A DNA stretch of 64,000 nucleotides, taken from Halovulum dunhuangense. GTDB lineage: Bacteria > Pseudomonadota > Alphaproteobacteria > Rhodobacterales > Rhodobacteraceae. The first letter of the stretch is position 1. Each line of letters starts with the position of its first letter. The position numbers and the translations under genes were made by a program. Below the pieces are notes generated by a model. The model made no database searches. It was given only the letters and a program-made list of their open reading frames with translations, and was not told the origin of the DNA. This document shows, one piece after another, positions 1-64,000 of the stretch. Where the stretch lies: NCBI RefSeq assembly GCF_013093415.1, contig NZ_JABFBC010000002.1, forward strand, positions 1-64,000, given 5' to 3'.

Positions 1-147
1 GACGCGCGGGGCAGGCCTGCATGTGCAGCGTCTTGCGTGGTTGTCCGGCGGATCGGCGGCCGGAATAGCCACCCCGACAACGCGGGGTCCAGGTTCGATG
101 CGCGCTCATACGGCATCGTCCGCCAAAGCACAACCGGCGGGCGCCCT
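1..147. other. Left edge, no gene recognised
   Basis: This stretch lies downstream of the first minus-strand gene. The open frames crossing it on the plus strand are antisense shadows of that gene and show no protein family. I see no tRNA, terminator or repeat here. Confidence 0.4.
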
Positions 148-1590
148 TCAGCGGTGCCCCACCCAGCCGCGGTCGTCGGTGAAGGCGCGGCCGGGGCCGA
201 TGGTCGCGGCATGGTACCCGTCGGGCAGGGTGTCGAGCGGCGCCAGCGGCGCGGGCGAGGCGACCATCACGATGTTGGCCAGCCCCTGCCCGGTGATCGG
301 CCCCTCGACCGCGATGACATGGGGATAGAGGCTTGCGAGGATCGCGCGGGTGCCGCGGGCAAGCCGGCCGTCGGGCACGTCGATCAGGTTCACATAGACC
401 GGGCCGCGCACGATCTCGCGCAGTCTTGCATAGGTCTCGACGGTGACCAGATGCGCCGGCACCGAGCCCGAGGAGAACGCGTCCATCACGGCGGCGTCGA
501 AGCGGCGGTCGGTCTCGTTCAGGTAGACCCGCCCGTCGGCATGGACGATGCCCAGCCGCCTTTCCCCGGGGTCGCCCTCGCTGGCGTCGTAGCCCGTCGC
601 GGCGATCGCGGCGCCCGCCCGCGGCATGTGGCGGCGCACGACCTGCGTGACCAGGGGATCGATCTCGACCGCCACCGCCTCGGCCTCGGGGCGCGCGGCG
701 AGAAGCTGCGTGGGCAGCGTGTAGCCGCCGCCACCGACAAACAGCACCGACGGCGCGGGGCCGAGATCGCGGTCCATGCGCGCCCAGATCCATTGCGTGT
801 AGGGCAGGACGAGGTCCGCCCCGGCTTCGGGGGGCCCGATCCGCTCGGCCGCCTGCCGGGTCCGGTCGGAATAGAGATGCACGGCGCCCCCGGTGCGCGT
901 CACGTCGATGCAGGACAGGCCGGATTCGTAGCGGCAGACCGGCCCGAGGGCGAGGCTGGCCGCCGCCAGGAAGCCCACGCCCAGCAGCGTCGAAAGCCAG
1001 GCCCGAGCATCCCCTGCCCCCTTGCGCAGGAAGGGCAGGCAGAGCAGGGTCGCCGTGGCGCAGCCGGCAAAGGTGGCCAGCGACCCGGCCAGCGGAAGCG
1101 CCACGAACCCCGCAAGCACCGCGCCCAGGATCGCCCCGAGCGACCCCGCCGCCAGCACCAGCCCCAGCGACGAGCCCTCGCGCCCGGGCCGCGCCTCGAC
1201 CGCGAGTTTCGCAAGCAGCGGCGAGGGCGCGCTGATCAGCACCGAGGCGGGGAAGAAGGCAAGGACCACGCTGACCAGCATCCCCCCGGTACCGCGCGCG
1301 CCCAGGGCGTAGACAAGTCCCAGCACCAGGGGCGAAAGCGCCACCAGGATCGCGGTCGCCACCAGCACCGCGCGGATGCCGCGCAGCGCGCGCCCACGCT
1401 CCTGCTCGGCCAGGAAGCCGCCCAGCGCGTTGCCCAGCGAAAACCCCGCCAGCACGGTCGCGATCACCGCCGTCCAGGTCAGCAACGAGGTGCCGAAGAA
1501 CGGCGCAAGCACGCGCCCCGCCGCGATCTCGTAGGTCAGACCGACGGCCGACAGGACCAGGATCAGACCGATCGCCGTCCAGAAACGCAT
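148..1590 (-). CDS. Fused MFS-like membrane / spermidine-synthase-like protein
   Basis: This 480-residue protein has about six to seven hydrophobic segments in residues 1-215, followed by a soluble spermidine-synthase-like SAM-fold domain (about 225-480). The SAM-binding glycine cluster GGGG is at about 286-289, the acidic motif VEIDP at about 308-312, and MDAFSSGS near 369-376 sits where spermidine synthases carry the catalytic aspartate region. The combination matches the bacterial family annotated as fused MFS/spermidine synthase, whose substrate is mostly unknown. I would not call it speE: the membrane half is large, and polyamine synthesis in this window is served by a separate carboxyspermidine gene pair at 32728-35117. 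The start is the ATG at 1588-1590, just upstream of the first membrane segment. Confidence 0.75.
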   Translation of the reverse strand: MRFWTAIGLILVLSAVGLTYEIAAGRVLAPFFGTSLLTWTAVIATVLAGFSLGNALGGFLAEQERGRALRGIRAVLVATAILVALSPLVLGLVYALGARGTGGMLVSVVLAFFPASVLISAPSPLLAKLAVEARPGREGSSLGLVLAAGSLGAILGAVLAGFVALPLAGSLATFAGCATATLLCLPFLRKGAGDARAWLSTLLGVGFLAAASLALGPVCRYESGLSCIDVTRTGGAVHLYSDRTRQAAERIGPPEAGADLVLPYTQWIWARMDRDLGPAPSVLFVGGGGYTLPTQLLAARPEAEAVAVEIDPLVTQVVRRHMPRAGAAIAATGYDASEGDPGERRLGIVHADGRVYLNETDRRFDAAVMDAFSSGSVPAHLVTVETYARLREIVRGPVYVNLIDVPDGRLARGTRAILASLYPHVIAVEGPITGQGLANIVMVASPAPLAPLDTLPDGYHAATIGPGRAFTDDRGWVGHR

Positions 1591-1837
1591 GATCCCTTCT
1601 CCCTGTCGCGTGGCCTGCCCCGTGGATCGTTGCCGGCCGCGCCCTGCCTTACAGCCGCATGGCGGCGCCGTGAACCCCGTTCGGGCAGGGCCGCCCGCCC
1701 GCCATGCCGGTCCCAGATAGTCCGTTTGCCGCCCGGTCGAGCGGTCGCATGGCGGGGACGCGTCCCGCCCCGCAGACGCTGGCGGCGACGCGCCCGCGGT
1801 GGTAGCCCCATCGTGGAGCAGCGCGGAAGGAAGCGGA

Positions 1838-2467
1838 ATGGGCGTGGTGGAGTTCTTCGATTATGCGGGTGTCGCGCTTTTCGCGGCGACCGGCGCGCTT
1901 GCGGCGTCGCGCAAGCAACTCGACATCATCGGCTTCATCTTCCTTGCGGCCGTCACCGGGATGGGCGGCGGCACGGTGCGCGACCTGGTGCTGGACGTGC
2001 CGGTATTCTGGGTCGACCGGCCGGTCTATGTGCTGGTCTGCATGGGGGTGGCGGTGCTTCTGTATTTCACCGCGCATCTGGCGGAATCGCGGTATCGCTG
2101 GCTGCTCTGGCTCGATGCGGCGGCGCTGGCGGCCTATGGCGTGTTCGGCGCCTACAAGGGGCTTCTGGTGTCGGGCACGCCCATCGTGGCGGTGGTCATG
2201 GGGATGCTTACCGGCACGCTGGGCGGCATCCTGCGCGACGTGCTGGCCAACGAGCCCTCGGTGCTGCTGCGCCGGGAAATCTATGTCACCGCGGCGCTGA
2301 CCGGCGCGGGGGTCTTCGTGGCGGTCGACGCTGTTGGCGCGGGGATGGCGCTGGCGGCCTGCCTGGGCTTCGGCGCCGCCTTCGCCCTGCGCGGGCTGGC
2401 GCTGGTCTTCGACTGGCGGCTGCCCACCTATCGCGCCCGGAAGGGTCGGCATCCCGACCGGATCTGA
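1838..2467 (+). CDS. TRIC / UPF0126 family cation channel protein
   Basis: This 209-residue, very hydrophobic protein consists of two homologous repeats. Each carries the family glycine-arginine motif: GMGGGTVRDL in the first half and GTLGGILRDV in the second. That is the pattern of the prokaryotic TRIC channels (UPF0126, YicG-like), which form trimeric monovalent cation channels in the inner membrane. Seven membrane segments are expected. An upstream in-frame ATG at 1799 exists, but the ATG at 1838 follows a purine-rich ribosome site (GGAAGGAAGCGG) and gives the normal family length, so I chose it. It stands alone, convergent with the next gene. Confidence 0.85.
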   Translation: MGVVEFFDYAGVALFAATGALAASRKQLDIIGFIFLAAVTGMGGGTVRDLVLDVPVFWVDRPVYVLVCMGVAVLLYFTAHLAESRYRWLLWLDAAALAAYGVFGAYKGLLVSGTPIVAVVMGMLTGTLGGILRDVLANEPSVLLRREIYVTAALTGAGVFVAVDAVGAGMALAACLGFGAAFALRGLALVFDWRLPTYRARKGRHPDRI

Positions 2468-2555
2468 CGCCGGTCGCGCGCCCCGGGGCCCGCAACGGCG
2501 GCGCCCCGGCCCGGCTGCGCGCCGGACCGGGGCCCATGTCAAATGGGGGGCGGTG

Positions 2556-3239
2556 TCAGACGACGACGACTTCCAGTTCGCCCAGGCCCTCGATCCTGCA
2601 ATGCATCCTGTCGCCCCTGACGACGGCGTTCACGCCCGACGGGGTGCCCGACATGATGACATCGCCCGGCGCCAGCTCGAAATACTCGGACAGGTAGGAG
2701 ATCATTTCCGGCACCTTCCAGATCATCTGGTTCAGGTCGCCCTGCTGGCGCAGTTCGCCGTTCACGAACAGCTCGATCCGGCCCTGGTCCAGATGGCCGG
2801 TCTTTTCCACCGGCACCAGCGGGCCGACCGGGGCAGACCGCTCGAACGCCTTGCCGATTTCCCACGGCCGGCCAAGCTTCTTGGCCTCGCCCTGCAGGTC
2901 GCGCCGCGTCATGTCGAGGCTGACGGCATAGCCGAAGACATGGTCGAGCGCCTTGTCCAGGGGAATGTTGGTGCCGCCGGTCTTGAGCGCGACGGTCAGC
3001 TCCACCTCGTGATGCACGTCCGAGGTGTGGGGCGGATAGGGAAACTCGCCCGAGGCATCCAGGTTGTCGGGGTTCTTCTGGAAGAAGAAGGGCGGCTCGC
3101 GATCGGGGTCATGGCCCATCTCGATGGCATGGGCGGCGTAGTTGCGGCCGATGCAATAGACCCGGCGCACCGGGAACTCCCCACCCCCGGCGACCGGAAT
3201 GGTCACCGCCGCGGGCGGTTCGATCACGAAGTCAGACAT
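2556..3239 (-). CDS. Fumarylacetoacetate hydrolase (FAH) family protein
   Basis: This 227-residue protein is a single FAH domain of the short type (FAHD1, fumarylpyruvate hydrolase). Visible motifs are CIGRNYAAHA near residue 30, metal ligands in HHEVE (E78, E80) and D109 in SLDMTRRD, and MSGTPSGV near the C-terminus. Members hydrolyse or decarboxylate acylpyruvates such as fumarylpyruvate or oxaloacetate with Mg2+. I set the start at the ATG of MSDF because AAGGGGAG lies just upstream; a longer frame runs back to 3299 without a ribosome site. It is divergent from a GntR regulator and an ABC importer, which suggests it acts on the compound imported. The exact substrate cannot be read from the sequence. 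Confidence 0.85.
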   Translation of the reverse strand: MSDFVIEPPAAVTIPVAGGGEFPVRRVYCIGRNYAAHAIEMGHDPDREPPFFFQKNPDNLDASGEFPYPPHTSDVHHEVELTVALKTGGTNIPLDKALDHVFGYAVSLDMTRRDLQGEAKKLGRPWEIGKAFERSAPVGPLVPVEKTGHLDQGRIELFVNGELRQQGDLNQMIWKVPEMISYLSEYFELAPGDVIMSGTPSGVNAVVRGDRMHCRIEGLGELEVVVV

Positions 3240-3256
3240 TGGGCACTCCCCTTCTG

Positions 3257-3407
3257 GATTGGTCGCAAATTGCGTATACCACGGCGCACAACAGATCAAT
3301 CAAAACCAATCCGGGCGCGATGATATTTCTTTCACTGAAAATGCTTCACTTCCACGGACTCTGTGGTAGCCTCGATTCGAATTGATCCGCATATTGCGCG
3401 ACCAATC
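3257..3407. promoter_or_regulatory. Divergent control region with inverted repeat and GntR-like half site
   Basis: The gap between the FAH-family gene and the GntR gene carries a perfect 10-bp inverted repeat: GATTGGTCGC at 3257-3266 and its complement GCGACCAATC at 3398-3407. A GTATAC palindrome at 3274-3279 resembles the core of many FadR/FCD-type GntR operators. The arms lie close to each start codon. I infer that the adjacent GntR protein binds here to control both directions; binding itself is not shown. Confidence 0.45.
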
Positions 3408-3431
3408 AAGAGAGAAAGCACCGAAGCGCCC

Positions 3432-4133
3432 ATGCATCTCGACCGCAGCATCGCAGAGACGGACCCCGCGGATGGGCTGCTGCGCGCCCTGATCGCCGAG
3501 CGCGGGCTCGGGCCGGGCGACCGCCTGCCCCCCGAGCGCGACCTGATCGAGATGCTGGGCGTGGGCCGCACCGCGCTGCGCCGCGCGCTTGACCAGATGG
3601 AACGCGAGGGGCTGATCTGGCGCCATGTCGGCAAGGGCACCTTCCTGACGGCCGGCACCACGCGCGAGGGCGGCCGCGCGCAGCAGCCGGTTTCGGTCAG
3701 CGCGCTGGCGCGGCGCACCACGCCGGTCAAGATGATGCAGGCCCGGCTGGCGGTGGAACCCGCCATCGCGCGGGAGGCGGCGATCAACGCCTCGGCCGAC
3801 GCGATGGACCGGATCGAGGCGGCGCGGCGCGCAGCCCACGATGCGCCCGACTGGCGCGCCTACGAGGCGGCGGACGACCGCTTTCACCGCGCGGTTGCGG
3901 AAGCGGCGGACAACCTGCCGCTGCTCGCGATCTTCGACCAGCTCAATTCGATCCGCCGCTCGGTCACATGGGGCACGGTCCAGCGCAGCCAGTCCGCCCC
4001 GCCGCGCGACCACAGCAGTTTCGCAGAGCATGACCGGATCCTGGAAACGATCCGGGCGCGCGATGCCGAGGGGGCGCAGACCGCCATGCGCACCCATCTC
4101 AGATCCGTCTCCGGCCGCCTGTTCGGCGGCTGA
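3432..4133 (+). CDS. GntR family (FadR/FCD subgroup) transcriptional regulator
   Basis: This 233-residue protein has an N-terminal winged helix-turn-helix. GDRLPPERDLIEMLGVGRTA is the classical GntR recognition segment at about residues 28-50, followed by a wing ending in GKGTFL. The C-terminal helical FCD effector domain (about 90-225) contains the usual histidine and arginine metal or ligand positions in DDRFHRAVAEAA and EHDRI. FCD regulators sense small organic acids. It heads the ABC transporter genes and is divergent from the FAH-family gene, so it probably controls both. The ATG at 3432 is preferred over one at 3363 because the longer form adds a non-conserved tail. Confidence 0.88.
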   Translation: MHLDRSIAETDPADGLLRALIAERGLGPGDRLPPERDLIEMLGVGRTALRRALDQMEREGLIWRHVGKGTFLTAGTTREGGRAQQPVSVSALARRTTPVKMMQARLAVEPAIAREAAINASADAMDRIEAARRAAHDAPDWRAYEAADDRFHRAVAEAADNLPLLAIFDQLNSIRRSVTWGTVQRSQSAPPRDHSSFAEHDRILETIRARDAEGAQTAMRTHLRSVSGRLFGG

Positions 4134-4202
4134 GCGGCAGGCGGGACCAAAACGGAAAACCGGGCATCGGACAAACCGAGCCGGAAACTGGGGAGTGAAA
4201 CC

Positions 4203-5192
4203 ATGACCATCCTGAGACGCCATCTTCTGTCCGCCACCGCGGGCGCCCTTGCCCTGATCGCCGCGGGCGGGCTTGCCGGCAGCGCCGCCGCGCAGGACGC
4301 GCCGCTGCGCATCGCCTTCGGCGACATCGCCAGCGTCGAAAGCCTCAACCTGCTGATCGCCATGGAGCGCACGAAGGAACGCGGCGTGCCCATGGAGATC
4401 ACCTTCTTCAACTCCGAGGACGTGGCCACGCAGGCCGTGCTTGGCGGGCAGGCCGATATCGGCGTCGGCGCGCCCTACGCCTTCATCCAGAACTCGGGCG
4501 CGCCGATCCGCATGTTCTTCCGCATGAGCGAGCTGCTGTTCTTCCCGGTGGTCAACTCCGAGGTCTACACGGACTGGAAGGATCTCGACGGCCAGGAAGT
4601 CACCGTGCATTCCCGCGGTTCGGGCACCGAGGCGCTGATGCGCCTGATGGAGACCCGCGAGGGGATCAAGTATTCCCAGATCTCCTATGTGCCGGGCTCC
4701 GAGGTGCGGGCCGGCGCGATGCTTCAGGGCACGATCAACGCCACCATCGTGGATGCCAGCGCCTTCCGGCTGCTTCAGGAACAGGGCGGCGACAAGTTCG
4801 TCCGCCTGTCGGTCGAGGGCGTGGAAGCCACCGACGAGGCGCTTTACGCCAACACCAACGTGCTCGATGCCCGCGCCGAGGACATGAAGATCTTCGTCGA
4901 GGAGCTGCTGCGCACCTGGAAGGACATCGACGACAACCCCGCCATCGTGGGCGAGCTGCGCGAGCAGTACGGCCTCTTGGCCGACCTGCCGGCCGAAACC
5001 GTGGCCGAGGCCGTCCCCTATTACGAGGAAGCGGTCGCCAACGGGATCTATCCGCTGGATGGCGGCTCTCCCGAGGTGGTGCAGGGCGACATCGACTTCC
5101 TGTCCGCCGCCGGCCAGTTCGAGGCGGGCGCCCAGGTCAACCCCGAGGATTTCTGGACCTTCGGCCCGCTGAACGCCGCCAAGGGCATGTGA
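4203..5192 (+). CDS. ABC transporter substrate-binding protein, NMT1/TauA-like
   Basis: This 329-residue exported protein begins with a signal peptide containing paired arginines (LRRHLLS), ending near AAA-QD at about residue 30. The rest is an NMT1/TauA/SsuA-type periplasmic binding fold that delivers a small organic solute to the permeases encoded just downstream. The start ATG follows GGGGAG. It is the first gene of a four-gene importer (binding protein, permease, ATPase, second permease) placed after a GntR regulator. The family binds sulfonates, pyrimidine precursors, nitrate or aromatic acids, and I cannot tell which applies here. Confidence 0.85.
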   Translation: MTILRRHLLSATAGALALIAAGGLAGSAAAQDAPLRIAFGDIASVESLNLLIAMERTKERGVPMEITFFNSEDVATQAVLGGQADIGVGAPYAFIQNSGAPIRMFFRMSELLFFPVVNSEVYTDWKDLDGQEVTVHSRGSGTEALMRLMETREGIKYSQISYVPGSEVRAGAMLQGTINATIVDASAFRLLQEQGGDKFVRLSVEGVEATDEALYANTNVLDARAEDMKIFVEELLRTWKDIDDNPAIVGELREQYGLLADLPAETVAEAVPYYEEAVANGIYPLDGGSPEVVQGDIDFLSAAGQFEAGAQVNPEDFWTFGPLNAAKGM

Positions 5193-5273
5193 TCCGCAAG
5201 ACCCGGTGCCGGGGCGCCCTGCCCCGGCAAGCCCCCGGCACCGGGCCGCGACTTCAGGACAAGGCAGGAACCA

Positions 5274-6101
5274 ATGGCAACTGGCATACCGGGCGCAAGG
5301 ACACAGGCCACGACGGCCGGCCCGCTCGGCCAGCTGACGGAAACGCTGGCGGGCATTCCCGCGATCTGGCGGATCCTGTCGCTGGCGCTTTTCTTCACCG
5401 CGTGGGAACTGGCCGCGCGCACCAACTTCAACTGGGCCTTCCCCGGCTTTCTCGACACCGCCGCGGCCTTCTGGTCGATGCTGGCCGACGGATCCATGAT
5501 CCAGGCCTACATGCGCACGATCGAGCCGCTGATCATCGGGCTGGTGCTGAGCCTGGTGATCGGGGTCGGCGCGGGCGTGCTGATGGGGCTTCGGGCCGAT
5601 GTGGAATGGGCGACGCTGCCCATCTTCATCACCATGCAGGCGGCCCCCATGGCGGCGCTGATCCCGCTCATCACCTTTGTCTACGGCATCGGTCTGACAT
5701 CCAAGGTGCTGGCGGTCTGCATGCTGGCGATGCCGGTCATCGCGATCAACAGCTACAAGGCGGTGCGCAACGTGCCCCCCTCGCTGGTGACGATGTGCCA
5801 GTCCTTCATGGGCTCGCGCCGCGAGCAGGTGTTCAAGATCATCCTTCCGGCGGCCAGCCCGATGATGTTCGCGGGCATCCGGCTGGGCGTGGCCGAGGGC
5901 TTTTCCGGCGTGGTGCTGGCCGAGCTGCTGATCACCCCCACGGGCATCGGCGACCTGATCACCTACAACCGCTCGATCGCGAAATTCGACCACATGTACG
6001 CGGCCATCGTGTCCATCGTGATCTTTGCCGTGGTCGCCGTCACCCTGATGCACAAGCTGGAATCGGTGCTGTTCCGGCCCGAGAAACGGACTGCGAAATG
6101 A
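5274..6101 (+). CDS. ABC transporter permease (SsuC/TauC-like), first copy
   Basis: This 275-residue inner-membrane protein has about six membrane segments and the cytoplasmic EAA-type loop (GSRREQVFKIILPAASPM, then IRLGVAEGF) that docks the ATPase. It belongs to the BPD_transp_1 permeases of nitrate/sulfonate/taurine importers. AGGCAGGA precedes the ATG. Its stop overlaps a possible ATG for the ATPase. A second, different permease gene follows the ATPase, so the channel may be a heterodimer. Confidence 0.87.
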   Translation: MATGIPGARTQATTAGPLGQLTETLAGIPAIWRILSLALFFTAWELAARTNFNWAFPGFLDTAAAFWSMLADGSMIQAYMRTIEPLIIGLVLSLVIGVGAGVLMGLRADVEWATLPIFITMQAAPMAALIPLITFVYGIGLTSKVLAVCMLAMPVIAINSYKAVRNVPPSLVTMCQSFMGSRREQVFKIILPAASPMMFAGIRLGVAEGFSGVVLAELLITPTGIGDLITYNRSIAKFDHMYAAIVSIVIFAVVAVTLMHKLESVLFRPEKRTAK

Positions 6102-6130
6102 ACATCCGCCCCCAACTGAAAGAGGTTCCC

Positions 6131-6907
6131 ATGGCCAGCAATGCCCGGCCCGAGCCGATCATCGAGATCCGCGGGATCCACAAGACCTATGGCGGCTCTG
6201 TCGTCGCGCTCAAGGACATCAACCTGGAACTCTTCCGCGGCCAGATGACCAGCCTTCTGGGCCCGTCGGGCTGCGGCAAGACCACGCTTCTCAAGATCAT
6301 CGCGGGCCTTCTGGATGCCGATGCGGGCGAGGTGCGGGTCGCGGGCAAGCCGGTCACGGGGCCGGGGCCGGAACGCGCCTTCGTGTTCCAGGACTTCGCG
6401 CTGATGCCCTGGGCAAGCGTGCTGCGCAACGCGGCCTTCGGGCTGGAGCTGCGCGGCGTGGCCAAGTCCGAGCGCGAGGACAAGGCGCGCCACTACATCA
6501 GGGAGGTCGGGCTGACCGGCTTCGAGGACAAGTACCCGCACGAGCTGTCGGGCGGCATGCGCCAGCGCGTGGGCCTGGCGCGGGCGCTGGCCGTGGATGC
6601 CGACGTGCTGCTGATGGACGAGCCCTTTTCGGCGGTGGACGAGCAGACCCGCCGCAAGTTCCAGGAGGACCTGATCCGCCTGCGCGAGATCGAGAAGAAG
6701 ACCTTCATCATCGTGACCCACTCGATCGAGGAAGCGGTCTACCTGTCGGACCGCATCGTGCTTCTGTCGCCGCGGCCGGGCCGGATCAGCCAGATCATCG
6801 ACCCCGACATCCCGCGCAACGGCGATCCCGACGCGATCCGGCGCGACAGCGCCTATCTCGACCTGATCGACGACATCTGGCGCGGCCTGCGCGCCTATGT
6901 GGAGTAG
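6131..6907 (+). CDS. ABC transporter ATP-binding protein (SsuB/TauB-like)
   Basis: This 258-residue ATPase has Walker A GPSGCGKTT, the signature LSGGMRQR, Walker B VLLMDEPF and the switch histidine in VTHSI. It is of the nitrate/sulfonate/taurine importer class and energises uptake by the two flanking permeases. The ATG at 6131 has GAAAGAGG just upstream, so it is preferred. An alternative ATG at 6098 overlaps the stop of the previous gene as ATGA and would add 11 residues. Confidence 0.9.
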   Translation: MASNARPEPIIEIRGIHKTYGGSVVALKDINLELFRGQMTSLLGPSGCGKTTLLKIIAGLLDADAGEVRVAGKPVTGPGPERAFVFQDFALMPWASVLRNAAFGLELRGVAKSEREDKARHYIREVGLTGFEDKYPHELSGGMRQRVGLARALAVDADVLLMDEPFSAVDEQTRRKFQEDLIRLREIEKKTFIIVTHSIEEAVYLSDRIVLLSPRPGRISQIIDPDIPRNGDPDAIRRDSAYLDLIDDIWRGLRAYVE

Positions 6908-6911
6908 GGGC

Positions 6912-7664
6912 ATGACGGTATATGGCGTCAAACTCCCCAAGATGGCGGCCCTGCTGTTCTGGGTCGTGATCTGGGAAATCGTCGGCCGGTTCGAGCTGAT
7001 GCTGCTCTTTCCGCCCTTCACCGAGGTGCTGGCCGCGCTGGTCGAGGTGGTGACCACCCCCAGCTTCGCGGAGGCCGCGCGGATCACCGTCTACTGCTAC
7101 CTGACGGGCCTTGCCATCGCCGCCGTGAGCGGCATTGCGCTGGGGATGCTGATGGGGCTGGTGCCCTTCGCCGACCGGCTGCTGAACATGTGGGTCAACA
7201 TCTTCCTGTCGGCGCCGCTTTCCGCGCTGGTGCCGGTCATCATGATCCTGTTCGGCATGGGCGAGCCCACGGTGATCGTGACCGTGTTCATGTTCGCGGT
7301 CTGGATCATCGCGCTCGATACCCGGGCGGGCGTGCTGCATGTCGCGCCCTCGCTGATGGAGATGGCCGAAAGCTTCGGCGCATCGCGCACGCAGCGGCTG
7401 AAGATGATCCTGCTCTCGGCGCTGCCGGAAATCCTTGCAGGGATCCGGCTGGGCGTGGTGCGCGGGGTCAAGGGCGTCGTGATCGGCCAGCTTCTGGTGT
7501 CGATCATCGGCGTTGGGGCGTTGTTCCAGCTTTATTCGAACAACTTCCTGATGGCGCATTTCTGGGCGCTGATCCTGATCCTGTTCGCCTTTGCCCTCAG
7601 CCTGGCCGAGATCATCGGCCGGCTGGAAAACCGCGTCGAATACTACGCCGGCGCCCGCGCCTGA
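6912..7664 (+). CDS. ABC transporter permease (SsuC/TauC-like), second copy
   Basis: This 250-residue permease of the same family as the one at 5274 has six predicted membrane segments and the EAA-type loop GASRTQRLKMILLSALPEIL. Its sequence is clearly different from the first permease, so the pair are paralogues rather than a recent duplication. The ATG at 6912 follows GGAGTAGGGG and starts 4 nt after the ATPase stop. An upstream ATG at 6897 overlaps the ATPase and has no ribosome site. It closes the importer operon; a GC hairpin with a short T-rich tail follows. Confidence 0.87.
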   Translation: MTVYGVKLPKMAALLFWVVIWEIVGRFELMLLFPPFTEVLAALVEVVTTPSFAEAARITVYCYLTGLAIAAVSGIALGMLMGLVPFADRLLNMWVNIFLSAPLSALVPVIMILFGMGEPTVIVTVFMFAVWIIALDTRAGVLHVAPSLMEMAESFGASRTQRLKMILLSALPEILAGIRLGVVRGVKGVVIGQLLVSIIGVGALFQLYSNNFLMAHFWALILILFAFALSLAEIIGRLENRVEYYAGARA

Positions 7665-7683
7665 GCGGGGCCGCGGTTCAGGC

Positions 7684-7716
7684 GGGCCGGGCCATGCGCC
7701 CGGCCCGTTTCATTTG
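7684..7716 (+). terminator. Hairpin terminator after the ABC importer
   Basis: GGGCCGGGC at 7684-7692 pairs perfectly with GCCCGGCCC at 7698-7706 around a 5-nt loop and is followed by GTTTCATTT. It ends the plus-strand importer operon and slightly overlaps the stop of the convergent matB gene. Confidence 0.65.
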
Positions 7717-9227
7717 GCGGCGAACAGATCCGCGTATTCCCGCCGCAACTCGGCCTTCTGCACCTTGCCCATCGTGTTGCGCGGCAGCGTGTCCACCACG
7801 ATCAGCCGACGCGGCAGCTTGAAGGCGGCAACATTGCCCCGCAGGCTTGCGGCGATGGCATCGAGATCCGGCACCGCCCCCGCCTGCGGCACGATCAGCG
7901 CCACCGGGGTTTCCCCGAAATCGGGATGCGGCACGCCGATCACGGCGCTTTCCAGCACCCCCGGCATCGCATCGAGTTCCAGCTCGATTTCCTTGGGGTA
8001 GATGTTGTAGCCGCCCGAGATGATCAGGTCCTTGGCGCGCCCGACGATATGCACATAGCCGTCGCCGTCCCGCAGGCCCAGGTCGCCGGTCTGGAAAAAT
8101 CCGTCGGGGCGCAGTTCCTCGGCGGTCTTCTCGGGCATCCGCCAGTAGCCCAGGAATACGTTCGGCCCCCGCACCTCGATCTGCCCGATCTGGCCGTGGT
8201 CCAGCGCCGCGCCCGTCGCGGGATCGGTGATCTTCAGCTCGACCCCCGGCAGCGGGAAGCCCACCGTGCCCGCGCGCCGGTCGCCCTCGTAGGGGTTCGA
8301 GGTGCTCATGTTCGTCTCGGTCATCCCGTAGCGTTCCAGGATCCGGTGGCCGGTTCGCTCCTCGAAGCGGGTGTGCGTCTCGGCCAGCAGCGGCGCGCTG
8401 CCCGACACGAAAAGCCGCATGTGGGCGACCAGCTCACGGGTGAATTCCGGCGCGTCCAGAAGCCGCGTGTAGAAGGTCGGCACCCCCATCATCGCGGTCG
8501 CCCGCGGCAGGGCGCGCAGCACCGCGTCGGGGTCGAATTTCGGCAGGAAGATCGTCGCTCCGCCCGCAAGCAGCATCACGTTGGTCGCGACGAACAGCCC
8601 GTGGGTGTGAAAGATCGGCAGCGCGTGCAACAGCACGTCCGCATCGGTGAAGCGCCAGGTCTCGGCCAGCACGCGCGCGTTCGAGATCAGGTTCTCCTGG
8701 CTCAGCATCGCCCCCTTGGATCGGCCCGTCGTCCCCGAGGTGTAGAGCAGCGCCGCCAGGTCATGCAGATGCCGCGGCGCGGTCGGGAAGCGGTCCGGCC
8801 GGTCGGCCGCGAGGGCCGCCAGCGTGCCCCCGCCCCGGGCGTCCAGCGTGAGCAGCTCGGCCCCCGCATCCGCGGCGACCGGGGCCAGCGACTGCGCATC
8901 CGCCGGATCGGCCACGAAGACCCGCGCCGCGCTGTCGCCCAGGAAATAGGCCAGCTCGTGCGCCGTGTAGGCGGTGTTGAGCGGCAGGAACACCGCGCCC
9001 ACCTGCACGCAGGCCGCGTAAAGCGCCAGCGCATCGGGCGATTTCGCCACCTGCGCCGCCACCCGGTCGCCCGGCTCGACGCCAAGCCCGCTGAGCGCAT
9101 GGGCCAGCTTCGCCACGCGCCTCAGGAACGCGTCATGCGTGATGGTGTCGCCATCCCCGGTCAGCAGGAACGGCGTATCGGCCCCGGCATGGGGGGCGAA
9201 CAGCGTGTCGAACAGCGGGTTGCTCAT
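7710..9227 (-). CDS. matB: Malonyl-CoA synthetase (MatB-type acyl-CoA ligase)
   Basis: This 505-residue adenylate-forming ligase has the P-loop LLYTSGTTGRSKGA, YGMTE, TGDLG and the C-terminal catalytic lysine in PRNTMGKVQK. The length and the N-terminal pattern (MSNPLFDTLF...) fit malonyl-CoA/methylmalonyl-CoA synthetases, which activate malonate for fatty acid synthesis or decarboxylation. The start is the ATG behind GAGGAGG at 9227; the frame itself is open upstream to 9254. It is a single gene between the importer and the transaminase. No malonate decarboxylase or carrier is adjacent, so its role in the locus is unclear. Confidence 0.85.
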   Translation of the reverse strand: MSNPLFDTLFAPHAGADTPFLLTGDGDTITHDAFLRRVAKLAHALSGLGVEPGDRVAAQVAKSPDALALYAACVQVGAVFLPLNTAYTAHELAYFLGDSAARVFVADPADAQSLAPVAADAGAELLTLDARGGGTLAALAADRPDRFPTAPRHLHDLAALLYTSGTTGRSKGAMLSQENLISNARVLAETWRFTDADVLLHALPIFHTHGLFVATNVMLLAGGATIFLPKFDPDAVLRALPRATAMMGVPTFYTRLLDAPEFTRELVAHMRLFVSGSAPLLAETHTRFEERTGHRILERYGMTETNMSTSNPYEGDRRAGTVGFPLPGVELKITDPATGAALDHGQIGQIEVRGPNVFLGYWRMPEKTAEELRPDGFFQTGDLGLRDGDGYVHIVGRAKDLIISGGYNIYPKEIELELDAMPGVLESAVIGVPHPDFGETPVALIVPQAGAVPDLDAIAASLRGNVAAFKLPRRLIVVDTLPRNTMGKVQKAELRREYADLFAAK

Positions 9228-9287
9228 GCGGGACCTCCTCTTTCGCAAGCGCATTAGCGCCTGCGAGAGAGAATTTCCACTACCCGC

Positions 9288-10658
9288 TCAGCCGAGCACG
9301 TTCAGCACCGCCTGCGCGGTCTTGTCCACGACCTCGTCCGCCTCGACCGCGCTCAGGCAGAGCGGCGGGGCAAAGCCCAGGATGTCGCCCTGCGGCATGG
9401 CGCGCGCGATCACGCCCAGGCCTGCCAGTTCGGCCGCGATGCGCGCCCCGACCTTTTCGGACGGATCGAAGAAGGCGCGCGTCTCGCGATCCTTGACGAA
9501 CTCGACGGCCGCGAGCATCCCCTCGCCACGCACATCGCCCACATGGGCGTGCGCGCCCAGCGCGTCGCGCAGGCCCGCCAGCAGGTGCGCGCCCACCTTT
9601 TCCGCATTGCCCACCAGCCCCAGCCGGTCGATCAGCGCCAGGTTGGCGACGCCCGCCGCCGCCCCGATGGGATGCGCTGAATAGGTCCAGCCATGCCCGA
9701 AGGGACCGAATTCGTCGGTCCCCTCCTCAAGCACCTTCCACATCCGTTCCGACACGATCGACCCCGACAGCGGCGCATAGGCCGAGGTCAGGCCCTTGGC
9801 GATGGTGATGAGATCGGGCTTCAGCCCGTAATGCTCGGATCCGAACATGGTGCCCAGGCGACCGAACCCCGTCACCACCTCGTCCGCGATCAGCAGGATG
9901 TCGTGCTTCTCCAGGATGGGCTGGATCGCCTCCCAGTAGCCGGCGGGCGGCGGCACGATGCCCCCCGTCCCCAGCAGCGGCTCGGCGATGAAGGCGGCGA
10001 TGGTATCGGCCCCCTCGCGCGCGATCAGCGCCTCCAGGTCGGCGGCGCATTGCGCGGTGAACTCGGCTTCCGACAGCGACAGCTCGGCCCGGCGAAAGTA
10101 ATCCGGCGCGGTGGTGTGAAGCACGTTCGCCAGCGGCAGGTCGAACTTCTTGTGGAACAGCTCCAGCCCGGTCAGCGAGCCGGTCATCAGCCCCGAGCCG
10201 TGATAGCCGCGCCAGCGCGAGATGATCTTCTTCTTTGCGGGGCGGCCGAGGATGTTGTTGTAGTACCAGACCAGCTTGACGTTGGTCTCGTTCGCATCCG
10301 ACCCGCCCAGCCCGAAATAGACCTTGGACATGTGGTCGGGCGCGCGGTCCATGACCATCTTGGCCAGGGTGATCGACGTCTCGGTGCCGTGGCCGACATA
10401 GGAATGGTAATAGGCGAGTTCCGCCGCCTGCGCCGCGATGGCATCGGTGATCTCGCGCCGCCCGTAGCCTGCGTTCACGCAATAGAGCCCGGCGAACGCA
10501 TCCAGCAGCTTTCGCCCGTCGCGATCCTCGATATGCACGCCCGAGGCGCCGGTGATGATCCGCGATGGCGTCTCGCCGCGCGCGTGCTGCGCCAGGTGAG
10601 TCGAGGGATGGAAGAAGTTCTCGCGATCCCAGGCGGCCAGTTGGTCGTTCGTCAGCAT
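9288..10658 (-). CDS. Class III PLP aminotransferase, possible diaminobutyrate or omega-amino acid transaminase
   Basis: This 456-residue fold-type I aminotransferase has GGSDANETNVKL (119-129), the cofactor-binding D259-E260 pair in ADEVVTGFG and the Schiff-base lysine K288 in TIAKGLTSAY. It belongs to the group holding taurine-pyruvate, beta-alanine-pyruvate and ectoine-pathway diaminobutyrate (DoeD) transaminases. The start at 10658 has GGAGAAGAGGG upstream. It is divergent from an ectoine-hydrolase-like gene and an ArgE-type deacetylase. Their products would yield 2,4-diaminobutyrate, so a DoeD-like role is attractive. Taurine or beta-alanine remain real alternatives. Confidence 0.85.
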   Translation of the reverse strand: MLTNDQLAAWDRENFFHPSTHLAQHARGETPSRIITGASGVHIEDRDGRKLLDAFAGLYCVNAGYGRREITDAIAAQAAELAYYHSYVGHGTETSITLAKMVMDRAPDHMSKVYFGLGGSDANETNVKLVWYYNNILGRPAKKKIISRWRGYHGSGLMTGSLTGLELFHKKFDLPLANVLHTTAPDYFRRAELSLSEAEFTAQCAADLEALIAREGADTIAAFIAEPLLGTGGIVPPPAGYWEAIQPILEKHDILLIADEVVTGFGRLGTMFGSEHYGLKPDLITIAKGLTSAYAPLSGSIVSERMWKVLEEGTDEFGPFGHGWTYSAHPIGAAAGVANLALIDRLGLVGNAEKVGAHLLAGLRDALGAHAHVGDVRGEGMLAAVEFVKDRETRAFFDPSEKVGARIAAELAGLGVIARAMPQGDILGFAPPLCLSAVEADEVVDKTAQAVLNVLG

Positions 10659-10893
10659 GTCCCTCTTCTCCTTCATCGCGTGGCATGTGCTGCGCCCAGC
10701 ATCGCGGGCGGGGGCGGGAATGTGAACCCCCTGACGCAACGTCGCCCGGTGGCCGTGCTGCATCGGTGCCGCACGGGTGCCGGATCGGCCCTTGACGCGG
10801 CGGGCCGGGCGGGCCGAAGGTCGGGGCGAACGTGTGCCCTGCCGGGGTCTTCCGACGTTCCGATACCCGACACGACAGGAGGACTTGATCCGG

Positions 10894-12078
10894 ATGGGCC
10901 CCTCGCAGCTTCCCTTCAGCCGGCACGAATATTCCCGCCGCCTGCGCAAGACCCGCGCCGCCATGGACGAGGCGGGCATCGAGGCGCTGTTCGTCACCGA
11001 TCCGTCGAACATGGCCTGGCTCACCGGCTATGACGGCTGGAGCTTCTATGTCCCGCAGGGCGTGCTGGTGCTGCCCGACCAGGACCCGGTCTGGTGGGGC
11101 CGCGCGATGGACGGCAACGGCGCGCTCAGGACCGTCTGGATGGAGTCCGACCGCGTCACCGTCTATGCCGAGGAATACGTCCAGTCCACCGTGCGCCACC
11201 CGATGCAGGACCTGGCCGCCAAGCTGGCCGACTGGGAACTGGGCAGCGCCCGGATCGGGGTCGAGATGGACAACTACTACTATTCCGCCAAGGGCCATGC
11301 GGCGCTGACGGGAAGCCTGCCCAACGCCACCATCACCGACGCCACCGGGCTGGTGAACTGGCAGCGCGGGGTCAAGTCCGACGAGGAAATCGCCTTCATG
11401 CGCAAGGCGGCGCGCATCTCGGAAAAGATCGTGGACGGGCTTCTGGACCGGATCGAGCCGGGCGTGCCCAAGCACGAGGTGGTGGCCGACGCGCTCCGCG
11501 ACGCGATCCGGGGCACGGGCGACGCCTGGGGCGACTACCCGGCGATCATGCCGATGCTGCCCAGCGGCATCGACGCGTCCGCGCCGCACCTGACCTGGGA
11601 CGGGCGCCCCTTCGCCAGCGGCGAGGCCACCTTCTTCGAGATCGCCGGCTGCTACCGCCGCTACCATGCACCGCTCTGCCGGACGCTGTTCCTGGGAACG
11701 CCGCCCGACGACATGCTGCGCGCCGAGGCGGCCCAGATCGAGGGGCTGGAGGCGGGACTCGATGCCGCGCGCCCGGGCAACCTGGCGGGCGATGTGGCGC
11801 GCGCGGTCAAGGACGCCCTGGCCCGCGCCGGCATCGACAAGCGCGGGCGCGTGGGCTATCCCATCGGCCTGTCCTATCCGCCCGACTGGGGCGAACGGAC
11901 GGTATCCCTGCGCGAGGAGGACGAGACGGTGCTGGAGCCTGGCATGACCTTTCACTTCATGCCGGGGCTGTGGATGGACGACTGGGGACTCGAGATCACC
12001 GAAAGCATCCTGATCCGCGACAGCGGCCCGGCCGAGACGCTGTGCAACCGCCCGCGCCGGATGTTCGTGAAGCCCTGA
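10894..12078 (+). CDS. doeA: Ectoine hydrolase-like protein (M24/creatinase fold)
   Basis: This 394-residue protein has a creatinase N-terminal domain (about 1-155) and a pita-bread M24 domain (about 160-390). Metal-dependent M24 peptidases carry two aspartates in the DAG..Y..D.TRT segment. Here that stretch reads FFEIAGCYRRYHAPLCRT (247-264), with E249 and P260 in their places, so it cannot bind metal normally. This is the creatinase/ectoine-hydrolase pattern, in which the glutamate acts directly. GYDGWSFYV (45-53) and YPPDWGERT (328-336) also fit DoeA/EutD, which open the ectoine ring to N-acetyl-2,4-diaminobutyrate. GGAGGA lies 10 nt before the ATG. The stop overlaps the next start (TGATG). 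Confidence 0.72.
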   Translation: MGPSQLPFSRHEYSRRLRKTRAAMDEAGIEALFVTDPSNMAWLTGYDGWSFYVPQGVLVLPDQDPVWWGRAMDGNGALRTVWMESDRVTVYAEEYVQSTVRHPMQDLAAKLADWELGSARIGVEMDNYYYSAKGHAALTGSLPNATITDATGLVNWQRGVKSDEEIAFMRKAARISEKIVDGLLDRIEPGVPKHEVVADALRDAIRGTGDAWGDYPAIMPMLPSGIDASAPHLTWDGRPFASGEATFFEIAGCYRRYHAPLCRTLFLGTPPDDMLRAEAAQIEGLEAGLDAARPGNLAGDVARAVKDALARAGIDKRGRVGYPIGLSYPPDWGERTVSLREEDETVLEPGMTFHFMPGLWMDDWGLEITESILIRDSGPAETLCNRPRRMFVKP

Positions 12079-13244
12079 TGTCCCTTCTCGCCGACAGCAT
12101 CGCAGAGCTTGACCGGCTGGTGGCCTTTCCGACCGTCTCGGCGCGGCCCAATATCGACATGGCGCGCCACCTGGCCCGCCGGCTGGCCGACCTTGGCGCG
12201 CGGGTCGAGCTGATCGCCACCCCCGACGGGACCAAGGCCAACGTGCTGGCCAGCCTCGGGCCGGAAGGCGATGGCGGGATCGTGCTGTCGGGCCATACCG
12301 ACGTGGTCCCGGTCGAGGACCAGGAATGGAGCACCGATCCCTTCGCGCTGCATCAGGCCGACGGCCGTCTCTACGGGCGCGGCACCTGCGACATGAAGGG
12401 CTTCATCGCGGCCTGCATGGCGGTGGCGCCGCGCCTTGCCGCGCGCGAATTGCGCCGCCCGCTGCACTTCGCCTTTACCTACGACGAGGAAACCGGCTGC
12501 CTCGGCGCGCAGCACCTGGTCGAGACGCTGCGCGCCCGCCGGCTGCGCCCGGCGCTGGCCATCATCGGCGAGCCGACATCGATGCGGATGGTCGAGGGGC
12601 ACAAGGGCTGCTGCGAATACACCACCATCTTCACCGGGCGCGAGGGGCATGGCTCGGACCCGGGCCGCGGGGTGAACGCGGTGGAATACGCCGTGCGCTA
12701 CGCCGCCCGCCTGCTGGAGTTGCGCGCCGACCTTACAGCCCGCGCGCCCGATCCCAGCCGCTTCGATCCGCCCTGGACCACGATCAACCTTGGCCGGCTG
12801 TCCGGCGGGCAGGTCCACAACGTGATCCCGCCCCGCGCCGAGATCGACTGGGAAATGCGCCCCGTGACGCAGGCCGACGCCGATCATGTCCGCGCCTCCC
12901 TCGCCCGGCTGGTCGAGGAGGAACTCCTGCCCGAGATGCGCCGCACCGCCCCCGAGTCCGCGATCGAGACCCGCGTCATCGGCGAGGTGGCGGGGCTCGT
13001 CCCGATGGAGGAAAACGCCGCCCGCGACCTGGTGGCGGCGCTGACGGGGGCGAACGCCGCCGACTGCGTGCCCTTCGGCACCGAGGCGGGGCTGTTCCAG
13101 TCGCTGGGCATGTCGGTGGTGGTCTGCGGCCCCGGCGCCATCGCGCAGGCGCACAAGGCCGACGAATATCTCGAGACGGCGCAGCTTGAAGCCTGTCTCG
13201 ACATGCTGACCGCGCTGGAGGCCGATCTTGTCCGCGACCGCTGA
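12078..13244 (+). CDS. argE: ArgE-type M20 deacetylase
   Basis: This 388-residue M20 zinc amidohydrolase has zinc ligands in SGHTDVVP, RGTCDMKGF, YDEETGC and the C-terminal AQAHKADEY, with a dimerisation lid in the middle. Closest family: acetylornithine deacetylase ArgE, which removes an acetyl group from N-acetylornithine. Its start overlaps the stop of the ectoine-hydrolase-like gene (TGATG), so the two are translationally coupled. Known ectoine pathways use a DoeB deacetylase of a different (AstE-like) family. An ArgE-type enzyme here could deacetylate N-acetyl-2,4-diaminobutyrate, one carbon shorter than N-acetylornithine. Ordinary arginine biosynthesis is the alternative. Confidence 0.83.
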   Translation: MSLLADSIAELDRLVAFPTVSARPNIDMARHLARRLADLGARVELIATPDGTKANVLASLGPEGDGGIVLSGHTDVVPVEDQEWSTDPFALHQADGRLYGRGTCDMKGFIAACMAVAPRLAARELRRPLHFAFTYDEETGCLGAQHLVETLRARRLRPALAIIGEPTSMRMVEGHKGCCEYTTIFTGREGHGSDPGRGVNAVEYAVRYAARLLELRADLTARAPDPSRFDPPWTTINLGRLSGGQVHNVIPPRAEIDWEMRPVTQADADHVRASLARLVEEELLPEMRRTAPESAIETRVIGEVAGLVPMEENAARDLVAALTGANAADCVPFGTEAGLFQSLGMSVVVCGPGAIAQAHKADEYLETAQLEACLDMLTALEADLVRDR

Positions 13245-14448
13245 GGCGCATGACAGCCGCTATTCCTGGACAAGGCTCGCCATCACGCTGGCGCTGGCGT
13301 CCATCGGCAATGTCGGCATGTGGGCCATCATCATCACCCTGCCGGCGGTGCAGGCGGATTTCGGCATCGACCGTGGCGGCGCCTCGCTGCCCTATGTCGC
13401 GACGATGCTGGGCTTCGCGCTGGGCAACCTGGTGCTCGGGCGCGCGGTGGACCGCTTCGGGATCGTCCCGGTGCTGATCGGCGCCGCACTGTCGCTGGGC
13501 GCGGGCTTCGCGCTGTCGGCGCTCGCGCCCTCGGTGGTGGTCCTGTCGCTGCTGCAATTCGCCGTGGGCCTTGGCACCGCGGCCAGCTTCGGGCCGCTGA
13601 TCGCCGACATCTCGCACTGGTTCCTGCGCCGCCGTGGCATCGCCGTGTCCATCGCCGCCAGCGGCAACTACCTGTCTGGCGCGATCTGGCCCGTGGTCCT
13701 CAGCCCGCTTCTGGCAAGCCAGGGCTGGCGGGCGGTGTTCCTGGCCCTGGCCGGCATCGCGGTCGCCGGCATGATCCCGCTCGCGCTTATGCTCAAGCGC
13801 CGCCTGCCCGAGGGGGCGAGCGTGGCCGCAGACACCGCGGCGGCGCTGGCCCGCAGCGCCTCGGGCCTGTCGCCGCGGGCGCTCAGCGGGCTTCTGGCCA
13901 TCGCGGGCATCGGCTGCTGCGTGGCGATGTCGATGCCGCAGGTCCATATCGTCGCCTATTGCGTGGACCTGGGCTACGGCCCCGCCGTGGGCGCCGAGAT
14001 GCTGTCGCTGATGCTTCTGGGCGGCGTCGCCTCGCGCATCGTCTCGGGGCTGATCGCGGACCGGCTGGGGGGCGTGCGCACGCTTCTGCTGGGGTCCGTC
14101 CTGCAGATGCTGGCGCTGTTCTTCTACCTGCCCTTCGACGGGCTGGTATCGCTTTATGTGGTCAGCCTGGTGTTCGGCCTTGCCCAGGGCGGCATCGTGC
14201 CGGCCTATGCCATCATCGTGCGCGAATACCTGCCCGCGCGCGAGGCGGGGGCGCGCGTGGGCTTCGTCATCATGGCGACCCTGATCGGCATGGCGCTGGG
14301 CGGCTGGATGTCGGGCTGGATCTATGACGTGACCGGCAGCTACCACCTTGCCTTCATCAACGGCATCGTGTGGAACGCGGCCAACATCGTCATCATGCTG
14401 GCGATCCTCGCGCGCGGGCGGGCGGGGGCGGCCCCGCTGCCGGCCTGA
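13228..14448 (+). CDS. MFS transporter
   Basis: This 406-residue carrier has 12 predicted membrane helices and the MFS loop motif GRAVDRFG between helices 2 and 3, echoed in the second half by GLIADRLGG. It belongs to the monocarboxylate/oxalate-formate-like MFS group. The start is a TTG at 13228 inside the end of the deacetylase gene, supported by GGAG 7 nt upstream. The 17-nt overlap suggests coupled translation in the ectoine-like operon, so it may import or export a substrate of that pathway. Confidence 0.82.
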   Translation: MSATAEAHDSRYSWTRLAITLALASIGNVGMWAIIITLPAVQADFGIDRGGASLPYVATMLGFALGNLVLGRAVDRFGIVPVLIGAALSLGAGFALSALAPSVVVLSLLQFAVGLGTAASFGPLIADISHWFLRRRGIAVSIAASGNYLSGAIWPVVLSPLLASQGWRAVFLALAGIAVAGMIPLALMLKRRLPEGASVAADTAAALARSASGLSPRALSGLLAIAGIGCCVAMSMPQVHIVAYCVDLGYGPAVGAEMLSLMLLGGVASRIVSGLIADRLGGVRTLLLGSVLQMLALFFYLPFDGLVSLYVVSLVFGLAQGGIVPAYAIIVREYLPAREAGARVGFVIMATLIGMALGGWMSGWIYDVTGSYHLAFINGIVWNAANIVIMLAILARGRAGAAPLPA

Positions 14449-14501
14449 ACCGCGACACCAAATCCCTTGCGCGCGACAGGCGCCGAGAGGACACTCCGGC
14501 C

Positions 14502-15875
14502 ATGAGGATCACCCGCCGCACCCTGCTTGGAACCAGCCTTGCCGCCAGCCTTGCCCCGCGCCTCGCGCTGGGCGCGGATGCGCCCCTGCGCGCGCAGGTG
14601 GCGCAGGTCCGGCTTGCCCCCGAGGGCTACCCCGCCACCGACCTGTGGACCTATGACGGCGGCGTGCCCGGCCCCGCGATCCGGGTGCCGCAGGGCGGCC
14701 GCCTGAGCCGCCTGCTGGTCAACGACCTGCCCCAGCCCACCACGATCCACTGGCACGGCATCCGCCTGCCCAACGCCATGGACGGCGTGCCCGGCATGAC
14801 GCAGGCCCCCGTCGCCCCCGGCGAAAGCTTTGCCTACGACTTCGCCGCGCCCGATGCCGGCACCTACTGGTACCACTCGCATTTCCGCTCGCTCGAACAG
14901 GTGGCGCGCGGGCTGTCGGGCCCGCTGATCGTGACCGAGGCGGAAGGCGCGCCAGAGGTGGACCGCGACGAGGTGATCCACCTGTCGGACTGGCGCCTGT
15001 CGGACACCGCCGCCATCGCCGACGATTTCGGCCATCCGCACGACCTGTCCCATGCCGGGCGGCTGGGCAATTTCGTCACCGCCAACGGCCAGTCGGAACT
15101 GCGCTACCAGGCCCGCCAGGGCGAGCGGTTCCGCCTGCGCCTGATCAACGCCGCCCCCGCCCGCATCTTCGAGCTGCGCCTTCAGGGCCTGTCGGGCTGG
15201 GTCGTGGCGGTGGACGGCATGCCGCTCGACGCGCCCACGGCGATCGGGCAGATCTTCGTCGGGCCCGGCCAGCGGGTGGACATGCTGGTGGACGTGACCG
15301 CCGATCCCGGCGACGAGGCCTTCCTGCTGGAGATCGACCGCGGCGAGGGGTTTTCCCTTGCCTCCTTCGCCGTCGCCCCCGGGGGCGGCACCCCCCGCAG
15401 GCCCGCCCCCGCGGCGCTGCCCGCCAATCCCGGCCAGACGCCGCTTGGGCTTTCGGATGCGCGGCCGGTGCCGCTTGCGATGGATGGCGGCGCCATGCGC
15501 GGCCTGTCACAGGCGGTCTGGAAGGGCCGGACGCTGGACGGCCGCAGCCTTGCGATGGAGGGGCAGTTCTGGGCCTTCAACGGCATCGTCGGCATGGGCG
15601 ATGCGCCCCTCATCGAAGCCGCGATCGGCGAGACGCTGCGCATCCCCATCGCCAACCGCACCGCCTTTCCGCACGCGATGCACCTGCACGGCCACCATTT
15701 CCGCGAACTGCGCGCCGATGGCAGCCTGGGCCTGTGGCGCGACACCATCCTGATCGACCCGGGCCAGACGCGCGAGATCGTCTTTCTGGCCGACAACCCC
15801 GGCGACTGGATGTTCCATTGCCACATGCTCTCGCACCACGCCGCGGGCATGGGGACATGGATCAGGGTGGTGTGA
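14502..15875 (+). CDS. Tat-exported multicopper oxidase
   Basis: This 457-residue three-cupredoxin-domain multicopper oxidase begins with a twin-arginine signal (RITRRTLLGTS) and a cleavage region near residue 25. All four copper motifs are present: HWHG, YHSH, HLHGHHF and the C-terminal HCHMLSHHAAGM, which gives the type 1 and type 3 ligands with an axial methionine. Such periplasmic enzymes oxidise Cu(I), metals or phenols with O2. No methionine-rich insert typical of CueO is apparent. It follows the MFS gene by about 50 nt with its own ribosome site (GAGAGG) and may be separate from that operon. Confidence 0.9.
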   Translation: MRITRRTLLGTSLAASLAPRLALGADAPLRAQVAQVRLAPEGYPATDLWTYDGGVPGPAIRVPQGGRLSRLLVNDLPQPTTIHWHGIRLPNAMDGVPGMTQAPVAPGESFAYDFAAPDAGTYWYHSHFRSLEQVARGLSGPLIVTEAEGAPEVDRDEVIHLSDWRLSDTAAIADDFGHPHDLSHAGRLGNFVTANGQSELRYQARQGERFRLRLINAAPARIFELRLQGLSGWVVAVDGMPLDAPTAIGQIFVGPGQRVDMLVDVTADPGDEAFLLEIDRGEGFSLASFAVAPGGGTPRRPAPAALPANPGQTPLGLSDARPVPLAMDGGAMRGLSQAVWKGRTLDGRSLAMEGQFWAFNGIVGMGDAPLIEAAIGETLRIPIANRTAFPHAMHLHGHHFRELRADGSLGLWRDTILIDPGQTREIVFLADNPGDWMFHCHMLSHHAAGMGTWIRVV

Positions 15876-15881
15876 GGGCCC

Positions 15882-16193
15882 TCAATGCGTCCAGGACACC
15901 CGGCGCCCGCTGGCGAAGTTGTCGCCATAGCCGCCGGGGCGGATGTTGGGCTTGCGGGGCTTGGGCTGCATCACCTGGTAGGGGATGCCATGCTTCTCGG
16001 CATAGGCGCGCGCCTGCTCCAGGTCGTCGAATTCCAGCCGCACCTGCGCCTGGGTATCGCCCGATCCGGTCCAGCCCATGAGCGGGTCCTTGACCCGCGC
16101 CTCGGCCGGCTCGAACTCCAGCACCCAGTCCTTCGTCCGCGCCTGCCCCGAGGACATCGCCGATTTCGCCGGTTTGAAGATGCGCGCAACCAT
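15882..16193 (-). CDS. NDUFS4-like complex I accessory subunit
   Basis: This 103-residue soluble protein of the ETC_C1_NDUFA4 family is the 18-kDa accessory subunit of respiratory complex I found in alphaproteobacteria and mitochondria. It begins [16 protein letters not shown], then WVLEFEP, and has the core [20 protein letters not shown], a region conserved in NDUFS4. It binds the peripheral arm of NADH dehydrogenase. The ATG at 16193 fits the family start; a longer frame to 16388 runs through a large hairpin and is unlikely. It is encoded alone, convergent with the multicopper oxidase. Confidence 0.9.
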
Positions 16194-16270
16194 CCGTTCT
16201 CTCCGCAGAAATTCCGCCCCCTTATCGCGTGCAACGGCCCGTGGGGCAAGGGCGGATCGGGGGTTCGGCG

Positions 16271-16330
16271 TGCGCCAGCCGGGCGCGGGGAGTGAGGGGT
16301 GGGGTTCGGGGCCCGCGCCCGGCTGGCGCA
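16271..16330. repeat. Large perfect inverted repeat upstream of uvrB
   Basis: A 19-bp arm at 16271-16289 (TGCGCCAGCCGGGCGCGGG) is exactly complementary to 16312-16330, with a 22-nt G-rich loop. It lies between divergent genes, so it is not the terminator of either. It could be an intergenic mobile palindrome of the REP type or a regulatory structure in an RNA leader. Confidence 0.8.
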
Positions 16331-16499
16331 TCGTTGCTTGCCCCTCATGGTTAACAAGCTGGCCGCAGCCCTTGCAACAGGAAAACAACCCTTGGGTTGA
16401 TATATATTTTCAGAACGCAACCTCTGGTTTTAACCCGATCTTTACCTTGATTCCCCCCACCCCCCGGACACATCTATGCGCTCAGAGAGGATCCCCCCG

Positions 16500-18674
16500 A
16501 TGACCGCAGAACTCGCCGCCACCCGCCCCGATCCGCGCAGCCGCCCCAAGCTCGAGGGCGGGCGCAGGCTCGTGATGAAATCCGAATTCCAGCCCGCCGG
16601 CGACCAGCCCACCGCCATCGCCGAACTGGTCGAGGGCGTGCTGTCGGGCGAACAGAACCAGGTGCTGCTGGGCGCCACGGGAACCGGCAAGACCTTCACC
16701 ATGGCCAAGGTGATCGAGGCGACCCAGCGCCCCGCGATCATCCTTGCCCCCAACAAGACACTGGCGGCCCAGCTTTACGGCGAGTTCAAGGGCTTCTTCC
16801 CCGACAACGCGGTGGAATACTTCGTCAGCTACTACGACTACTACCAGCCCGAGGCCTATGTGCCGCGCTCGGACACCTATATCGAGAAGGAATCGCAGAT
16901 CAACGAACAGATCGACCGGATGCGCCACTCGGCCACCCGGGCGCTGCTGGAACGCGACGACGTCATCATCGTGGCGTCCGTTTCCTGCATCTACGGCATC
17001 GGCTCGGTCGAAACCTATGGCGCCATGACCCAGGACCTGATCGTGGGCAGCAGCTACGACCAGCGCAAGGTGATCGCCGATCTGGTGGCGCAGCAGTACC
17101 GCCGCAACGACCAGGCCTTCCAGCGCGGCAGCTTCCGCGTGCGCGGCGACAGCCTGGAGATCTGGCCCGCCCACCTCGAGGATCGCGCCTGGCGCTTTTC
17201 GTTCTTCGGCGAAGAGCTCGAGGCGATCGCCGAGTTCGACCCCCTGACCGGGCAGCGCAGCGACACGCTGGAAAAGGTGCGCATCTACGCCAACTCGCAC
17301 TACGTCACGCCCCGCCCGACGATGCAGCAGGCGATCAAGGGCATCAAGGCCGAGCTTGCCAAGCGCCTCGACCAGCTTGTGGGCGAGGGCAAGCTCCTCG
17401 AGGCGCAGCGGCTGGAGCAGCGCACCAATTTCGATCTGGAAATGCTGGAGGCGACTGGCGTCTGCAACGGGATCGAGAACTATTCGCGCTACCTGACGGG
17501 GCGCGCCCCCGGCGAACCGCCCCCCACGCTGTTCGAATACATCCCCGACAACGCCATCGTGTTCGCGGATGAGTCCCACGTCAGCGTGCCGCAGATCGGC
17601 GGCATGTACCGTGGCGACTACCGGCGCAAGTTCACCCTGGCCGAACACGGCTTCCGCCTGCCGTCCTGCATGGACAACCGCCCGCTCAAGTTCGAGGAAT
17701 GGGACGCGATGCGCCCGCAATCGGTCTTCGTCTCCGCGACCCCGGCCGCGTGGGAAATGGAACAGACTGGGGGCGTGTTCACCGAACAGGTGATCCGGCC
17801 CACCGGCCTTCTGGATCCGGTGGTCGAGATCCGGCCCGTGGAAACCCAGGTGGACGACCTTCTGGACGAGATCCGCAAGGTCGCCCTCAAGGGCTACCGC
17901 GTGCTCTGCACCACGCTGACGAAACGCATGGCCGAGGATCTGACCGAATACCTGCACGAACAGGGCATCCGCGTGCGCTACATGCATTCGGACATCGACA
18001 CGATCGAACGGATCGAGATCCTGCGCGACCTGCGGCTCGGCGCCTTCGACGTGCTGATCGGCATCAACCTGCTGCGTGAGGGGCTCGACATCCCCGAATG
18101 CGGGCTGGTGGCCATCCTGGACGCCGACAAGGAGGGTTTCCTGCGCTCGGAAACCTCGCTGATCCAGACCATCGGCCGCGCCGCGCGCAACGTCGATGGC
18201 CGCGTCATCATGTATGCCGACCGCATCACCGGCAGCATGGAACGTGCGCTCCGCGAGACCGAGCGCCGGCGCGAGAAGCAGATCGCCTACAACCAGGAAC
18301 ACGGCATCACGCCGCAGACCGTGAAGAAGAACGTCGAGGACGTGCTGGCCGGCCTCTACCAGGGCGACACCGACATGGCGCGGGTGACGGCGAAGATCGA
18401 CAAGCCCATGGTCGGCGCGAACCTGGCAGCCCATCTCGACGCGCTGCGCAAGGACATGATGAAGGCCGCCGAGAACCTGGAATTCGAGGAAGCTGCGCGC
18501 CTCCGCGACGAGGTCAAGCGGCTGGAGCAGGTGGACCTGCTGGTCCATGACGACCCGCTCGCCCGGCAGTCGGCGGTGGAGGAGGCGGTGGATCAGGCCC
18601 GCAAGGCCGAGGGGCGGAGCACGGCCGGGCGCCCGGGCCAGCGCGGGGGGAACGTGAAGCGGCGGAAGCGGTGA
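16500..18674 (+). CDS. uvrB: Excinuclease ABC subunit B
   Basis: This 724-residue nucleotide-excision-repair helicase-like protein loads onto damage with UvrA and recruits UvrC. It has Walker A GATGTGKT (58-65), the damage-probing beta-hairpin region [12 protein letters not shown], helicase motifs ADESH, VSATP and QTIGRAARN, and the C-terminal UVR/coiled-coil motif ([16 protein letters not shown]) that binds UvrC. The ATG at 16500 follows GAGAGG; an in-frame ATG at 16476 would add 8 residues. I found no alphaproteobacterial LexA box (GAAC-N7-GAAC) in the leader. The AT-rich HNH island begins right after its stop. Confidence 0.97.
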
Positions 18675-19580
18675 TTAGTTAATAACTTTTTGGGTATTCC
18701 ATATGAGTCCACGAAAGAGCCTACGCGGCACCAATATTGAAGCTGATGTTCTATGGGAGTCCAAGCGCAGGTGCGCTGTATGTTTTTCTCTTTATGGAAT
18801 TTTAGATGTAAAAAAAGGACAAATTGCGCACATAAACAAAGACAGAAATGACAATAGAATTGAAAATCTTGTTTTTTTATGCTTTGATCATCATGATCAA
18901 TACGACAGCGTAACATCGCAAAGCAAGAATTTCACAAAGATTGAAATGAAGCGCTATCGCGATGAGCTCTTGATCGCGTGCAGACAGGGTCTTGTCACAA
19001 GCAGGTTTGAGGCAGGAGGAAACCTGCCCGCCATCCGAACAGGCCTATTCGCCCGACGCTCGAGTCTTGATGGCGGGTCGGTTATCTCGATAACAAAAAC
19101 AAGAAAGAACTGGGATGGTAGGTCCGTTTTCCAGGTTATTGGAGAAGCTTATACAGGTATCTCCAGAATTGGAGGGCCAAACATGGGATTTATTGGATTC
19201 GAAACAACTGAAAATTCAAGTAGTCTTATAGAGTTTTATGACGGAAATTACAGCTTGCTTATCGGCGCAACCGGGAAAGGTATATTGGTCGAAGAAGAAG
19301 GTGAGTTTGGCTATCACGGCGTAGGAGTGCATTTTTTTGGAGAGTATGAGAGGGTCACGTCACCTTTTCTTCGTATGCGATGGTGGTCTAGATCGCTTTT
19401 CGTGAGCCACTTTCGCAGAGGGAAATGGCCAGATCAATAAATAGAAAATTTCTTATTATGAATTTTATCAAATAATTTTGGATAATATATTTTAATCAAA
19501 AAATAATTTATATCTCTTTAAATAAAATTACGATCAATAATTTTTCTATTTTAATTCAGATAAAATACAAGCGTTAGCCC
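18675..19580. other. AT-rich insertion between uvrB and the pyruvyl transferase gene
   Basis: From just after the uvrB stop to about 19580 the base composition changes abruptly from the strongly GC-rich surroundings to AT-rich. The part at 19441-19560 is almost only A and T. The codon use of the single gene inside (many AAA, ATT, TTT) is unlike its neighbours. This indicates recent horizontal acquisition. No integrase, tRNA or clear flanking direct repeat is visible. Confidence 0.85.
18703..19440 (+). CDS. HNH-type putative nuclease with unknown C-terminal domain
   Basis: This 245-residue protein has an N-terminal HNH-like zinc module: C24-x2-C27, the first histidine in GQIAHIN (H43), N55 in ENLVFLC, C60 and the last histidine in DHHDQYDS (H63/H64). 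The wider pattern GQIAH..KD..DN..ENL.FLC..HH..YDS.TSQ.KN recurs in a family of small bacterial HNH proteins of unknown role. Residues about 95-245 look beta-rich and match nothing I know; they may be a sensor or binding domain. It is the only gene of the AT-rich insert. A defence nuclease role is plausible but not shown. An AT-rich promoter (TTAGTTAATAAC) precedes it. Confidence 0.7.
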   Translation: MSPRKSLRGTNIEADVLWESKRRCAVCFSLYGILDVKKGQIAHINKDRNDNRIENLVFLCFDHHDQYDSVTSQSKNFTKIEMKRYRDELLIACRQGLVTSRFEAGGNLPAIRTGLFARRSSLDGGSVISITKTRKNWDGRSVFQVIGEAYTGISRIGGPNMGFIGFETTENSSSLIEFYDGNYSLLIGATGKGILVEEEGEFGYHGVGVHFFGEYERVTSPFLRMRWWSRSLFVSHFRRGKWPDQ

Positions 19581-19696
19581 AGACACCGCCCGACTCTCGG
19601 ACGCCACCGGCGCCACACTACCTAATCCTTCCCTTCCCCCCCGATCTGTGGTCCGGTCCCGACACCTAGTCCGAGCCAATTTCCCCGGAGCCGCCC
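19441..19696. other. AT-rich non-coding tail of the insert
   Basis: These 256 nt have no coding frame of note. Up to about 19560 they are very AT-rich with runs of A and T. After about 19580 the sequence returns to GC-rich and leads to the ribosome site of the next gene. A promoter-like AGATAAAATAC lies near 19558-19568. I see no repeat pair marking an insertion end. Confidence 0.5.
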
Positions 19697-20860
19697 TTGA
19701 CCACCGTTGCCCTCATCCATTTCAACCATGTGCTGATCGACGGAAAGGTCGGCTGGCCCGACCCCGGCACCACCGACGCCCGGCCGAATTACGGCGACAT
19801 GCTGGTCTGCGCGGCGATCCTGGGCCACCTCGCACCGGGGCTCAGAACCACGCGCACCGGCTTCGGGCGCAAGCTCACGACGCCCTGCGACTTCGCGCTG
19901 ATCCGGGGCTCGACCTATCTCAGCACCCGCTTCAACTACCGCGCGGCCATCGACACGCTCGACAGCATCGATGCGCCGCTCTCCATCGTGGGGCTGGGCG
20001 CGCAGGCGCCGACGCAGGATCCGCGCTTTCTGGACGACCATGCGGACGCGCGGGAGTTCGTCGCGAAGCTGGCCGAGAAGTCGAAATCCATCTCCGTGCG
20101 CGGCCCCTTCACCGCCGAGCTTCTCACCCGGCTGGGGGCCAGGGACATCCGCATCACCGGCTGCCCGTCGCTTTTCCATGGCGGCGGCATCCCCCAGGTC
20201 GCCCTGCCCGAGGCGCTGGGCTCGCCGCGCCAGCGGCTGGGCGTCTCGCTTCACACGGGCCTTCGGCGCACGATCTACTGCCGCGACCCCGAGGCGGTGC
20301 GCGCCCGCCACATCGAGGCGATGCGCTACACGATCGAGGCCGCATCGGAGGCCGCCTTTTTCGAGCAGGGCGTGAAATCGGAATTCGACGCGGCCGACAG
20401 CCGCCTGCCGATGGAGAGCCGCCTCGCGGCCGCGCGACAGGTGCTCGACCGGATCGGCGGCGCGGATGCGCTGCGCCCCGAGGATCTGGTCACGCACATG
20501 GTCAGCGTGCGCGGCGTCGGGGACTGGCTCGACCGTGCAGGCCGGATGGACGCCGTGCTGGGCTTCCGGTTCCACGGCAACATGGCGGCGCTGCTGCAAT
20601 CGGTGCCCTGTTTCTACTGGACCTACGACTCGCGGCTGCGGGAGTTCTGCGACCTCTATAACCTGCCCTGGCAGGATGCGGCCGAGCAGTGGCGCGATCC
20701 GGTGCGCGCCATTCTCGACCATGACTGGGACGCCGCGAACGCGGCTTTCCGGCATTGCTACGCCGAGCTGCACGCCTTCTACGACGAAAACGGCGTGCCG
20801 CACCGGCTGTCGCCCCCGGCCCAGATTCCGGCCCGGATTCCGGCCATCAGGCCTGCTTGA
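19697..20860 (+). CDS. Polysaccharide pyruvyl transferase family protein
   Basis: This 387-residue protein of the polysaccharide pyruvyl transferase superfamily (GT-B-like fold) adds ketal pyruvate to surface polysaccharides or acts in related cell-wall steps. Support comes from the N-terminal NYGDMLVCAAIL segment, the central ISVRGPFTAELL and ITGCPSLFH motifs, and LGFRFHGNMAALLQSVPCF near the C-terminus. The start is a TTG with GGAG 6 nt upstream. It ends inside the 3' end of the convergent gene (14-nt overlap). The acceptor polysaccharide is unknown, and no polysaccharide cluster adjoins it. Confidence 0.8.
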   Translation: MTTVALIHFNHVLIDGKVGWPDPGTTDARPNYGDMLVCAAILGHLAPGLRTTRTGFGRKLTTPCDFALIRGSTYLSTRFNYRAAIDTLDSIDAPLSIVGLGAQAPTQDPRFLDDHADAREFVAKLAEKSKSISVRGPFTAELLTRLGARDIRITGCPSLFHGGGIPQVALPEALGSPRQRLGVSLHTGLRRTIYCRDPEAVRARHIEAMRYTIEAASEAAFFEQGVKSEFDAADSRLPMESRLAAARQVLDRIGGADALRPEDLVTHMVSVRGVGDWLDRAGRMDAVLGFRFHGNMAALLQSVPCFYWTYDSRLREFCDLYNLPWQDAAEQWRDPVRAILDHDWDAANAAFRHCYAELHAFYDENGVPHRLSPPAQIPARIPAIRPA

Positions 20861-21101
20861 CCAGCCGGATCACCACCAGCACGATCACCGCGCCCAGCGT
20901 CGCGTGGATGATCGAGGCGATCACGCCGCCGCCGAAGCCCAGCCCGATCCCCGGCAGTACCAGCCCGGCGACAAAGGCGCCGATGATCCCCATCACCATG
21001 TTGCCAAGGATGCCGAAGCCGCCGCCCTTGACGATCAGCCCGGCCAGCCAGCCGGCGATGGCGCCGATGATCAGCGTGGCGATCAGACCTCCGATGCCCA
21101 T
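20847..21101 (-). CDS. GlsB/YeaQ/YmgE family small membrane protein
   Basis: This 84-residue, glycine-rich membrane protein has three hydrophobic segments and the family repeat GAIAGWLAGLIVKGGGFGILGN, typical of transglycosylase-associated GlsB/YeaQ/YmgE stress-response proteins. Their biochemical role is unknown. CAGGAGGG precedes the ATG at 21101. The gene overlaps the end of the convergent pyruvyl transferase gene. Confidence 0.9.
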   Translation of the reverse strand: MGIGGLIATLIIGAIAGWLAGLIVKGGGFGILGNMVMGIIGAFVAGLVLPGIGLGFGGGVIASIIHATLGAVIVLVVIRLVKQA

Positions 21102-21164
21102 GTGTCCCTCCTGCATCTGGCATTCGTCACGACCCTACCCGCAGACGGCGCAAGGTGCCAGCCT

Positions 21165-21485
21165 TCAGCCGATGACATGGACCACGTCCACCATCACCGG
21201 CTCGAAACTGCGGCAAAGCGCGGTGAATTCCCGGTTGTAGGCCCGCATCCGCGATGAGCGGAGCATCGCCAGGAAGTCCTCCCGGCGGTTCCATTGTGAG
21301 TAGTTGACGATCCGTGTCTGCGCGTCGTTCGCATGCAGCGCCACGGAGATGAACCCCGGCTGGTGGCGGATGAAGGTATCGTACGCCTCCTTCAACCGGT
21401 CGAGCAGGTCCTCGCAGGTGCCTGGGCTGACCTCGAAGGTGGTGATGACCGTCTGCTGCCCGGGGCCCTCTTTGATGGTCGGCAT
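21165..21485 (-). CDS. Antibiotic biosynthesis monooxygenase (ABM) domain protein
   Basis: This 106-residue protein is a single dimeric ferredoxin-like ABM domain, with an N-terminal strand TVITTFEVSPGT, the helix DLLDRLKEAYDTFIRHQPGFISVALHA and the NYSQWNRREDFLAML segment. Such proteins act as small cofactor-free monooxygenases or haem-related enzymes, or have no known role. GAGGGGGGA precedes the ATG. Divergent from the flavin-type gene at 21564. Confidence 0.85.
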   Translation of the reverse strand: MPTIKEGPGQQTVITTFEVSPGTCEDLLDRLKEAYDTFIRHQPGFISVALHANDAQTRIVNYSQWNRREDFLAMLRSSRMRAYNREFTALCRSFEPVMVDVVHVIG

Positions 21486-21563
21486 GGCAAATCCCCCCTC
21501 GTGGCGCAGCGTAGCACGAAGCCCGGGCTGGCGGCGAGCGTGGCGCGCGCCTATCCTCTGGCC

Positions 21564-22064
21564 ATGAGCGACCCGAGGGATCCGTTCCGCCCCGCCGATG
21601 ACGAGGCCCGCGCGCTTGCCGCGCGGCTGCTGGCGGTGTGCGACCACGCGGCGCTGGGCGTGATCGACGCCGCGACAGGCGCCCCCTTCGTCACCCGCAT
21701 CGCCTTCTGCCCGGCCGATGACGGCACGCCGATGACCCTTGTATCGGACCTCGCCCCGCATACGGCGGCGCTGCATGCCAACCCGGCCGCCTCCCTTCTG
21801 CTGGCCTCCGACCCCGGCAAGGGCGATCCGCTGACCCATCCCCGCCTGACGCTCCAGGTGCGCGCGCGTTTCGTCGGCAGGACCGAGCCCGGGCATCCCG
21901 CCCTGCGGGCGCAGTTCCTGGCAAGGCGACCCAAGGCGGGGCTCTACATCGATTTCGGGGATTTTCACCTGGTCCGCCTCGCCGTTCACGAGGCGCATCT
22001 CAATGGCGGTTTCGGCAAGGCCTACCGCCTGGCGCCGTCCGATCTGGGGCTCGCCGGGCCATGA
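21564..22064 (+). CDS. HugZ / pyridoxamine-phosphate-oxidase-like protein
   Basis: This 166-residue protein has the split-barrel flavin-binding fold of the HugZ/PNPOx-like family: the N-terminal helix EARALAARLLAVCDHAALGVIDAATG, then strands with FVTRIAF and MTLVSDLAPHTAALHANPAASLLL. Relatives degrade haem or bind FMN or F420. GLYIDFGDFHLVRLAVHEAHLNGGF is the C-terminal HugZ-type segment. It overlaps the next gene by ATGA, so they are coupled. Confidence 0.82.
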   Translation: MSDPRDPFRPADDEARALAARLLAVCDHAALGVIDAATGAPFVTRIAFCPADDGTPMTLVSDLAPHTAALHANPAASLLLASDPGKGDPLTHPRLTLQVRARFVGRTEPGHPALRAQFLARRPKAGLYIDFGDFHLVRLAVHEAHLNGGFGKAYRLAPSDLGLAGP

Positions 22065-22882
22065 CCCTGCGGGTGCGCGCGGCACTGATCGCGATGCTGG
22101 CGCTTCCGGCCGCCGCCCATGCCCAGACCCCGGCGCAGATCGACTGGCATCCCGATGCCGCCCGTGTCTGCCTGCTCGACCCCGGCGATCCGCCCGAAAC
22201 CGCGGCCCAGCGCACCGCGCGGGCGCTTCTTGACGCGCTGCCGCCCGATCTGCCGCTTCGCGACCTGCTGGCGGCCCCGGGCATCGCGCTCTGCATCGAC
22301 GACCGCCCCAGCGAGGCGCGCGGCGCCTTTATCCCCGAGGCGGGGCTTGTCACGCTCTCGGCCGGGCTCTCCCGCCCCGCGATGCTGGCGATCCTGCTCC
22401 ACGAGTTGCGCCACATCGACCAGATCGCGCGCGGCTTCTGCCCGGGCCTTGATCTCGCCATGCGGGATTACGCCCAGGCCACCATGGTGATGGAGGCCGA
22501 CGCCCAGGCCATCGCCACGCTGCTGGCCTGGCGGCTGCGCGAGGGCGGTGCGCCCGACGCCTGGTCGGCGCTCGAGACCATGCCCGAGACCGCCGACATC
22601 GCCCGCGCCTTCGCGGCGGCGATCGGGGACGGCGCCGACATCGCCGGCGCGACCGCCGCGGCCTTCGACCAGTGGTTCGGCTCCGCGAACCGCATCGACG
22701 CCTACTACCTGTCCAGTTGCAGCGCCTATCTCGACGCGCTCGACGCCGGCCACCTGCTGCCGTCCTACGGCGCGCTGTCTGCGGACCGGCTGACGGGCCT
22801 CTGCGTTCTGCCCGACGGCCGCCCCTACCCCTGCACCGGGCCGCAGCCTGCCGTCACGACGGATGGTCCGCGCGCACCCTGA
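22061..22882 (+). CDS. Secreted HExxH putative metallopeptidase
   Basis: This 273-residue protein has a signal peptide (residues 1-21, ending AHAQ) and a zinc-peptidase-like HELRH motif in ILLHELRHIDQ near residue 112. A downstream EADAQAIA could supply the third zinc ligand. It resembles an alphaproteobacterial family of putative metallopeptidases of unknown function (DUF6782 is my best guess). It is coupled to the HugZ-like gene by a 4-nt overlap. Its 3' end overlaps that of the convergent beta-helix gene by 29 nt. Confidence 0.7.
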   Translation: MTLRVRAALIAMLALPAAAHAQTPAQIDWHPDAARVCLLDPGDPPETAAQRTARALLDALPPDLPLRDLLAAPGIALCIDDRPSEARGAFIPEAGLVTLSAGLSRPAMLAILLHELRHIDQIARGFCPGLDLAMRDYAQATMVMEADAQAIATLLAWRLREGGAPDAWSALETMPETADIARAFAAAIGDGADIAGATAAAFDQWFGSANRIDAYYLSSCSAYLDALDAGHLLPSYGALSADRLTGLCVLPDGRPYPCTGPQPAVTTDGPRAP

Positions 22883-25145
22883 CCTGCACCGTGCCGCGCA
22901 CCGCCGTCGGGAACACCACCGTGACCGACTGGCCGCCAGCCCCGGTCGCGGGCAGCACATGGGGCATCGCCGCCTGCACCGCCCCGCCCGAACTCAGCAG
23001 CGGGCCATGCGCCGTGACGCCGTCCACCCCCAGCGCGCGACACCCGAAGGGCAGCTTCCCCGAGGCATCGACCGTCCAGCTGGTGGCCGCGCTGCCCCGG
23101 CTCGCCTCGATCAGCGCGGGCGACTGGCTGTGATGGGCCACCTCGCCATAGGTGTTGCCGCTGAACACGACCGCCTTCGTCTGGCTCATGTCGAAACCGC
23201 CAAGCGAGGTGTCCACCGCCTCCACCCGGTCGATCACCGACCCGCCGAACAGCTGGAAACTGTTGCCGATGACGGTGACCCCCTCCAGCCGGTGCGACCC
23301 GATCGGCGACCACACGAGAAAACGGAACCAGTCCGGCACCTGCGTCGCGGTGAAGATGTTGCCGATGATCGTCACCTGCCCGAAGGCGGAACTGTTGGCG
23401 CTGGCCGCGCCCGCCTGGTGCTCGTTGGTGAACTCGATGAACTGGGTGTCGATGTAGTTGCCGGTGATCGTGGTCTTGGACTTCTTGTCGGTCAGCACCA
23501 GCCCCGCCGTCCGCTCGCCCGGATCGGCCGGATCCAGCTGCCAGAAGTGGTTGCCCAGGATCAGGTTGCCATTGCCCGACAGCACCCCCCAGTGGCGGAA
23601 GTTGATGCCACGGTTGTTGCGGATCTTGGCGTCGTTCTTGTTGGTGTTGAAGCCCACGCTCCGCCGGTCCTGCACCAGCTCGTCCGCGTCCGAGGCGATC
23701 ATCTCGCAGCTCTCGATGGTCAGCCCCTGGCAGGCCTCCCCGTGCGATGTGATGCCCCGCATGCCCGTCTGCATGAACCAGCAGTTGCGGAACGCCCACC
23801 AGGTGCCCAGGTCCGACATCAGGATCCCGCAGGCCTCCTTGGCGCCCTCGAACTGCACGCCCTCCAGCGTCAGGCGGTTGATCCGCTGGAACCCCGAGAA
23901 ATCCAGCAGGTACTTGAACCGGGTGAAGGTATAGGCCTGCCGCCCGGCGGCCCGGCACAGCGGCTGGCTCAGCGTCAGCGTGCCCGCCGCCACGTCGCGC
24001 GAGCGGACATAGACCTCGCGCCCGACCCCGAACCCCTCGACCAGCGAGCCGACCGCGATGGCGCCCACATCGGTCACGTCGGTCAGCCGCAGCGGATCGG
24101 CGGCGGCATAGCTGGCCGTGGCGCCGACCACGTCCGGGGTCCAGGCCGGGCCCGGCTCTGCCAGGATATGCCCGTTGCGGATGACCCGCCGGACCGCACT
24201 GAAGGTGGAGTTGTTCACCGCCGCCGCCACGTCGATCGGCCCGGTCAGGTTGATCGTGCGCCCGCACAGGTCCAGCGTGTCGTGGTCGGTGAAGTTGAAC
24301 AGCGCCTGAAGCGCCTTCTTCAGCGCCAGCGTCTCGTCGCCGAACGCGTCCAGATAGGCCGCGTAGTCGAAGTTCCCGCGCAACACCAGCCGGCGGTTCT
24401 CGGGCTGCACCACCGTCCCCTCGAAGCGCATGGGCGAGGTCATGGTAACGTTGCGGTCGATCAGGTAGCTGCCCTTCGGCACGATCACCACCCGCCCCGC
24501 GGCGGCCGCATCCGCGGTCTCGAAGGCGGTCGCGTCATTGGTGATGCCGTCGCCGCGCGCACCGTAATCCATCACGTCCACCGCATCGATCATCTTGCGG
24601 TGAAACACCGAGGTGACGTCCTCGACCCGGATCGACTCGATGCGCAGCACGCTGCCGCTGCCGCCCGAGATGTTCAGCCCGAAATGACCGAAGACGGGCG
24701 CCGTGCCCCAGACCATGTCCACGCCGGTCCGATGGCCCGAGCCGACGATCGCGCGCACCGTGACGACCCGGCCGTAATCCGATACCGCCTCCACCGGCCC
24801 CAGCAGCGGCACGGATGTCACCGCGACCCCGTTCGCGTCGCCTGCAAAGGCCGCGATCCGCACCTGCGGCGAGGGGCCTGCGATCAGCTTCACCCGGGCA
24901 GCGATCTCCAGATAGGTGCCGGGCAGGATCGGCGTCTCGCCCATGTGGCGCAGCCGCTGGGGATTGGCCGCCGTCACGATCTCCAGGCAATCGCCGAAAT
25001 CGGGATCGCTCGCGACCAGGCTGCCCGACGGATCGGTCGCATAGGTCGGGCTGCCGGTGGTGCCGTCGCCGCTGGACCACAGATGCAGCCCCTCGACGAA
25101 ATCCGGCGGCATCAGGTCAAGCCCGTCTGTGATGGCCATGTTCAT
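22854..25145 (-). CDS. Large right-handed beta-helix protein, pectate lyase/GH28-related
   Basis: This 763-residue protein has an N-terminal jelly-roll-like region (about 1-175), then the pectate-lyase-superfamily opening VMDYGARGDGITNDATAFE (near 190-210) and a long parallel beta-helix rich in N-x-x-I/V-x-G-N turns (GNHFW, GNYID, GNIF, GNSF, GNTYG) to about residue 700. There is no signal peptide. Such folds occur in polysaccharide lyases, exopolysaccharide depolymerases and phage tail spikes. AAAGGAC precedes the chosen ATG. It is encoded alone, convergent with the HExxH gene. The catalytic activity is not readable from motifs. Confidence 0.75.
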   Translation of the reverse strand: MNMAITDGLDLMPPDFVEGLHLWSSGDGTTGSPTYATDPSGSLVASDPDFGDCLEIVTAANPQRLRHMGETPILPGTYLEIAARVKLIAGPSPQVRIAAFAGDANGVAVTSVPLLGPVEAVSDYGRVVTVRAIVGSGHRTGVDMVWGTAPVFGHFGLNISGGSGSVLRIESIRVEDVTSVFHRKMIDAVDVMDYGARGDGITNDATAFETADAAAAGRVVIVPKGSYLIDRNVTMTSPMRFEGTVVQPENRRLVLRGNFDYAAYLDAFGDETLALKKALQALFNFTDHDTLDLCGRTINLTGPIDVAAAVNNSTFSAVRRVIRNGHILAEPGPAWTPDVVGATASYAAADPLRLTDVTDVGAIAVGSLVEGFGVGREVYVRSRDVAAGTLTLSQPLCRAAGRQAYTFTRFKYLLDFSGFQRINRLTLEGVQFEGAKEACGILMSDLGTWWAFRNCWFMQTGMRGITSHGEACQGLTIESCEMIASDADELVQDRRSVGFNTNKNDAKIRNNRGINFRHWGVLSGNGNLILGNHFWQLDPADPGERTAGLVLTDKKSKTTITGNYIDTQFIEFTNEHQAGAASANSSAFGQVTIIGNIFTATQVPDWFRFLVWSPIGSHRLEGVTVIGNSFQLFGGSVIDRVEAVDTSLGGFDMSQTKAVVFSGNTYGEVAHHSQSPALIEASRGSAATSWTVDASGKLPFGCRALGVDGVTAHGPLLSSGGAVQAAMPHVLPATGAGGQSVTVVFPTAVRGTVQVRVRADHPS

Positions 25146-25377
25146 GGAAGTGTCCTTTCGCTCACGCCGCGCATCGCTGCCCGCACCTTGGGAAAAAGGG
25201 GCGCGCCGGCGGGGAAACCTGTGTCTCGGGGGGGGGAAAGTGCGGTCCGGGCGGGAACCGCGACGGGGCCAAGTGTTAGCAGGATTTGGTCAATAAACGG
25301 TTAAGCACGGCCCGCAACTTGTGCCCGCCCCGCCCCGGCTGCTAGCGTCCGGCCAACTTCAGGGAACGGAGACGTCC

Positions 25378-26190
25378 ATGCGCAGCGCACCCCTCGTCAT
25401 GCTTCTGGCCAGCCTCGGCCTGCCGGCGCACGCCCAGTTCACGCCACCGCCCGATCCGTCGGCCCTGGCCGATGTGCTGACCGCGCTGACGGACGAGGAT
25501 GCGGCCGCGGCCGAGATCGCCACCCGCCTGTCCGCCTGCCTGCGCCCGCTCACCGAAAGATCGCCGGACCATGCGCCGGTGGTCTTCGCGGTGGATTTCG
25601 GGCCCGACGGGGCCCCGGGCGCGGCCGAGCTTGTGGAACCTGCCGCGGCGCTGGCCTCGCGGCAGCATCTTCGCCAGCTGATCCGGGCCGAGGCCGCAAT
25701 CCACGAATGCGCCCCGCTCGACCTTGCCGGCGATCCGGTGCGCGACGTGACGCTGGTGTTCCGCGCCGACGCCGACGGCATCGCGCTCGACGACGGCGAC
25801 ACGGCCCAGGCCGATGACGCCCCGATGACGCTCAGCCGCGAGGAACGCCGCCAGATCCAGATCCGCCTGCGGCTCGCGGGCCACGATGCGGGCAGCGCCG
25901 ATGGCGTGTTCGGCCCGCGCACCCGCAGCGCCATCGCCGCCTGGCAGACCGAACAGGGGCTGCTCGCCACGGGCCAGCTGACCACCGCGCAGGTGGGCCA
26001 GCTTCTCAACCAGACCAGCGATGCCTATGCCGAATGGGAACGCGAGCAACCGGCGCGCTCGGCGCCGGCGGCCAGCACCGGCGGCCAGCGTTTCTACCGC
26101 GACGCCGATGGCTGCCTGCGCTACGCGAACGGCCAGATCGTGCCCAACCGCTCGCTCAAATGCGACGTGAAGGGGATGTTCCGCTTCTAG
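25378..26190 (+). CDS. Secreted peptidoglycan-binding domain protein
   Basis: This 270-residue protein has a signal peptide (1-20, ending AHAQ), an uncharacterised domain (about 25-150) with two cysteines, and a PG_binding_1 domain near 160-215 (REERRQIQIRLRLAGHDAGSADGVFGPRTRSAIAAWQ). The C-terminal tail has two more cysteines. It probably sits in the periplasm bound to peptidoglycan. No catalytic domain is recognised. The upstream gap (25146-25377) holds only a G-rich stretch and a likely promoter. Confidence 0.8.
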   Translation: MRSAPLVMLLASLGLPAHAQFTPPPDPSALADVLTALTDEDAAAAEIATRLSACLRPLTERSPDHAPVVFAVDFGPDGAPGAAELVEPAAALASRQHLRQLIRAEAAIHECAPLDLAGDPVRDVTLVFRADADGIALDDGDTAQADDAPMTLSREERRQIQIRLRLAGHDAGSADGVFGPRTRSAIAAWQTEQGLLATGQLTTAQVGQLLNQTSDAYAEWEREQPARSAPAASTGGQRFYRDADGCLRYANGQIVPNRSLKCDVKGMFRF

Positions 26191-26193
26191 GGG

Positions 26194-26601
26194 TCAGGCG
26201 CCCAGCGCCCCCGGGCGCTGGAACTGCACACCGTTGATTTCCCAGCCTTCTTCGGTCCGGACCATCTCGTATTCCAGCAGGTGCAACTGCCCCGACTGGT
26301 CGGTCACCAGCACCGTCTGGTACAGCCGACCGGCGCGCTCGGACAATTGCGCGAAGCGCACATCGGCCGGGCGCCAGACCATCGGGTAGCCGTTCATCAC
26401 CATGCGCCCGAAATTCTCGGGCGTGCCGAACAGGCCCTGGATCGACGGGCTCGCGAAATCGAAGGCGGTGACGAAATCATCCGCCTGGAACGCCTCGATC
26501 TGGCCAGAAATGACGCCCTGGATCTCCGTCTCGGCGCTCTGTGCGCCCGCCTGCGCGCCCAGCCCCAGGGCCAGCACCGCTCCGATCAACAGCTTCCGCA
26601 T
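26194..26601 (-). CDS. DUF4864-like secreted protein
   Basis: This 135-residue protein has a signal peptide (MRKLLIGAVLALGLGAQAGAQ) and a small NTF2-like domain: IQGVISGQIEAFQADDFVTAFDFASPSIQ and LHLLEYEMVRTEEGWEINGV. This matches the DUF4864 family of secreted proteins of unknown function. GGGAGCGG precedes the ATG at 26601. It ends 3 nt from the convergent peptidoglycan-binding gene. Confidence 0.8.
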   Translation of the reverse strand: MRKLLIGAVLALGLGAQAGAQSAETEIQGVISGQIEAFQADDFVTAFDFASPSIQGLFGTPENFGRMVMNGYPMVWRPADVRFAQLSERAGRLYQTVLVTDQSGQLHLLEYEMVRTEEGWEINGVQFQRPGALGA

Positions 26602-26670
26602 TTCAACCGCTCCCTGTCCACGTCCGTATCCGGATCCTCTCCGGTTATACGCCGCGGGCAAGGGATCGGT

Positions 26671-28260
26671 TCACGCCCCCCCGGCCAGCCGCCCCTCGAG
26701 CCCCGCCTCGATCAGCGCCACCGTCTCGGGAACCCCGTAAAGCGCGATGAACCCGCCGAAGCGCGGCCCCTGGCTCGCGCCGAGCAGCACCTCGTAGATC
26801 GCCGTGAACCAGTCGCGCAGCGGCTCGAAGCCATGCGCCTTGCCCACGGCAAAGACCACGCTCTGCAACTCCTCGGCATCGGTGCCGCCCTGCCACGCCG
26901 CCAGCCGGTCGCGCAGGTCCTGAAGCGCCGCGCGCTCCTTCTCGTCGGGCAGCCGGTAGACCTTCGCCGGCTTCACGAAATCATGGTAGTAGCGCACCGC
27001 GTATTCCGCCGCCCGGTCCAGACCCGGATGGGTTTCCGGCTCGGCCTGGGCATATTTGCGGATGAAGCCCCACAGCGTCTCCTTGTCCTCGGCCCCCGAG
27101 GCAGATGCCAGGTTCAGCAGCATCGCGAACGGCACCGCCATGTCGCTTTCCGGCGGATTGCCGCCATGGATGTGCCAGACCGGGTTCGCCATCTGCCCGG
27201 CCGCATCCTGGTCGGGATAGGCGCGCAGCTGCTGGTGGTACTCGTCCACCGCCTTGGGGATCACGTCGAAATACATCCGCTTCGCCGTGCGCGGCTTGAG
27301 GAACATGAAATAGCTCAGGCTTTCCGGCGAGGCATAGGTCAGCCACTCGTCGATCGACAGCCCGTTGCCCTTCGACTTCGAGATCTTCTCGCCCTTCTCG
27401 TCGAGAAACAGCTCATAGACGAAATGCTCCGGCGCCCGTCCGCCCAGGATCTCGCAGATCCGGTCATAGATCGCGGTATTGGTGGAATGATCCTTGCCAT
27501 ACATCTCGAAATCTACGTCCAGCGCCGCCCAGCGCGCGCCGAAATCGGGCTTCCACTGCAACTTCACGTTGCCGCCCGTCACCGGCAGCGTCAGTTCCTC
27601 GCCATCCTCGTCGTCGAAGGTGATCGTGCCCGCCTTCGCGTTCACCTCCTTCATGGGGACGTACAGCACCCGCCCCGACTTGGGCGAGATCGGCAGGAAA
27701 CACGAATAGGTCTGCTGCCGCTCTTCCCGCAGGCTCGCCAGCATCACCTCCATGATGGCGTCATATCGCTCGGCCGCGCGCAGAAGGATGTCGTCGAACT
27801 TGCCCGAGCGGTAATACTCGGTCGCGCTGGCGAACTCGTACTCGAAGCCGAAACTGTCCAGGAACCGCCGCAGCATCGCGTTGTTGTGGTGGCCGAAGCT
27901 TTCGAACTTGCCGAACGGGTCGGGCACGTCGGTCAGCGGGCGCTGCAGATGCCCGCGCAGCATGTCCTGCTGCGGCACGTTCTCGGGCACCTTGCGCATC
28001 CCGTCCATGTCGTCGGAAAAGCAGATCAGCCGCGTGGGAATGTCCGACAGCGCCTGGAACGCGCGGCGCACCATCGTGGTGCGCGCCACCTCGCCAAAGG
28101 TGCCGATATGCGGCAGGCCAGAGGGGCCATAGCCCGTCTCGAACAGGACATAACCCTTCTCGGGCGGCGCCTTTTCATACCGTTTGACCAGCTTGCGCGC
28201 CTCCTCGAAAGGCCAGGCCTTCGACGTCATCGCCATCTCGCGCAGCTCGCTCGTGGTCAT
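26671..28260 (-). CDS. lysS: Lysyl-tRNA synthetase, class I
   Basis: This 529-residue class I LysRS has the HIGH-type motif in [13 protein letters not shown] and KISKSKG in the Rossmann fold, followed by the alpha-helix cage domain. Most bacteria use a class II enzyme. Class I is the archaeal type and is well known in alphaproteobacteria such as Rhodobacter. It charges tRNA-Lys with lysine. I chose the ATG at 28260, where AAGGA lies 8 nt upstream; other in-frame ATGs are at 28269 and 28296. Confidence 0.95.
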
Positions 28261-28412
28261 TGTCCGCATCCTTGAAAGGGGGTTTCGGGCCAGCACCTAC
28301 TGCCGGGCGGAAGCAGGGTCAACAGGCCAGCCCCCGCACCCGCCCTTGCGGGGACGCCCCGGCAGGGGTCATATGGGCAAAAATCGCCCCATGGCATCAA
28401 GGGACAGACAGA

Positions 28413-28862
28413 ATGACACCCGAACCGGCCCCGCCCCCTTCCTTCAGCGCCGAGGACGCGCTTGTCGCCGTGATGATCGCCGCCTCCGCCTCGGACGAGG
28501 CGCTCAGCGCGCCCGAGATGATCTGGATCCTGCGCATCGTCGAAAGCCTGCCCGTCTTCGAGAACTACGACCGCGAGCGCATCGCCCAGGTCTCGCGCGC
28601 CGTCTTCGACCTGTTCACCGAGGAAGAGGGCCTCGACGCGCTTTTCGGCCTGGTGCGCGACGCGCTGCCGGAATCGCTGTTCGAGACCGCCTACGCACTG
28701 GCCTGCGACGTGATCGCCGCCGACGGCAAGGCGCGCACCGTCGAATTGCGCCTGCTCGAAGAGATCCGCGAAGAACTGGCCATCGACCGCCTGGCGGCGG
28801 CGGCCATCGAACGCGGCGCCCGCGCCCGCTTTGCCCACCGCAAGGCGCACGGCCTCGCCTGA
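28413..28862 (+). CDS. TerB-like protein
   Basis: This 149-residue, all-helical protein of the TerB/tellurite-resistance superfamily has an acidic motif near each end (SASDEALSAPEMIWI and CDVIAADGKARTVELRLLEEI), the paired acidic sites that bind metal in TerB. Its role is unknown. It precedes the formyl-THF cyclo-ligase by 18 nt and is probably co-transcribed. A second TerB-like gene lies at 54747. Confidence 0.82.
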   Translation: MTPEPAPPPSFSAEDALVAVMIAASASDEALSAPEMIWILRIVESLPVFENYDRERIAQVSRAVFDLFTEEEGLDALFGLVRDALPESLFETAYALACDVIAADGKARTVELRLLEEIREELAIDRLAAAAIERGARARFAHRKAHGLA

Positions 28863-28880
28863 GGAAAGGAACGCCCGCCC

Positions 28881-29561
28881 GTGCCGGACGAGCCCAAGGA
28901 CCAAGCCTCGCCCCCCTGCCTCGCGCATGAGATCGACCCGGCCTATTTCGACCCGCAGGCCACCGATCCGCGGCAGGCAAGCGACGTCGCCCGCTGGCGC
29001 AAGGCCGAGCGCGCGCGCCTGACCGACCTGCGGCGGATGCTCTCGCAGGCCGACCGGGCCGAGGCCGACCGCAAGATCGCCGCCAACCTGCGCGATTTCC
29101 TGCAATCCCGCCTCGGCGCCCTCTCCGGCCGCGTGCTGTCCGCCTACTGGCCGATCAAGGGCGAGCCGGACCTGCGCCCGCTCTTCGACGCGCTGCGCGA
29201 CGAGGGCGTGACCATCGTCCTGCCAGTCGTCGTGCAATCGGCAGCCCCTCTGGAGTTCCGCCGCTGGGACAAGGGCGCGACGCTCATCCGCGGGACCTGG
29301 AACATCCCCGAACCGCCGCCCGAGGCCGAAGTGCTGACCCCGGACGTGGCGCTTGCGCCCGTGGTGGGCTGGGACCGCGCCTGTTTCCGGCTGGGCAATG
29401 GCGGGGGCTATTTCGACCGAACCCTCGCCGCGCTCGATCCGCGCCCGCTCGCCATCGGCATCGGGCTCGAGGCCGCGCGCCTGCCGACCATCTTTCCGCA
29501 GCCGCATGATCTGGCGATGGATGCGATCGTGACCGAGGCGGGCACACACCTGCCCGCCTGA
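28881..29561 (+). CDS. 5-formyltetrahydrofolate cyclo-ligase
   Basis: This 226-residue enzyme of the MTHFS family converts 5-formyl-THF to 5,10-methenyl-THF with ATP. Seen are the N-terminal basic region (WRKAERARLTDLRRMLS), SAYWPIKGEPDLRPL and the nucleotide-binding GNGGGYFDRTL motif near the C-terminus. An extra 35-residue N-terminal tail precedes the usual start. The start is a GTG at 28881 with GAGGAAAGGA upstream. It is the second gene after the TerB-like gene. Confidence 0.92.
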   Translation: MPDEPKDQASPPCLAHEIDPAYFDPQATDPRQASDVARWRKAERARLTDLRRMLSQADRAEADRKIAANLRDFLQSRLGALSGRVLSAYWPIKGEPDLRPLFDALRDEGVTIVLPVVVQSAAPLEFRRWDKGATLIRGTWNIPEPPPEAEVLTPDVALAPVVGWDRACFRLGNGGGYFDRTLAALDPRPLAIGIGLEAARLPTIFPQPHDLAMDAIVTEAGTHLPA

Positions 29562-29570
29562 CGCCCGCCC

Positions 29571-30542
29571 TCAATGCGCGGGCGCGCCGCCGCCCGTCAG
29601 CCGCGCCCAGACGGGCGCAATCAGCTTCGTGCCCAGCGGGATCAGCACCAGCCCCAGCGCCAGGCCGAAGATCCCGTCCATCGCCGCCCTGGCGGCCCAT
29701 TCCACCGCCGCCCCGGCCGCCGGCACCGCATGCGCGGCGGCAAGGGCCACGTCATGGATCAGGTGGCCGGGCCAGCCAAGGCCCAGCTCCTCCAGCCCGT
29801 GAATGATGATCGCGCCGCCCACCCACAGCATCGCCGCCGTGCCGATGACACTCAGCGCCGTCAGGAACCCCGGCATGCCCCTCACGATGCCGCGGCCCAG
29901 CGCCCGTGTCAGCCCCAGCTGGCCGCGGCTGGCCATGTGCAGGCCCACATCGTCGGCCTTCACGATCACCGCGACCCCGCCATAGACCAGCGCGGTGATG
30001 CCCACCGCCACCGCGGCCAGGGTCGCCGCCTCCATCGCGAAGCTGCTCTCGGGGATGTTGGCCAGCGCGATGGTCATGATCTCGGCCGACAGGATGAAAT
30101 CGGTCTTGATCGCGCCCGCGACCTTTTCCTCCTCCAGGTGCAGCGGATCGTCCGGCACCGGCTCGGGCGCGACCTTTTCGTGGGCCGCCGGGAACAGCCG
30201 GTGCGCCACCTTCTCCGCCCCCTCGAAACACAGATAGCCGCCCCCCAGCATCAGAAGCGGCGTGATCGCCCAGGGCGCAAGGGCCGACAGGACCAGCGCC
30301 GCGGGCAACAGGAAGAACAGCTTGTTGCGCAGCGAGCCCCTGGCGATGCGCCACACGATGGGCAATTCGCGGGCCGCCTCGAAGCCGTGGACGTATTTCG
30401 GCGTGACGGCGGCATCGTCGATCACCGCCCCCGCCGCCTTGGCCCCGGCCTTCGCCGCCTGGCCCATCACGTCATCCACCGAGGCCGCCGCCACCTTGGC
30501 GATGGTGGCCACGTCATCCAGAAGACTCAGAAGTCCGCTCAT
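29571..30542 (-). CDS. DUF808 family membrane protein (YedI-like)
   Basis: This 323-residue inner-membrane protein begins MSGLLSLLDDVATIAKVAAASVDDV, diagnostic for the DUF808/YedI family. Several membrane segments follow, with a conserved EEEKVAGAIKTDFILSAEIM loop and GHLIHDVALAAAHAVP near the end. The function is unknown. GGGGAAGCGG precedes the ATG. It ends 9 nt from the convergent cyclo-ligase gene. Confidence 0.9.
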   Translation of the reverse strand: MSGLLSLLDDVATIAKVAAASVDDVMGQAAKAGAKAAGAVIDDAAVTPKYVHGFEAARELPIVWRIARGSLRNKLFFLLPAALVLSALAPWAITPLLMLGGGYLCFEGAEKVAHRLFPAAHEKVAPEPVPDDPLHLEEEKVAGAIKTDFILSAEIMTIALANIPESSFAMEAATLAAVAVGITALVYGGVAVIVKADDVGLHMASRGQLGLTRALGRGIVRGMPGFLTALSVIGTAAMLWVGGAIIIHGLEELGLGWPGHLIHDVALAAAHAVPAAGAAVEWAARAAMDGIFGLALGLVLIPLGTKLIAPVWARLTGGGAPAH

Positions 30543-30769
30543 GGTCCGCTTCCCCGGCAGGTCCCGTTCCCCGAATGGATACCGAAATCCCGACGGTTTC
30601 GATAGCCGGGCCATGTTTCCGGCCGGATCCGCCGACCGATCCCCTGCCGATGCGGCCAAAATCACGCACCGTCATCGCCAAGGCTTGCATTACGACCGCT
30701 GTCTGGCAGTCTCGAACCCGGCCCCGAGGGGCAGGACGGATTAGAATGACCAATGGACAAGAGGACAGG

Positions 30770-31336
30770 ATGCGCATTGCCACCACCACGATCACCCTTG
30801 CCGCGCTGGCGCTTGCCGCCCCCGCGCAGGCCGACGAAGTGACCGATATCCTCGCCAGCGCGCTGGCCGCCTACGAGGAGGGCGACATCGCCTACGCGAT
30901 CGAGGAACTGGATTACGCCAAGCAGCTGATGCAGGGCCTGCAGACCGGCGAGCTGGCGAAATTCCTGCCCGCGGCCCCCGAGGGCTGGACGATGGAGGTC
31001 AACTCCGATGCGAACATGGCGATGTCGATGTTCGGCGGCGGCGGCGCGACCACGCGGGGCGAGTACGAGAACGGCAGCGAGTCCTTCTCCATCACCATCA
31101 TGGTGGACAATCCCATGGTCGTCAGCATGGGCGCCATGCTCAACAACACCGCGATGATGGGCCAGATGGGCAATGTCCGCCGCATGGGCCGCCAGCGCGT
31201 GCTGGAACAGAACGGCGAATTGTCGATGCTGGTCAACAACCGCGTGCTCGTGCAGGGCAGCGGCAGCGATCCCGACCTTATCATGAGCCTGTTCGAGACC
31301 ATCGATCTGGACGCGCTTGGAAGCTTCGGCCAGTAA
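30770..31336 (+). CDS. Secreted protein of unknown function
   Basis: This 188-residue protein has a signal peptide (1-19, ending AQADE). A helical part holds AYEEGDIAYAIEELDYAKQLMQ, and the rest is methionine-rich and probably beta-structured. GAGGACAGG lies directly before the ATG at 30770. I recognise no family with certainty; the N-terminal half resembles small periplasmic proteins of alphaproteobacteria. It stands alone after a divergent DUF808 gene. Confidence 0.7.
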   Translation: MRIATTTITLAALALAAPAQADEVTDILASALAAYEEGDIAYAIEELDYAKQLMQGLQTGELAKFLPAAPEGWTMEVNSDANMAMSMFGGGGATTRGEYENGSESFSITIMVDNPMVVSMGAMLNNTAMMGQMGNVRRMGRQRVLEQNGELSMLVNNRVLVQGSGSDPDLIMSLFETIDLDALGSFGQ

Positions 31337-31620
31337 CCTTTCCCGGATCTCGTCGCGCGTCCGCCCGGGTGGCAGGCCGGGCGCGCGCGGGCCGCACCCC
31401 CTGGCCCGCCTGCATTTCCTGACGCCCATCGGCGGTTTCCCCGGCCCGAACCGGTGCAAGACCGACCATCCGGCAGCCCCGGCCGACAGGGCCGCGCTTC
31501 GTGTCGCCGGCGCGCGGCGGGGCGGCATCGCCGCAGCGGACTTTACCCCGATGCGGCGCTCGACTACCAAGGGCTGCAACCGGCCGCACCAGAGCCGGGA
31601 TCGCCCGAGGGACGCCCCCA

Positions 31621-32694
31621 ATGCGCCTGTCCGACATCACCGGCCCGCGACTGCTGCACATCGCCCTGATCTATGCCGGCGCGCTGAGCCTGGGCGCCAT
31701 CGCCGACAGCATCAACCTGCCGCTGCCGTGGATGATCGGCGCGATGGTGTTCTCGTCTGCCGTGCGGCTGGCCGACTACCCGGTGAACGTGCCCGGGGTG
31801 ACGCGCCCGATGGGGCAGGTGATCGTGTCCTCGGCCGTGGGCATCACCTTTACCGCCGAAGCGCTGGCGACGATGGTGGACCTTGCCATCCCGATGGTGG
31901 CGGCGGCGCTTCTGACGGTGGTCGCGGGCTTCATCGTGGCGGCGGCGCTGATGCGCATGGCGCGGGTGGACGTGGTGACGGCCAGCCTTGCCTCGATCCC
32001 GATGGGGCCGGTGGAATCCGCCACGCTGGCCGAACGCCACGGCGTCGCGCCCGGCCCGGTGGTGCTGGCGCAGACCTTCCGCATCATGGTGCTGGTGCTG
32101 CTGATCCCGCCGATCCTGGTGGCGCTCGACGGCAACATATCGGACCCGACAGAGGCGCTGCGCAACACGCCCTGGACCCCGTCCGGCGCGGCGCTGATGC
32201 TGGTGCTTGCCGTCGTGGGCGCCTTCGCGGGGCGCAAGGTCGGCATCGCCAACCCGTTCTTCGTGGGCCCGCTGGGCGCGGCGGCCATCGGCACCGTCGC
32301 GGGGCTTCCCGTGACAGCCTATCCCTACCCGATGCTGGTGGGGGCGCAGGTGTTCCTGGGCGTCTGGCTGGGCGCCGTGCTGGACCGCGCGCTGATCCGG
32401 CGCGCGGGCAGCTTCGTGCCCGGCGCGGTGGTCGCGTCCTTCATGATCATGGTGCTCTGCGTGGCGCTGGGGCTGGGCCTGACGGCGGTGACGGGGCAGC
32501 CCTGGCAGGTGATGGTGCTGGCCACCGCCCCGGGCAGCGTCACGGAAATGGCGCTGACCGCCAAGGTGCTGCAGGAGGGGATCGCCGTGGTGACCGCCTT
32601 CCATCTGGTGCGCATCTTCATCATCCTGCCCTCGGCCCCGCTGATCATCGGGACCACGGCGAAACTCGCGGACCGCTTCGGCCTCAGACGCTGA
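31621..32694 (+). CDS. AbrB family membrane protein
   Basis: This 357-residue membrane protein of about ten segments belongs to the AbrB (ammonia monooxygenase regulator-like) transporter family. It consists of two repeats, each with the LPLPWMIGAM- or NPFFVGPLGAA-type signature and a SIPMG.VE or APGSVTEM loop. The transport function is presumed. GAGGGACG precedes the ATG. The 284-nt upstream gap holds no gene or repeat I can identify. Confidence 0.85.
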   Translation: MRLSDITGPRLLHIALIYAGALSLGAIADSINLPLPWMIGAMVFSSAVRLADYPVNVPGVTRPMGQVIVSSAVGITFTAEALATMVDLAIPMVAAALLTVVAGFIVAAALMRMARVDVVTASLASIPMGPVESATLAERHGVAPGPVVLAQTFRIMVLVLLIPPILVALDGNISDPTEALRNTPWTPSGAALMLVLAVVGAFAGRKVGIANPFFVGPLGAAAIGTVAGLPVTAYPYPMLVGAQVFLGVWLGAVLDRALIRRAGSFVPGAVVASFMIMVLCVALGLGLTAVTGQPWQVMVLATAPGSVTEMALTAKVLQEGIAVVTAFHLVRIFIILPSAPLIIGTTAKLADRFGLRR

Positions 32695-32727
32695 GGGGCG
32701 CCGAAGCGCCCCCCCGTCAAGGCCCGA

Positions 32728-33963
32728 TCAGGCGTTCCAGGCCCGGTCGCCGGCGGCATCCCGGATCCGGGTCGGCAGGCCGATCCGGTCGAGGATGGCC
32801 AGGAACGGCTTCGGGTCCAGTTCCTCGACATTGCGCATGGTCCCGGCATCCCAGTCGCCTTGCGCAATCAGCATCGCGGCCGCCACGGGGGGCACGCCCG
32901 CGGTATAGGAGATGCCCTGGCTGCCCACTTCCAGATACGCGTCCTTGTGGTCGGCCACGTTGTAGACGAAGACCTCGACCTCCTGCCCGTCCTTCACGCC
33001 CCTGACCAGGTCGCCGATGCAGGTCTTGCCGGTATAGTCCGGGGCAAGCGACGCGGGGTCGGGCAGCACCGCCTTGACGACCTTGAGCGGCACGACCTCC
33101 TGCCCCTCGGCGGTCACGACGGGCTTTTCGGACAGTAGCCCGAGGTTCTTCAGCACGGTGAACACGTTGATGTAATGCGCGCCGAAGCCCATCCAGAAGC
33201 GCACATCGGCCTGCGGGTAGTTCGCGGCCAGCGAATGCACCTCGTCATGGCCGCAGAGATAGGCGCGCTGCGTGCCCACCACCGGCAGGTCCCAGTCGCG
33301 CGGCACCTCGAACATCGCGTTCTCCTGCCAGGCGCCGTCCTGCCAGGAATAGACCGTGCCGGTGAATTCCCGGAAATTGATCTCGGGGTCGAAGTTCGTC
33401 GCGAAATAGCGCCCGTGGCTGCCGGCGTTGATGTCCACGATGTCGATGGAACGCACCTCGTCCATCCCGTCGATGGCCAGCCGCGCATAGGCGTTCACGA
33501 CGCCCGGATCGAAGCCCGCGCCAAGAATGGCGGTCACGCCCTTCTCGGCGCACAGATCGCGCTTCTTCCATTCGTAGTTCGCGTACCAGGGCGGGGTTTC
33601 GCAGATCTTTTCCGGATCCTCGTGGATCGCGGTGTCGATATAGGCGGCGCCGGTCTCGATGCAGGCGTCGAGCACGGTCATGTTGACGAAGGCGGAGCCC
33701 ACATTGATCACGATCTGCGCCCCCGTCTGCCCGATGAGCGCGGCCACCGCGGCGCTGTCCATCGCATCCACCTGGTGCGCCTCGAGCCGGCCCTCGACCT
33801 TCTGCGCGCCCTTTTCGCGCACGGAAGCCAGGATCGCCTCGCATTTCGAAAGTGTCCGGCTGGCGATGTGAATGTCGCCCAGCACGTCGTTGTTCTGCGC
33901 GCATTTGTGCGCCACGACCTGCGCGACGCCGCCGGCGCCAATGATGAGCACGTTCTTCTTCAA
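32728..33963 (-). CDS. Carboxy(nor)spermidine dehydrogenase (saccharopine dehydrogenase family)
   Basis: This 411-residue NADP-dependent enzyme begins LKKNVLIIGAGGVAQVVAHKCAQNN, a Rossmann motif, followed by the saccharopine-dehydrogenase catalytic region. The length and sequence fit the CASDH group, which condenses aspartate semialdehyde with putrescine or diaminopropane to carboxyspermidine or carboxynorspermidine. The start is a TTG at 33963 with AAAGGGGG nine nt upstream. It lies 59 nt downstream of carboxynorspermidine decarboxylase on the same strand. The two form the alternative spermidine route that does not use S-adenosylmethionine. Confidence 0.9.
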   Translation of the reverse strand: MKKNVLIIGAGGVAQVVAHKCAQNNDVLGDIHIASRTLSKCEAILASVREKGAQKVEGRLEAHQVDAMDSAAVAALIGQTGAQIVINVGSAFVNMTVLDACIETGAAYIDTAIHEDPEKICETPPWYANYEWKKRDLCAEKGVTAILGAGFDPGVVNAYARLAIDGMDEVRSIDIVDINAGSHGRYFATNFDPEINFREFTGTVYSWQDGAWQENAMFEVPRDWDLPVVGTQRAYLCGHDEVHSLAANYPQADVRFWMGFGAHYINVFTVLKNLGLLSEKPVVTAEGQEVVPLKVVKAVLPDPASLAPDYTGKTCIGDLVRGVKDGQEVEVFVYNVADHKDAYLEVGSQGISYTAGVPPVAAAMLIAQGDWDAGTMRNVEELDPKPFLAILDRIGLPTRIRDAAGDRAWNA

Positions 33964-34022
33964 CTCAAACGACCCCCTTTGTTCAGGTGATGTTGCGGAA
34001 TGCGGCCCGCGTGGCCGCGGCT

Positions 34023-35117
34023 TCACGACAGGGCTGCCGCGAAATCGTGATAGGTGAAGTCGCGCACCAGCCGGACGCTTCCGTCCAGCTCGCGGATGGC
34101 GATGGCGGGCATCTTCACGCCGTTGAACCAGTTCTTCTTTACCATGGTGTAGCCGGCCGCGTCCTGGATGCTGAGCCGGTCGCCGGGCCTGAGCGCCTGC
34201 GGAAAGCGGAATTCGCCGAAGATGTCGCCGGCAAGGCAGGACTTGCCGCAGATCATCCATTCCTCGGGGCCCTCGTTCGGCAGCACCCTGGCGCTTTCGC
34301 GGTAGATCAGCAGGTCGAGCATGTGCGCCTCGATCGAGCTGTCCACGATGGCCAGGTTCTTGCCGTTGAAAAGCGTGTCGAGCACGGTGACTTCCAGCGT
34401 GGTCGAGTTGGTGATCGCGGCCTCGCCCGGCTCCAGGTAGACCTGCACCTCGTGTTCGCCCGCGAAACGCTTCAGCCGTTCGGCCAGCCGGTCCAGCGGA
34501 TAGCCCGCGCCGGTGAAATGGATCCCGCCGCCCAGGCTGATCCAGCTCATGCGCTTGATGAGCGCGCCGAAACGCTGCTCGATATGGCCCAGCATCTGGT
34601 CGAAGCGGTCGAAATCCGCGTTCTCGCAGTTGTTGTGGAACATGAAGCCGGAAACCAGATCGGCCACCGGCTCGATATCGCGGGGGTCATGCTCTCCCAG
34701 CCGGCTGAAGGGCCGGGCCGGATCGGCCAGGTCGAAGCTGGAGGTGGACACGCCCGGATTGACGCGCAGCCCCCGCACATGCCCGCGCGAGACTTCCTCG
34801 AAGCGGGCAAGCTGGCCCGCGGTGTTGAAGATCACCTTGTCCGAGTTCGCCAGCACCTCGGCGATCTCGTGATCGGCCCAGGCCACCGAATAGGCATGCG
34901 TCTCGCCGGGGAACTTCTCGCGCCCGAGCTTCACCTCGAACAGCGAACTGGAGGTGGTGCCATCCATGTAGTCGCTCATCATGTCGAACACCGACCATGT
35001 GGCGAAGCACTTGAGCGCCAGCAGCGCCCTGGCCCCGGAAACCTCGCGCAGATGGGCGATCTTTTCCATGTTGGGCAGCAGGCGGGACTTGTCGATCAGG
35101 TAATAGGGGGTCTGCAT
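34023..35117 (-). CDS. nspC: Carboxynorspermidine decarboxylase
   Basis: This 364-residue PLP enzyme of the alanine-racemase-fold decarboxylase family has an N-terminal [13 protein letters not shown] and the PLP lysine in LLALKCF (near residue 36). ISLGGGIHF and YLEPGEAAI are further cofactor-binding motifs, and [12 protein letters not shown] carries the catalytic cysteine. It removes CO2 from carboxyspermidine/carboxynorspermidine to give spermidine or norspermidine. It is transcribed ahead of the dehydrogenase. The tRNA-Leu terminator lies between it and the tRNA upstream. Confidence 0.93.
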
Positions 35118-35212
35118 GGCGGGCGGCTCCGATCCTCTCCGGGGGCGGCCCGCTTATTCAAGCCTGGCCGCGCGCGCAAGTCCTTCGGCCCGCCGCGGCA
35201 GGGCCGAAAACG

Positions 35213-35234
35213 AAAAACCGCCCGAGGGCGGTTT
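35213..35234 (-). terminator. Rho-independent terminator of tRNA-Leu
   Basis: Read on the minus strand: AAACCGCCC, a TC loop, GGGCGGTTT and further T residues. A perfect 9-bp GC-rich stem with a T-rich tail sits 30 nt after the tRNA 3' end. It ends the tRNA transcript before nspC. Confidence 0.85.
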
Positions 35235-35264
35235 CGTCAGCACCGGAACCAGGGTTCCGGTCTA

Positions 35265-35351
35265 TGGTGCGGTCGAGAAGACTCGAACTTCCACGGGAGT
35301 TACCCCACAGCGACCTCAACGCTGCGCGTCTACCAATTCCGCCACGACCGC
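35265..35351 (-). tRNA. tRNA-Leu (anticodon GAG)
   Basis: An 87-nt class II tRNA with encoded CCA. The acceptor arm GCGGTCG pairs with CGACCGC, the D arm is GGCGGAATTGGTAGACGC, the anticodon stem-loop is CAGCG-TTGAGGT-CGCTG (anticodon GAG, reads CUC/CUU), a long variable arm follows, and the T loop is TTCGAGT. It stands alone with its own terminator. Confidence 0.95.
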
Positions 35352-35457
35352 AAGGATTGGTGCGGCTGCACATAACAAGTCCGTTTGGGGTTGTGAAGCG
35401 CCGATCGACTTCATAGGACGAAAAAAAATCGACCCCCCGCCCATCCCGAGGAACGCG

Positions 35458-36114
35458 ATGCCCGAATGGAAGATCAGCCCAGGCCTGACGCCCTATCCGG
35501 CGGCCCTGGAAGAGATGGAAACCCGGGTCGCGGGCATCCTCGAGGGCCGCGCCGACGAGCTTGTCTGGCTGCTCGAGCACCCGCCGCTCTACACCGCCGG
35601 GACCAGCGCGCGCGCCGGGGATCTGCTGACCCCGGACCGCTTTCCGGTGTTCCAGTCGCGGCGCGGGGGCGAATACACCTATCACGGGCCGGGCCAGCGC
35701 ATCGCCTATGCCATGCTGGACCTGAACCGGCGCGGCCGCGACGTGCGCCGCTATGTCTGGCACCTGGAGGAATGGGTGATCCGCACGCTGGCCGAGTTCA
35801 ACGTCCGCGGCGAGCGGCGCGAGGGACGCGTCGGGGTCTGGGTGGTGCGCCCCGACCGCCCGCCCCTGCCCGATGGCAGCCCCGCCGAGGACAAGATCGC
35901 CGCGATCGGCGTGCGGATCCGGCGCTGGGTGACGTTCCACGGCATTTCGCTGAATGTCGAGCCGGACCTGTCGCATTACGCGGGGATCGTGCCCTGCGGG
36001 ATTTCCGAACATGGCGTGACCAGCCTTGTCGACCTGGGCCTGCCGGTCAGCATGCAGGATGTCGATCTTGCACTCATGAGGTCATTCGCATCCGTATTCG
36101 AAGACAATAAATAA
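35458..36114 (+). CDS. lipB: Octanoyltransferase LipB
   Basis: This 218-residue cytosolic enzyme moves octanoate from acyl-carrier protein onto the lipoyl domains of 2-oxoacid dehydrogenases. Family motifs are [13 protein letters not shown], the lysine in [20 protein letters not shown] and the catalytic cysteine in [11 protein letters not shown]. An insertion around residues 125-140 ([14 protein letters not shown]) is common in alphaproteobacterial LipB. GAGGA precedes the ATG. The 3' end is followed by an AT-rich 36115-36150 stretch. Confidence 0.95.
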
Positions 36115-36261
36115 GTCGTTGTCACAACTATACTCTTGCGCTTAGCCTTTCAGGCCTGCGCTGTCCTGTCTGATCGGCGCGGATTTGTCTGCGGACGGAC
36201 CCGGCGCCATGCGGCTCCTCCGCCACAACAGGAAGAGGTGCGCGCGCACCCAGGAGGACCC

Positions 36262-36705
36262 ATGTCAATGACGATACTGGTCGGCCTCGACGGCTCGGAC
36301 GCAGGTCAGAAGGCGTTGGCCCACGCCAAGGCCCAGGCCGGGCGCATGGAGGGCAGCAGGATCATCCTGTGCTATGTGATCGAATGGTCGCCCTTCAGTT
36401 TCCAGACCCCCGAGGAAAACGAGCAGCGCCACCGCCGCCGCGAAGAGGAGATATCCATCGCCCGCGCCCGCGTGATCGAGCCCGCGCTCGCCGCGCTCGC
36501 GTCCGATGGCTTCGACGCCGAGGGCGTGGTGCGGCACGGCCATGCGGCCGACATCCTGGAAAAGGTCGCCCGCGAGAAGGGCGCGGCCCAGATCGTCGTC
36601 GCCCGCGAAAGCGGCGGCAGCGGCCTGCGCAACCGCATCTTCGGCAGCGTCACCGGCAATCTCGTCGCCTCGGCCAGCGTGCCCGTCACCGTCGTTCCCA
36701 CATGA
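36262..36705 (+). CDS. Universal stress protein (UspA family)
   Basis: This 147-residue single Usp domain begins [17 protein letters not shown] and ends with the nucleotide-binding motif [34 protein letters not shown], with the G-x2-G-x9-G-S/T pattern of ATP-binding members. GGAGGA precedes the ATG. It is immediately upstream of a sodium:alanine symporter, and the possible start ATGA of that gene overlaps its stop. It probably modulates or responds together with transport. Confidence 0.9.
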
Positions 36706-36722
36706 TCCCGGAGCATTCGCAG

Positions 36723-38285
36723 ATGAAGCAGTTCATTCCGTCGCGGCGCCTTGGCGCCGCCACCGCCGCCCTGAGCCTCGGCCCGGCCGGCGCCTTCGCC
36801 CAGACCGTCGACGAGCGCGTGAACGAGATTTTCGCCTCGTCCACCGGATGGTTCGTCAACCTGATCTTCGCCCCCCTGCCCGGCACCAGCTTTCCCTGGA
36901 TCGTGCTGTGGCTGGTGGTCGCGGCGGTCGTCTTCACGGTCTATCTGGGCTTCATCCAGCTGCGCGCCTTCGGGCATGCGATCTCGCTGGTGAAGGGCGA
37001 CTACTCGAACCCCGAAGACGCCGGCGAGGTCAGCCACTTCCAGGCGCTCGCCACGGCGCTGTCGGGCACCGTGGGGCTTGGCAACATCGCGGGCGTCGCG
37101 GTCGCGGTCGGCATCGGCGGGCCCGGCGCCACATTCTGGATGATCCTTGCGGGTCTTCTGGGCATGGCCACGAAATTCACCGAATGCACGCTGGGCGTGA
37201 AATACCGCAACGAATATCCCGACGGCACCGTCTCGGGCGGGCCGATGTACTACATCACCAAGGGCTTCAAGGAGCGGGGCGTGGGCGGCGGCAAGCTGCT
37301 CGCGATCCTGTTCTCGATCTTCTGCCTGGGCGGTGCGGTCGGCGGGGGCAACATGTTCCAGGCCAACCAGGCCCATGCGCAGCTGGTCAACATCACCGGC
37401 GGCGAGGCAAGCTTCCTGAACGGCAACGGCTGGATCACCGGGCTTGTCATGGCCGCCATCGTCTTTGCCGTGATCGTGGGCGGCATCAAGTCGATCGCGC
37501 GCGTCACCGAAAAGGTGGTCCCCTTCATGGCGCTGATGTATGTCGCGGCCTCGCTCGTGATCATCATCGCCAACATCGAACTGGTGGGCTGGGCCTTCGG
37601 CCAGATCTTCGCCGGTGCCTTCACCGGGCTGGGGGTCGCGGGCGGCATGGTCGGCGCGCTGATCCAGGGCTTCCGCCGCGCGGCGTTCTCCAACGAGGCG
37701 GGCGTGGGGTCGGCCGCCATCGCGCATTCCGCGGTGCGCACCAAGGAGCCGGTGACAGAGGGCGTGGTGTCCGTGCTCGAGCCCTTCATCGACACGGTGG
37801 TGATCTGTACCATGACCGCGCTCGTCATCACCATCTCGGGCGTGCTGACGATCAACCCCGAGACCGGGCTCTATGTGGTCGAGAACGGCGCCATCGTGAC
37901 CGTGGGCGGCGCCAGCGGGGTTGAACTGACCTCGGCCGCCTATGCCACGGTGTTCAGCTGGTTCCCCTATGTGCTGGCGCTGGCGGTGGTGCTGTTCGCC
38001 TTCTCGACGATGATCTCGTGGTCCTATTACGGGCTGAAGGCGTGGACCTACCTGTTCGGCGAGGGCAAGACGACCGAGCTGATCTTCAAGCTGATCTTCT
38101 GCGCCTTCGTGGTGATCGGCGCGGCGGCGCAGCTGGGCGCCGTGATCGACTTCTCGGACGCGATGATCTTCGCCATGGCGGTCGCCAACATCATCGGCCT
38201 CTATGTCCTGATGCCGATCGTCAAGCGCGAGACGCAGTCGTATTTCGCGCGCCTGCGCTCGGGCGAGATTCGCAAGTTCGCCTGA
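36723..38285 (+). CDS. Sodium:alanine symporter (AGCS family)
   Basis: This 520-residue inner-membrane carrier has about 11 helices and the AGCS signatures [15 protein letters not shown] and [21 protein letters not shown]. It imports alanine or glycine with Na+. Unusually for the family the N-terminus looks like a signal peptide ([11 protein letters not shown]...GAFAQT), which is common in alphaproteobacterial members. The ATG at 36723 has GGAG upstream; the ATG at 36702 overlaps the Usp stop but lacks a ribosome site. A perfect GC hairpin follows the stop. Confidence 0.92.
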
Positions 38286-38301
38286 CCCGCACACGCACCG
38301 G

Positions 38302-38325
38302 AAGGGGCCGCCCCCGCGGCCCCTT
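38302..38325 (+). terminator. Hairpin after the alanine symporter gene
   Basis: AAGGGGCCGC (38302-38311) pairs with GCGGCCCCTT (38316-38325) around a CCCC loop, 17 nt after the stop. No long T run follows, so termination is likely but not certain. Confidence 0.6.
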
Positions 38326-38395
38326 CGCCCCTGCCAGCCGCGCCTGACGTAAGCCAAGCGCGACAATTAGGCATCGACCCTTGACCATGTTGATG

Positions 38396-38425
38396 TTGAG
38401 CCCTCCCGAGCCGCTGGGCTATACA
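38396..38425 (+). promoter_or_regulatory. Sigma-70-like promoter for ctaD
   Basis: TTGAGC at 38396-38401 and TATACA at 38420-38425 are 18 nt apart, about 72 nt before the ctaD start. This is a good housekeeping-type promoter match in an otherwise GC-rich gap. Confidence 0.5.
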
Positions 38426-38496
38426 CGGGGACGGACGGGGCGCGCGCGGATGACGGCGTGCGCGTGAAAGAAAAGACGTCTCAGGAGAGAACACCA

Positions 38497-40134
38497 ATGG
38501 CAGATGCAACGGCACACGCCCATGCCGAGCATGACACGCGGGGCTTTTTCACCCGCTGGTTCATGTCCACCAACCACAAGGACATCGGGATCCTCTACAT
38601 TATCGTTTCGGCGGTTCTGGGGCTGATCTCGGTTGCCTTCACCATGTACATGCGCCTCGAGCTGATGGAGCCGGGCGTCCAGTACATGCTCATCGACGGC
38701 GAACCCAACGGGCATCTGTGGAACGTGATGATCACGGGCCACGGGATCCTGATGATGTTCTTCGTCGTGATTCCCGCGCTGTTCGGCGGCTTCGGCAACT
38801 ACTTCATGCCGCTGATGATCGGCGCGCCGGACATGGCCTTCCCGCGGATGAACAACCTCAGCTTCTGGCTGTTCGTCGCCGGCTCGTCGCTGGCGGTGCT
38901 GTCGGTGGTCTCGCCGGGCGGCAACGGGCAGCTCGGCTCGGGCATCGGCTGGGTGCTCTACGCGCCGCTGTCGACCACCGAGGCGGGGTATTCGACCGAT
39001 CTTGCCATCTTCGCCGTGCACCTGTCGGGTGCCTCGTCGATCCTGGGCGCGATCAACATCATCACCACCTTCCTGAACATGCGCGCCCCCGGCATGACGC
39101 TGTTCAAGGTGCCGCTGTTCGCCTGGTCGATCCTGGTCACCGCCTTCCTGATCCTGCTGGCGCTGCCGGTGCTCGCGGGCGCGATCACCATGCTGCTGAC
39201 CGACCGGAACTTCGGCACCGCCTTCTTCGACGCGGCCGGCGGCGGCGACCCGGTGCTCTACCAGCACCTGCTGTGGTTCTTCGGCCACCCCGAGGTGTAC
39301 ATCGTGATCGTGCCGGGCTTCGGCATCATCAGCCATGTCGTGTCGACCTTCTCGCGCAAGCCCATCTTCGGCTACCTGCCGATGGTCTTCGCGATGATCG
39401 CCATCGGCGCGCTGGGCTTCGTGGTCTGGGCGCACCACATGTACACGGTCGGCATGTCCACCACCCAGCAGGCCTATTTCATGCTGGCGACAATGGTCAT
39501 CGCGGTTCCCACCGGCATCAAGATCTTCTCTTGGATCGCGACGATGTGGGGCGGCTCGATCGACTTCAAGACGCCGATGCTGTTCGCCATCGGCTTCATC
39601 TTCCTGTTCACCGTGGGTGGCGTGACCGGCGTCGTGCTGTCCCAGGCCGCCGTGGACCGGGCCTATCACGACACCTATTACGTCGTGGCCCACTTCCACT
39701 ACGTCATGAGCCTGGGCGCGGTCTTCGCGATCTTCGCCGGCGTCTACTACTGGCTGGGCAAGATGTCCGGCCGCCAGTACCCGGAATTCTGGGGCAAGGT
39801 GCACTTCTGGACCTTCTTCATCGGGGCCAACGTCACCTTCTTCCCGCAGCACTTCCTGGGCCGTCAGGGCATGCCGCGCCGCTACATCGACTACCCCGAG
39901 CAGTTCGCGTACTGGAACGAGATCAGCTCCTACGGGGCCTTCCTGTCGGGCGCGTCCTTCCTGCTGTTCTTCGGCATCGTGTTCTACACCATCTTCCGTG
40001 GCGAGCGCGTGACCGAGCCGGCCTACTGGGGCGAGCATGCCGACACGCTGGAGTGGACCCTGCCGAACCCGCCGCCGGAGCACACCTTCGAGACGCTGCC
40101 GACGCGCGACATGTGGGACAAAGCGCATCACTGA
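38497..40134 (+). CDS. ctaD: Cytochrome c oxidase subunit I (aa3 type)
   Basis: This 545-residue haem-copper oxidase core subunit has 12 membrane helices. Seen are the low-spin haem ligand in [11 protein letters not shown], the CuB histidine and cross-linked tyrosine in [14 protein letters not shown], the CuB histidines in WAHHMYT, the haem a3/a ligands in [10 protein letters not shown], and K-channel residues around [12 protein letters not shown]. It reduces O2 at the end of the aerobic chain. CAGGAGAG precedes the ATG at 38497. The gene is not next to subunit II or III here, a layout usual in Rhodobacterales. The next gene overlaps by TGATG. Confidence 0.97.
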
Positions 40135-40682
40135 TGCCCGACCCCGACACGACGACAACGCCGGAGGCCGGGGGATCCCCCCCGGCCTCTGCCGTTCAGG
40201 ACCCCTATGACCGCGACGATCCCCCGGCCTTCCAGCTGACGCTCTGGCCGCATCGCTCGCTCAGCATCGACGGTTTCCGCCAGGTGCTGATCTTCGTCGC
40301 CGCCGCCCTGGCGATCCCGCTGATCCCGTTCCTCGGCACGCCCGTGGCCTGGGGTCTGCTGCCCTTCCTGGTGGGGGCGCTGATCGCGCTTTACGCAGCG
40401 ATCCGCCGCAGCTACCGCGACGGCGAACTGCGCGAGGAGCTGCGCATCTGGCCCGACCTGATCACGGTCGTCCGCACCGAGCCGAAGGGCGGCGTGCACC
40501 GCTGGCACGCCAACCCCTACTGGGTGACGGTCAGGATCCACGACCGCGCGCGGATCGAGAACTACCTGACCCTGAAGGGCAACGGCCGCGAGATCGAACT
40601 GGGCGCCTTCCTCAGCCCCGAGGAACGGCTCACGCTGCGCGACGACCTGGACCGCGCGCTGCACGCCCTGCCCCGCCCCTGA
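40134..40682 (+). CDS. DUF2244 membrane protein
   Basis: This 182-residue protein has a proline-rich acidic N-terminal tail, two adjacent membrane helices (about 50-85) and a C-terminal soluble part with the DUF2244 pattern W.ANPYWVTV.......ENYLTLKG.GREIELG.FLSPEER. The function is unknown, but the family is often found near cytochrome oxidase genes. Its ATG overlaps the ctaD stop, so it is translated with ctaD and may assist oxidase assembly. Confidence 0.85.
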   Translation: MPDPDTTTTPEAGGSPPASAVQDPYDRDDPPAFQLTLWPHRSLSIDGFRQVLIFVAAALAIPLIPFLGTPVAWGLLPFLVGALIALYAAIRRSYRDGELREELRIWPDLITVVRTEPKGGVHRWHANPYWVTVRIHDRARIENYLTLKGNGREIELGAFLSPEERLTLRDDLDRALHALPRP

Positions 40683-40824
40683 GCGGGGCGGGCACCCCCG
40701 CCGGGTCCGCATTTCCCGCGAAATCCGACGCGATACCTTGATCCCGGCCCTGAACGGGTGTTCATGGTCGGCAGGAACACCAGACTGACCCGACGGCCCC
40801 GATGCCCAGCCCCCTTGACCACCC

Positions 40825-42240
40825 ATGACCGCACAGGTCGCCCCCCAGGTGCCCGGCCTTCTGGACCGGATCGCCGGCTGGCTGCTGCTCGCCATCACCG
40901 TTCTGGTCGTGATGGGCGAATGGGAAGGGGGCCGCTGGGAGGGGCCGCTCTCAGCGATCCTTGCGGCCCTGCTGATCCTCGCGCTGATCCCGCGCGTGAA
41001 ACGGGGGCGCCTGATCTTCGTCGCCGTCGGCGTGACCCTCGGGGCGGTGACGCTCGGCTTGCGCGCCGACGGCCCCGCGCAGGTCATGGCCGCGCTGGAG
41101 CGGGCGGCCTTCATCGGCGCCTTCTTCGCGGCGCTGACCACCCTGCGCCATGTCGCCGAGACATCGCCCGCGATCCGGGATTGCGGCCGCTTCCTTGCCG
41201 CCCAGCCGCCCGGCAAGCGCTACCTTGCGCTGACGCTGGGGGGCCAGCTGTTCGGCCTGCTGCTGAACTATGGCGCCATCGCGCTTCTGGGCAGCCTCGC
41301 CACCGCCTCGGCCCGCGACGAGCCCAATGCCGAGATCCGCGGCCACCGCATCCGGCGGATGCTGCTGGCGGTGCAGCGCGGGCTGGTGTCCACCTTTGCC
41401 TGGTCGCCGCTGGGCTTTTCCATCGCGATCAGCACCTCGCTCATCCCCGGGGCCAGCTGGGCCGGGGCAGCCCTGCCCGCGCTCGGCACCGCCTTCATCC
41501 TGGCAGCCCTCGGCTGGGCGCTCGACACCGCCTTCAAGCCCCGCCTCAGCGCGCCCGCGCCCGCGCGCACCCGGCCCCAGGGCACATGGGGCCGCAGCCT
41601 TGCGCCGCTTCTCTTCCTGCTCGCGCTGCTGATGGGCAGCGTGGCGCTCCTGCACATCGTGATCGGCGTGCCGGCGGTGGGGGTCGTCATGCTGGTCGTC
41701 CCGGTGATCTCTGCGGTCTGGCTCGGCCTTCAGCACCGCGGACCGGGGGGCGCCGCGCAGGCGCTCGCCCGCGCCCGGGACTACGTCATCCGCGACCTGC
41801 CCGCCTATCGCGGCGAGGTGGTGCTGCTGATGATGGCGGGCATCATCGGCACGCTGGGCGCGCTTCTGCTGCTGCCGCTCGCGGACCGCGCCGGGATCGA
41901 CCTGTCGGTGCTGCCGGGCTGGGTGATCCTGGTGGCGATCGTGTGGTATATCCCGCTGGTGGGCCAGATCGGGATGAACCCGATCCTGTCCGTCTCGCTG
42001 ATGGCGCCGCTTCTGCCCACAGCAGGCGCGCTGGGCCTTGCGCCCGACGACCTGGTGGTGGCGATCACCGCCGGCTGGGCGCTGGGCGGCGCAAGCTCTC
42101 CCTTCACGGCGACCACGCTGATGGTCGGCGCGCTCGGCGGGGTCAGCGCGGCCCATGTCGGCTTCCGCTGGAACGGCGTCTACACGCTCTCGGGCGCCGT
42201 GATCCTGTCGGGCTGGGTGGTGCTGGTGGCGGCGCTCTGA
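40825..42240 (+). CDS. Polytopic membrane protein, possible ion transporter
   Basis: This 471-residue, strongly hydrophobic protein has about 12 predicted helices and a cytoplasmic basic loop near residues 168-180. Features such as LLNYGAIALLGSLATA in the first half and QIGMNPILSVSLMAPLLP plus ALGGASSPFTATTLMVGAL in the second recall the ion-transporter (IT) superfamily, but I do not recognise a named family. There is no clear ribosome site before the ATG, so the true start may differ. It stands alone, convergent with yqeY. Confidence 0.65.
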   Translation: MTAQVAPQVPGLLDRIAGWLLLAITVLVVMGEWEGGRWEGPLSAILAALLILALIPRVKRGRLIFVAVGVTLGAVTLGLRADGPAQVMAALERAAFIGAFFAALTTLRHVAETSPAIRDCGRFLAAQPPGKRYLALTLGGQLFGLLLNYGAIALLGSLATASARDEPNAEIRGHRIRRMLLAVQRGLVSTFAWSPLGFSIAISTSLIPGASWAGAALPALGTAFILAALGWALDTAFKPRLSAPAPARTRPQGTWGRSLAPLLFLLALLMGSVALLHIVIGVPAVGVVMLVVPVISAVWLGLQHRGPGGAAQALARARDYVIRDLPAYRGEVVLLMMAGIIGTLGALLLLPLADRAGIDLSVLPGWVILVAIVWYIPLVGQIGMNPILSVSLMAPLLPTAGALGLAPDDLVVAITAGWALGGASSPFTATTLMVGALGGVSAAHVGFRWNGVYTLSGAVILSGWVVLVAAL

Positions 42241-42268
42241 ACTCTGGCCCGCCCGCAGGGCGGCCGGA

Positions 42269-42724
42269 TCAGCCCAGCGCCGCCTTCACCTGGGCGCCGG
42301 CCTTGCCGAAATCCATCTGGCCCGCATATTTCGCCTTCAGCACGCCCATGATCTTGCCCATGTCGCGGATCGAACTGGCGCCCGTCTCGGCGATGGCGGC
42401 CTCGATCGCCTTCTGAACATCCGCCTCGGACAGGGGCTTGGGCAGGAAGGACTGGATCACCTCGATCTCGGCGCGCTCGGCCTCGGCCAGCTCGATCCGG
42501 CCGGCCTCGTCATAGGCCTGCGCGCTGTCGCGGCGCTGCTTGATCATCTTGGCCATGATGGCGCGGATTTCCTCGTCCGACACGCCCTCGATATTGTCCT
42601 CCGAGCGGGCGGCGATGTCGCGGTCCTTTATGGCCGCGTTGATCAGGCGCAGCGTGGACAGCCGCGCCTGGTCCTTGGCCTTCATCGCGTCCTTCAGCTC
42701 CTGCGACAGCCTTGCACGGATCAT
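42269..42724 (-). CDS. GatB/YqeY domain protein
   Basis: This 151-residue, all-helical protein has the N-terminal LKDAMKAKDQARLSTLRLINAAIKDRDI and the C-terminal SFLPKPLSEADVQKAI and DMGKIMGVLKAKYAGQMD segments. These match the YqeY family, related to the tail domain of the GatB amidotransferase subunit and possibly a tRNA-binding module. It is divergent from carA, a gene neighbourhood common in alphaproteobacteria. Confidence 0.93.
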   Translation of the reverse strand: MIRARLSQELKDAMKAKDQARLSTLRLINAAIKDRDIAARSEDNIEGVSDEEIRAIMAKMIKQRRDSAQAYDEAGRIELAEAERAEIEVIQSFLPKPLSEADVQKAIEAAIAETGASSIRDMGKIMGVLKAKYAGQMDFGKAGAQVKAALG

Positions 42725-42918
42725 GTCGGTTCCTGTTGTTGAGGGGCCTCGATGTCAGGCGCCCAGCTATACAGCCAACGGCCCGCGCTTACAATTCCTT
42801 TACCCATCCCGCAACATGCTGATTTCGCTTGGTTATTTATTAATCACCCAAGCTTGACCGTGCCCCCCGGCAGGCGTAGGTTCCGGCGAGTTTGCGCGGC
42901 GGAACGGGGGATGCGACC

Positions 42919-44118
42919 ATGACCGAAGACACTTCCCAGGGCTCTGACGGCGGGAATTTCACTGAAAAGCCAACCGCTTGCCTGATGCTGGCAGATGGGC
43001 AGTTCTTCTTCGGGCACGGATTCGGCGCCGAAGGCCTGGCCGTGGCCGAGCTGTGCTTCAACACCGCCATGTCCGGCTACCAGGAAATCATGACCGATCC
43101 GTCCTATGCCGGGCAGATCGTCACCTTCACCTTCCCCCATATCGGCAATGTCGGCGTCAACCCCGAGGATGACGAGACCGCCGACCCGGTCGCCGCGGGC
43201 ATGGTCGTGCGCTGGAACCCGACCGAGCCGTCGAACTGGCGCTCGACCGAGCGGCTGGACGCCTGGCTGTCGCGGCGCGGGCGCATCGGGATCGGCGGCG
43301 TCGACACCCGCCGCCTGACCCGCGCCATCCGCCACCAGGGCGCGCCGCATGTGGCGCTTCAGCATTCCCGCGACGGGGTCTTCGACCTCGAGGCGCTGCA
43401 CAAGGCGGCAAAGGCGTTTCCGGGCCTCGAGGGGGCGGACCTGGCCAAGGACGTGACCTGCGCCCAGTCCTACCGCTGGGACGAGATGCGCTGGGCCTGG
43501 CCCGAGGGCTACAGCCGCCGCGAGGGGCCGGGCCACAAGGTCGTGGCGATCGACTATGGCGCGAAACGCAACATCCTGCGCTGCCTGGCCTCTGCCGGCT
43601 GCGAGGTGACGGTCATGCCCGCCACCACCACCGCCGACGAGATCCTGGCGCTGAACCCCGAGGGGCTGTTCCTGTCGAACGGTCCGGGCGATCCGGCCGC
43701 GACCGGCGAATACGCCGTGCCGATGATCCGCGAGATCCTCGACAGGACGGACATCCCCGTCTTCGGCATCTGCCTCGGCCACCAGATGCTGGCGCTGGCG
43801 CTGGGCGCGCGCACGCTCAAGATGAACCACGGCCATCACGGGGCGAACCACCCGGTCAAGGACCACACCACCGGCAAGGTCGAGATCACCTCGATGAACC
43901 ACGGCTTCGCGGTGGACAGCCAGACCCTGCCCGAGGGCGTGGTCGAGACCCATGTCTCGCTGTTCGATGGTTCGAACTGCGGCATCGCCATGCGCGACCG
44001 CCCGGTCTTTTCCGTCCAGCACCACCCCGAGGCCAGCCCCGGACCGCAGGACAGCTTCTACCTGTTCGAGCGTTTCGTGGATGCGATGCGGGCCCGCGCG
44101 GACAGCGTTCCGGCCTGA
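42919..44118 (+). CDS. carA: Carbamoyl-phosphate synthase small subunit
   Basis: This 399-residue glutaminase subunit hydrolyses glutamine and passes ammonia to CarB for carbamoyl phosphate (arginine and pyrimidines). The N-terminal CPSase_sm_chain domain has FNTAMSGYQEIMTDPSY. The class I amidotransferase domain (about 200-390) has the nucleophile in FGICLGHQ and the triad histidine and glutamate in QHHPEASPGP. The ATG at 42919 follows GGAACGGGGG; an in-frame ATG at 42892 would add 9 residues. carB is not adjacent, a common alphaproteobacterial arrangement. Confidence 0.96.
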   Translation: MTEDTSQGSDGGNFTEKPTACLMLADGQFFFGHGFGAEGLAVAELCFNTAMSGYQEIMTDPSYAGQIVTFTFPHIGNVGVNPEDDETADPVAAGMVVRWNPTEPSNWRSTERLDAWLSRRGRIGIGGVDTRRLTRAIRHQGAPHVALQHSRDGVFDLEALHKAAKAFPGLEGADLAKDVTCAQSYRWDEMRWAWPEGYSRREGPGHKVVAIDYGAKRNILRCLASAGCEVTVMPATTTADEILALNPEGLFLSNGPGDPAATGEYAVPMIREILDRTDIPVFGICLGHQMLALALGARTLKMNHGHHGANHPVKDHTTGKVEITSMNHGFAVDSQTLPEGVVETHVSLFDGSNCGIAMRDRPVFSVQHHPEASPGPQDSFYLFERFVDAMRARADSVPA

Positions 44119-44201
44119 AGCCTTCGCGCTTAACCGCGCCTTAACCGCAAGCGCGGACCCTGCCGGCCACGTTTCCACGCGGCCAGCAGCGAGTATGCGC
44201 G

Positions 44202-46064
44202 ATGCGTCACCAGTCCCAGAGTATCGCCGCAAGCCCGCCGCCCGTGCTGGCCGCCGGTTCCGATCCGGTTCAGCTTGGCACGATCCTGCGCCGCGACGCG
44301 GGGATCGCCCGGGCCCAGATCGACAGCGCGCTCGGGGCGCAGGGCGCGTTGCGCCGACCCTTGGGCGAGATCCTGCACCGCCGCGGACAGATTTCGGGCG
44401 GCGGGCTGGCGGCGGCGCTGGGGGTGCAATGGGGCCACATGACGGTGGACCTGGCGCACTATCCGGCCGACCCGCTGCTGGTGGACGGGATGGACCCGCG
44501 CGGGCTGTTGCGGCTGGGCTTCCTGCCCTGGCGGCGGCTGGGGCGGCGGCTGATCTGCGCCGTGGCCGACCCGCAGGACATCGCCCGCATCCGCGACCGT
44601 CTGCCCGCCCTGTCGGACCGGCTGAGCTTCGTGCTGGCCGATCGCCGGCAGATCGAGGCCGAGATCGTGCGCCTGCGCGGCGCCGTGCTCTCCGGCCTTA
44701 CCCGCGACCGCTGCCCCGCGCCGCTGTCCTGCCGCAGCTGGGCCGGTGGCGGCGGCCCCGCCCTGCCCGCCGCGCTGCTGGCGCTTCTCGCGCTGACGGC
44801 GGCCGCGCCGATGGCGATGCTGCTTCTGCTGCTTGCATGGGTCACGTTGATGAACCTCTGCACCACCGCGCTCCGGGCCTTTGCGCTGGCGACCAGCCTG
44901 CGGCCCCAGCCCGTCACCCCGGCCCCCGCGCCGGGGCTGGTGCCGCTGCCGCCGCCCGGCGGCTGGCCGGTGGTGTCGATCCTGGTGCCGCTCTACCGCG
45001 AAGAGGTGACGATCCGCCAGCTGATCACCGCGCTGGAACGCAGCACCTACCCGAAAGAGCTGCTCGACGTGCTGCTCATCACCGAGTGCGACGACCTGGC
45101 GACGCCGCTGGCGCTGGCGCAGCTCGACCTGCCGCCCTGGATGCGGGTGCTGCGGGTGCCGGATGACGCGCTGAAGACCAAGCCGCGGGCGATGAACTAC
45201 GCGCTGGAATTCTGCCGCGGCAGCGTCGTCGGCATCTACGACGCCGAGGATCGGCCAGAGCCCGACCAGCTGCACCTTGTCGTGGGCCATCTGGGCCGCG
45301 CCGCGCCGGATGTCGCCTGCGTGCAGGGCTATCTGGATTTCTACAACGCGCGCCAGAACTTCCTGTCGCGCTGCTTCGCGATCGAATACGCGATCTGGTT
45401 CCGGGTGCTGCTGGGCGGCGTGCAGCGCCTTGGCATGCCGATCCCGCTGGGCGGCACCACCGTCTTCTTCCGCCGCCGCGCGCTGGAGGATGTGGGCGCC
45501 TGGGACGCCCACAACGTGACCGAGGACGCGGACCTGGGCTTTCGTCTGGCGCGTTTCGGCTACCGCACCGAGATGGTCGCGACCACGACGCATGAAGAAG
45601 CGAACTGCCGCCCGCTGCCCTGGATCCGCCAGCGGTCGCGCTGGCTGAAGGGCTACGCGATGACCTGGGCCACCCACATGCGCGCGCCGCGCGCGCTGTG
45701 GCGCGATCTTGGCCCGCGGGGCTTCGCAGGCTTCCAGCTGCTGCTGCTGGGCGGGCTGACCGCCTATCTCGCGACGCCGCTGTTCTGGGTGCTCTGGCTG
45801 GGCTGGTGGGGTGTCGGCCTGCCGCTGTTCGATGCGGCGCCGCCCGCGGCCTGGCACGGCTTCTTCGCGGCGATGTTCGCCGGACAGGCGGTGATGCTGG
45901 CGGTGGCCGCCCGCGCCGTCTGGGCCCAGCCGCGCCGGCATCTGCTGGCCACCGTGCCGCTTCTGGCCGCCTACTGGCCGCTTGGCGCGCTGGCCGCCTG
46001 GCGCGCGGTGTTCGAGATATTCACCCGCCCCTTCTTCTGGGCCAAGACGGAACACGGGCTCTAG
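44202..46064 (+). CDS. Glycosyltransferase 2 (cellulose-synthase-like) with N-terminal MshEN-type domain
   Basis: This 620-residue membrane protein has a region at 20-165 that resembles the GspE/MshEN N-terminal domain (LGTILRRDAGIARAQIDSAL, then LGEILHRRGQIS), a fold that binds cyclic di-GMP in some ATPases. Two or three helices follow, then the GT2 domain with YDAEDRPEPDQ, TEDADLGFRLARFGY and the acceptor motif QRSRWLKGYAMTW, then C-terminal helices. It should polymerise or transfer sugars at the inner membrane. It stands alone after carA. The substrate is not known. Confidence 0.82.
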   Translation: MRHQSQSIAASPPPVLAAGSDPVQLGTILRRDAGIARAQIDSALGAQGALRRPLGEILHRRGQISGGGLAAALGVQWGHMTVDLAHYPADPLLVDGMDPRGLLRLGFLPWRRLGRRLICAVADPQDIARIRDRLPALSDRLSFVLADRRQIEAEIVRLRGAVLSGLTRDRCPAPLSCRSWAGGGGPALPAALLALLALTAAAPMAMLLLLLAWVTLMNLCTTALRAFALATSLRPQPVTPAPAPGLVPLPPPGGWPVVSILVPLYREEVTIRQLITALERSTYPKELLDVLLITECDDLATPLALAQLDLPPWMRVLRVPDDALKTKPRAMNYALEFCRGSVVGIYDAEDRPEPDQLHLVVGHLGRAAPDVACVQGYLDFYNARQNFLSRCFAIEYAIWFRVLLGGVQRLGMPIPLGGTTVFFRRRALEDVGAWDAHNVTEDADLGFRLARFGYRTEMVATTTHEEANCRPLPWIRQRSRWLKGYAMTWATHMRAPRALWRDLGPRGFAGFQLLLLGGLTAYLATPLFWVLWLGWWGVGLPLFDAAPPAAWHGFFAAMFAGQAVMLAVAARAVWAQPRRHLLATVPLLAAYWPLGALAAWRAVFEIFTRPFFWAKTEHGL

Positions 46065-46149
46065 GGCGGTTCACGCAGGCGTGAGCGTGGTGGAAACGCT
46101 GGGGTTGCGGGCCATACTCCGGTCCACGCAAACCAACATGGAGCACGCC

Positions 46150-47103
46150 ATGATTACCCGCAGGGATCTGCTTCTGACCGGCGCCGCCGGCGCCGCAACC
46201 GCCGCCGCGATGCCCGCCTTCGGCGCGGCCCCGATGATGGGCGCCACCCGCCCCGGCTTCCGCCGCATGACGCTGGGCAATTTCGAGGTGACCGTTCTGC
46301 TTGACGGCTTCAACCCGGTCGAGGGGCCGCAGGGCATCTTCGGGCAGGACCAGACGGTCGAGACGGTCGAGGCGCTGCTGACCGAGAACCTGCTGCCCAC
46401 GAACGCGATGGAATTCACCTTCCACCCGGTCCTCGTGAACACCGGCACCGAGCTGATCCTGTTCGACACCGGCAACGGCGAGGGCGCGCGCCCGGCCCGC
46501 GGCCACCTGCTGGAGCGCATGGCCGAGGCTGGCTACAGCCCCGACCAGGTGGACAAGGTGGTCATCACCCACTGGCATGGCGACCACATCAACGGCATGA
46601 CCGAGGGCGGCGCGCTGACCTTCGCCAATGCCGAATACGTCACCGGCGCGACCGAGTTCGACTTCTGGACCTCGGATGCGCGCATGGGCACCCCCGCCGA
46701 AGGCAACTCCAACACCGTCAAGGGCCTGGCCGACATGATCGGCGAGCGGATCACCCTGCTGGAGCCGGGCCAGACCGTCGCCTCGGGCATCGAGGCCGTT
46801 GGCGCCTTCGGCCACACCCCCGGCCACATGGTCTATCACCTGGAAAGCGAGGGCCGGCGCCTGATGCTGGCCGCCGACACCGCGAACCATTTCGTGCTGT
46901 CGCTTCAGCGTCCGGACTGGGAAGTGCGCTTCGACATGGACAAGGCCGCCGCCGCCGCCAGCCGCAAGGAAATCTTCGGCATGCTGGCCGCCGACCGCGT
47001 GCCCTTCGTGGGCTACCACATGCCCTTCCCCGGCGTGGGCTTCGTCGAGGCCCGGGGAGAGGGCTTCCGCTATGTGCCGGTCAGCTACCAGCTGAGCCTG
47101 TAA
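46150..47103 (+). CDS. Exported metallo-beta-lactamase-fold hydrolase
   Basis: This 317-residue protein has a twin-arginine signal (ITRRDLLLTGAAG) and MBL-fold metal motifs: ITHWHGDHINGM (the HxHxDH site), GHTPGHMVY, and AADTANHFV with the bridging aspartate. Relatives include periplasmic MBL hydrolases and quorum-quenching lactonases. The ATG at 46150 has GGAG upstream; another ATG at 46138 would add 4 residues. Hairpin repeats follow the stop. Confidence 0.85.
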   Translation: MITRRDLLLTGAAGAATAAAMPAFGAAPMMGATRPGFRRMTLGNFEVTVLLDGFNPVEGPQGIFGQDQTVETVEALLTENLLPTNAMEFTFHPVLVNTGTELILFDTGNGEGARPARGHLLERMAEAGYSPDQVDKVVITHWHGDHINGMTEGGALTFANAEYVTGATEFDFWTSDARMGTPAEGNSNTVKGLADMIGERITLLEPGQTVASGIEAVGAFGHTPGHMVYHLESEGRRLMLAADTANHFVLSLQRPDWEVRFDMDKAAAAASRKEIFGMLAADRVPFVGYHMPFPGVGFVEARGEGFRYVPVSYQLSL

Positions 47104-47106
47104 GGC

Positions 47107-47203
47107 ACCCCCGGCGGGCCGGCCCCCCGGCTTGCCCGCCGATCAGACCCCCGGCGGGCTTGCCCGCCGATCAGCCCCCCCGGCGGGCCTGCCCGCCGAT
47201 CAA
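47107..47203. repeat. Cluster of short palindromic repeats between convergent genes
   Basis: Two near-identical units of 28-29 nt (47147-47174 and 47175-47203) of the form CCCCCGGCGGGCTTGCCCGCC then GATCA, with a third interrupted copy at about 47107-47146. Each unit folds as GGCGGGC-TT/CT-GCCCGCC. The cluster fills the gap between the MBL gene and the convergent GntR gene and runs into the GntR stop. It may terminate both. Confidence 0.75.
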
Positions 47204-47835
47204 CCCCGCAGCGCGTTCTGCTTGAGCCGCGTCTCGTAGGCGGCAGAGATATGCGCCCTGACCGCGGCATCCGCCGCCTCGCCATTGCGCGCGGCGATCG
47301 CCTCGACGATGGACTGGTGCTCGTCCAGCCCCGCGGGCGAACGCCCCTCGGCCGAAAACGTGGTGAAGCTCATCAGCGCCATCGACCGGTGCACCAGTTC
47401 CAGCTGCTGGATCAGGTAGCGGTTGTGGCTGGCCAGGTGCAGCTGGCGGTGAAACCGCTTGTTCGCGCGGCTCAGCTTGTCGGGCTGGCCGATCAGCTTG
47501 CGGTCCTGCTCGACCATCTCGAACAGCACCTTGATCTCTTCCGGGGCGGCATGCTGGGCGGCCAGCCTTGCTGCCAGCGCCTCGAGCTCTGCCCGCAGGA
47601 CATACAGCTCCCCGATCTGGTCGTGATCCAGCGAGGCGACGATCAGCGACCGCCCGTCGCGCGCCAGGATGCCCTGCGTCTCGAGCTTCTGGAACGCCTC
47701 GCGGATGGGGGTGCGCGACACGCCGAAGCGTTCGGCCAGTTCCGCCTCCACCAGACGGTCGCCGGGCTTGTACTCGCCCTTGTCGATGGCATCGAGCACC
47801 ATCTCGTAGGCGTCCTTCAGGGTAAGGTTGTCCAT
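47200..47835 (-). CDS. GntR family (FCD) transcriptional regulator
   Basis: This 211-residue regulator has an N-terminal winged HTH (YKPGDRLVEAELAERFGVSRTPIREAFQKLETQGIL, about 22-57) and a C-terminal FCD domain with metal-site residues in NKRFHRQLHLASHN and LDEHQSIVEAI. It probably senses an organic acid. I chose the ATG at 47835; a TTG at 47850 would add five residues. No obvious target operon adjoins it on the same strand. It is divergent from the nucleotidase gene. Confidence 0.87.
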   Translation of the reverse strand: MDNLTLKDAYEMVLDAIDKGEYKPGDRLVEAELAERFGVSRTPIREAFQKLETQGILARDGRSLIVASLDHDQIGELYVLRAELEALAARLAAQHAAPEEIKVLFEMVEQDRKLIGQPDKLSRANKRFHRQLHLASHNRYLIQQLELVHRSMALMSFTTFSAEGRSPAGLDEHQSIVEAIAARNGEAADAAVRAHISAAYETRLKQNALRG

Positions 47836-47944
47836 GGGCAGGGGTCGCAATTCTTCGTGTTTTCCAATTGTGCTAGCGCCGGGCGGCCCGCGTGTCTAAC
47901 GATTTCGGTTGAGCGCGCCCCCGCCCGGCGCTAGCTGTTGCGTC

Positions 47945-48586
47945 ATGTATCAGCGCGACTTCTCTCATGTCCGGGCGTGGGTCTTCGATCTCGACAACAC
48001 GCTCTACCCGCCCGAGGCGCGGCTGTTCGACCAGATCGAGCGGCTGATGACCGACTACATCGTGACCCGCCTCGGCGTCACCGAGACAGAGGCGGGGCGG
48101 CTGCGCTCGGAATACTGGCGCAGCCACGGCACCACGCTGGCGGGGCTGATGGACCTGCACCGGGTGGACCCCGAGGATTTCCTCGACGCCGTTCACGCGA
48201 TCGACCTGACCAACCTGCCCCGCGACGAGGCGCTGCGCCTGGCCATCGCGGCCCTGCCGGGGCGCAAGATCGTCTATACCAACGGCTCGCGCGAACATGC
48301 CCGCAGGGTCACGCAGGCGCGGGGGCTGGATGGCCTTTTCGACGCGCTTTACGGGGTAGAGGATGCGGGCTACGCCCCCAAGCCCCGGCGCGACGCCTTC
48401 GAGCGGGTGTTCGGGCTGGCGAAGCTCGAGGCCGACCGCGGCGCCATGTTCGAGGATGACCCCCGCAACCTGGAAGTGCCCCACGCGCTGGGCATGCGCA
48501 CGGTGCTGGTGGGCCCCCACCACGAGGGCGACCACATCCACCACCGGACCGAGGATCTGACGCGCTTTCTGTCGCAAGTGATCTGA
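47945..48586 (+). CDS. Pyrimidine 5'-nucleotidase-like HAD hydrolase
   Basis: This 213-residue HAD-family phosphatase has motif I FDLDNTLYP (D-x-D), motif II YTNGS, motif III lysine in YAPKPRRDAF and motif IV FEDDPRNL. It resembles the SDT1/pyrimidine 5'-nucleotidase group of alphaproteobacteria, which removes phosphate from UMP, CMP or related nucleotides. It is followed by the UbiH-type gene after 42 nt. Confidence 0.9.
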   Translation: MYQRDFSHVRAWVFDLDNTLYPPEARLFDQIERLMTDYIVTRLGVTETEAGRLRSEYWRSHGTTLAGLMDLHRVDPEDFLDAVHAIDLTNLPRDEALRLAIAALPGRKIVYTNGSREHARRVTQARGLDGLFDALYGVEDAGYAPKPRRDAFERVFGLAKLEADRGAMFEDDPRNLEVPHALGMRTVLVGPHHEGDHIHHRTEDLTRFLSQVI

Positions 48587-48628
48587 GCGGGCTTCCCGCG
48601 CCCTGCGCCACGGCCTAGATTGCGGGCC

Positions 48629-49834
48629 ATGGACAGGACCCAGACAGACATCGTCATCGCCGGCGGCGGCATCGCGGGCTTGACCGCCACCGCCATCTTC
48701 GCCGCCGCGGGCTTTCGCACCATCTGCGTGGAACCCTCTGCCCCCGTCACCACGGCCGGGGCCGAAGGCGCGGACCTGCGTTCCACCGCCTTCCTGGAAC
48801 CGGCCATCGCGCTGTTCGACGAGGCGGGGCTCTGGGACCGCTTCGCCCCCCATGCGACCGATCTGCGCGTGATGCGGCTCGCCGATGCGGGCGGCGCGGA
48901 ACCCGGCATCCGCGAGGTGGCGGATTTCGACGCGGCCGAGATCGGGCAGGCGCGGTTCGGCGTGAACCTGCCCAACTGGCTGATCCGGCGCGAGATCCTC
49001 GCCCATCTTGAGGCGCAGCCGCTGGCGACGCTGCTGACCGGCGCAAAGGTCGCGCGCTACACCCCCCGCACCCGCGAGGCGATCGTGACGCTGTCCGACG
49101 GCCGGCAGATCCGCGCAGCACTCGCGCTGGCCGCCGACGGGCGCGACAGCTTCCTGCGGCAGGCTGTGGGGATCGAGGCGCGGCGCTGGGATTACGGCCA
49201 GCGGGCGATGGTCTTTGCCGTCAGCCACCCGCTGCCGCACCAGAACGTCTCGACCGAGATCCACCGCACGGGCGGCCCCTTCACGCTGGTGCCGTTGCCC
49301 GACCAGGACGGCGTGCCCCATTCGGCGGTGGTCTGGATGGAGACGGGGCCCGAGGCGGCGCGGCTTGCGGCGCTTGACGATGCCGGATTCGAGGCGGCGC
49401 TGAACGAACGCTCCTGCGGCGTGCTGGGGCCGCTCGCGCTGGCAAGCCGCCGCGTGTCCTGGCCGATCATCAGCCAGATCGCGGCAAGGCTCGACGGCCC
49501 GCGGCTGGCGCTGGTGGCCGAGGCCGCCCATGTGATCCCGCCCATCGGCGCGCAGGGGCTGAACATGAGCCTTGCCGACATCCGCGCGCTGCGCGACCTG
49601 TGCGTGGCGGCCCGCGACCGGGGCGCGGATATCGGCGCGCCGGATCTGCTTGCGCGGTACAACCGGGCGCGGCACGCGGATATCGCCGCGCGCGTCACCG
49701 GCGTCGATGTGCTGAACCGCGCCGCCATGGCCGAGGCGCAGGGCCTGCGCGACCTGCGGCGCGCGGGGCTCAGGGCGCTTTACGGCGCGGTGCCGGTGCG
49801 GCGCGTCGCGATGCGCGCGGGGCTGGGGGCCTGA
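48629..49834 (+). CDS. UbiH/UbiF/COQ6 family FAD hydroxylase
   Basis: This 401-residue flavoprotein monooxygenase has the FAD dinucleotide motif IVIAGGGIAGLTATAIF, an ALAADGRDS middle motif, and the second FAD motif RLALVAEAAHVIPPIGAQGLNMSLADIRAL (usually GDAAH, here EAAH). It hydroxylates the ubiquinone ring precursor. The ATG at 48629 is preferred over a TTG at 48620. Which ring position it modifies cannot be decided from sequence. Probably co-transcribed with the nucleotidase. Confidence 0.9.
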   Translation: MDRTQTDIVIAGGGIAGLTATAIFAAAGFRTICVEPSAPVTTAGAEGADLRSTAFLEPAIALFDEAGLWDRFAPHATDLRVMRLADAGGAEPGIREVADFDAAEIGQARFGVNLPNWLIRREILAHLEAQPLATLLTGAKVARYTPRTREAIVTLSDGRQIRAALALAADGRDSFLRQAVGIEARRWDYGQRAMVFAVSHPLPHQNVSTEIHRTGGPFTLVPLPDQDGVPHSAVVWMETGPEAARLAALDDAGFEAALNERSCGVLGPLALASRRVSWPIISQIAARLDGPRLALVAEAAHVIPPIGAQGLNMSLADIRALRDLCVAARDRGADIGAPDLLARYNRARHADIAARVTGVDVLNRAAMAEAQGLRDLRRAGLRALYGAVPVRRVAMRAGLGA

Positions 49835-49837
49835 AAC

Positions 49838-50317
49838 CTACCCCTCGGCCAGCCCGAGAAAGCGGCCGGGGGGCAGCTTTTCCTCGCTCAGAAGCACGTT
49901 GCTCTCCACCTCGCCCACGCCGGGCAGGGTCATGATCCGGCGGCGCAGGATCCGCTCGAAATCGGCCAGGTCGCGCGCCACCACCTTCAGCCGGAAGTCA
50001 TAGACGCCAAGGACGTGCTGCACGACCTGCACTTCCGGGATCGCGGTCACCGCCCGCTCGAAATCGGCAAGGCTCACGCGGCCCTTGCCGGCCAGCTTCA
50101 CGCCCAGGAACACCACCACCCCGAAGCCCAGCTTCTCGCGGTCTAGGACCGCGTGCCGCCCGGTGATGACGCCCGCCTCCTCAAGCCGGCGCAACCGTCG
50201 CCAGGCGGCGGGCTGGGACAGGCCCACCCGGTCGCCCAGCGCCTTGGCCCCCAGGCTGCCATCGGCCAGAAGCGCGCGCAGCATGGCGCGGTCGGTATCG
50301 TCCAGATCCAGCGCCAT
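49838..50317 (-). CDS. Lrp/AsnC family regulator, second of a pair
   Basis: This 159-residue protein has an N-terminal HTH (LGAKALGDRVGLSQPAAWRRLRRLEEAGVI) and a C-terminal RAM ligand domain (VSLADFERAVTAIPEVQVVQHVLGVYDFRLKV). Its ATG overlaps the stop of the upstream Lrp-type gene as ATGA, so the two are coupled and may form mixed oligomers. The pair faces ilvC across a short divergent gap, suggesting control by branched-chain amino acids. Confidence 0.9.
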   Translation of the reverse strand: MALDLDDTDRAMLRALLADGSLGAKALGDRVGLSQPAAWRRLRRLEEAGVITGRHAVLDREKLGFGVVVFLGVKLAGKGRVSLADFERAVTAIPEVQVVQHVLGVYDFRLKVVARDLADFERILRRRIMTLPGVGEVESNVLLSEEKLPPGRFLGLAEG

Positions 50318-50775
50318 CAGATCGCCAGCGCCCCCGTGTTCTTGAGTTCCGAGACCAGCATCAGCGCCTCGATGTCGGCGATATGCGGCAGGGCCAGGAT
50401 ACGCTCCTGGTAGATCTGCTGGTAATGGGTCAGGTCGCGCGCGATCACGTCCATGCGGATATCGACCCGGCCCAGCAGCGTCTCGATGCTCTGGACATAC
50501 GGGATCCGCCGGGCTTCCGCGATGAAGGCGTCGAATGCGTTCGGCGCGGTCTTGTCCAGCGTCACCCGCAGGAAGACCTGCACCTCGAAGCCCAGCGCGC
50601 GGGGATCGATCCGCACCTCGCGCCCCTTGATGACGCCCGCGCCCTCAAGCCGTTCGATCCGGCGCCAGCAGGCCCCCGGAGAGACGCCCACCGCATCTGC
50701 AAGTGCGGCGTTGGGGCGGCTGGCGTCTTCCTGCAACAGGCGCAGGATATGGCGGTCGGTGGCGTCAAGCTGCAT
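50317..50775 (-). CDS. Lrp/AsnC family regulator, first of a pair
   Basis: This 152-residue protein has an N-terminal HTH (PNAALADAVGVSPGACWRRIERLEGAGVI) and a C-terminal RAM domain (FDAFIAEARRIPYVQSIETLLGRVDIRMDV). It is divergent from ilvC with a 130-nt gap, a natural site for binding. It differs clearly from its downstream partner, so the pair is an old duplication. Confidence 0.9.
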   Translation of the reverse strand: MQLDATDRHILRLLQEDASRPNAALADAVGVSPGACWRRIERLEGAGVIKGREVRIDPRALGFEVQVFLRVTLDKTAPNAFDAFIAEARRIPYVQSIETLLGRVDIRMDVIARDLTHYQQIYQERILALPHIADIEALMLVSELKNTGALAI

Positions 50776-50824
50776 TGGACAGGCGCTTTCCGGCGGTTCT
50801 GCGAATGAATTTTCGCCGCTTTAG

Positions 50825-51928
<1,104 letters not shown>

Positions 51929-51936
51929 CGCCCTGC

Positions 51937-51970
51937 GCGGCGGCCCCGGCAATCCGCCCGGGGCCGCCGC
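51937..51970 (+). terminator. ilvC terminator hairpin
   Basis: GCGGCGGCCCCGG at 51937-51949 pairs perfectly (13 bp) with CCGGGGCCGCCGC at 51958-51970, loop 8 nt, followed by CTTTCCCC. It starts 8 nt after the ilvC stop. Confidence 0.75.
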
Positions 51971-52034
51971 CTTTCCCCTATCCAGCGCGGGATCGGCGCG
52001 CTAGGCTTCCCGCGACGCAAGACCGGAGCGCCGC

Positions 52035-52445
52035 ATGGGACGATCCTTCCTGATCCGCTGGGCCGCCGCCATCCTGCTGGTGATGGCCACCTTCAACCCC
52101 ACATCGCTGAACTACTTCCGCTGGGCACAGGCCAATACCGGCGAACAGCTGTCGCTGGTGGTGCTGTTCGGGCTGGTCCTGTTCGTGGGCTATGTCATCT
52201 ACCTGCGCGCGACCTTCCGCTCGATCGGGGTGGTGGGCATCGGCCTGGTCGCGGCGCTGGTGGGCGCGCTTCTGTGGGTGCTGCGCGACATCGGCTGGAT
52301 CTCGTTCCGGGATCCCGACTTCACCACCTGGATCGGGCTTCTGGCGCTGTCCTTCGTGATGGCGGTGGGACTGAGCTGGTCGATCATCCGCCGCCGCCTG
52401 TCCGGGCAGACCGATGTGGACGACATCGACGACGCCGAGGCCTGA
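52035..52445 (+). CDS. Small membrane protein, DUF6524-like
   Basis: This 136-residue protein has four hydrophobic helices (about 5-20, 37-57, 63-85 and 98-118) and an acidic C-terminal tail. It has a conserved N-terminal FNPTSLNYFRW motif, as in the DUF6524 family of alphaproteobacterial membrane proteins. The function is unknown. GGAG precedes the ATG. It stands between ilvC and secG. Confidence 0.75.
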   Translation: MGRSFLIRWAAAILLVMATFNPTSLNYFRWAQANTGEQLSLVVLFGLVLFVGYVIYLRATFRSIGVVGIGLVAALVGALLWVLRDIGWISFRDPDFTTWIGLLALSFVMAVGLSWSIIRRRLSGQTDVDDIDDAEA

Positions 52446-52543
52446 GCCCCGCGCGGGGACTTGATTTGACCCTCGACACCCCACAGTTGATGGTCTAGAC
52501 CGCGCCTGACCGTGACACGAGCCGGAAAGAGACGTCCTCCGAC

Positions 52544-52903
52544 ATGGAAAACATCGTTCTGACCATCCACCTCATTCTTGCGCTGGCACTGATCCTGTCG
52601 GTGCTGCTGCAACGCTCCGAAGGGGGCGGGCTGGGGATCGGCGGCGGTGGCGGCGGCGTCATGTCGGGGCGCCCGCCCTCGACGCCGATGGCCAAGGTGA
52701 CCTGGGCGCTGGCGATCGGCTTCATCATCACCAGCCTGGCGCTGACATGGTTCGCGACGCAGGACAGCGTCGGATCCAGCGTGATCGACGGCGTGATCGA
52801 ACAGCCCGCGGGCGGCGACAGCCCGCTTCTGCCGCCCACGCTGGGCGGCGACCTGACACCGCCCGCCCCCGGCGGGCCGGCGGTCCCGCCCCCGGCGGAA
52901 TAA
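52544..52903 (+). CDS. secG: Preprotein translocase subunit SecG
   Basis: This 119-residue protein has two membrane helices joined by the glycine-rich loop SEGGGLGIGGGGGG, the SecG signature. The proline-rich C-terminal tail is longer than in E. coli, as is usual in alphaproteobacteria. It associates with SecYE to assist protein export. A strong terminator follows, so it is separated from pyrG, although secG-pyrG adjacency is typical. Confidence 0.95.
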   Translation: MENIVLTIHLILALALILSVLLQRSEGGGLGIGGGGGGVMSGRPPSTPMAKVTWALAIGFIITSLALTWFATQDSVGSSVIDGVIEQPAGGDSPLLPPTLGGDLTPPAPGGPAVPPPAE

Positions 52904-52919
52904 CCGGGCCGAAGTTGCA

Positions 52920-52944
52920 GGGGCAACCGCTGGTTGCCCCTTTT
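52920..52944 (+). terminator. secG terminator
   Basis: GGGGCAACC (52920-52928), loop GCT, GGTTGCCCC (52932-52940) and TTTT. A perfect 9-bp stem with a T tail, 17 nt after the secG stop. Confidence 0.9.
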
Positions 52945-53072
52945 CCTTTCAACACAGCATCTAGTGACCCTATCCTTGTGCCGGATTTCCGAATCCGGTA
53001 GATATGGACTCCCGTGAGCATAGCGGCACGGCCCAGTTCCAGGATCGGGCGACAATCACGGGAGGCGCATGC

Positions 53073-54719
53073 ATGGCGCGGTTCATCTTCATCACCGGCG
53101 GTGTCGTATCCAGCCTGGGCAAGGGCCTTGCTTCGGCCGCGCTGGGCGCGCTTCTTCAGGCGCGCGGCTACTCGGTGCGGCTGCGAAAGCTCGACCCCTA
53201 CCTGAACGTGGATCCGGGCACGATGAGCCCCTTCGAGCATGGCGAGGTCTTCGTCACCGATGACGGGGCGGAGACCGATCTCGATCTTGGACATTACGAA
53301 CGCTTCACCGGGGTCGCCGCGCGGCGCACCGACTCGATCAGCGCCGGGCGCATCTATTCCAACGTGCTGGAAAAGGAGCGTCGCGGAGACTACCTGGGCA
53401 AGACGATCCAGGTCATTCCCCACGTCACCAACGAGATCAAGGACTTCATCCGCATCGGCGAGGACGAGGTCGATTTCATGCTCTGCGAGATCGGCGGCAC
53501 GGTAGGCGACATCGAGGGCCTGCCCTTCTTCGAGGCGATCCGCCAGTTCGCGCAGGAAAAGCCGCGCGGGCAATGCGTGTTCATGCACCTGACGCTCTTG
53601 CCCTACATCGCCGCCTCCGGCGAGCTCAAGACCAAGCCGACCCAGCATTCGGTCAAGGAACTCCGCTCGATCGGGCTCGCGCCCGACGTGCTGGTCTGCC
53701 GGTCCGAAGGCCCGATCCCCGAGAAGGAGCGCGAGAAGCTGGCGCTGTTCTGCAACGTGCGCCCCGACAGCGTGATCGCGGCGCAGGATCTGAAGTCGAT
53801 CTACGAGGCCCCGCTCGCCTATCACCGCGAGGGGCTGGACCAGGCGGTGCTGGATGCCTTCGGCATCTCGCCCGCGCCCAAGCCCGTGCTCGACAAGTGG
53901 GAAGACGTGGTCGACCGCGTCCACAACCCCGAGGGCGAGGTGCGCGTGGCCATCGTCGGCAAGTACACCCAGCTGGAAGATGCCTACAAGTCCATCGCCG
54001 AGGCGCTGACCCATGGCGGCATGGCGAACCGCGCCAAGGTGCGCGCCGAATGGATCGACGCCGAGATCTTCGAGCGCGAGGAGGACGTGGCCCCCCTGCT
54101 CGAGGGCTACAACGCCATCCTCGTGCCGGGCGGCTTCGGAGAGCGCGGGACCGAAGGCAAGATCCGCGCCGCCAAGTTCGCCCGCGAACGCCAGATCCCC
54201 TACCTCGGCATCTGCCTCGGCATGCAGATGGCGGTGATCGAGGCGGCGCGCGACCTGCTGGGCCTGTCGAACGCCGGCTCCGAGGAATTCGACCACGAGG
54301 CGGGCGTGCGCCGCTTCGAGCCGGTGGTCTATCACCTGAAGGAATGGGTAGAGGGCAACCGCACCATCCAGCGCACCACCCAGGACGACAAGGGCGGCAC
54401 CATGCGCCTTGGCGCCTATGACGCGGTGCTGAAAGAGGGCAGCAAGGTCGCCCATATCTACGGCACCACCGCGATTTCGGAACGCCACCGCCACCGCTAC
54501 GAGGTGGACATCAAGTACCGCGAGAAACTGGAGGCGGAGGGCCTGACCTTTTCGGGCATGTCGCCCGACGGCCGCCTGCCCGAAATCGTCGAGCTGCGCG
54601 AGCATCCCTGGTATATCGGCGTGCAGTTCCACCCCGAGCTGAAATCAAAGCCCTTCGCACCGCACCCGCTGTTCCGCGACTTCGTGCGCGCGGCCCTCGA
54701 ACAGTCGCGGCTTGTGTAG
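53073..54719 (+). CDS. pyrG: CTP synthase
   Basis: This 548-residue enzyme makes CTP from UTP, ATP and glutamine. The synthase domain begins [18 protein letters not shown] and contains [13 protein letters not shown]. The C-terminal glutamine amidotransferase domain has [10 protein letters not shown], the nucleophile in GICLGMQ and the triad in [18 protein letters not shown] precedes the ATG at 53073; an out-of-frame ATG lies 4 nt before it. The 5' extension of the frame to 53004 is not conserved. Confidence 0.97.
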
Positions 54720-54746
54720 GCGGCAGGACGGACTAGGTATCCCCGC

Positions 54747-55193
54747 ATGATCGCAGACCTGTTCAAACGCCTGATGGGCGAGGCGCCGCAGGCCGACCCC
54801 GAAGGGGATTACCGCCTGTCGCTGGCGGCGCTGCTGGTGCGCTGCGCCAGGGCCGACGAGGATTACGCCGCGCACGAGCAGGCGGTGATCGACGCCATCC
54901 TGATGCGCCGCTACGGGCTGGACGGAACCGCCGCCGCCGCCCTGCGCGCCCGAGGCGAGGCGCTGGAGGCAGAGGCCGGCGACACCGTGCACCTGACCAA
55001 GGCGATCAAGACCGGCGTTCCCTACGAGGAACGCGGCGCCATCGTCGAGTCGCTCTGGTCCGTGGCACTGGCCGATGACGACCGCGACCACATGGAAAAC
55101 GCCTTCCTGCGGCTGGTGGTGAAGCTGCTGGGCGTGAACGACGTGGACAGCGGCCTCGCCCGCCAGCGCGCCGAGGCGGCCCGCCAGGGCTGA
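54747..55193 (+). CDS. TerB-like protein
   Basis: This 148-residue, all-helical TerB-superfamily protein begins MIADLFKRLMGE and has paired acidic sites (RCARADEDYAAHEQAVIDAIL and WSVALADDDRDHMENAFLRLV). The function is unknown. It follows pyrG by 27 nt and may be co-transcribed. The long repeat array starts just after it. Confidence 0.85.
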   Translation: MIADLFKRLMGEAPQADPEGDYRLSLAALLVRCARADEDYAAHEQAVIDAILMRRYGLDGTAAAALRARGEALEAEAGDTVHLTKAIKTGVPYEERGAIVESLWSVALADDDRDHMENAFLRLVVKLLGVNDVDSGLARQRAEAARQG

Positions 55194-55225
55194 GGCGCAT
55201 CCCGGACACGGCGACCACCAGACGC

Positions 55226-55530
55226 ACCCCACAATACGCGCCCCGGGCTTGACCCGGGGCCTCGCTACCCCGCACCCCACGATACGCGCCCCGGGCCTGA
55301 CCCGGGGCCTCGCTCCCCCGCACCCCACGATACGCGCCCCGGGCCTGACCCGGGGCCTCGCTCCCCCGCACCCCACTATACGCGCCCCGGGCTTGACCCG
55401 GGGCCTCCCTCCGCGCCCCCCACGATACGCGCCCCCCACGATACGCGCCCCGGGCCTGACCCGGGGCCTCGCCTCGCGGCGCGGGGTCCCGGGTCAAGCC
55501 CGGGACGGGTCAAGCCCGGGACGGGCCAGT
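55226..55530. repeat. Tandem palindromic repeat array, 48-bp period
   Basis: The 360-nt gap 55194-55553 holds no gene. Units begin CAC(A/G/T)ATACGCG at 55230, 55278, 55326 and 55374, exactly 48 nt apart, with a broken copy at 55421 and another at 55437. Each full unit contains a 19-nt hairpin, CCCCGGG-(C/T)TGA-type loop-CCCGGGG (for example 55241-55259 and 55289-55307). After 55488 the same core appears in the opposite orientation (CCCGGGTCAAGCCCGGG), twice. There are no variable spacers, so it is not CRISPR. It lies between convergent genes. Confidence 0.92.
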
Positions 55531-55553
55531 CCCTCGACAGGGGGCGTCCATCC

Positions 55554-56480
55554 TCAAAGCGCGTCCAGATGCGCCGCCACCCGATCGGCGATCATCGAGC
55601 TGACCCGCACATTCGCCTCTTGCGTGACGCCCGCGACATGCGGCGTCAGGATCACGTTCAGCCCGTCATACTTCGCCCCGCCGGCCGCCGTCAGCGGTTC
55701 CTCCTCGAACACGTCAAGGGCGGCGCCCCCCAGGCGCCCGGCGCGCAGCGCGGCCGCCAGCGCCGCCTCGTCCACCACGCCGCCGCGCGCCGCGTTCACC
55801 AGGATCGCGTCGGGCTTCATCCGTGACAGAAGATCGGCGTTCACCATGTGGCGCGTGCCGTCGGTCAGCGGCACATGCAGGCTGAGCACATCCGCCTCTG
55901 CCGCCAGCCGCTCCAGGTCCATCCGCTCGGCGTCCTTCCAGGCCGGATCGCCCTCGGGCAGGAAGGGGTCATGGGCCGCGATCCGCATGCCCAGCGCCGC
56001 CGCCCGCCGCGCGGTCTGGCGCGCGATCGAGCCAAAGCCAATCAGCCCCAGCGTCTTGCCGCCCACCTCGCGGCCCATCAGCGCCTGGCGCGGCCATTCC
56101 CCGGCCGCGACCCGGTCGGTCGCGTGCCACGCGCCCCTGAGCAGGACCAGCGCGGCGGTCACGACATATTCCGCCACCGCGTCGTCATTGGCGCCGGTGG
56201 CGGGATAGACCGCCACGCCGCGCGCCTTGCAGGCCGCCACGTCGATATTGTCCAGGCCCACGCCCAGCCGGCCCACGCAGGACAGCTTCGGCGCGGCCCC
56301 CAGCACCGCCTCGCGCACCTGGGTGCGGTTGCGCACGATCAGCGCGCGGGCATCGCCCAGAAGCGCCGCCAGATCCTCGGGCCGGTCCACCAGCGCGGGG
56401 TCGTAAAGGCAGTCGAACCGCGCGCTCAGCGCGGCGACGGCGTCCTCGTCCATGAATTCGGTGATGACGACATCAGGCAT
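55554..56480 (-). CDS. D-isomer-specific 2-hydroxyacid dehydrogenase
   Basis: This 308-residue NAD(P)-dependent enzyme has an N-terminal catalytic lobe, the nucleotide motif GLIGFGSIARQTA, and the catalytic triad arginine in VNAARGG, glutamate in DVFEEEPL and histidine in LTPHVAG. It resembles phosphoglycerate dehydrogenase-like proteins; sulfolactate dehydrogenase SlcC is in the same family. It is the last gene of the minus-strand operon and overlaps the Gfo/Idh/MocA gene by 8 nt. In a sulfoglycolysis setting it could act on a sulfolactate-type product, but that is a guess. Confidence 0.85.
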   Translation of the reverse strand: MPDVVITEFMDEDAVAALSARFDCLYDPALVDRPEDLAALLGDARALIVRNRTQVREAVLGAAPKLSCVGRLGVGLDNIDVAACKARGVAVYPATGANDDAVAEYVVTAALVLLRGAWHATDRVAAGEWPRQALMGREVGGKTLGLIGFGSIARQTARRAAALGMRIAAHDPFLPEGDPAWKDAERMDLERLAAEADVLSLHVPLTDGTRHMVNADLLSRMKPDAILVNAARGGVVDEAALAAALRAGRLGGAALDVFEEEPLTAAGGAKYDGLNVILTPHVAGVTQEANVRVSSMIADRVAAHLDAL

Positions 56481-57585
56481 ATTCGGGCACTCCGGCAAAT
56501 TCGGGCAGATGCACCGGCAGCCCGGTGCGGATGCTTTCCTCGGCCGCCGCCCCCACGGCGACGGCAATGCGTCCGTCTCGCACGGAAACCTCGGGCGCGC
56601 CACCCGTGCGGATCATCTGGATGAAGCGCTGGTGCTGGTAGAAGGTGGACCCGTGGTGATCGCCCGCCCGCGCCAGCGCCGGGTCGTTGGCGATATCCTC
56701 CTGCCGGTAGCCCTGCTTCAGCCGGGGCGAGACGACAAGCTGGCTGTGCCGGTCCTGCCCGTCGGGGTTGAAGCGCGCGGGCCCGGGGATGCGCGCATCC
56801 ACCCGCGCGATGTCGCCCGTGGCCGACACCACCTCCTGCCACCAGGACCCTTCGGCGAACATGCACAGGTCCAGCATGGCGCGCGTGCGGTTGGCGAAAT
56901 CGACGATCACGAAGGCATTGTCGATGATGTCGGGCTTGCGGCCGCCATACTCCTCGTGAAGGAAGTTCACGTCCATCGCGCCCGAGGCATAGACGCGCAC
57001 CGGCTCGGATTTCAGGATCAGCCGCATCAGGTCGAAGAAATGGCAGCATTTCTCGACCAGGGTGCCGCCGGTCTGATCGGCGAAACGGTTCCAGTTGCCC
57101 ACCTTCGAAAGAAAGGGAAAGCGGTGCTCGCGGATCGAGAGCATGTGCACCCGCCCTGCGGTCCCGGCCTCCACCTCGGCGATCAGCCGGGTGATGGCGG
57201 GCATGTAGCGGTATTCCATCGCCACCCACAGCGGCGCGCGCCTGCCCGCCTGCAACGCCTCGATCTCGGCGCATTCGGCATCGGTCAGGCCCAGCGGCTT
57301 CTCGCACAGGATGGGCAGGCCGCTTGCCATCGCGTCGCGCAGGATGGGCAGGTGCAGGTGGTTCGGCGCGCCGATCACCAGCGCGTCCAGCCCGCCCGCG
57401 GCCAGCAGGTCGCGGTGATGGGCATGGGCGGCGCAGCCCGGGCCCGCGGTGGCCTGCGCCGCCCCGCGCATCGCGGCATCGGGGTCGGACACCGCCACCA
57501 CGCGCGCATCGCCAAGCAGGTTGATGTTGCGGATATGCTCCTGCCCCATCATGCCCGAACCGATGATCCCGTATCTGATCGTCAT
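56473..57585 (-). CDS. Gfo/Idh/MocA family protein, oxidoreductase or NAD-dependent glycosidase
   Basis: This 370-residue protein has an N-terminal NAD-binding fold (IRYGIIGSGMMGQEHIRNIN), the lysine motif CEKPLG and the C-terminal substrate domain with GGTLVEKCCHFFDLM. The family contains sugar dehydrogenases and also NAD-dependent glycosidases such as GH109 and the sulfoquinovosidases of GH188. It lies 3 nt from the isomerase gene on one side and overlaps the dehydrogenase gene on the other. In this operon it might release sulfoquinovose from its glycosides, or oxidise a sugar. Confidence 0.85.
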   Translation of the reverse strand: MTIRYGIIGSGMMGQEHIRNINLLGDARVVAVSDPDAAMRGAAQATAGPGCAAHAHHRDLLAAGGLDALVIGAPNHLHLPILRDAMASGLPILCEKPLGLTDAECAEIEALQAGRRAPLWVAMEYRYMPAITRLIAEVEAGTAGRVHMLSIREHRFPFLSKVGNWNRFADQTGGTLVEKCCHFFDLMRLILKSEPVRVYASGAMDVNFLHEEYGGRKPDIIDNAFVIVDFANRTRAMLDLCMFAEGSWWQEVVSATGDIARVDARIPGPARFNPDGQDRHSQLVVSPRLKQGYRQEDIANDPALARAGDHHGSTFYQHQRFIQMIRTGGAPEVSVRDGRIAVAVGAAAEESIRTGLPVHLPEFAGVPEYA

Positions 57586-57588
57586 CTC

Positions 57589-58968
57589 TCAAAGCTCCAG
57601 TACGGGCAGGCCCATGGCCGCCGCCACGTCGGCCAGCGCCGCGCGGTGGTCGCCATAGACCAGCCCCATGTGATGTTCGAGCCCGCTGGCCATCACCCTT
57701 TGCAGCGTCTCATCGGCCGTACGGTCGAAGCGCAGCACGCCCGAGGTCCCGGTAAAGGCCATCGGCCGGTCCAGCATCTCGCCGCCCGCGATCACCATGC
57801 GCGGGCTGCCATGCGCCTGGCTGACGCGCGCAAGCGTCACCCGGCCCGGCTTCAGCGGGAATTCGTAAAGCAGCGGCATCTTGCGGTTGGTGTGGATCGT
57901 CGCGTGCGGCGCGACGCTTTCCGCCGCCATCGACAGGGGCGCCTGCCCGCAATGCCACACGACGCCGGTATCGTCGGCCGCATCCATGTCCACCAGGTCC
58001 GCCAGGAAAACCGGGGCCTGCGCCACTTCCTGCAACAGAAGCTGGGTCAGCGCGCCATAGACATCGGCCTCGCAGGCGCAGGGCACCCGGGCCTCGCCCA
58101 GCTGCGCCACCGGCCCGCAGACCGCGCCGCCATATTCGGTGAATGTCTCGGGCCAGCAGCGGATGGCAAAGGCGTCGTAGCTGCCCTTCGCCCGGATCGC
58201 GTCAAGCGCCAGCCGCAGCCGCAGCGAGCGGTCCAGCTGGTCCTGGTCCACCGCGTCCAGATCCGGCAGCGCCTCTGCCGTGCGCGCGCGCAAGCTGGCG
58301 GCGGCGTCCGCGTCGGCCGCGCGGGCGGTGTCGAACAGCGTGTCCAGTTCCAGCGCGTCCACCGCGACCCCGGCCAGCGCCATCAGCCGGTCCGCGTCAT
58401 AGGCGCAGGTGTCGAACCCGTCGGGATGCGCGCCGATCCGCGCGATGCGCCGGCCCGCAAGCGCGTCGGCCACCTTGCGGCCCCGCCCCGCATCGCCCGC
58501 CCCCGCCACCGGCGCCAGCCGCCCGGCCTGGTGCCGCCCGGCCAGCAGCCCGTCCAGGTCGGCGTCCCCGGCATCCGTGTAGAGCCAGCCGAAATCCCGC
58601 CCCGCCAGCCCCAGCGCATGCGAGGCAAGGTTCAGCCCGCAGAAGGCGTTCAGCCGCAGCCGCCCGCCAAGGCGCGGTTCGGGCACCGCCCAGATCGAGA
58701 GCGGCACGCCGGGGAAGGCGTTGGCCGCCTCCACCGTCATGGACGCGTCGGTGAATGTCACCTGCAGGATCAGCAGGTGGTCGATGGACGCCTCCCGCAA
58801 CTCCGCCAGCCCGGCGCGGGTCGCGGCCGCGTCGAACAGCAGCCCGCGCGGCCCCGCGATCTGGTGCCCGGATGCGTCGAGCCGCGCCAGCATCGCGGCC
58901 AGCTTCTCGCCCGCGAAGTCCACGTCGAAGGTGGGGCGCCCCAGCGGCAGGATGCCGATGCGTGCCAT
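57589..58968 (-). CDS. L-fucose isomerase-like protein
   Basis: This 459-residue protein begins MARIGILPLGRPTFDVDFAGEKL, the N-terminal domain of the L-fucose/L-arabinose isomerase fold. The C-terminal part shows the DMDAADDTG and HCGQAPLSM metal and substrate region and TGTSGVLRF. It should interconvert an aldose and a ketose, or a related sugar. In the newer sulfo-EMP variant the first step, sulfoquinovose to sulfofructose, is done by an enzyme of this superfamily instead of YihS. One nt separates it from the aldolase gene. Confidence 0.78.
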   Translation of the reverse strand: MARIGILPLGRPTFDVDFAGEKLAAMLARLDASGHQIAGPRGLLFDAAATRAGLAELREASIDHLLILQVTFTDASMTVEAANAFPGVPLSIWAVPEPRLGGRLRLNAFCGLNLASHALGLAGRDFGWLYTDAGDADLDGLLAGRHQAGRLAPVAGAGDAGRGRKVADALAGRRIARIGAHPDGFDTCAYDADRLMALAGVAVDALELDTLFDTARAADADAAASLRARTAEALPDLDAVDQDQLDRSLRLRLALDAIRAKGSYDAFAIRCWPETFTEYGGAVCGPVAQLGEARVPCACEADVYGALTQLLLQEVAQAPVFLADLVDMDAADDTGVVWHCGQAPLSMAAESVAPHATIHTNRKMPLLYEFPLKPGRVTLARVSQAHGSPRMVIAGGEMLDRPMAFTGTSGVLRFDRTADETLQRVMASGLEHHMGLVYGDHRAALADVAAAMGLPVLEL

Positions 58969-58969
58969 G

Positions 58970-59992
58970 TCACATCGCCCCGTAGACATGGCGGAAACTG
59001 GCATCCGCCGGCTGCACGCCGGTCCGCCCCCCGAAACAGGGGTGGTCAAACCAGGGAAGTGCCGCGGCGTCGGTCAGCGCGTTCAGCTCTGCCATGTAGG
59101 CGCAGCCCTCGCCCCTCAGCCCCGCCTCGATCGCGGCCCAGTCGGGGTAGGCCCCGAAAGCGTCAAGCCAGATCGCCCGGCCCGCAAGATAGCCCGACGC
59201 GCCCGCCTTGTAGGCATGTTCCATCACCGCCTTGAACTCGGCCTTGCCCGCGCCCGCCGACAGCATCACCCAGGGCCGCCCGGCAAGCCGGCCCATCTCG
59301 TCGAAGACGGCCTGAACGGCGGCCGAGCCGTCGGCGTCCTTCGCCGCCACGGGGCTTTCCAGCTTGAACACGTCAATGCCGTAGTCTGACCTGGCGAATT
59401 CCTCGACCGAGCCCAGGACGTGATCGCTGCGCTTGCCGGCCATTTCCACATAGTCCTTGGTCTGGTCCGCATCGCCCTTCAGCGGATAGACCAGCAACTC
59501 GAACAGGAAGGGGATGTCGTAGCGCGCGCAGGCCTCGCCGATGCGTTTGGTGAAATCCTGCTGGGCGCGGCAGACCTCCGGCGCGGCATCGGGGCGATAC
59601 CAGGCCAGCACCTTGACCGCGTCGCCGCCCATGCGCTTGATCTTGTTCACCGACCAGTCGTCGATCTCGGATGAAAGCCGCCCGCCGGGCGCATCCTCGA
59701 AGATGCTGTCCTCCAGCGTGACGATCAGGCCCTTGGCGGGCGAAAGCCGGTCCAGCCCCATCGGGATCGCGTAATGCGGGTCCAGAAGCATCGCGGTGGA
59801 TGCGTCCTGCAACGTCTCGATCAGAAGCGTCTTGAAGCGCGCCACCTCTTCCCAGGGGGCCTCGGGCAGGTCGTGGTACTTCGCGATCGGCCCCTTGATG
59901 GGCGGGCGCTGGTCCACGGCGGTCATCTTGAAGCGCCCCGCGGCGTCGGCCATGCGGCGCAGCCCCCAGAGCTTTCCGGCTGTCAGTTCCAT
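58970..59992 (-). CDS. LacD/YihT-type class I aldolase
   Basis: This 340-residue TIM-barrel aldolase has FKMTAVDQRPP near the N-terminus, the Schiff-base lysine in GIDVFKLESPV, VMLSAGAGK and GASGYLAGRAIW. These segments match tagatose-1,6-bisphosphate aldolase LacD and E. coli sulfofructose-phosphate aldolase YihT. It would cleave a ketohexose phosphate to dihydroxyacetone phosphate and an aldehyde (glyceraldehyde-3-phosphate or sulfolactaldehyde). Start at 59992 with GAGGA; it overlaps the kinase stop by 10 nt. Confidence 0.85.
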   Translation of the reverse strand: MELTAGKLWGLRRMADAAGRFKMTAVDQRPPIKGPIAKYHDLPEAPWEEVARFKTLLIETLQDASTAMLLDPHYAIPMGLDRLSPAKGLIVTLEDSIFEDAPGGRLSSEIDDWSVNKIKRMGGDAVKVLAWYRPDAAPEVCRAQQDFTKRIGEACARYDIPFLFELLVYPLKGDADQTKDYVEMAGKRSDHVLGSVEEFARSDYGIDVFKLESPVAAKDADGSAAVQAVFDEMGRLAGRPWVMLSAGAGKAEFKAVMEHAYKAGASGYLAGRAIWLDAFGAYPDWAAIEAGLRGEGCAYMAELNALTDAAALPWFDHPCFGGRTGVQPADASFRHVYGAM

Positions 59993-60873
59993 TCCTCGTT
60001 CCTTTGCATGAAGGCTTCGGTTGCGGCGCGGTCCGGGGCGCCTGCGCGCCCCCCCGGCACCGTGCATTTCAGGCTGGCGGCGGCATTGCCGAAGGCGATG
60101 GCGGCGCCAAGCGCCATGCCCTCGCCCAGCGCCAGCGCAAAGGCGCCGTGCCACACATCGCCCGCCCCCAGCGTGTCCACCGGCACGATGCGGGGCGAGG
60201 GGACATGCGCGATGCGCCCGTCGTCGAGATAATGCGTGCCCCGCGCGCCATCGGTGACGCAGACCCAGGCATCCGTCATGGCGGCGGCAGCGCGCAGCCC
60301 CTCGGCCAGGTCGTCCCGCCCGGTCAGCGCGCGCAGGCCCTGCGCCGAAAAGGCGGCATGGCTTGCGGCGCGCAGCAACTCCGGCGCGACCGGCGCCTCG
60401 CCGTCCAGTATGCCCGGCACGCCCAGCGCGCGGGCATGGTCCAGCACGGCGACGCCTGCCTCGGGCCAGCGGGTGTCGGCCAGCACGGCATCGGGCCGGC
60501 CCAAGCCGCCCGCGGGCAGGTCCACCGCCAGCCCCGCGCCGCGAAAGGCCATGATCTGCCGCTCGCCATCGGGGGTGACCTGGATCGAGGAAAAGGCCGA
60601 GCGCCCGCCTTCCGCCACCTGGACAAGGGACGTGTCCACCCCCTCCTCCTCCAGGCCCTCGCGCATCAGCCGGCCGATCAGGTCGTCACCGCAGCGCGCG
60701 GCGATCCGGGCCCGGCCGCCCAGGCGCGTGATCGCCACGGCGGCGTTCGCGGCGCAGCCGCCCCCCAGGATGCGCGCGTCGCGCGCGCGGTATTTCTCGG
60801 CGCGGTCCGGGAAGCGGTCCACCTCGAAGATCATGTCGATCACGGCCGAGCCGCAGACCAGCACCTCGGTCAT
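59983..60873 (-). CDS. PfkB family sugar kinase, YihV-like
   Basis: This 296-residue kinase has the catalytic GAGD loop in VDTLGAGDVWHGAF. Compared with E. coli sulfofructose kinase YihV as I recall it: K27 is conserved, the GGGCAANAAVAITRLG region matches, R135 in LADTRWP aligns with YihV R138, and the C-terminal LKCTVPGGRAGAPD is nearly identical to LKCTRPGGRAGIPD. The YihV position N109 is alanine here, with R111 close by. The likely reaction is ATP-dependent phosphorylation of 6-deoxy-6-sulfofructose; an ordinary ketohexose is the alternative. Confidence 0.83.
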   Translation of the reverse strand: MTEVLVCGSAVIDMIFEVDRFPDRAEKYRARDARILGGGCAANAAVAITRLGGRARIAARCGDDLIGRLMREGLEEEGVDTSLVQVAEGGRSAFSSIQVTPDGERQIMAFRGAGLAVDLPAGGLGRPDAVLADTRWPEAGVAVLDHARALGVPGILDGEAPVAPELLRAASHAAFSAQGLRALTGRDDLAEGLRAAAAMTDAWVCVTDGARGTHYLDDGRIAHVPSPRIVPVDTLGAGDVWHGAFALALGEGMALGAAIAFGNAAASLKCTVPGGRAGAPDRAATEAFMQRNEEWN

Positions 60874-60980
60874 CGGGCGGGCCTTTCGGCAAGACGGGGT
60901 CGGGAACGCGGATCGGGGCGAGCCATGTCTGTCGGTTCTTTCGGGAAAGATGCCCCACCTTTACAGCGGGGCCAGTCTGC

Positions 60981-61005
60981 GCGCCCGGGGTCCAGCCCCG
61001 GGCGC
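60981..61005. repeat. Hairpin between TRAP binding protein and kinase genes
   Basis: GCGCCCGGGG (60981-60990) and CCCCGGGCGC (60996-61005) form a perfect 10-bp stem with a 5-nt loop. It lies in the 149-nt gap inside the operon, 17 nt after the binding protein stop. It has no T run on the minus strand, so it may stabilise the upstream mRNA or partly terminate. The core resembles the palindrome of the 55226-55530 array. Confidence 0.7.
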
Positions 61006-61022
61006 ACGATCCTTGGGAGGGA

Positions 61023-62084
61023 TCAGTTCAGTTCGGCGTCGTAGACGGCATTGATCTCTGCCTCGACCTCGGCCACCGCCTCGGTCAGGACGTTGAAGAC
61101 CTCCTCGCCGCCCTCGACATTGGCCTTGAACCAGTCATAGACCGGCGCGGCAGCCTCGGCGAAGGCGGCCTTTTCCTCGGGGCTCGGGACGTAAAGATCG
61201 CCGCCCCCCGCAAGATAGGCCTCGTAGGCCGCGATCGACTTGCGCTTGGGCGAGGCGAATGTCGCCTGCTGAAGCTGGTAGAACCCGTCCACCACCACCC
61301 GGCGCAGATCCTCGGGCATGGCCATGAACTTCTCGTTGTTCATGAACCACAGCGCGCCCATGTAGGAATGGCCGTCCAGCGTCAGGTACTGAAGCCCCGC
61401 ATCGGGGAACTTCATGTTCATGATGTCGGTGATGCCGTTCGCGGTGCCCTCGACCACCCCGGTCTGAAGCGAGGTGAACAGCTCGGGCCACGGGATCGGC
61501 GTGGGCGAGGCGTCGAGCGCGCGCACCAGTTCCTGCGGCAGGTCGGCCGGAACCGTGCGCAGCTTCAGGCCCGCCAGGTCGCCCGGCTCCTGCACCCGCC
61601 GCTCGGTGTTGGCGAAGCTGCGCCAGCCGCCGGTGTTGCCGATGGTCATCAGCCGGATGGTGCCGTCGGAATACTCCATCACCATTTCCTGCATCCGCCG
61701 CACGAAGGGCGAGCCGTTGGCCAGCACCGCCTCGGCCACCCGGTCGTCGCTCATCAGGTAGGGCAGGTCCAGCACCTGCACGAAGGGAAAGATCCCCGCC
61801 GTGCCGCCCGAGGTCGAGATGTAGACGTCGATCGACCCGTCGGCGATGCCCTGCAGGCACTCCTCGCCGGTGGAACAGAGCTGGGTGCCGATGAAGCTTT
61901 CCACCGCGATGCGCCCGTTCGAGGCCGCCTCGACATACTGCTCGAACACCGCCAGCCCGTCGGCGTCCTCGTCCTCCATGTTGGAGTTGGCGGTCGCGCG
62001 GATGGTGAAATCCTGCGCGCTGGCCGCGGTGCCCATCAGCAGCGTCGCCACGGCGAGCGACTTGATGGCTGTCGAAAATTGCAT
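61023..62084 (-). CDS. TRAP transporter substrate-binding protein (DctP family)
   Basis: This 353-residue periplasmic protein has a signal peptide (ending SAQD near residue 24) and the DctP fold. The hinge segment GLKLRTVPADLPQELVRALDASPTPIPWPELFTSLQTG carries the conserved arginine that binds the acid group of the ligand and a proline-rich hinge. GGAGGAAG precedes the ATG at 62084. It delivers an organic acid or sulfonate to the DctQM channel encoded upstream. The hairpin after its stop may raise its level relative to downstream enzymes. Confidence 0.9.
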   Translation of the reverse strand: MQFSTAIKSLAVATLLMGTAASAQDFTIRATANSNMEDEDADGLAVFEQYVEAASNGRIAVESFIGTQLCSTGEECLQGIADGSIDVYISTSGGTAGIFPFVQVLDLPYLMSDDRVAEAVLANGSPFVRRMQEMVMEYSDGTIRLMTIGNTGGWRSFANTERRVQEPGDLAGLKLRTVPADLPQELVRALDASPTPIPWPELFTSLQTGVVEGTANGITDIMNMKFPDAGLQYLTLDGHSYMGALWFMNNEKFMAMPEDLRRVVVDGFYQLQQATFASPKRKSIAAYEAYLAGGGDLYVPSPEEKAAFAEAAAPVYDWFKANVEGGEEVFNVLTEAVAEVEAEINAVYDAELN

Positions 62085-62140
62085 GTGTCTTCCTCCTGTC
62101 GAATGGATGTCTGGTTGTTGTTGGTCTTGTGCCGGGTCCG

Positions 62141-63625
62141 TCACTGGATGAACCCCGCAAGTCTGGGAACCGTAAGCGAGATCGCCGGGAAGTAGGTGAT
62201 CAGGAAGATCACCACCACCTCGACCGCCAGGAACGGCAGGATCGCCTTTGAAATCGTCTCCACCCGCTCGCCCGAGACGGAACTCGCCACGAACAGCACC
62301 AGCCCCATCGGCGGCGTCGCCAGCCCCACGGTCAGGTTGACCGACATGATGATGGCGAAATGCACCGGGTGGACGCCGATCTCGACGAAGATGGGGCCAA
62401 GGATCGGGCCAAGGATGATGATGGCCGGCCCCGCATCGAGGAACATCCCCACGATGAACAGCAGGATGTTGATGAGGAACAGCAGCATGTAGGGGTTCTC
62501 GCTGAGCGAGAGGATGAACTCCGCCAGTTCCTCGGGCGCGTGGCTCAGCGCCACCACCGTCTTGAACGCGACCGCAGCCCCCACCAGCAACAGCACCGTG
62601 GACGATCCCAGCGCAGAGCGCATCAGGATCGCCGGCAGGTCCGCCAGCTTCATCGAGCGCAGGATGAAGAACGAGATCAGGATCGCATAGGCCACCGCGA
62701 TCACCGACGCCTCGGTCGGGGTGAACACGCCGATCAGGATGCCGCCCAGGATGATCACGGGCGTCTGCAGCGGCACGACGGCGCGCTTGTAGACGATGCG
62801 CGCGGGCTCGGACATGCGCTTGCGGGCGGCCGTGAAGATCAGCTCGGAGACGACCGCGAAGCCGATCAGCCCGGCCAGGGGCGGCAGGCTTGCCGTGCCC
62901 AGCAGGCTTGCCACCAGCACATGCAGCCCCCAGAGCACGCCGATCATGTTCAGCCGCGCCAGCACCCGCGCGATCAGGTTCTCGGTCGCGCTGATCGTCT
63001 GGTCCTTCTTCACGATCCGCTCGGCCTTGGGCAGGTCGTAGCGGTCCGCCAGAAGCCGGACCATCAGCATCAGGCCGACGCCCACCATGACCCCCGGCAC
63101 GATGCCGGCCAGGAACAGCGCCGCCACCGACTCGCCCATCACATAGGCATAGATGATCATGATGCCCGAGGGCGGGATGATCGGCCCGATCACCGAACTC
63201 GCGGCGGTGATCGCGGCGGCGAACTTGCGGGTATAGCCGTTCTTCTCCATCGCCGGGATCAGCGTGGAACCCAGCGCCGAGGTGTCGGCCACCGCCGAGC
63301 CGGAAAGCCCCGCGAACAGGATCGAGCTCAGGATGTTCACATGCGCAAGCCCGCCGCGCAGGTGGCCCATGATGGCCTGGCTGAACTCCACCAGGCGCAG
63401 CGTTATGCCGCCGCGGTTCATCAGCTCGCCCGCCAGCATGAAGAAGGGCAGCGCCATCAGCGGGAAACTGTCGATCCCGGTGAACACGTTGCGATAGAGC
63501 GTGGCCAGCATCCGCTCCTGCCCGTCGAGGTAGAGCAGCAGGCCGGGTGCTGCCAGCAGCGCGAAGAACACCGGCATCCCGATCATCAGGATGACCAGGA
63601 AAAGGGGAAGGAACCAGATCAGCAT
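62141..63625 (-). CDS. TRAP transporter large permease (DctM family)
   Basis: This 494-residue membrane protein has at least 12 helices in two inverted repeats. Typical DctM segments are FPLMALPFFMLAGELMNRGGI, FAGLSGSAVADTSALGSTLIPAM, IGPIIPPSGIMIIYAYV and, in the second half, NLTVGLATPPMGLVLF. It is the Na+-driven channel part. Its ATG overlaps the stop of the small subunit gene (ATGA). A 40-residue insert near 215-255 (LADRYDLPKAERIVKK...) is longer than in many DctM proteins. Confidence 0.93.
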   Translation of the reverse strand: MLIWFLPLFLVILMIGMPVFFALLAAPGLLLYLDGQERMLATLYRNVFTGIDSFPLMALPFFMLAGELMNRGGITLRLVEFSQAIMGHLRGGLAHVNILSSILFAGLSGSAVADTSALGSTLIPAMEKNGYTRKFAAAITAASSVIGPIIPPSGIMIIYAYVMGESVAALFLAGIVPGVMVGVGLMLMVRLLADRYDLPKAERIVKKDQTISATENLIARVLARLNMIGVLWGLHVLVASLLGTASLPPLAGLIGFAVVSELIFTAARKRMSEPARIVYKRAVVPLQTPVIILGGILIGVFTPTEASVIAVAYAILISFFILRSMKLADLPAILMRSALGSSTVLLLVGAAVAFKTVVALSHAPEELAEFILSLSENPYMLLFLINILLFIVGMFLDAGPAIIILGPILGPIFVEIGVHPVHFAIIMSVNLTVGLATPPMGLVLFVASSVSGERVETISKAILPFLAVEVVVIFLITYFPAISLTVPRLAGFIQ

Positions 63626-64000
63626 CAGTCGGCCCCCGCGGAAATCATGGCCCGGTCCATCGGCGGCTCGCGCTCGGGATCGAGCAGGGCCACCAGGTTG
63701 CGCAGGATCAGCTCGATGTTGACAAGGAACATCATCACCGATCCCACCACCAGCGCGCCCATCATCCAGGCGCGGCGAAAGGCGATGTCCTCGCCGCCGA
63801 TCAGCGACAGCGGCACCTTGAGCGAGGGCGAGGCGAAACGCCCGCCAAAGCCGGTCATGTCGTTCCAGCCGATGCGGATGGAAATGGCCAGCACCACCGC
63901 CGCCACGAACAGCAGCGACAGGTTCAGGACCAGGCCGGTGATGCGCGGCAGCGCGCGCGGCACCATGTCGATGGCGACGAACCCGCCCCAACGATAGGCC
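63625..64000 (-). CDS. TRAP transporter small permease (DctQ family), 5'-truncated by the window edge
   Basis: At least 124 codons of a DctQ-type four-helix subunit are visible, ending GADTGA. The frame stays open past 64000 (upstream residues YRWGGFVAID precede the first ATG at 63966), so the true start lies outside. Seen are helices around LNLSLLFVAAVVLAISIRIGW and MMGALVVGSVMMFLVNIELILRNL. It stabilises DctM and overlaps it by ATGA. Confidence 0.85.
   Translation of the reverse strand, partial: AYRWGGFVAIDMVPRALPRITGLVLNLSLLFVAAVVLAISIRIGWNDMTGFGGRFASPSLKVPLSLIGGEDIAFRRAWMMGALVVGSVMMFLVNIELILRNLVALLDPEREPPMDRAMISAGAD

What the first reader, a model, noticed from the sequence alone, without database searches (positions are those of the whole stretch)
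9288..14448. Variant ectoine-degradation locus with an ArgE-type deacetylase
An ectoine-hydrolase-like gene is translationally coupled to an ArgE-type M20 deacetylase and an MFS carrier and is divergent from a class III transaminase. Known pathways use DoeA, then DoeB (AstE-like), then DoeD. Here an unrelated deacetylase may replace DoeB. Regulator EnuR and the usual Ueh/Ehu transporters are absent from the window.
Basis: partly seen in the sequence, partly recalled or inferred. Interest (0 to 1): 0.7.

Follow-up and report, generated by a model that had tools for sequence, protein, structure and literature searches.

The report
ArgE-like deacetylase in ectoine breakdown
Many marine and some soil alphaproteobacteria seem to digest the salt-stress compound ectoine with a second-step enzyme of a different family from the textbook one, an enzyme that databases label as an arginine-synthesis enzyme.

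Summary
The window carries a DoeA/EutD-like ectoine hydrolase (M24), an ArgE-family M20 deacetylase whose start overlaps the hydrolase stop (TGATG), an overlapping MFS gene, and a divergent class III transaminase. The window's genome has no match to DoeB/EutE models and no EnuR or EutB over cut-off.

Within the family this M20 is a distinct group (52-68% identical to the window's; next ArgE at most 46%), adjacent to the hydrolase in 49 of 58 loci. Of 183 family genomes with the hydrolase, 115 carry this M20 only, 35 EutE only, 3 both, 30 neither; a phylogeny-aware test was underpowered. Elsewhere the M20 stands in eutE's place in ectoine clusters, two with EhuABCD (L066, L194), two with hydrolases over the DoeA cut-off (L192, L194), one ordered eutA-eutB-eutC-eutD-M20.

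Best reading: non-orthologous replacement of DoeB by an M20-family N-alpha-acetyl-DABA deacetylase, widespread and labelled argE. No enzyme assay exists. SAR11 may hold a related locus.

The parts
10894..12078 (+). DoeA/EutD-like ectoine hydrolase (M24 fold, 394 aa)
   Evidence: TIGR02993 574.8 bits (cut-off 613), PDB 6twk/6yo9 'Ectoine hydrolase DoeA' 495 bits; Glu249 aligns with residue 255 of 6twk and is E in 119 of 120 aligned rows
12078..13244 (+). ArgE-family M20 deacetylase, proposed N-alpha-acetyl-L-2,4-diaminobutyrate deacetylase (388 aa)
   Evidence: TIGR01892 392.6 over 297.7; PRK07522 456.6 over 412; H73, D75, D105, E137, E138, E165, H359 invariant in the window protein and 11 orthologs
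12076..12080 (+). TGATG stop-start overlap of hydrolase and deacetylase
   Evidence: sequence
13228..14448 (+). MFS transporter (406 aa from TTG), possible carrier; locus-specific
   Evidence: PF07690 158.9 bits; TTG with GGAGG 6 nt upstream; no close homolog in 265 fetched loci apart from the window's own copy
9288..10658 (-). class III transaminase, ortholog of Atf/DoeD (456 aa)
   Evidence: PRK07482 811.9 over 687; 76% identical gene stands in a canonical cluster with EnuR, eutABCDE and AsnC, locus L152
10659..10893 (.). 235-base divergent intergenic region between transaminase and hydrolase
   Evidence: sequence
7710..9227 (-). malonyl-CoA synthetase (MatB-like) 60 bases downstream of the transaminase on the same strand; role in this locus unclear
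   Evidence: PRK07514 801.3 over 558 (scanned as 7710-9254); start 9227 chosen by ribosome-binding site

Best explanation
The locus is an ectoine catabolic module in which the second enzyme has been replaced by an unrelated one. The M24 protein opens the ectoine ring to N-alpha-acetyl-L-2,4-diaminobutyrate (inferred from family). The M20 protein, of the dinuclear-metal ArgE family, removes the acetyl group to give L-2,4-diaminobutyrate and acetate (inferred). The expected substrate is N-alpha-acetylornithine shortened by one CH2, so the reaction asks little of an ArgE fold. The divergent transaminase then makes aspartate semialdehyde (inferred from orthology with Atf/DoeD), and an unlinked dehydrogenase would finish to aspartate. 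Shown here: gene identity, tight coupling, conserved linkage, co-occurrence with hydrolase genes, absence of EutE/DoeB, and presence in eutE's place in ectoine clusters of other genomes.
For: G217 is not among the 74 genomes with an EutE match at E 1e-40. (2) L194 (Mesorhizobium MAG): M24 634 bits, over the DoeA cut-off of 613, EhuABCD all over cut-off, M20 next to it. L192 (Nitratireductor luteus, no Ehu in between): M24 622.7, over cut-off, EutB over cut-off, EutC, AsnC, SSD, AT, M20. (3) Pelagibacterium lentulum L207: TRAP genes divergent from eutA-eutB-eutC-eutD-M20, EutB and EutC over cut-off, EutD 606, EutA 238 under 318. (4) Own genome without EutE/DoeB. (5) Adjacency 49 of 58; M20 in 118 of 183 hydrolase-positive but 4 of 112 hydrolase-negative genomes. 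(6) Adjacency-labelled M24 tree needs 2 changes between M20 and EutE over 83 rows. (7) M20-linked and EutE-linked hydrolases share 83 columns that are at least 97% conserved with the same residue in both. (8) RefSeq annotates doeA directly followed by 'argE' (53.6% identical to the window M20) on a Mesorhizobium sp. 131-2-5 plasmid.
Against: No biochemical or growth data. The window's hydrolase is below the curated DoeA cut-off (574.8 against 613), as are those of L066 and L207. Of 111 genomes with a hydrolase of at least 541 bits, 10 have neither M20 ortholog nor EutE, and of all 183, 30 have neither, so other routes exist. The Fisher test (2.9e-16) ignores shared ancestry; the independent-pairs test was not significant (10 pairs: 1.2 same way, 2.1 opposite on average; without two-copy genomes 7 pairs: 0 and 2.1). 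In 9 of 58 loci the M20 is not next to the hydrolase. Outside the family the M20 group is less sharply bounded (next best 388 bits, 51%). Three columns differ by group, one of them (262, C or S) between the invariant P260 and R263. The window itself lacks close EutB, EutC, Ehu and DoeX homologs.
Confidence: 0.82

Rival explanations
1. The M24-M20 pair breaks down a different N-acyl or cyclic amidine compound (an ectoine analogue, an opine-like or polyamine derivative), and its neighbourhood with ectoine genes in some genomes is secondary.
For: 28 of 55 M24+M20 loci carry a PotABCD-like ABC transporter whose binding protein (one tested) hits no NCBIfam model at E 1e-30; the window's M24 is below the DoeA cut-off.
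Against: Members of the same M24-M20 type lie in ectoine clusters with Ehu, EutB and EutC genes and two pass the DoeA cut-off; 83 near-invariant columns, the aligned catalytic glutamate included, are shared with EutE-linked EutD.
Confidence: 0.1
2. The M20 is an ordinary arginine-pathway ArgE that happens to sit beside doeA; the true N-alpha-acetyl-DABA deacetylase is elsewhere.
For: It passes the ArgE models over cut-off, and an ortholog is annotated argE in RefSeq.
Against: No DoeB/EutE in the genome; a second ArgE-like protein (45% identical) exists at G000:C2:221871; linkage to doeA, or, where doeA is elsewhere, to the DoeD-type transaminase in 9 of 27 loci.
Confidence: 0.04
3. The pair belongs to a bypass without free DABA, as Schwibbert et al. 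suggested for DoeB-less genomes (transamination of N-alpha-acetyl-DABA first, then N-acetyl-aspartate), so that the M20 acts on a later acetylated intermediate.
For: Proposed in PMC3187862 section 12 by analogy; the same kinds of gene would be needed.
Against: The transaminase is the same ortholog that accompanies EutE in a canonical cluster (L152, 76% identity), where DABA is the published substrate of Atf/DoeD (passages of PMC5924519).
Confidence: 0.04

Closest known systems
DoeA-DoeB / EutD-EutE ectoine degradation (Halomonas elongata, Ruegeria pomeroyi)
   Same: Hydrolase family, transaminase ortholog, divergent or collinear clustering, and in relatives EutB and EutC, Ehu or TRAP transporters, Lrp/AsnC- and SSADH-like genes.
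   Different: The deacetylase is an M20/ArgE protein instead of the succinylglutamate desuccinylase/aspartoacylase type (M14) DoeB/EutE; no EnuR in the window's genome.
ArgE, N-acetylornithine deacetylase (PDB 7rsf)
   Same: Family, metal-ligand pattern (roles recalled) and the kind of bond cut.
   Different: Gene context is ectoine catabolism; family members are 52-68% identical to the window's, other ArgE-like proteins there at most 46%.
Putative Bacillota ectoine clusters with abgB and no eutE (PMC13188858)
   Same: An amidohydrolase gene (AbgB is M20-type, recalled) beside eutD homologs, eutE absent, a transporter gene written 'msf'.
   Different: Different synteny (pucR-eutBCD-atf, abgB-thrA-adh), distant EutD; the authors assign abgB no step, and their Proteobacteria set was narrowed to genomes with EutE and EutB.

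Membership tests
Ectoine hydrolase DoeA/EutD (TIGR02993) | Score over the curated equivalog cut-off of 613 bits | tested here: not met
   574.8 bits; relatives with the same partner reach 622.7 and 634
Ectoine hydrolase DoeA/EutD (TIGR02993) | Catalytic glutamate (EutD Glu255; role recalled from Mais et al. 2020, paper not held) | tested here: met
   Glu249 in the FFEIAG motif; E in 119 of 120 rows
Ectoine hydrolase DoeA/EutD (TIGR02993) | Hydrolyses ectoine to N-alpha-acetyl-DABA | not testable with these tools
   needs an enzyme assay
DoeB/EutE deacetylase (TIGR02994, AstE/AspA type) | AstE/AspA-type protein encoded beside the hydrolase or in the genome | tested here: not met
   0 matches to PF04952 and TIGR02994 in the window's genome
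ArgE acetylornithine deacetylase (TIGR01892) | Score over cut-off and metal ligands (roles recalled) | tested here: met
   392.6 over 297.7; ligand residues invariant in 12 sequences, the window's included
ArgE acetylornithine deacetylase (TIGR01892) | Acts on acetylornithine in arginine synthesis | not testable with these tools
   no assay; presence of ArgJ in the genome was not searched
EnuR-controlled ueh/eut cluster | EnuR (NF052286) present | tested here: not met
   best genome match 108.7 bits against 480
5-hydroxyectoine branch (EutABC) | EutB (TIGR02991) present | tested here: not met
   best genome match 183.7 bits against 413.35; EutA and EutC not searched genome-wide
DoeD/Atf DABA transaminase | Orthology with the transaminase of a canonical eutDE cluster | tested here: met
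   76% identity to the gene in L152, which holds MocR, TRAP, usp, EutA, EutB, EutC, M24, EutE, AsnC, AT in that order (TRAP and usp named by eye)

The most novel reading that the evidence does not exclude
The M20 deacetylase is the second of two independent answers to the same step, is the commoner one in the window's family, and reaches SAR11. Pelagibacterales genomes hold a DoeA-like M24 next to an EutA-like gene and a PotABCD-like transporter, 6-12 kb from an M20 that groups with the Pelagibacterium ectoine-locus M20. If so, the most abundant ocean heterotrophs could mineralise ectoine by this route.
Probability: 0.3. Interest if true: 0.78.

Novelty: new variant of a known kind. Interest (0 to 1): 0.62.

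Why it matters
Two surveys of ectoine consumers counted genomes by adjacent eutD and eutE (Mais data set as described in PMC8739950) or narrowed to EutD plus EutE plus EutB (PMC13188858). In the family sampled here EutE over its cut-off is in 38 of 183 hydrolase-positive genomes, the M20 in 118. If the M20 does the DoeB step, ectoine use is undercounted by such rules, many 'argE' annotations name the wrong function, and the remark of Schwibbert et al. 2011 that alternative routes must exist in genomes without the full doe set gets a concrete candidate that a single enzyme assay can test.

Tried and rejected
Chance neighbourhood: rejected by 49 of 58 adjacency and by the same pair in Mesorhizobium, Nitratireductor and Pelagibacterium.

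Hidden EutE elsewhere in the genome: rejected.

A specificity signature in the hydrolase: only 3 columns differ by group (at least 85% in each), so no strong sign of a different substrate, though one lies between invariant positions.

Phylogenetically independent test of mutual exclusion between M20 and EutE: tried, underpowered and not significant. In that tree the 51 rows outside the M20-linked clade have 14 with M20 and no EutE, 17 EutE, 2 both, 18 neither; many of these rows had been fetched on purpose, so the proportions are not a sample.

Monophyly of the M20 group: the quick tree puts SAR11 M20s beside Pelagibacterium M20s (SH-aLRT 88) and needs 2 changes; one long row and seven rows of odd composition make it weak.

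MFS as a conserved part of the system: rejected. Structure prediction was not run: it would not settle substrate choice.
Full report
WHAT IS THERE. The interval holds four protein genes. On the minus strand lies a class III transaminase, 9288-10658. On the plus strand, after 235 bases, lie an M24-fold protein (ATG 10894-12078), an M20 protein (ATG 12078-13244) and an MFS transporter (TTG 13228-14448). The M24 stop and the M20 start share one base (TGATG), and the MFS start lies 17 bases inside the M20 gene with GGAGG six bases before it, so translational coupling is plausible. A MatB-like malonyl-CoA synthetase follows the transaminase by 60 bases on the same strand.

IDENTITIES. The M24 protein scores 574.8 bits on NCBIfam TIGR02993 (ectoine hydrolase DoeA), under the curated cut-off of 613, and 495 bits against the solved ectoine hydrolase 6twk (that this is R. 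pomeroyi EutD is recalled). It has the glutamate that aligns with residue 255 of 6twk; that this residue is catalytic I recall from Mais et al. 2020, which is not held. The M20 protein passes the ArgE models TIGR01892 (392.6 over 297.7) and PRK07522 (456.6 over 412). Its seven expected metal-site residues (roles recalled from ArgE) are invariant in an alignment of 12 sequences, its own included. The transaminase passes PRK07482. A 76% identical gene stands in locus L152 in the order MocR, TRAP, usp, EutA, EutB, EutC, M24, EutE, AsnC, AT, the canonical cluster, so I take it as the Atf/DoeD ortholog (TRAP and usp were named by eye, the MocR, EutA, EutB and EutC clusters through one tested member each).

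THE GENOME. G000 has 3.66 Mb in 26 contigs, 99.99% complete. It holds one DoeA-like protein; two other M24 proteins match TIGR02993 at 61 and 20 bits. It has no PF04952 or TIGR02994 match, no EnuR (108.7 bits against 480) and no EutB (183.7 against 413.35). A second ArgE-like protein, 45% identical to the M20, lies at C2:221871-222965. EutA, EutC, Ehu, Ueh, ArgJ and the DoeC dehydrogenase were not searched genome-wide; in the window itself no close homolog of Ehu, Ueh, EutABC, EnuR or EutE was found.

THE M20 GROUP. In 385 genomes of the class the gap is narrower: 4 outside the family reach 440 bits or more (G400, G410, G514, G670), the next two are at 388 and 387 bits (51% and 49%), then a continuum.

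LINKAGE. Eighty hydrolase loci were fetched, chosen by me along the list. Of 58 with M24 60-75% identical to the window's, 49 have the M20 directly downstream on the same strand and none has an EutE hit. Of 22 with M24 below 60%, 13 have EutE directly downstream, 1 the M20, 8 neither. In 27 loci fetched around an M20 without an adjacent hydrolase, 9 have the transaminase (at least 70% identical) and 6 of these also AsnC, as in L119/L174 Brevirhabdus pacifica with AT-SSD-AsnC divergent from M20.

PHYLETIC PATTERN. Of 183 hydrolase-positive genomes, 115 have the M20 only, 35 EutE (over cut-off) only, 3 both (G013, G119, G267) and 30 neither. The M20 occurs in 118 of 183 hydrolase-positive and 4 of 112 hydrolase-negative genomes; one of the 4, G147, has an adjacent hydrolase on a short contig that missed the threshold. 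Fisher p for M20 against EutE is 2.9e-16, but this ignores shared descent. On a hydrolase tree the independent-pairs test was not significant: 10 pairs with 1.2 same way and 2.1 opposite on average; 7 pairs with 0 and 2.1 when two-copy genomes are left out. On the adjacency-labelled tree of 105 rows (66 M20, 17 EutE, 22 none), M20 and EutE partners need 2 changes: one clade of 77 rows (64 M20, 13 none, 0 EutE; SH-aLRT 95) plus Pelagibacterium. So adjacency changed partner few times, which is why the naive test overstates the case.

ECTOINE CLUSTERS WITH M20 IN EUTE'S PLACE. This is the strongest evidence that the substrate is ectoine. L066 (G217): EhuA, B, C, D over cut-off, EutB over cut-off, EutC (over PRK08291, under TIGR02992), Lrp/AsnC-like, SSADH-like, transaminase, divergent from M24-M20; its M24 scores 580.7, under 613. 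G217 is not among the 74 genomes with an EutE match. L194 (Mesorhizobium MAG): SSD, AsnC, EutC, EutB, EhuABCD over cut-off, M24 634 bits, over 613, then M20; the transaminase would lie beyond the stretch. L192 (Nitratireductor luteus): AT-SSD-AsnC-EutC-EutB divergent from M24 (622.7, over cut-off)-M20. L173 (Falsiruegeria mediterranea), L175 (Pseudooceanicola atlanticus) and L205 (Roseibium MAG) have the same order as L192. L207 (Pelagibacterium lentulum): TRAP genes divergent from eutA-eutB-eutC-eutD-M20; L214 (P. lacus): eutB-eutC-eutD-M20; their EutDs score 606 and 603, just under 613. None of the eight loci checked (these seven and L208, Aquibium) has an EutE hit within the fetched stretch; the named genomes were not searched for EutE as a whole, and Falsiruegeria has a second DoeA-like protein of 506 bits. 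On plasmid NZ_AP023251.1 of Mesorhizobium sp. 131-2-5 the public annotation reads doeA followed by argE.

HYDROLASE CONSERVATION. Across 83 M20-linked and 17 EutE-linked hydrolases, 83 columns are at least 97% conserved with the same residue in both groups; 3 columns (237, 262, 316) differ by group. Position 262 (C or S) lies between invariant P260 and R263, so a subtle effect is not excluded.

TRANSPORT AND REGULATION. A PotABCD-like ABC system accompanies 28 of 55 M24+M20 loci and 0 of 17 M24+EutE loci; MocR/EnuR accompanies 0 of 55 and 6 of 17 (clusters at 33% identity, stretches of about 18 kb). The congener G074 (L064) has M24-M20 followed by that ABC system, where the window has its MFS. 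I infer that importers are exchanged freely and that the MFS is the local importer candidate; this is not shown.

MECHANISM. Shown: genes, overlap, linkage, presence in eutE's place. Inferred: ectoine to N-alpha-acetyl-DABA (M24), to DABA plus acetate (M20), to aspartate semialdehyde (transaminase), to aspartate (unlinked dehydrogenase). DoeB itself works on the N-alpha and not the N-gamma isomer (PMC3187862, passages), and ArgE cuts the N-alpha-acetyl bond of a molecule one CH2 longer.

LITERATURE. [quoted passage not shown] PMC8739950 (passages) states that the reference set of 363 clusters included only adjacent eutD/eutE. PMC13188858 (abstract, section 8, part 1 of section 9, passages) narrowed to genomes with EutD, EutE and EutB, and reports Bacillota clusters with abgB and without eutE. 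Against a claim of general oversight: the 2017 survey by Schulz et al., as described in PMC5924519 (passages), used EutD alone as query and found 539 orthologs; I have not read it and cannot say whether it saw the M20. PMC5320631 was read in passages; its argE entries belong to GABA regulons, not ectoine. Searches (listings capped: 20 of 146, 25 of 60, 5 of 5, 4 of 4, 12 of 28, 12 of 21) showed no title or abstract, and the passages read no statement, that assigns an ArgE/M20 enzyme to this step; most subscription papers are not in that library.

SAR11. Of 29 SAR11-type genomes that hold an M20 relative (41-46% identical), 26 also hold a DoeA-like M24 of 444-480 bits (misses G682, G687, G696; two of the 29, G499 and G588, are unnamed and placed by size and by the tree). 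In the five stretches fetched (L265-L269) the M24 lies beside an EutA-like and near a PotD-like gene, 6.2-11.8 kb from the M20 and facing it. In G499 the order is guaA, panB, EutA-like (192 bits, under 318), M24 (464), Pot-like ABC genes, FadB-like and two other genes, agmatinase, aldehyde dehydrogenase, M20. The agmatinase and the polyamine role proposed for SAR11 PotABCD (PMC8437039, passages) allow a polyamine reading. PMC10030771 (passages) reports an ectoine permease in all SAR11 subclades except IIIa.2 and LD12. This stays a lead.

VERDICT. It is a new variant of a known pathway, common rather than rare in this family, and labelled as an arginine enzyme. What is missing is one enzyme assay.

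Noticed in passing
L265 (G499) 2726-16436; L266-L269; L226 14392-16308: SAR11 genomes hold a DoeA-like M24 beside an EutA-like gene and near a PotD-like transporter gene, with an M20 6-12 kb away facing it (five stretches); possible ectoine locus in SAR11.
   Followed up: partly
L048 1808-4736; L122 5331-7165; L162; L206: A second M24 paralog (PepQ-like, not DoeA) stands beside an EutA-like gene and, in L048, a diaminopropionate ammonia-lyase-like gene near the PotABCD-like transporter; function unknown.
   Followed up: partly
L105 and L112: Hydrolase loci with EutB, EutC and TRAP genes (L112 also EnuR, usp, EutA) but no EutE beside them; both genomes (G009, G226) carry the M20 elsewhere.
   Followed up: partly
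L244 (MAG labelled Actinomycetota): M20 of 50% identity with an adjacent DoeA-like M24: the pair may reach beyond Alphaproteobacteria, or the bin is mixed.
   Followed up: no
L301 8415-10097 (NZ_CP015322.1, Mesorhizobium amorphae): Only a short M24 piece and an M20 annotated in two pieces: the pair looks decayed there.
   Followed up: no
window 3363-7664: FCD-type GntR regulator, NMT1-type substrate-binding protein, two permeases and an ATPase resembling taurine/sulfonate systems next to the locus; substrate unknown.
   Followed up: no
window 7710-9227: MatB-like malonyl-CoA synthetase 60 bases downstream of the transaminase on the same strand, a pairing not explained by ectoine catabolism.
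   Followed up: no
window 61284-63499 and 49865-50775: A distant TRAP transporter and two adjacent Lrp/AsnC-type regulators, not close to the ectoine ones.
   Followed up: no
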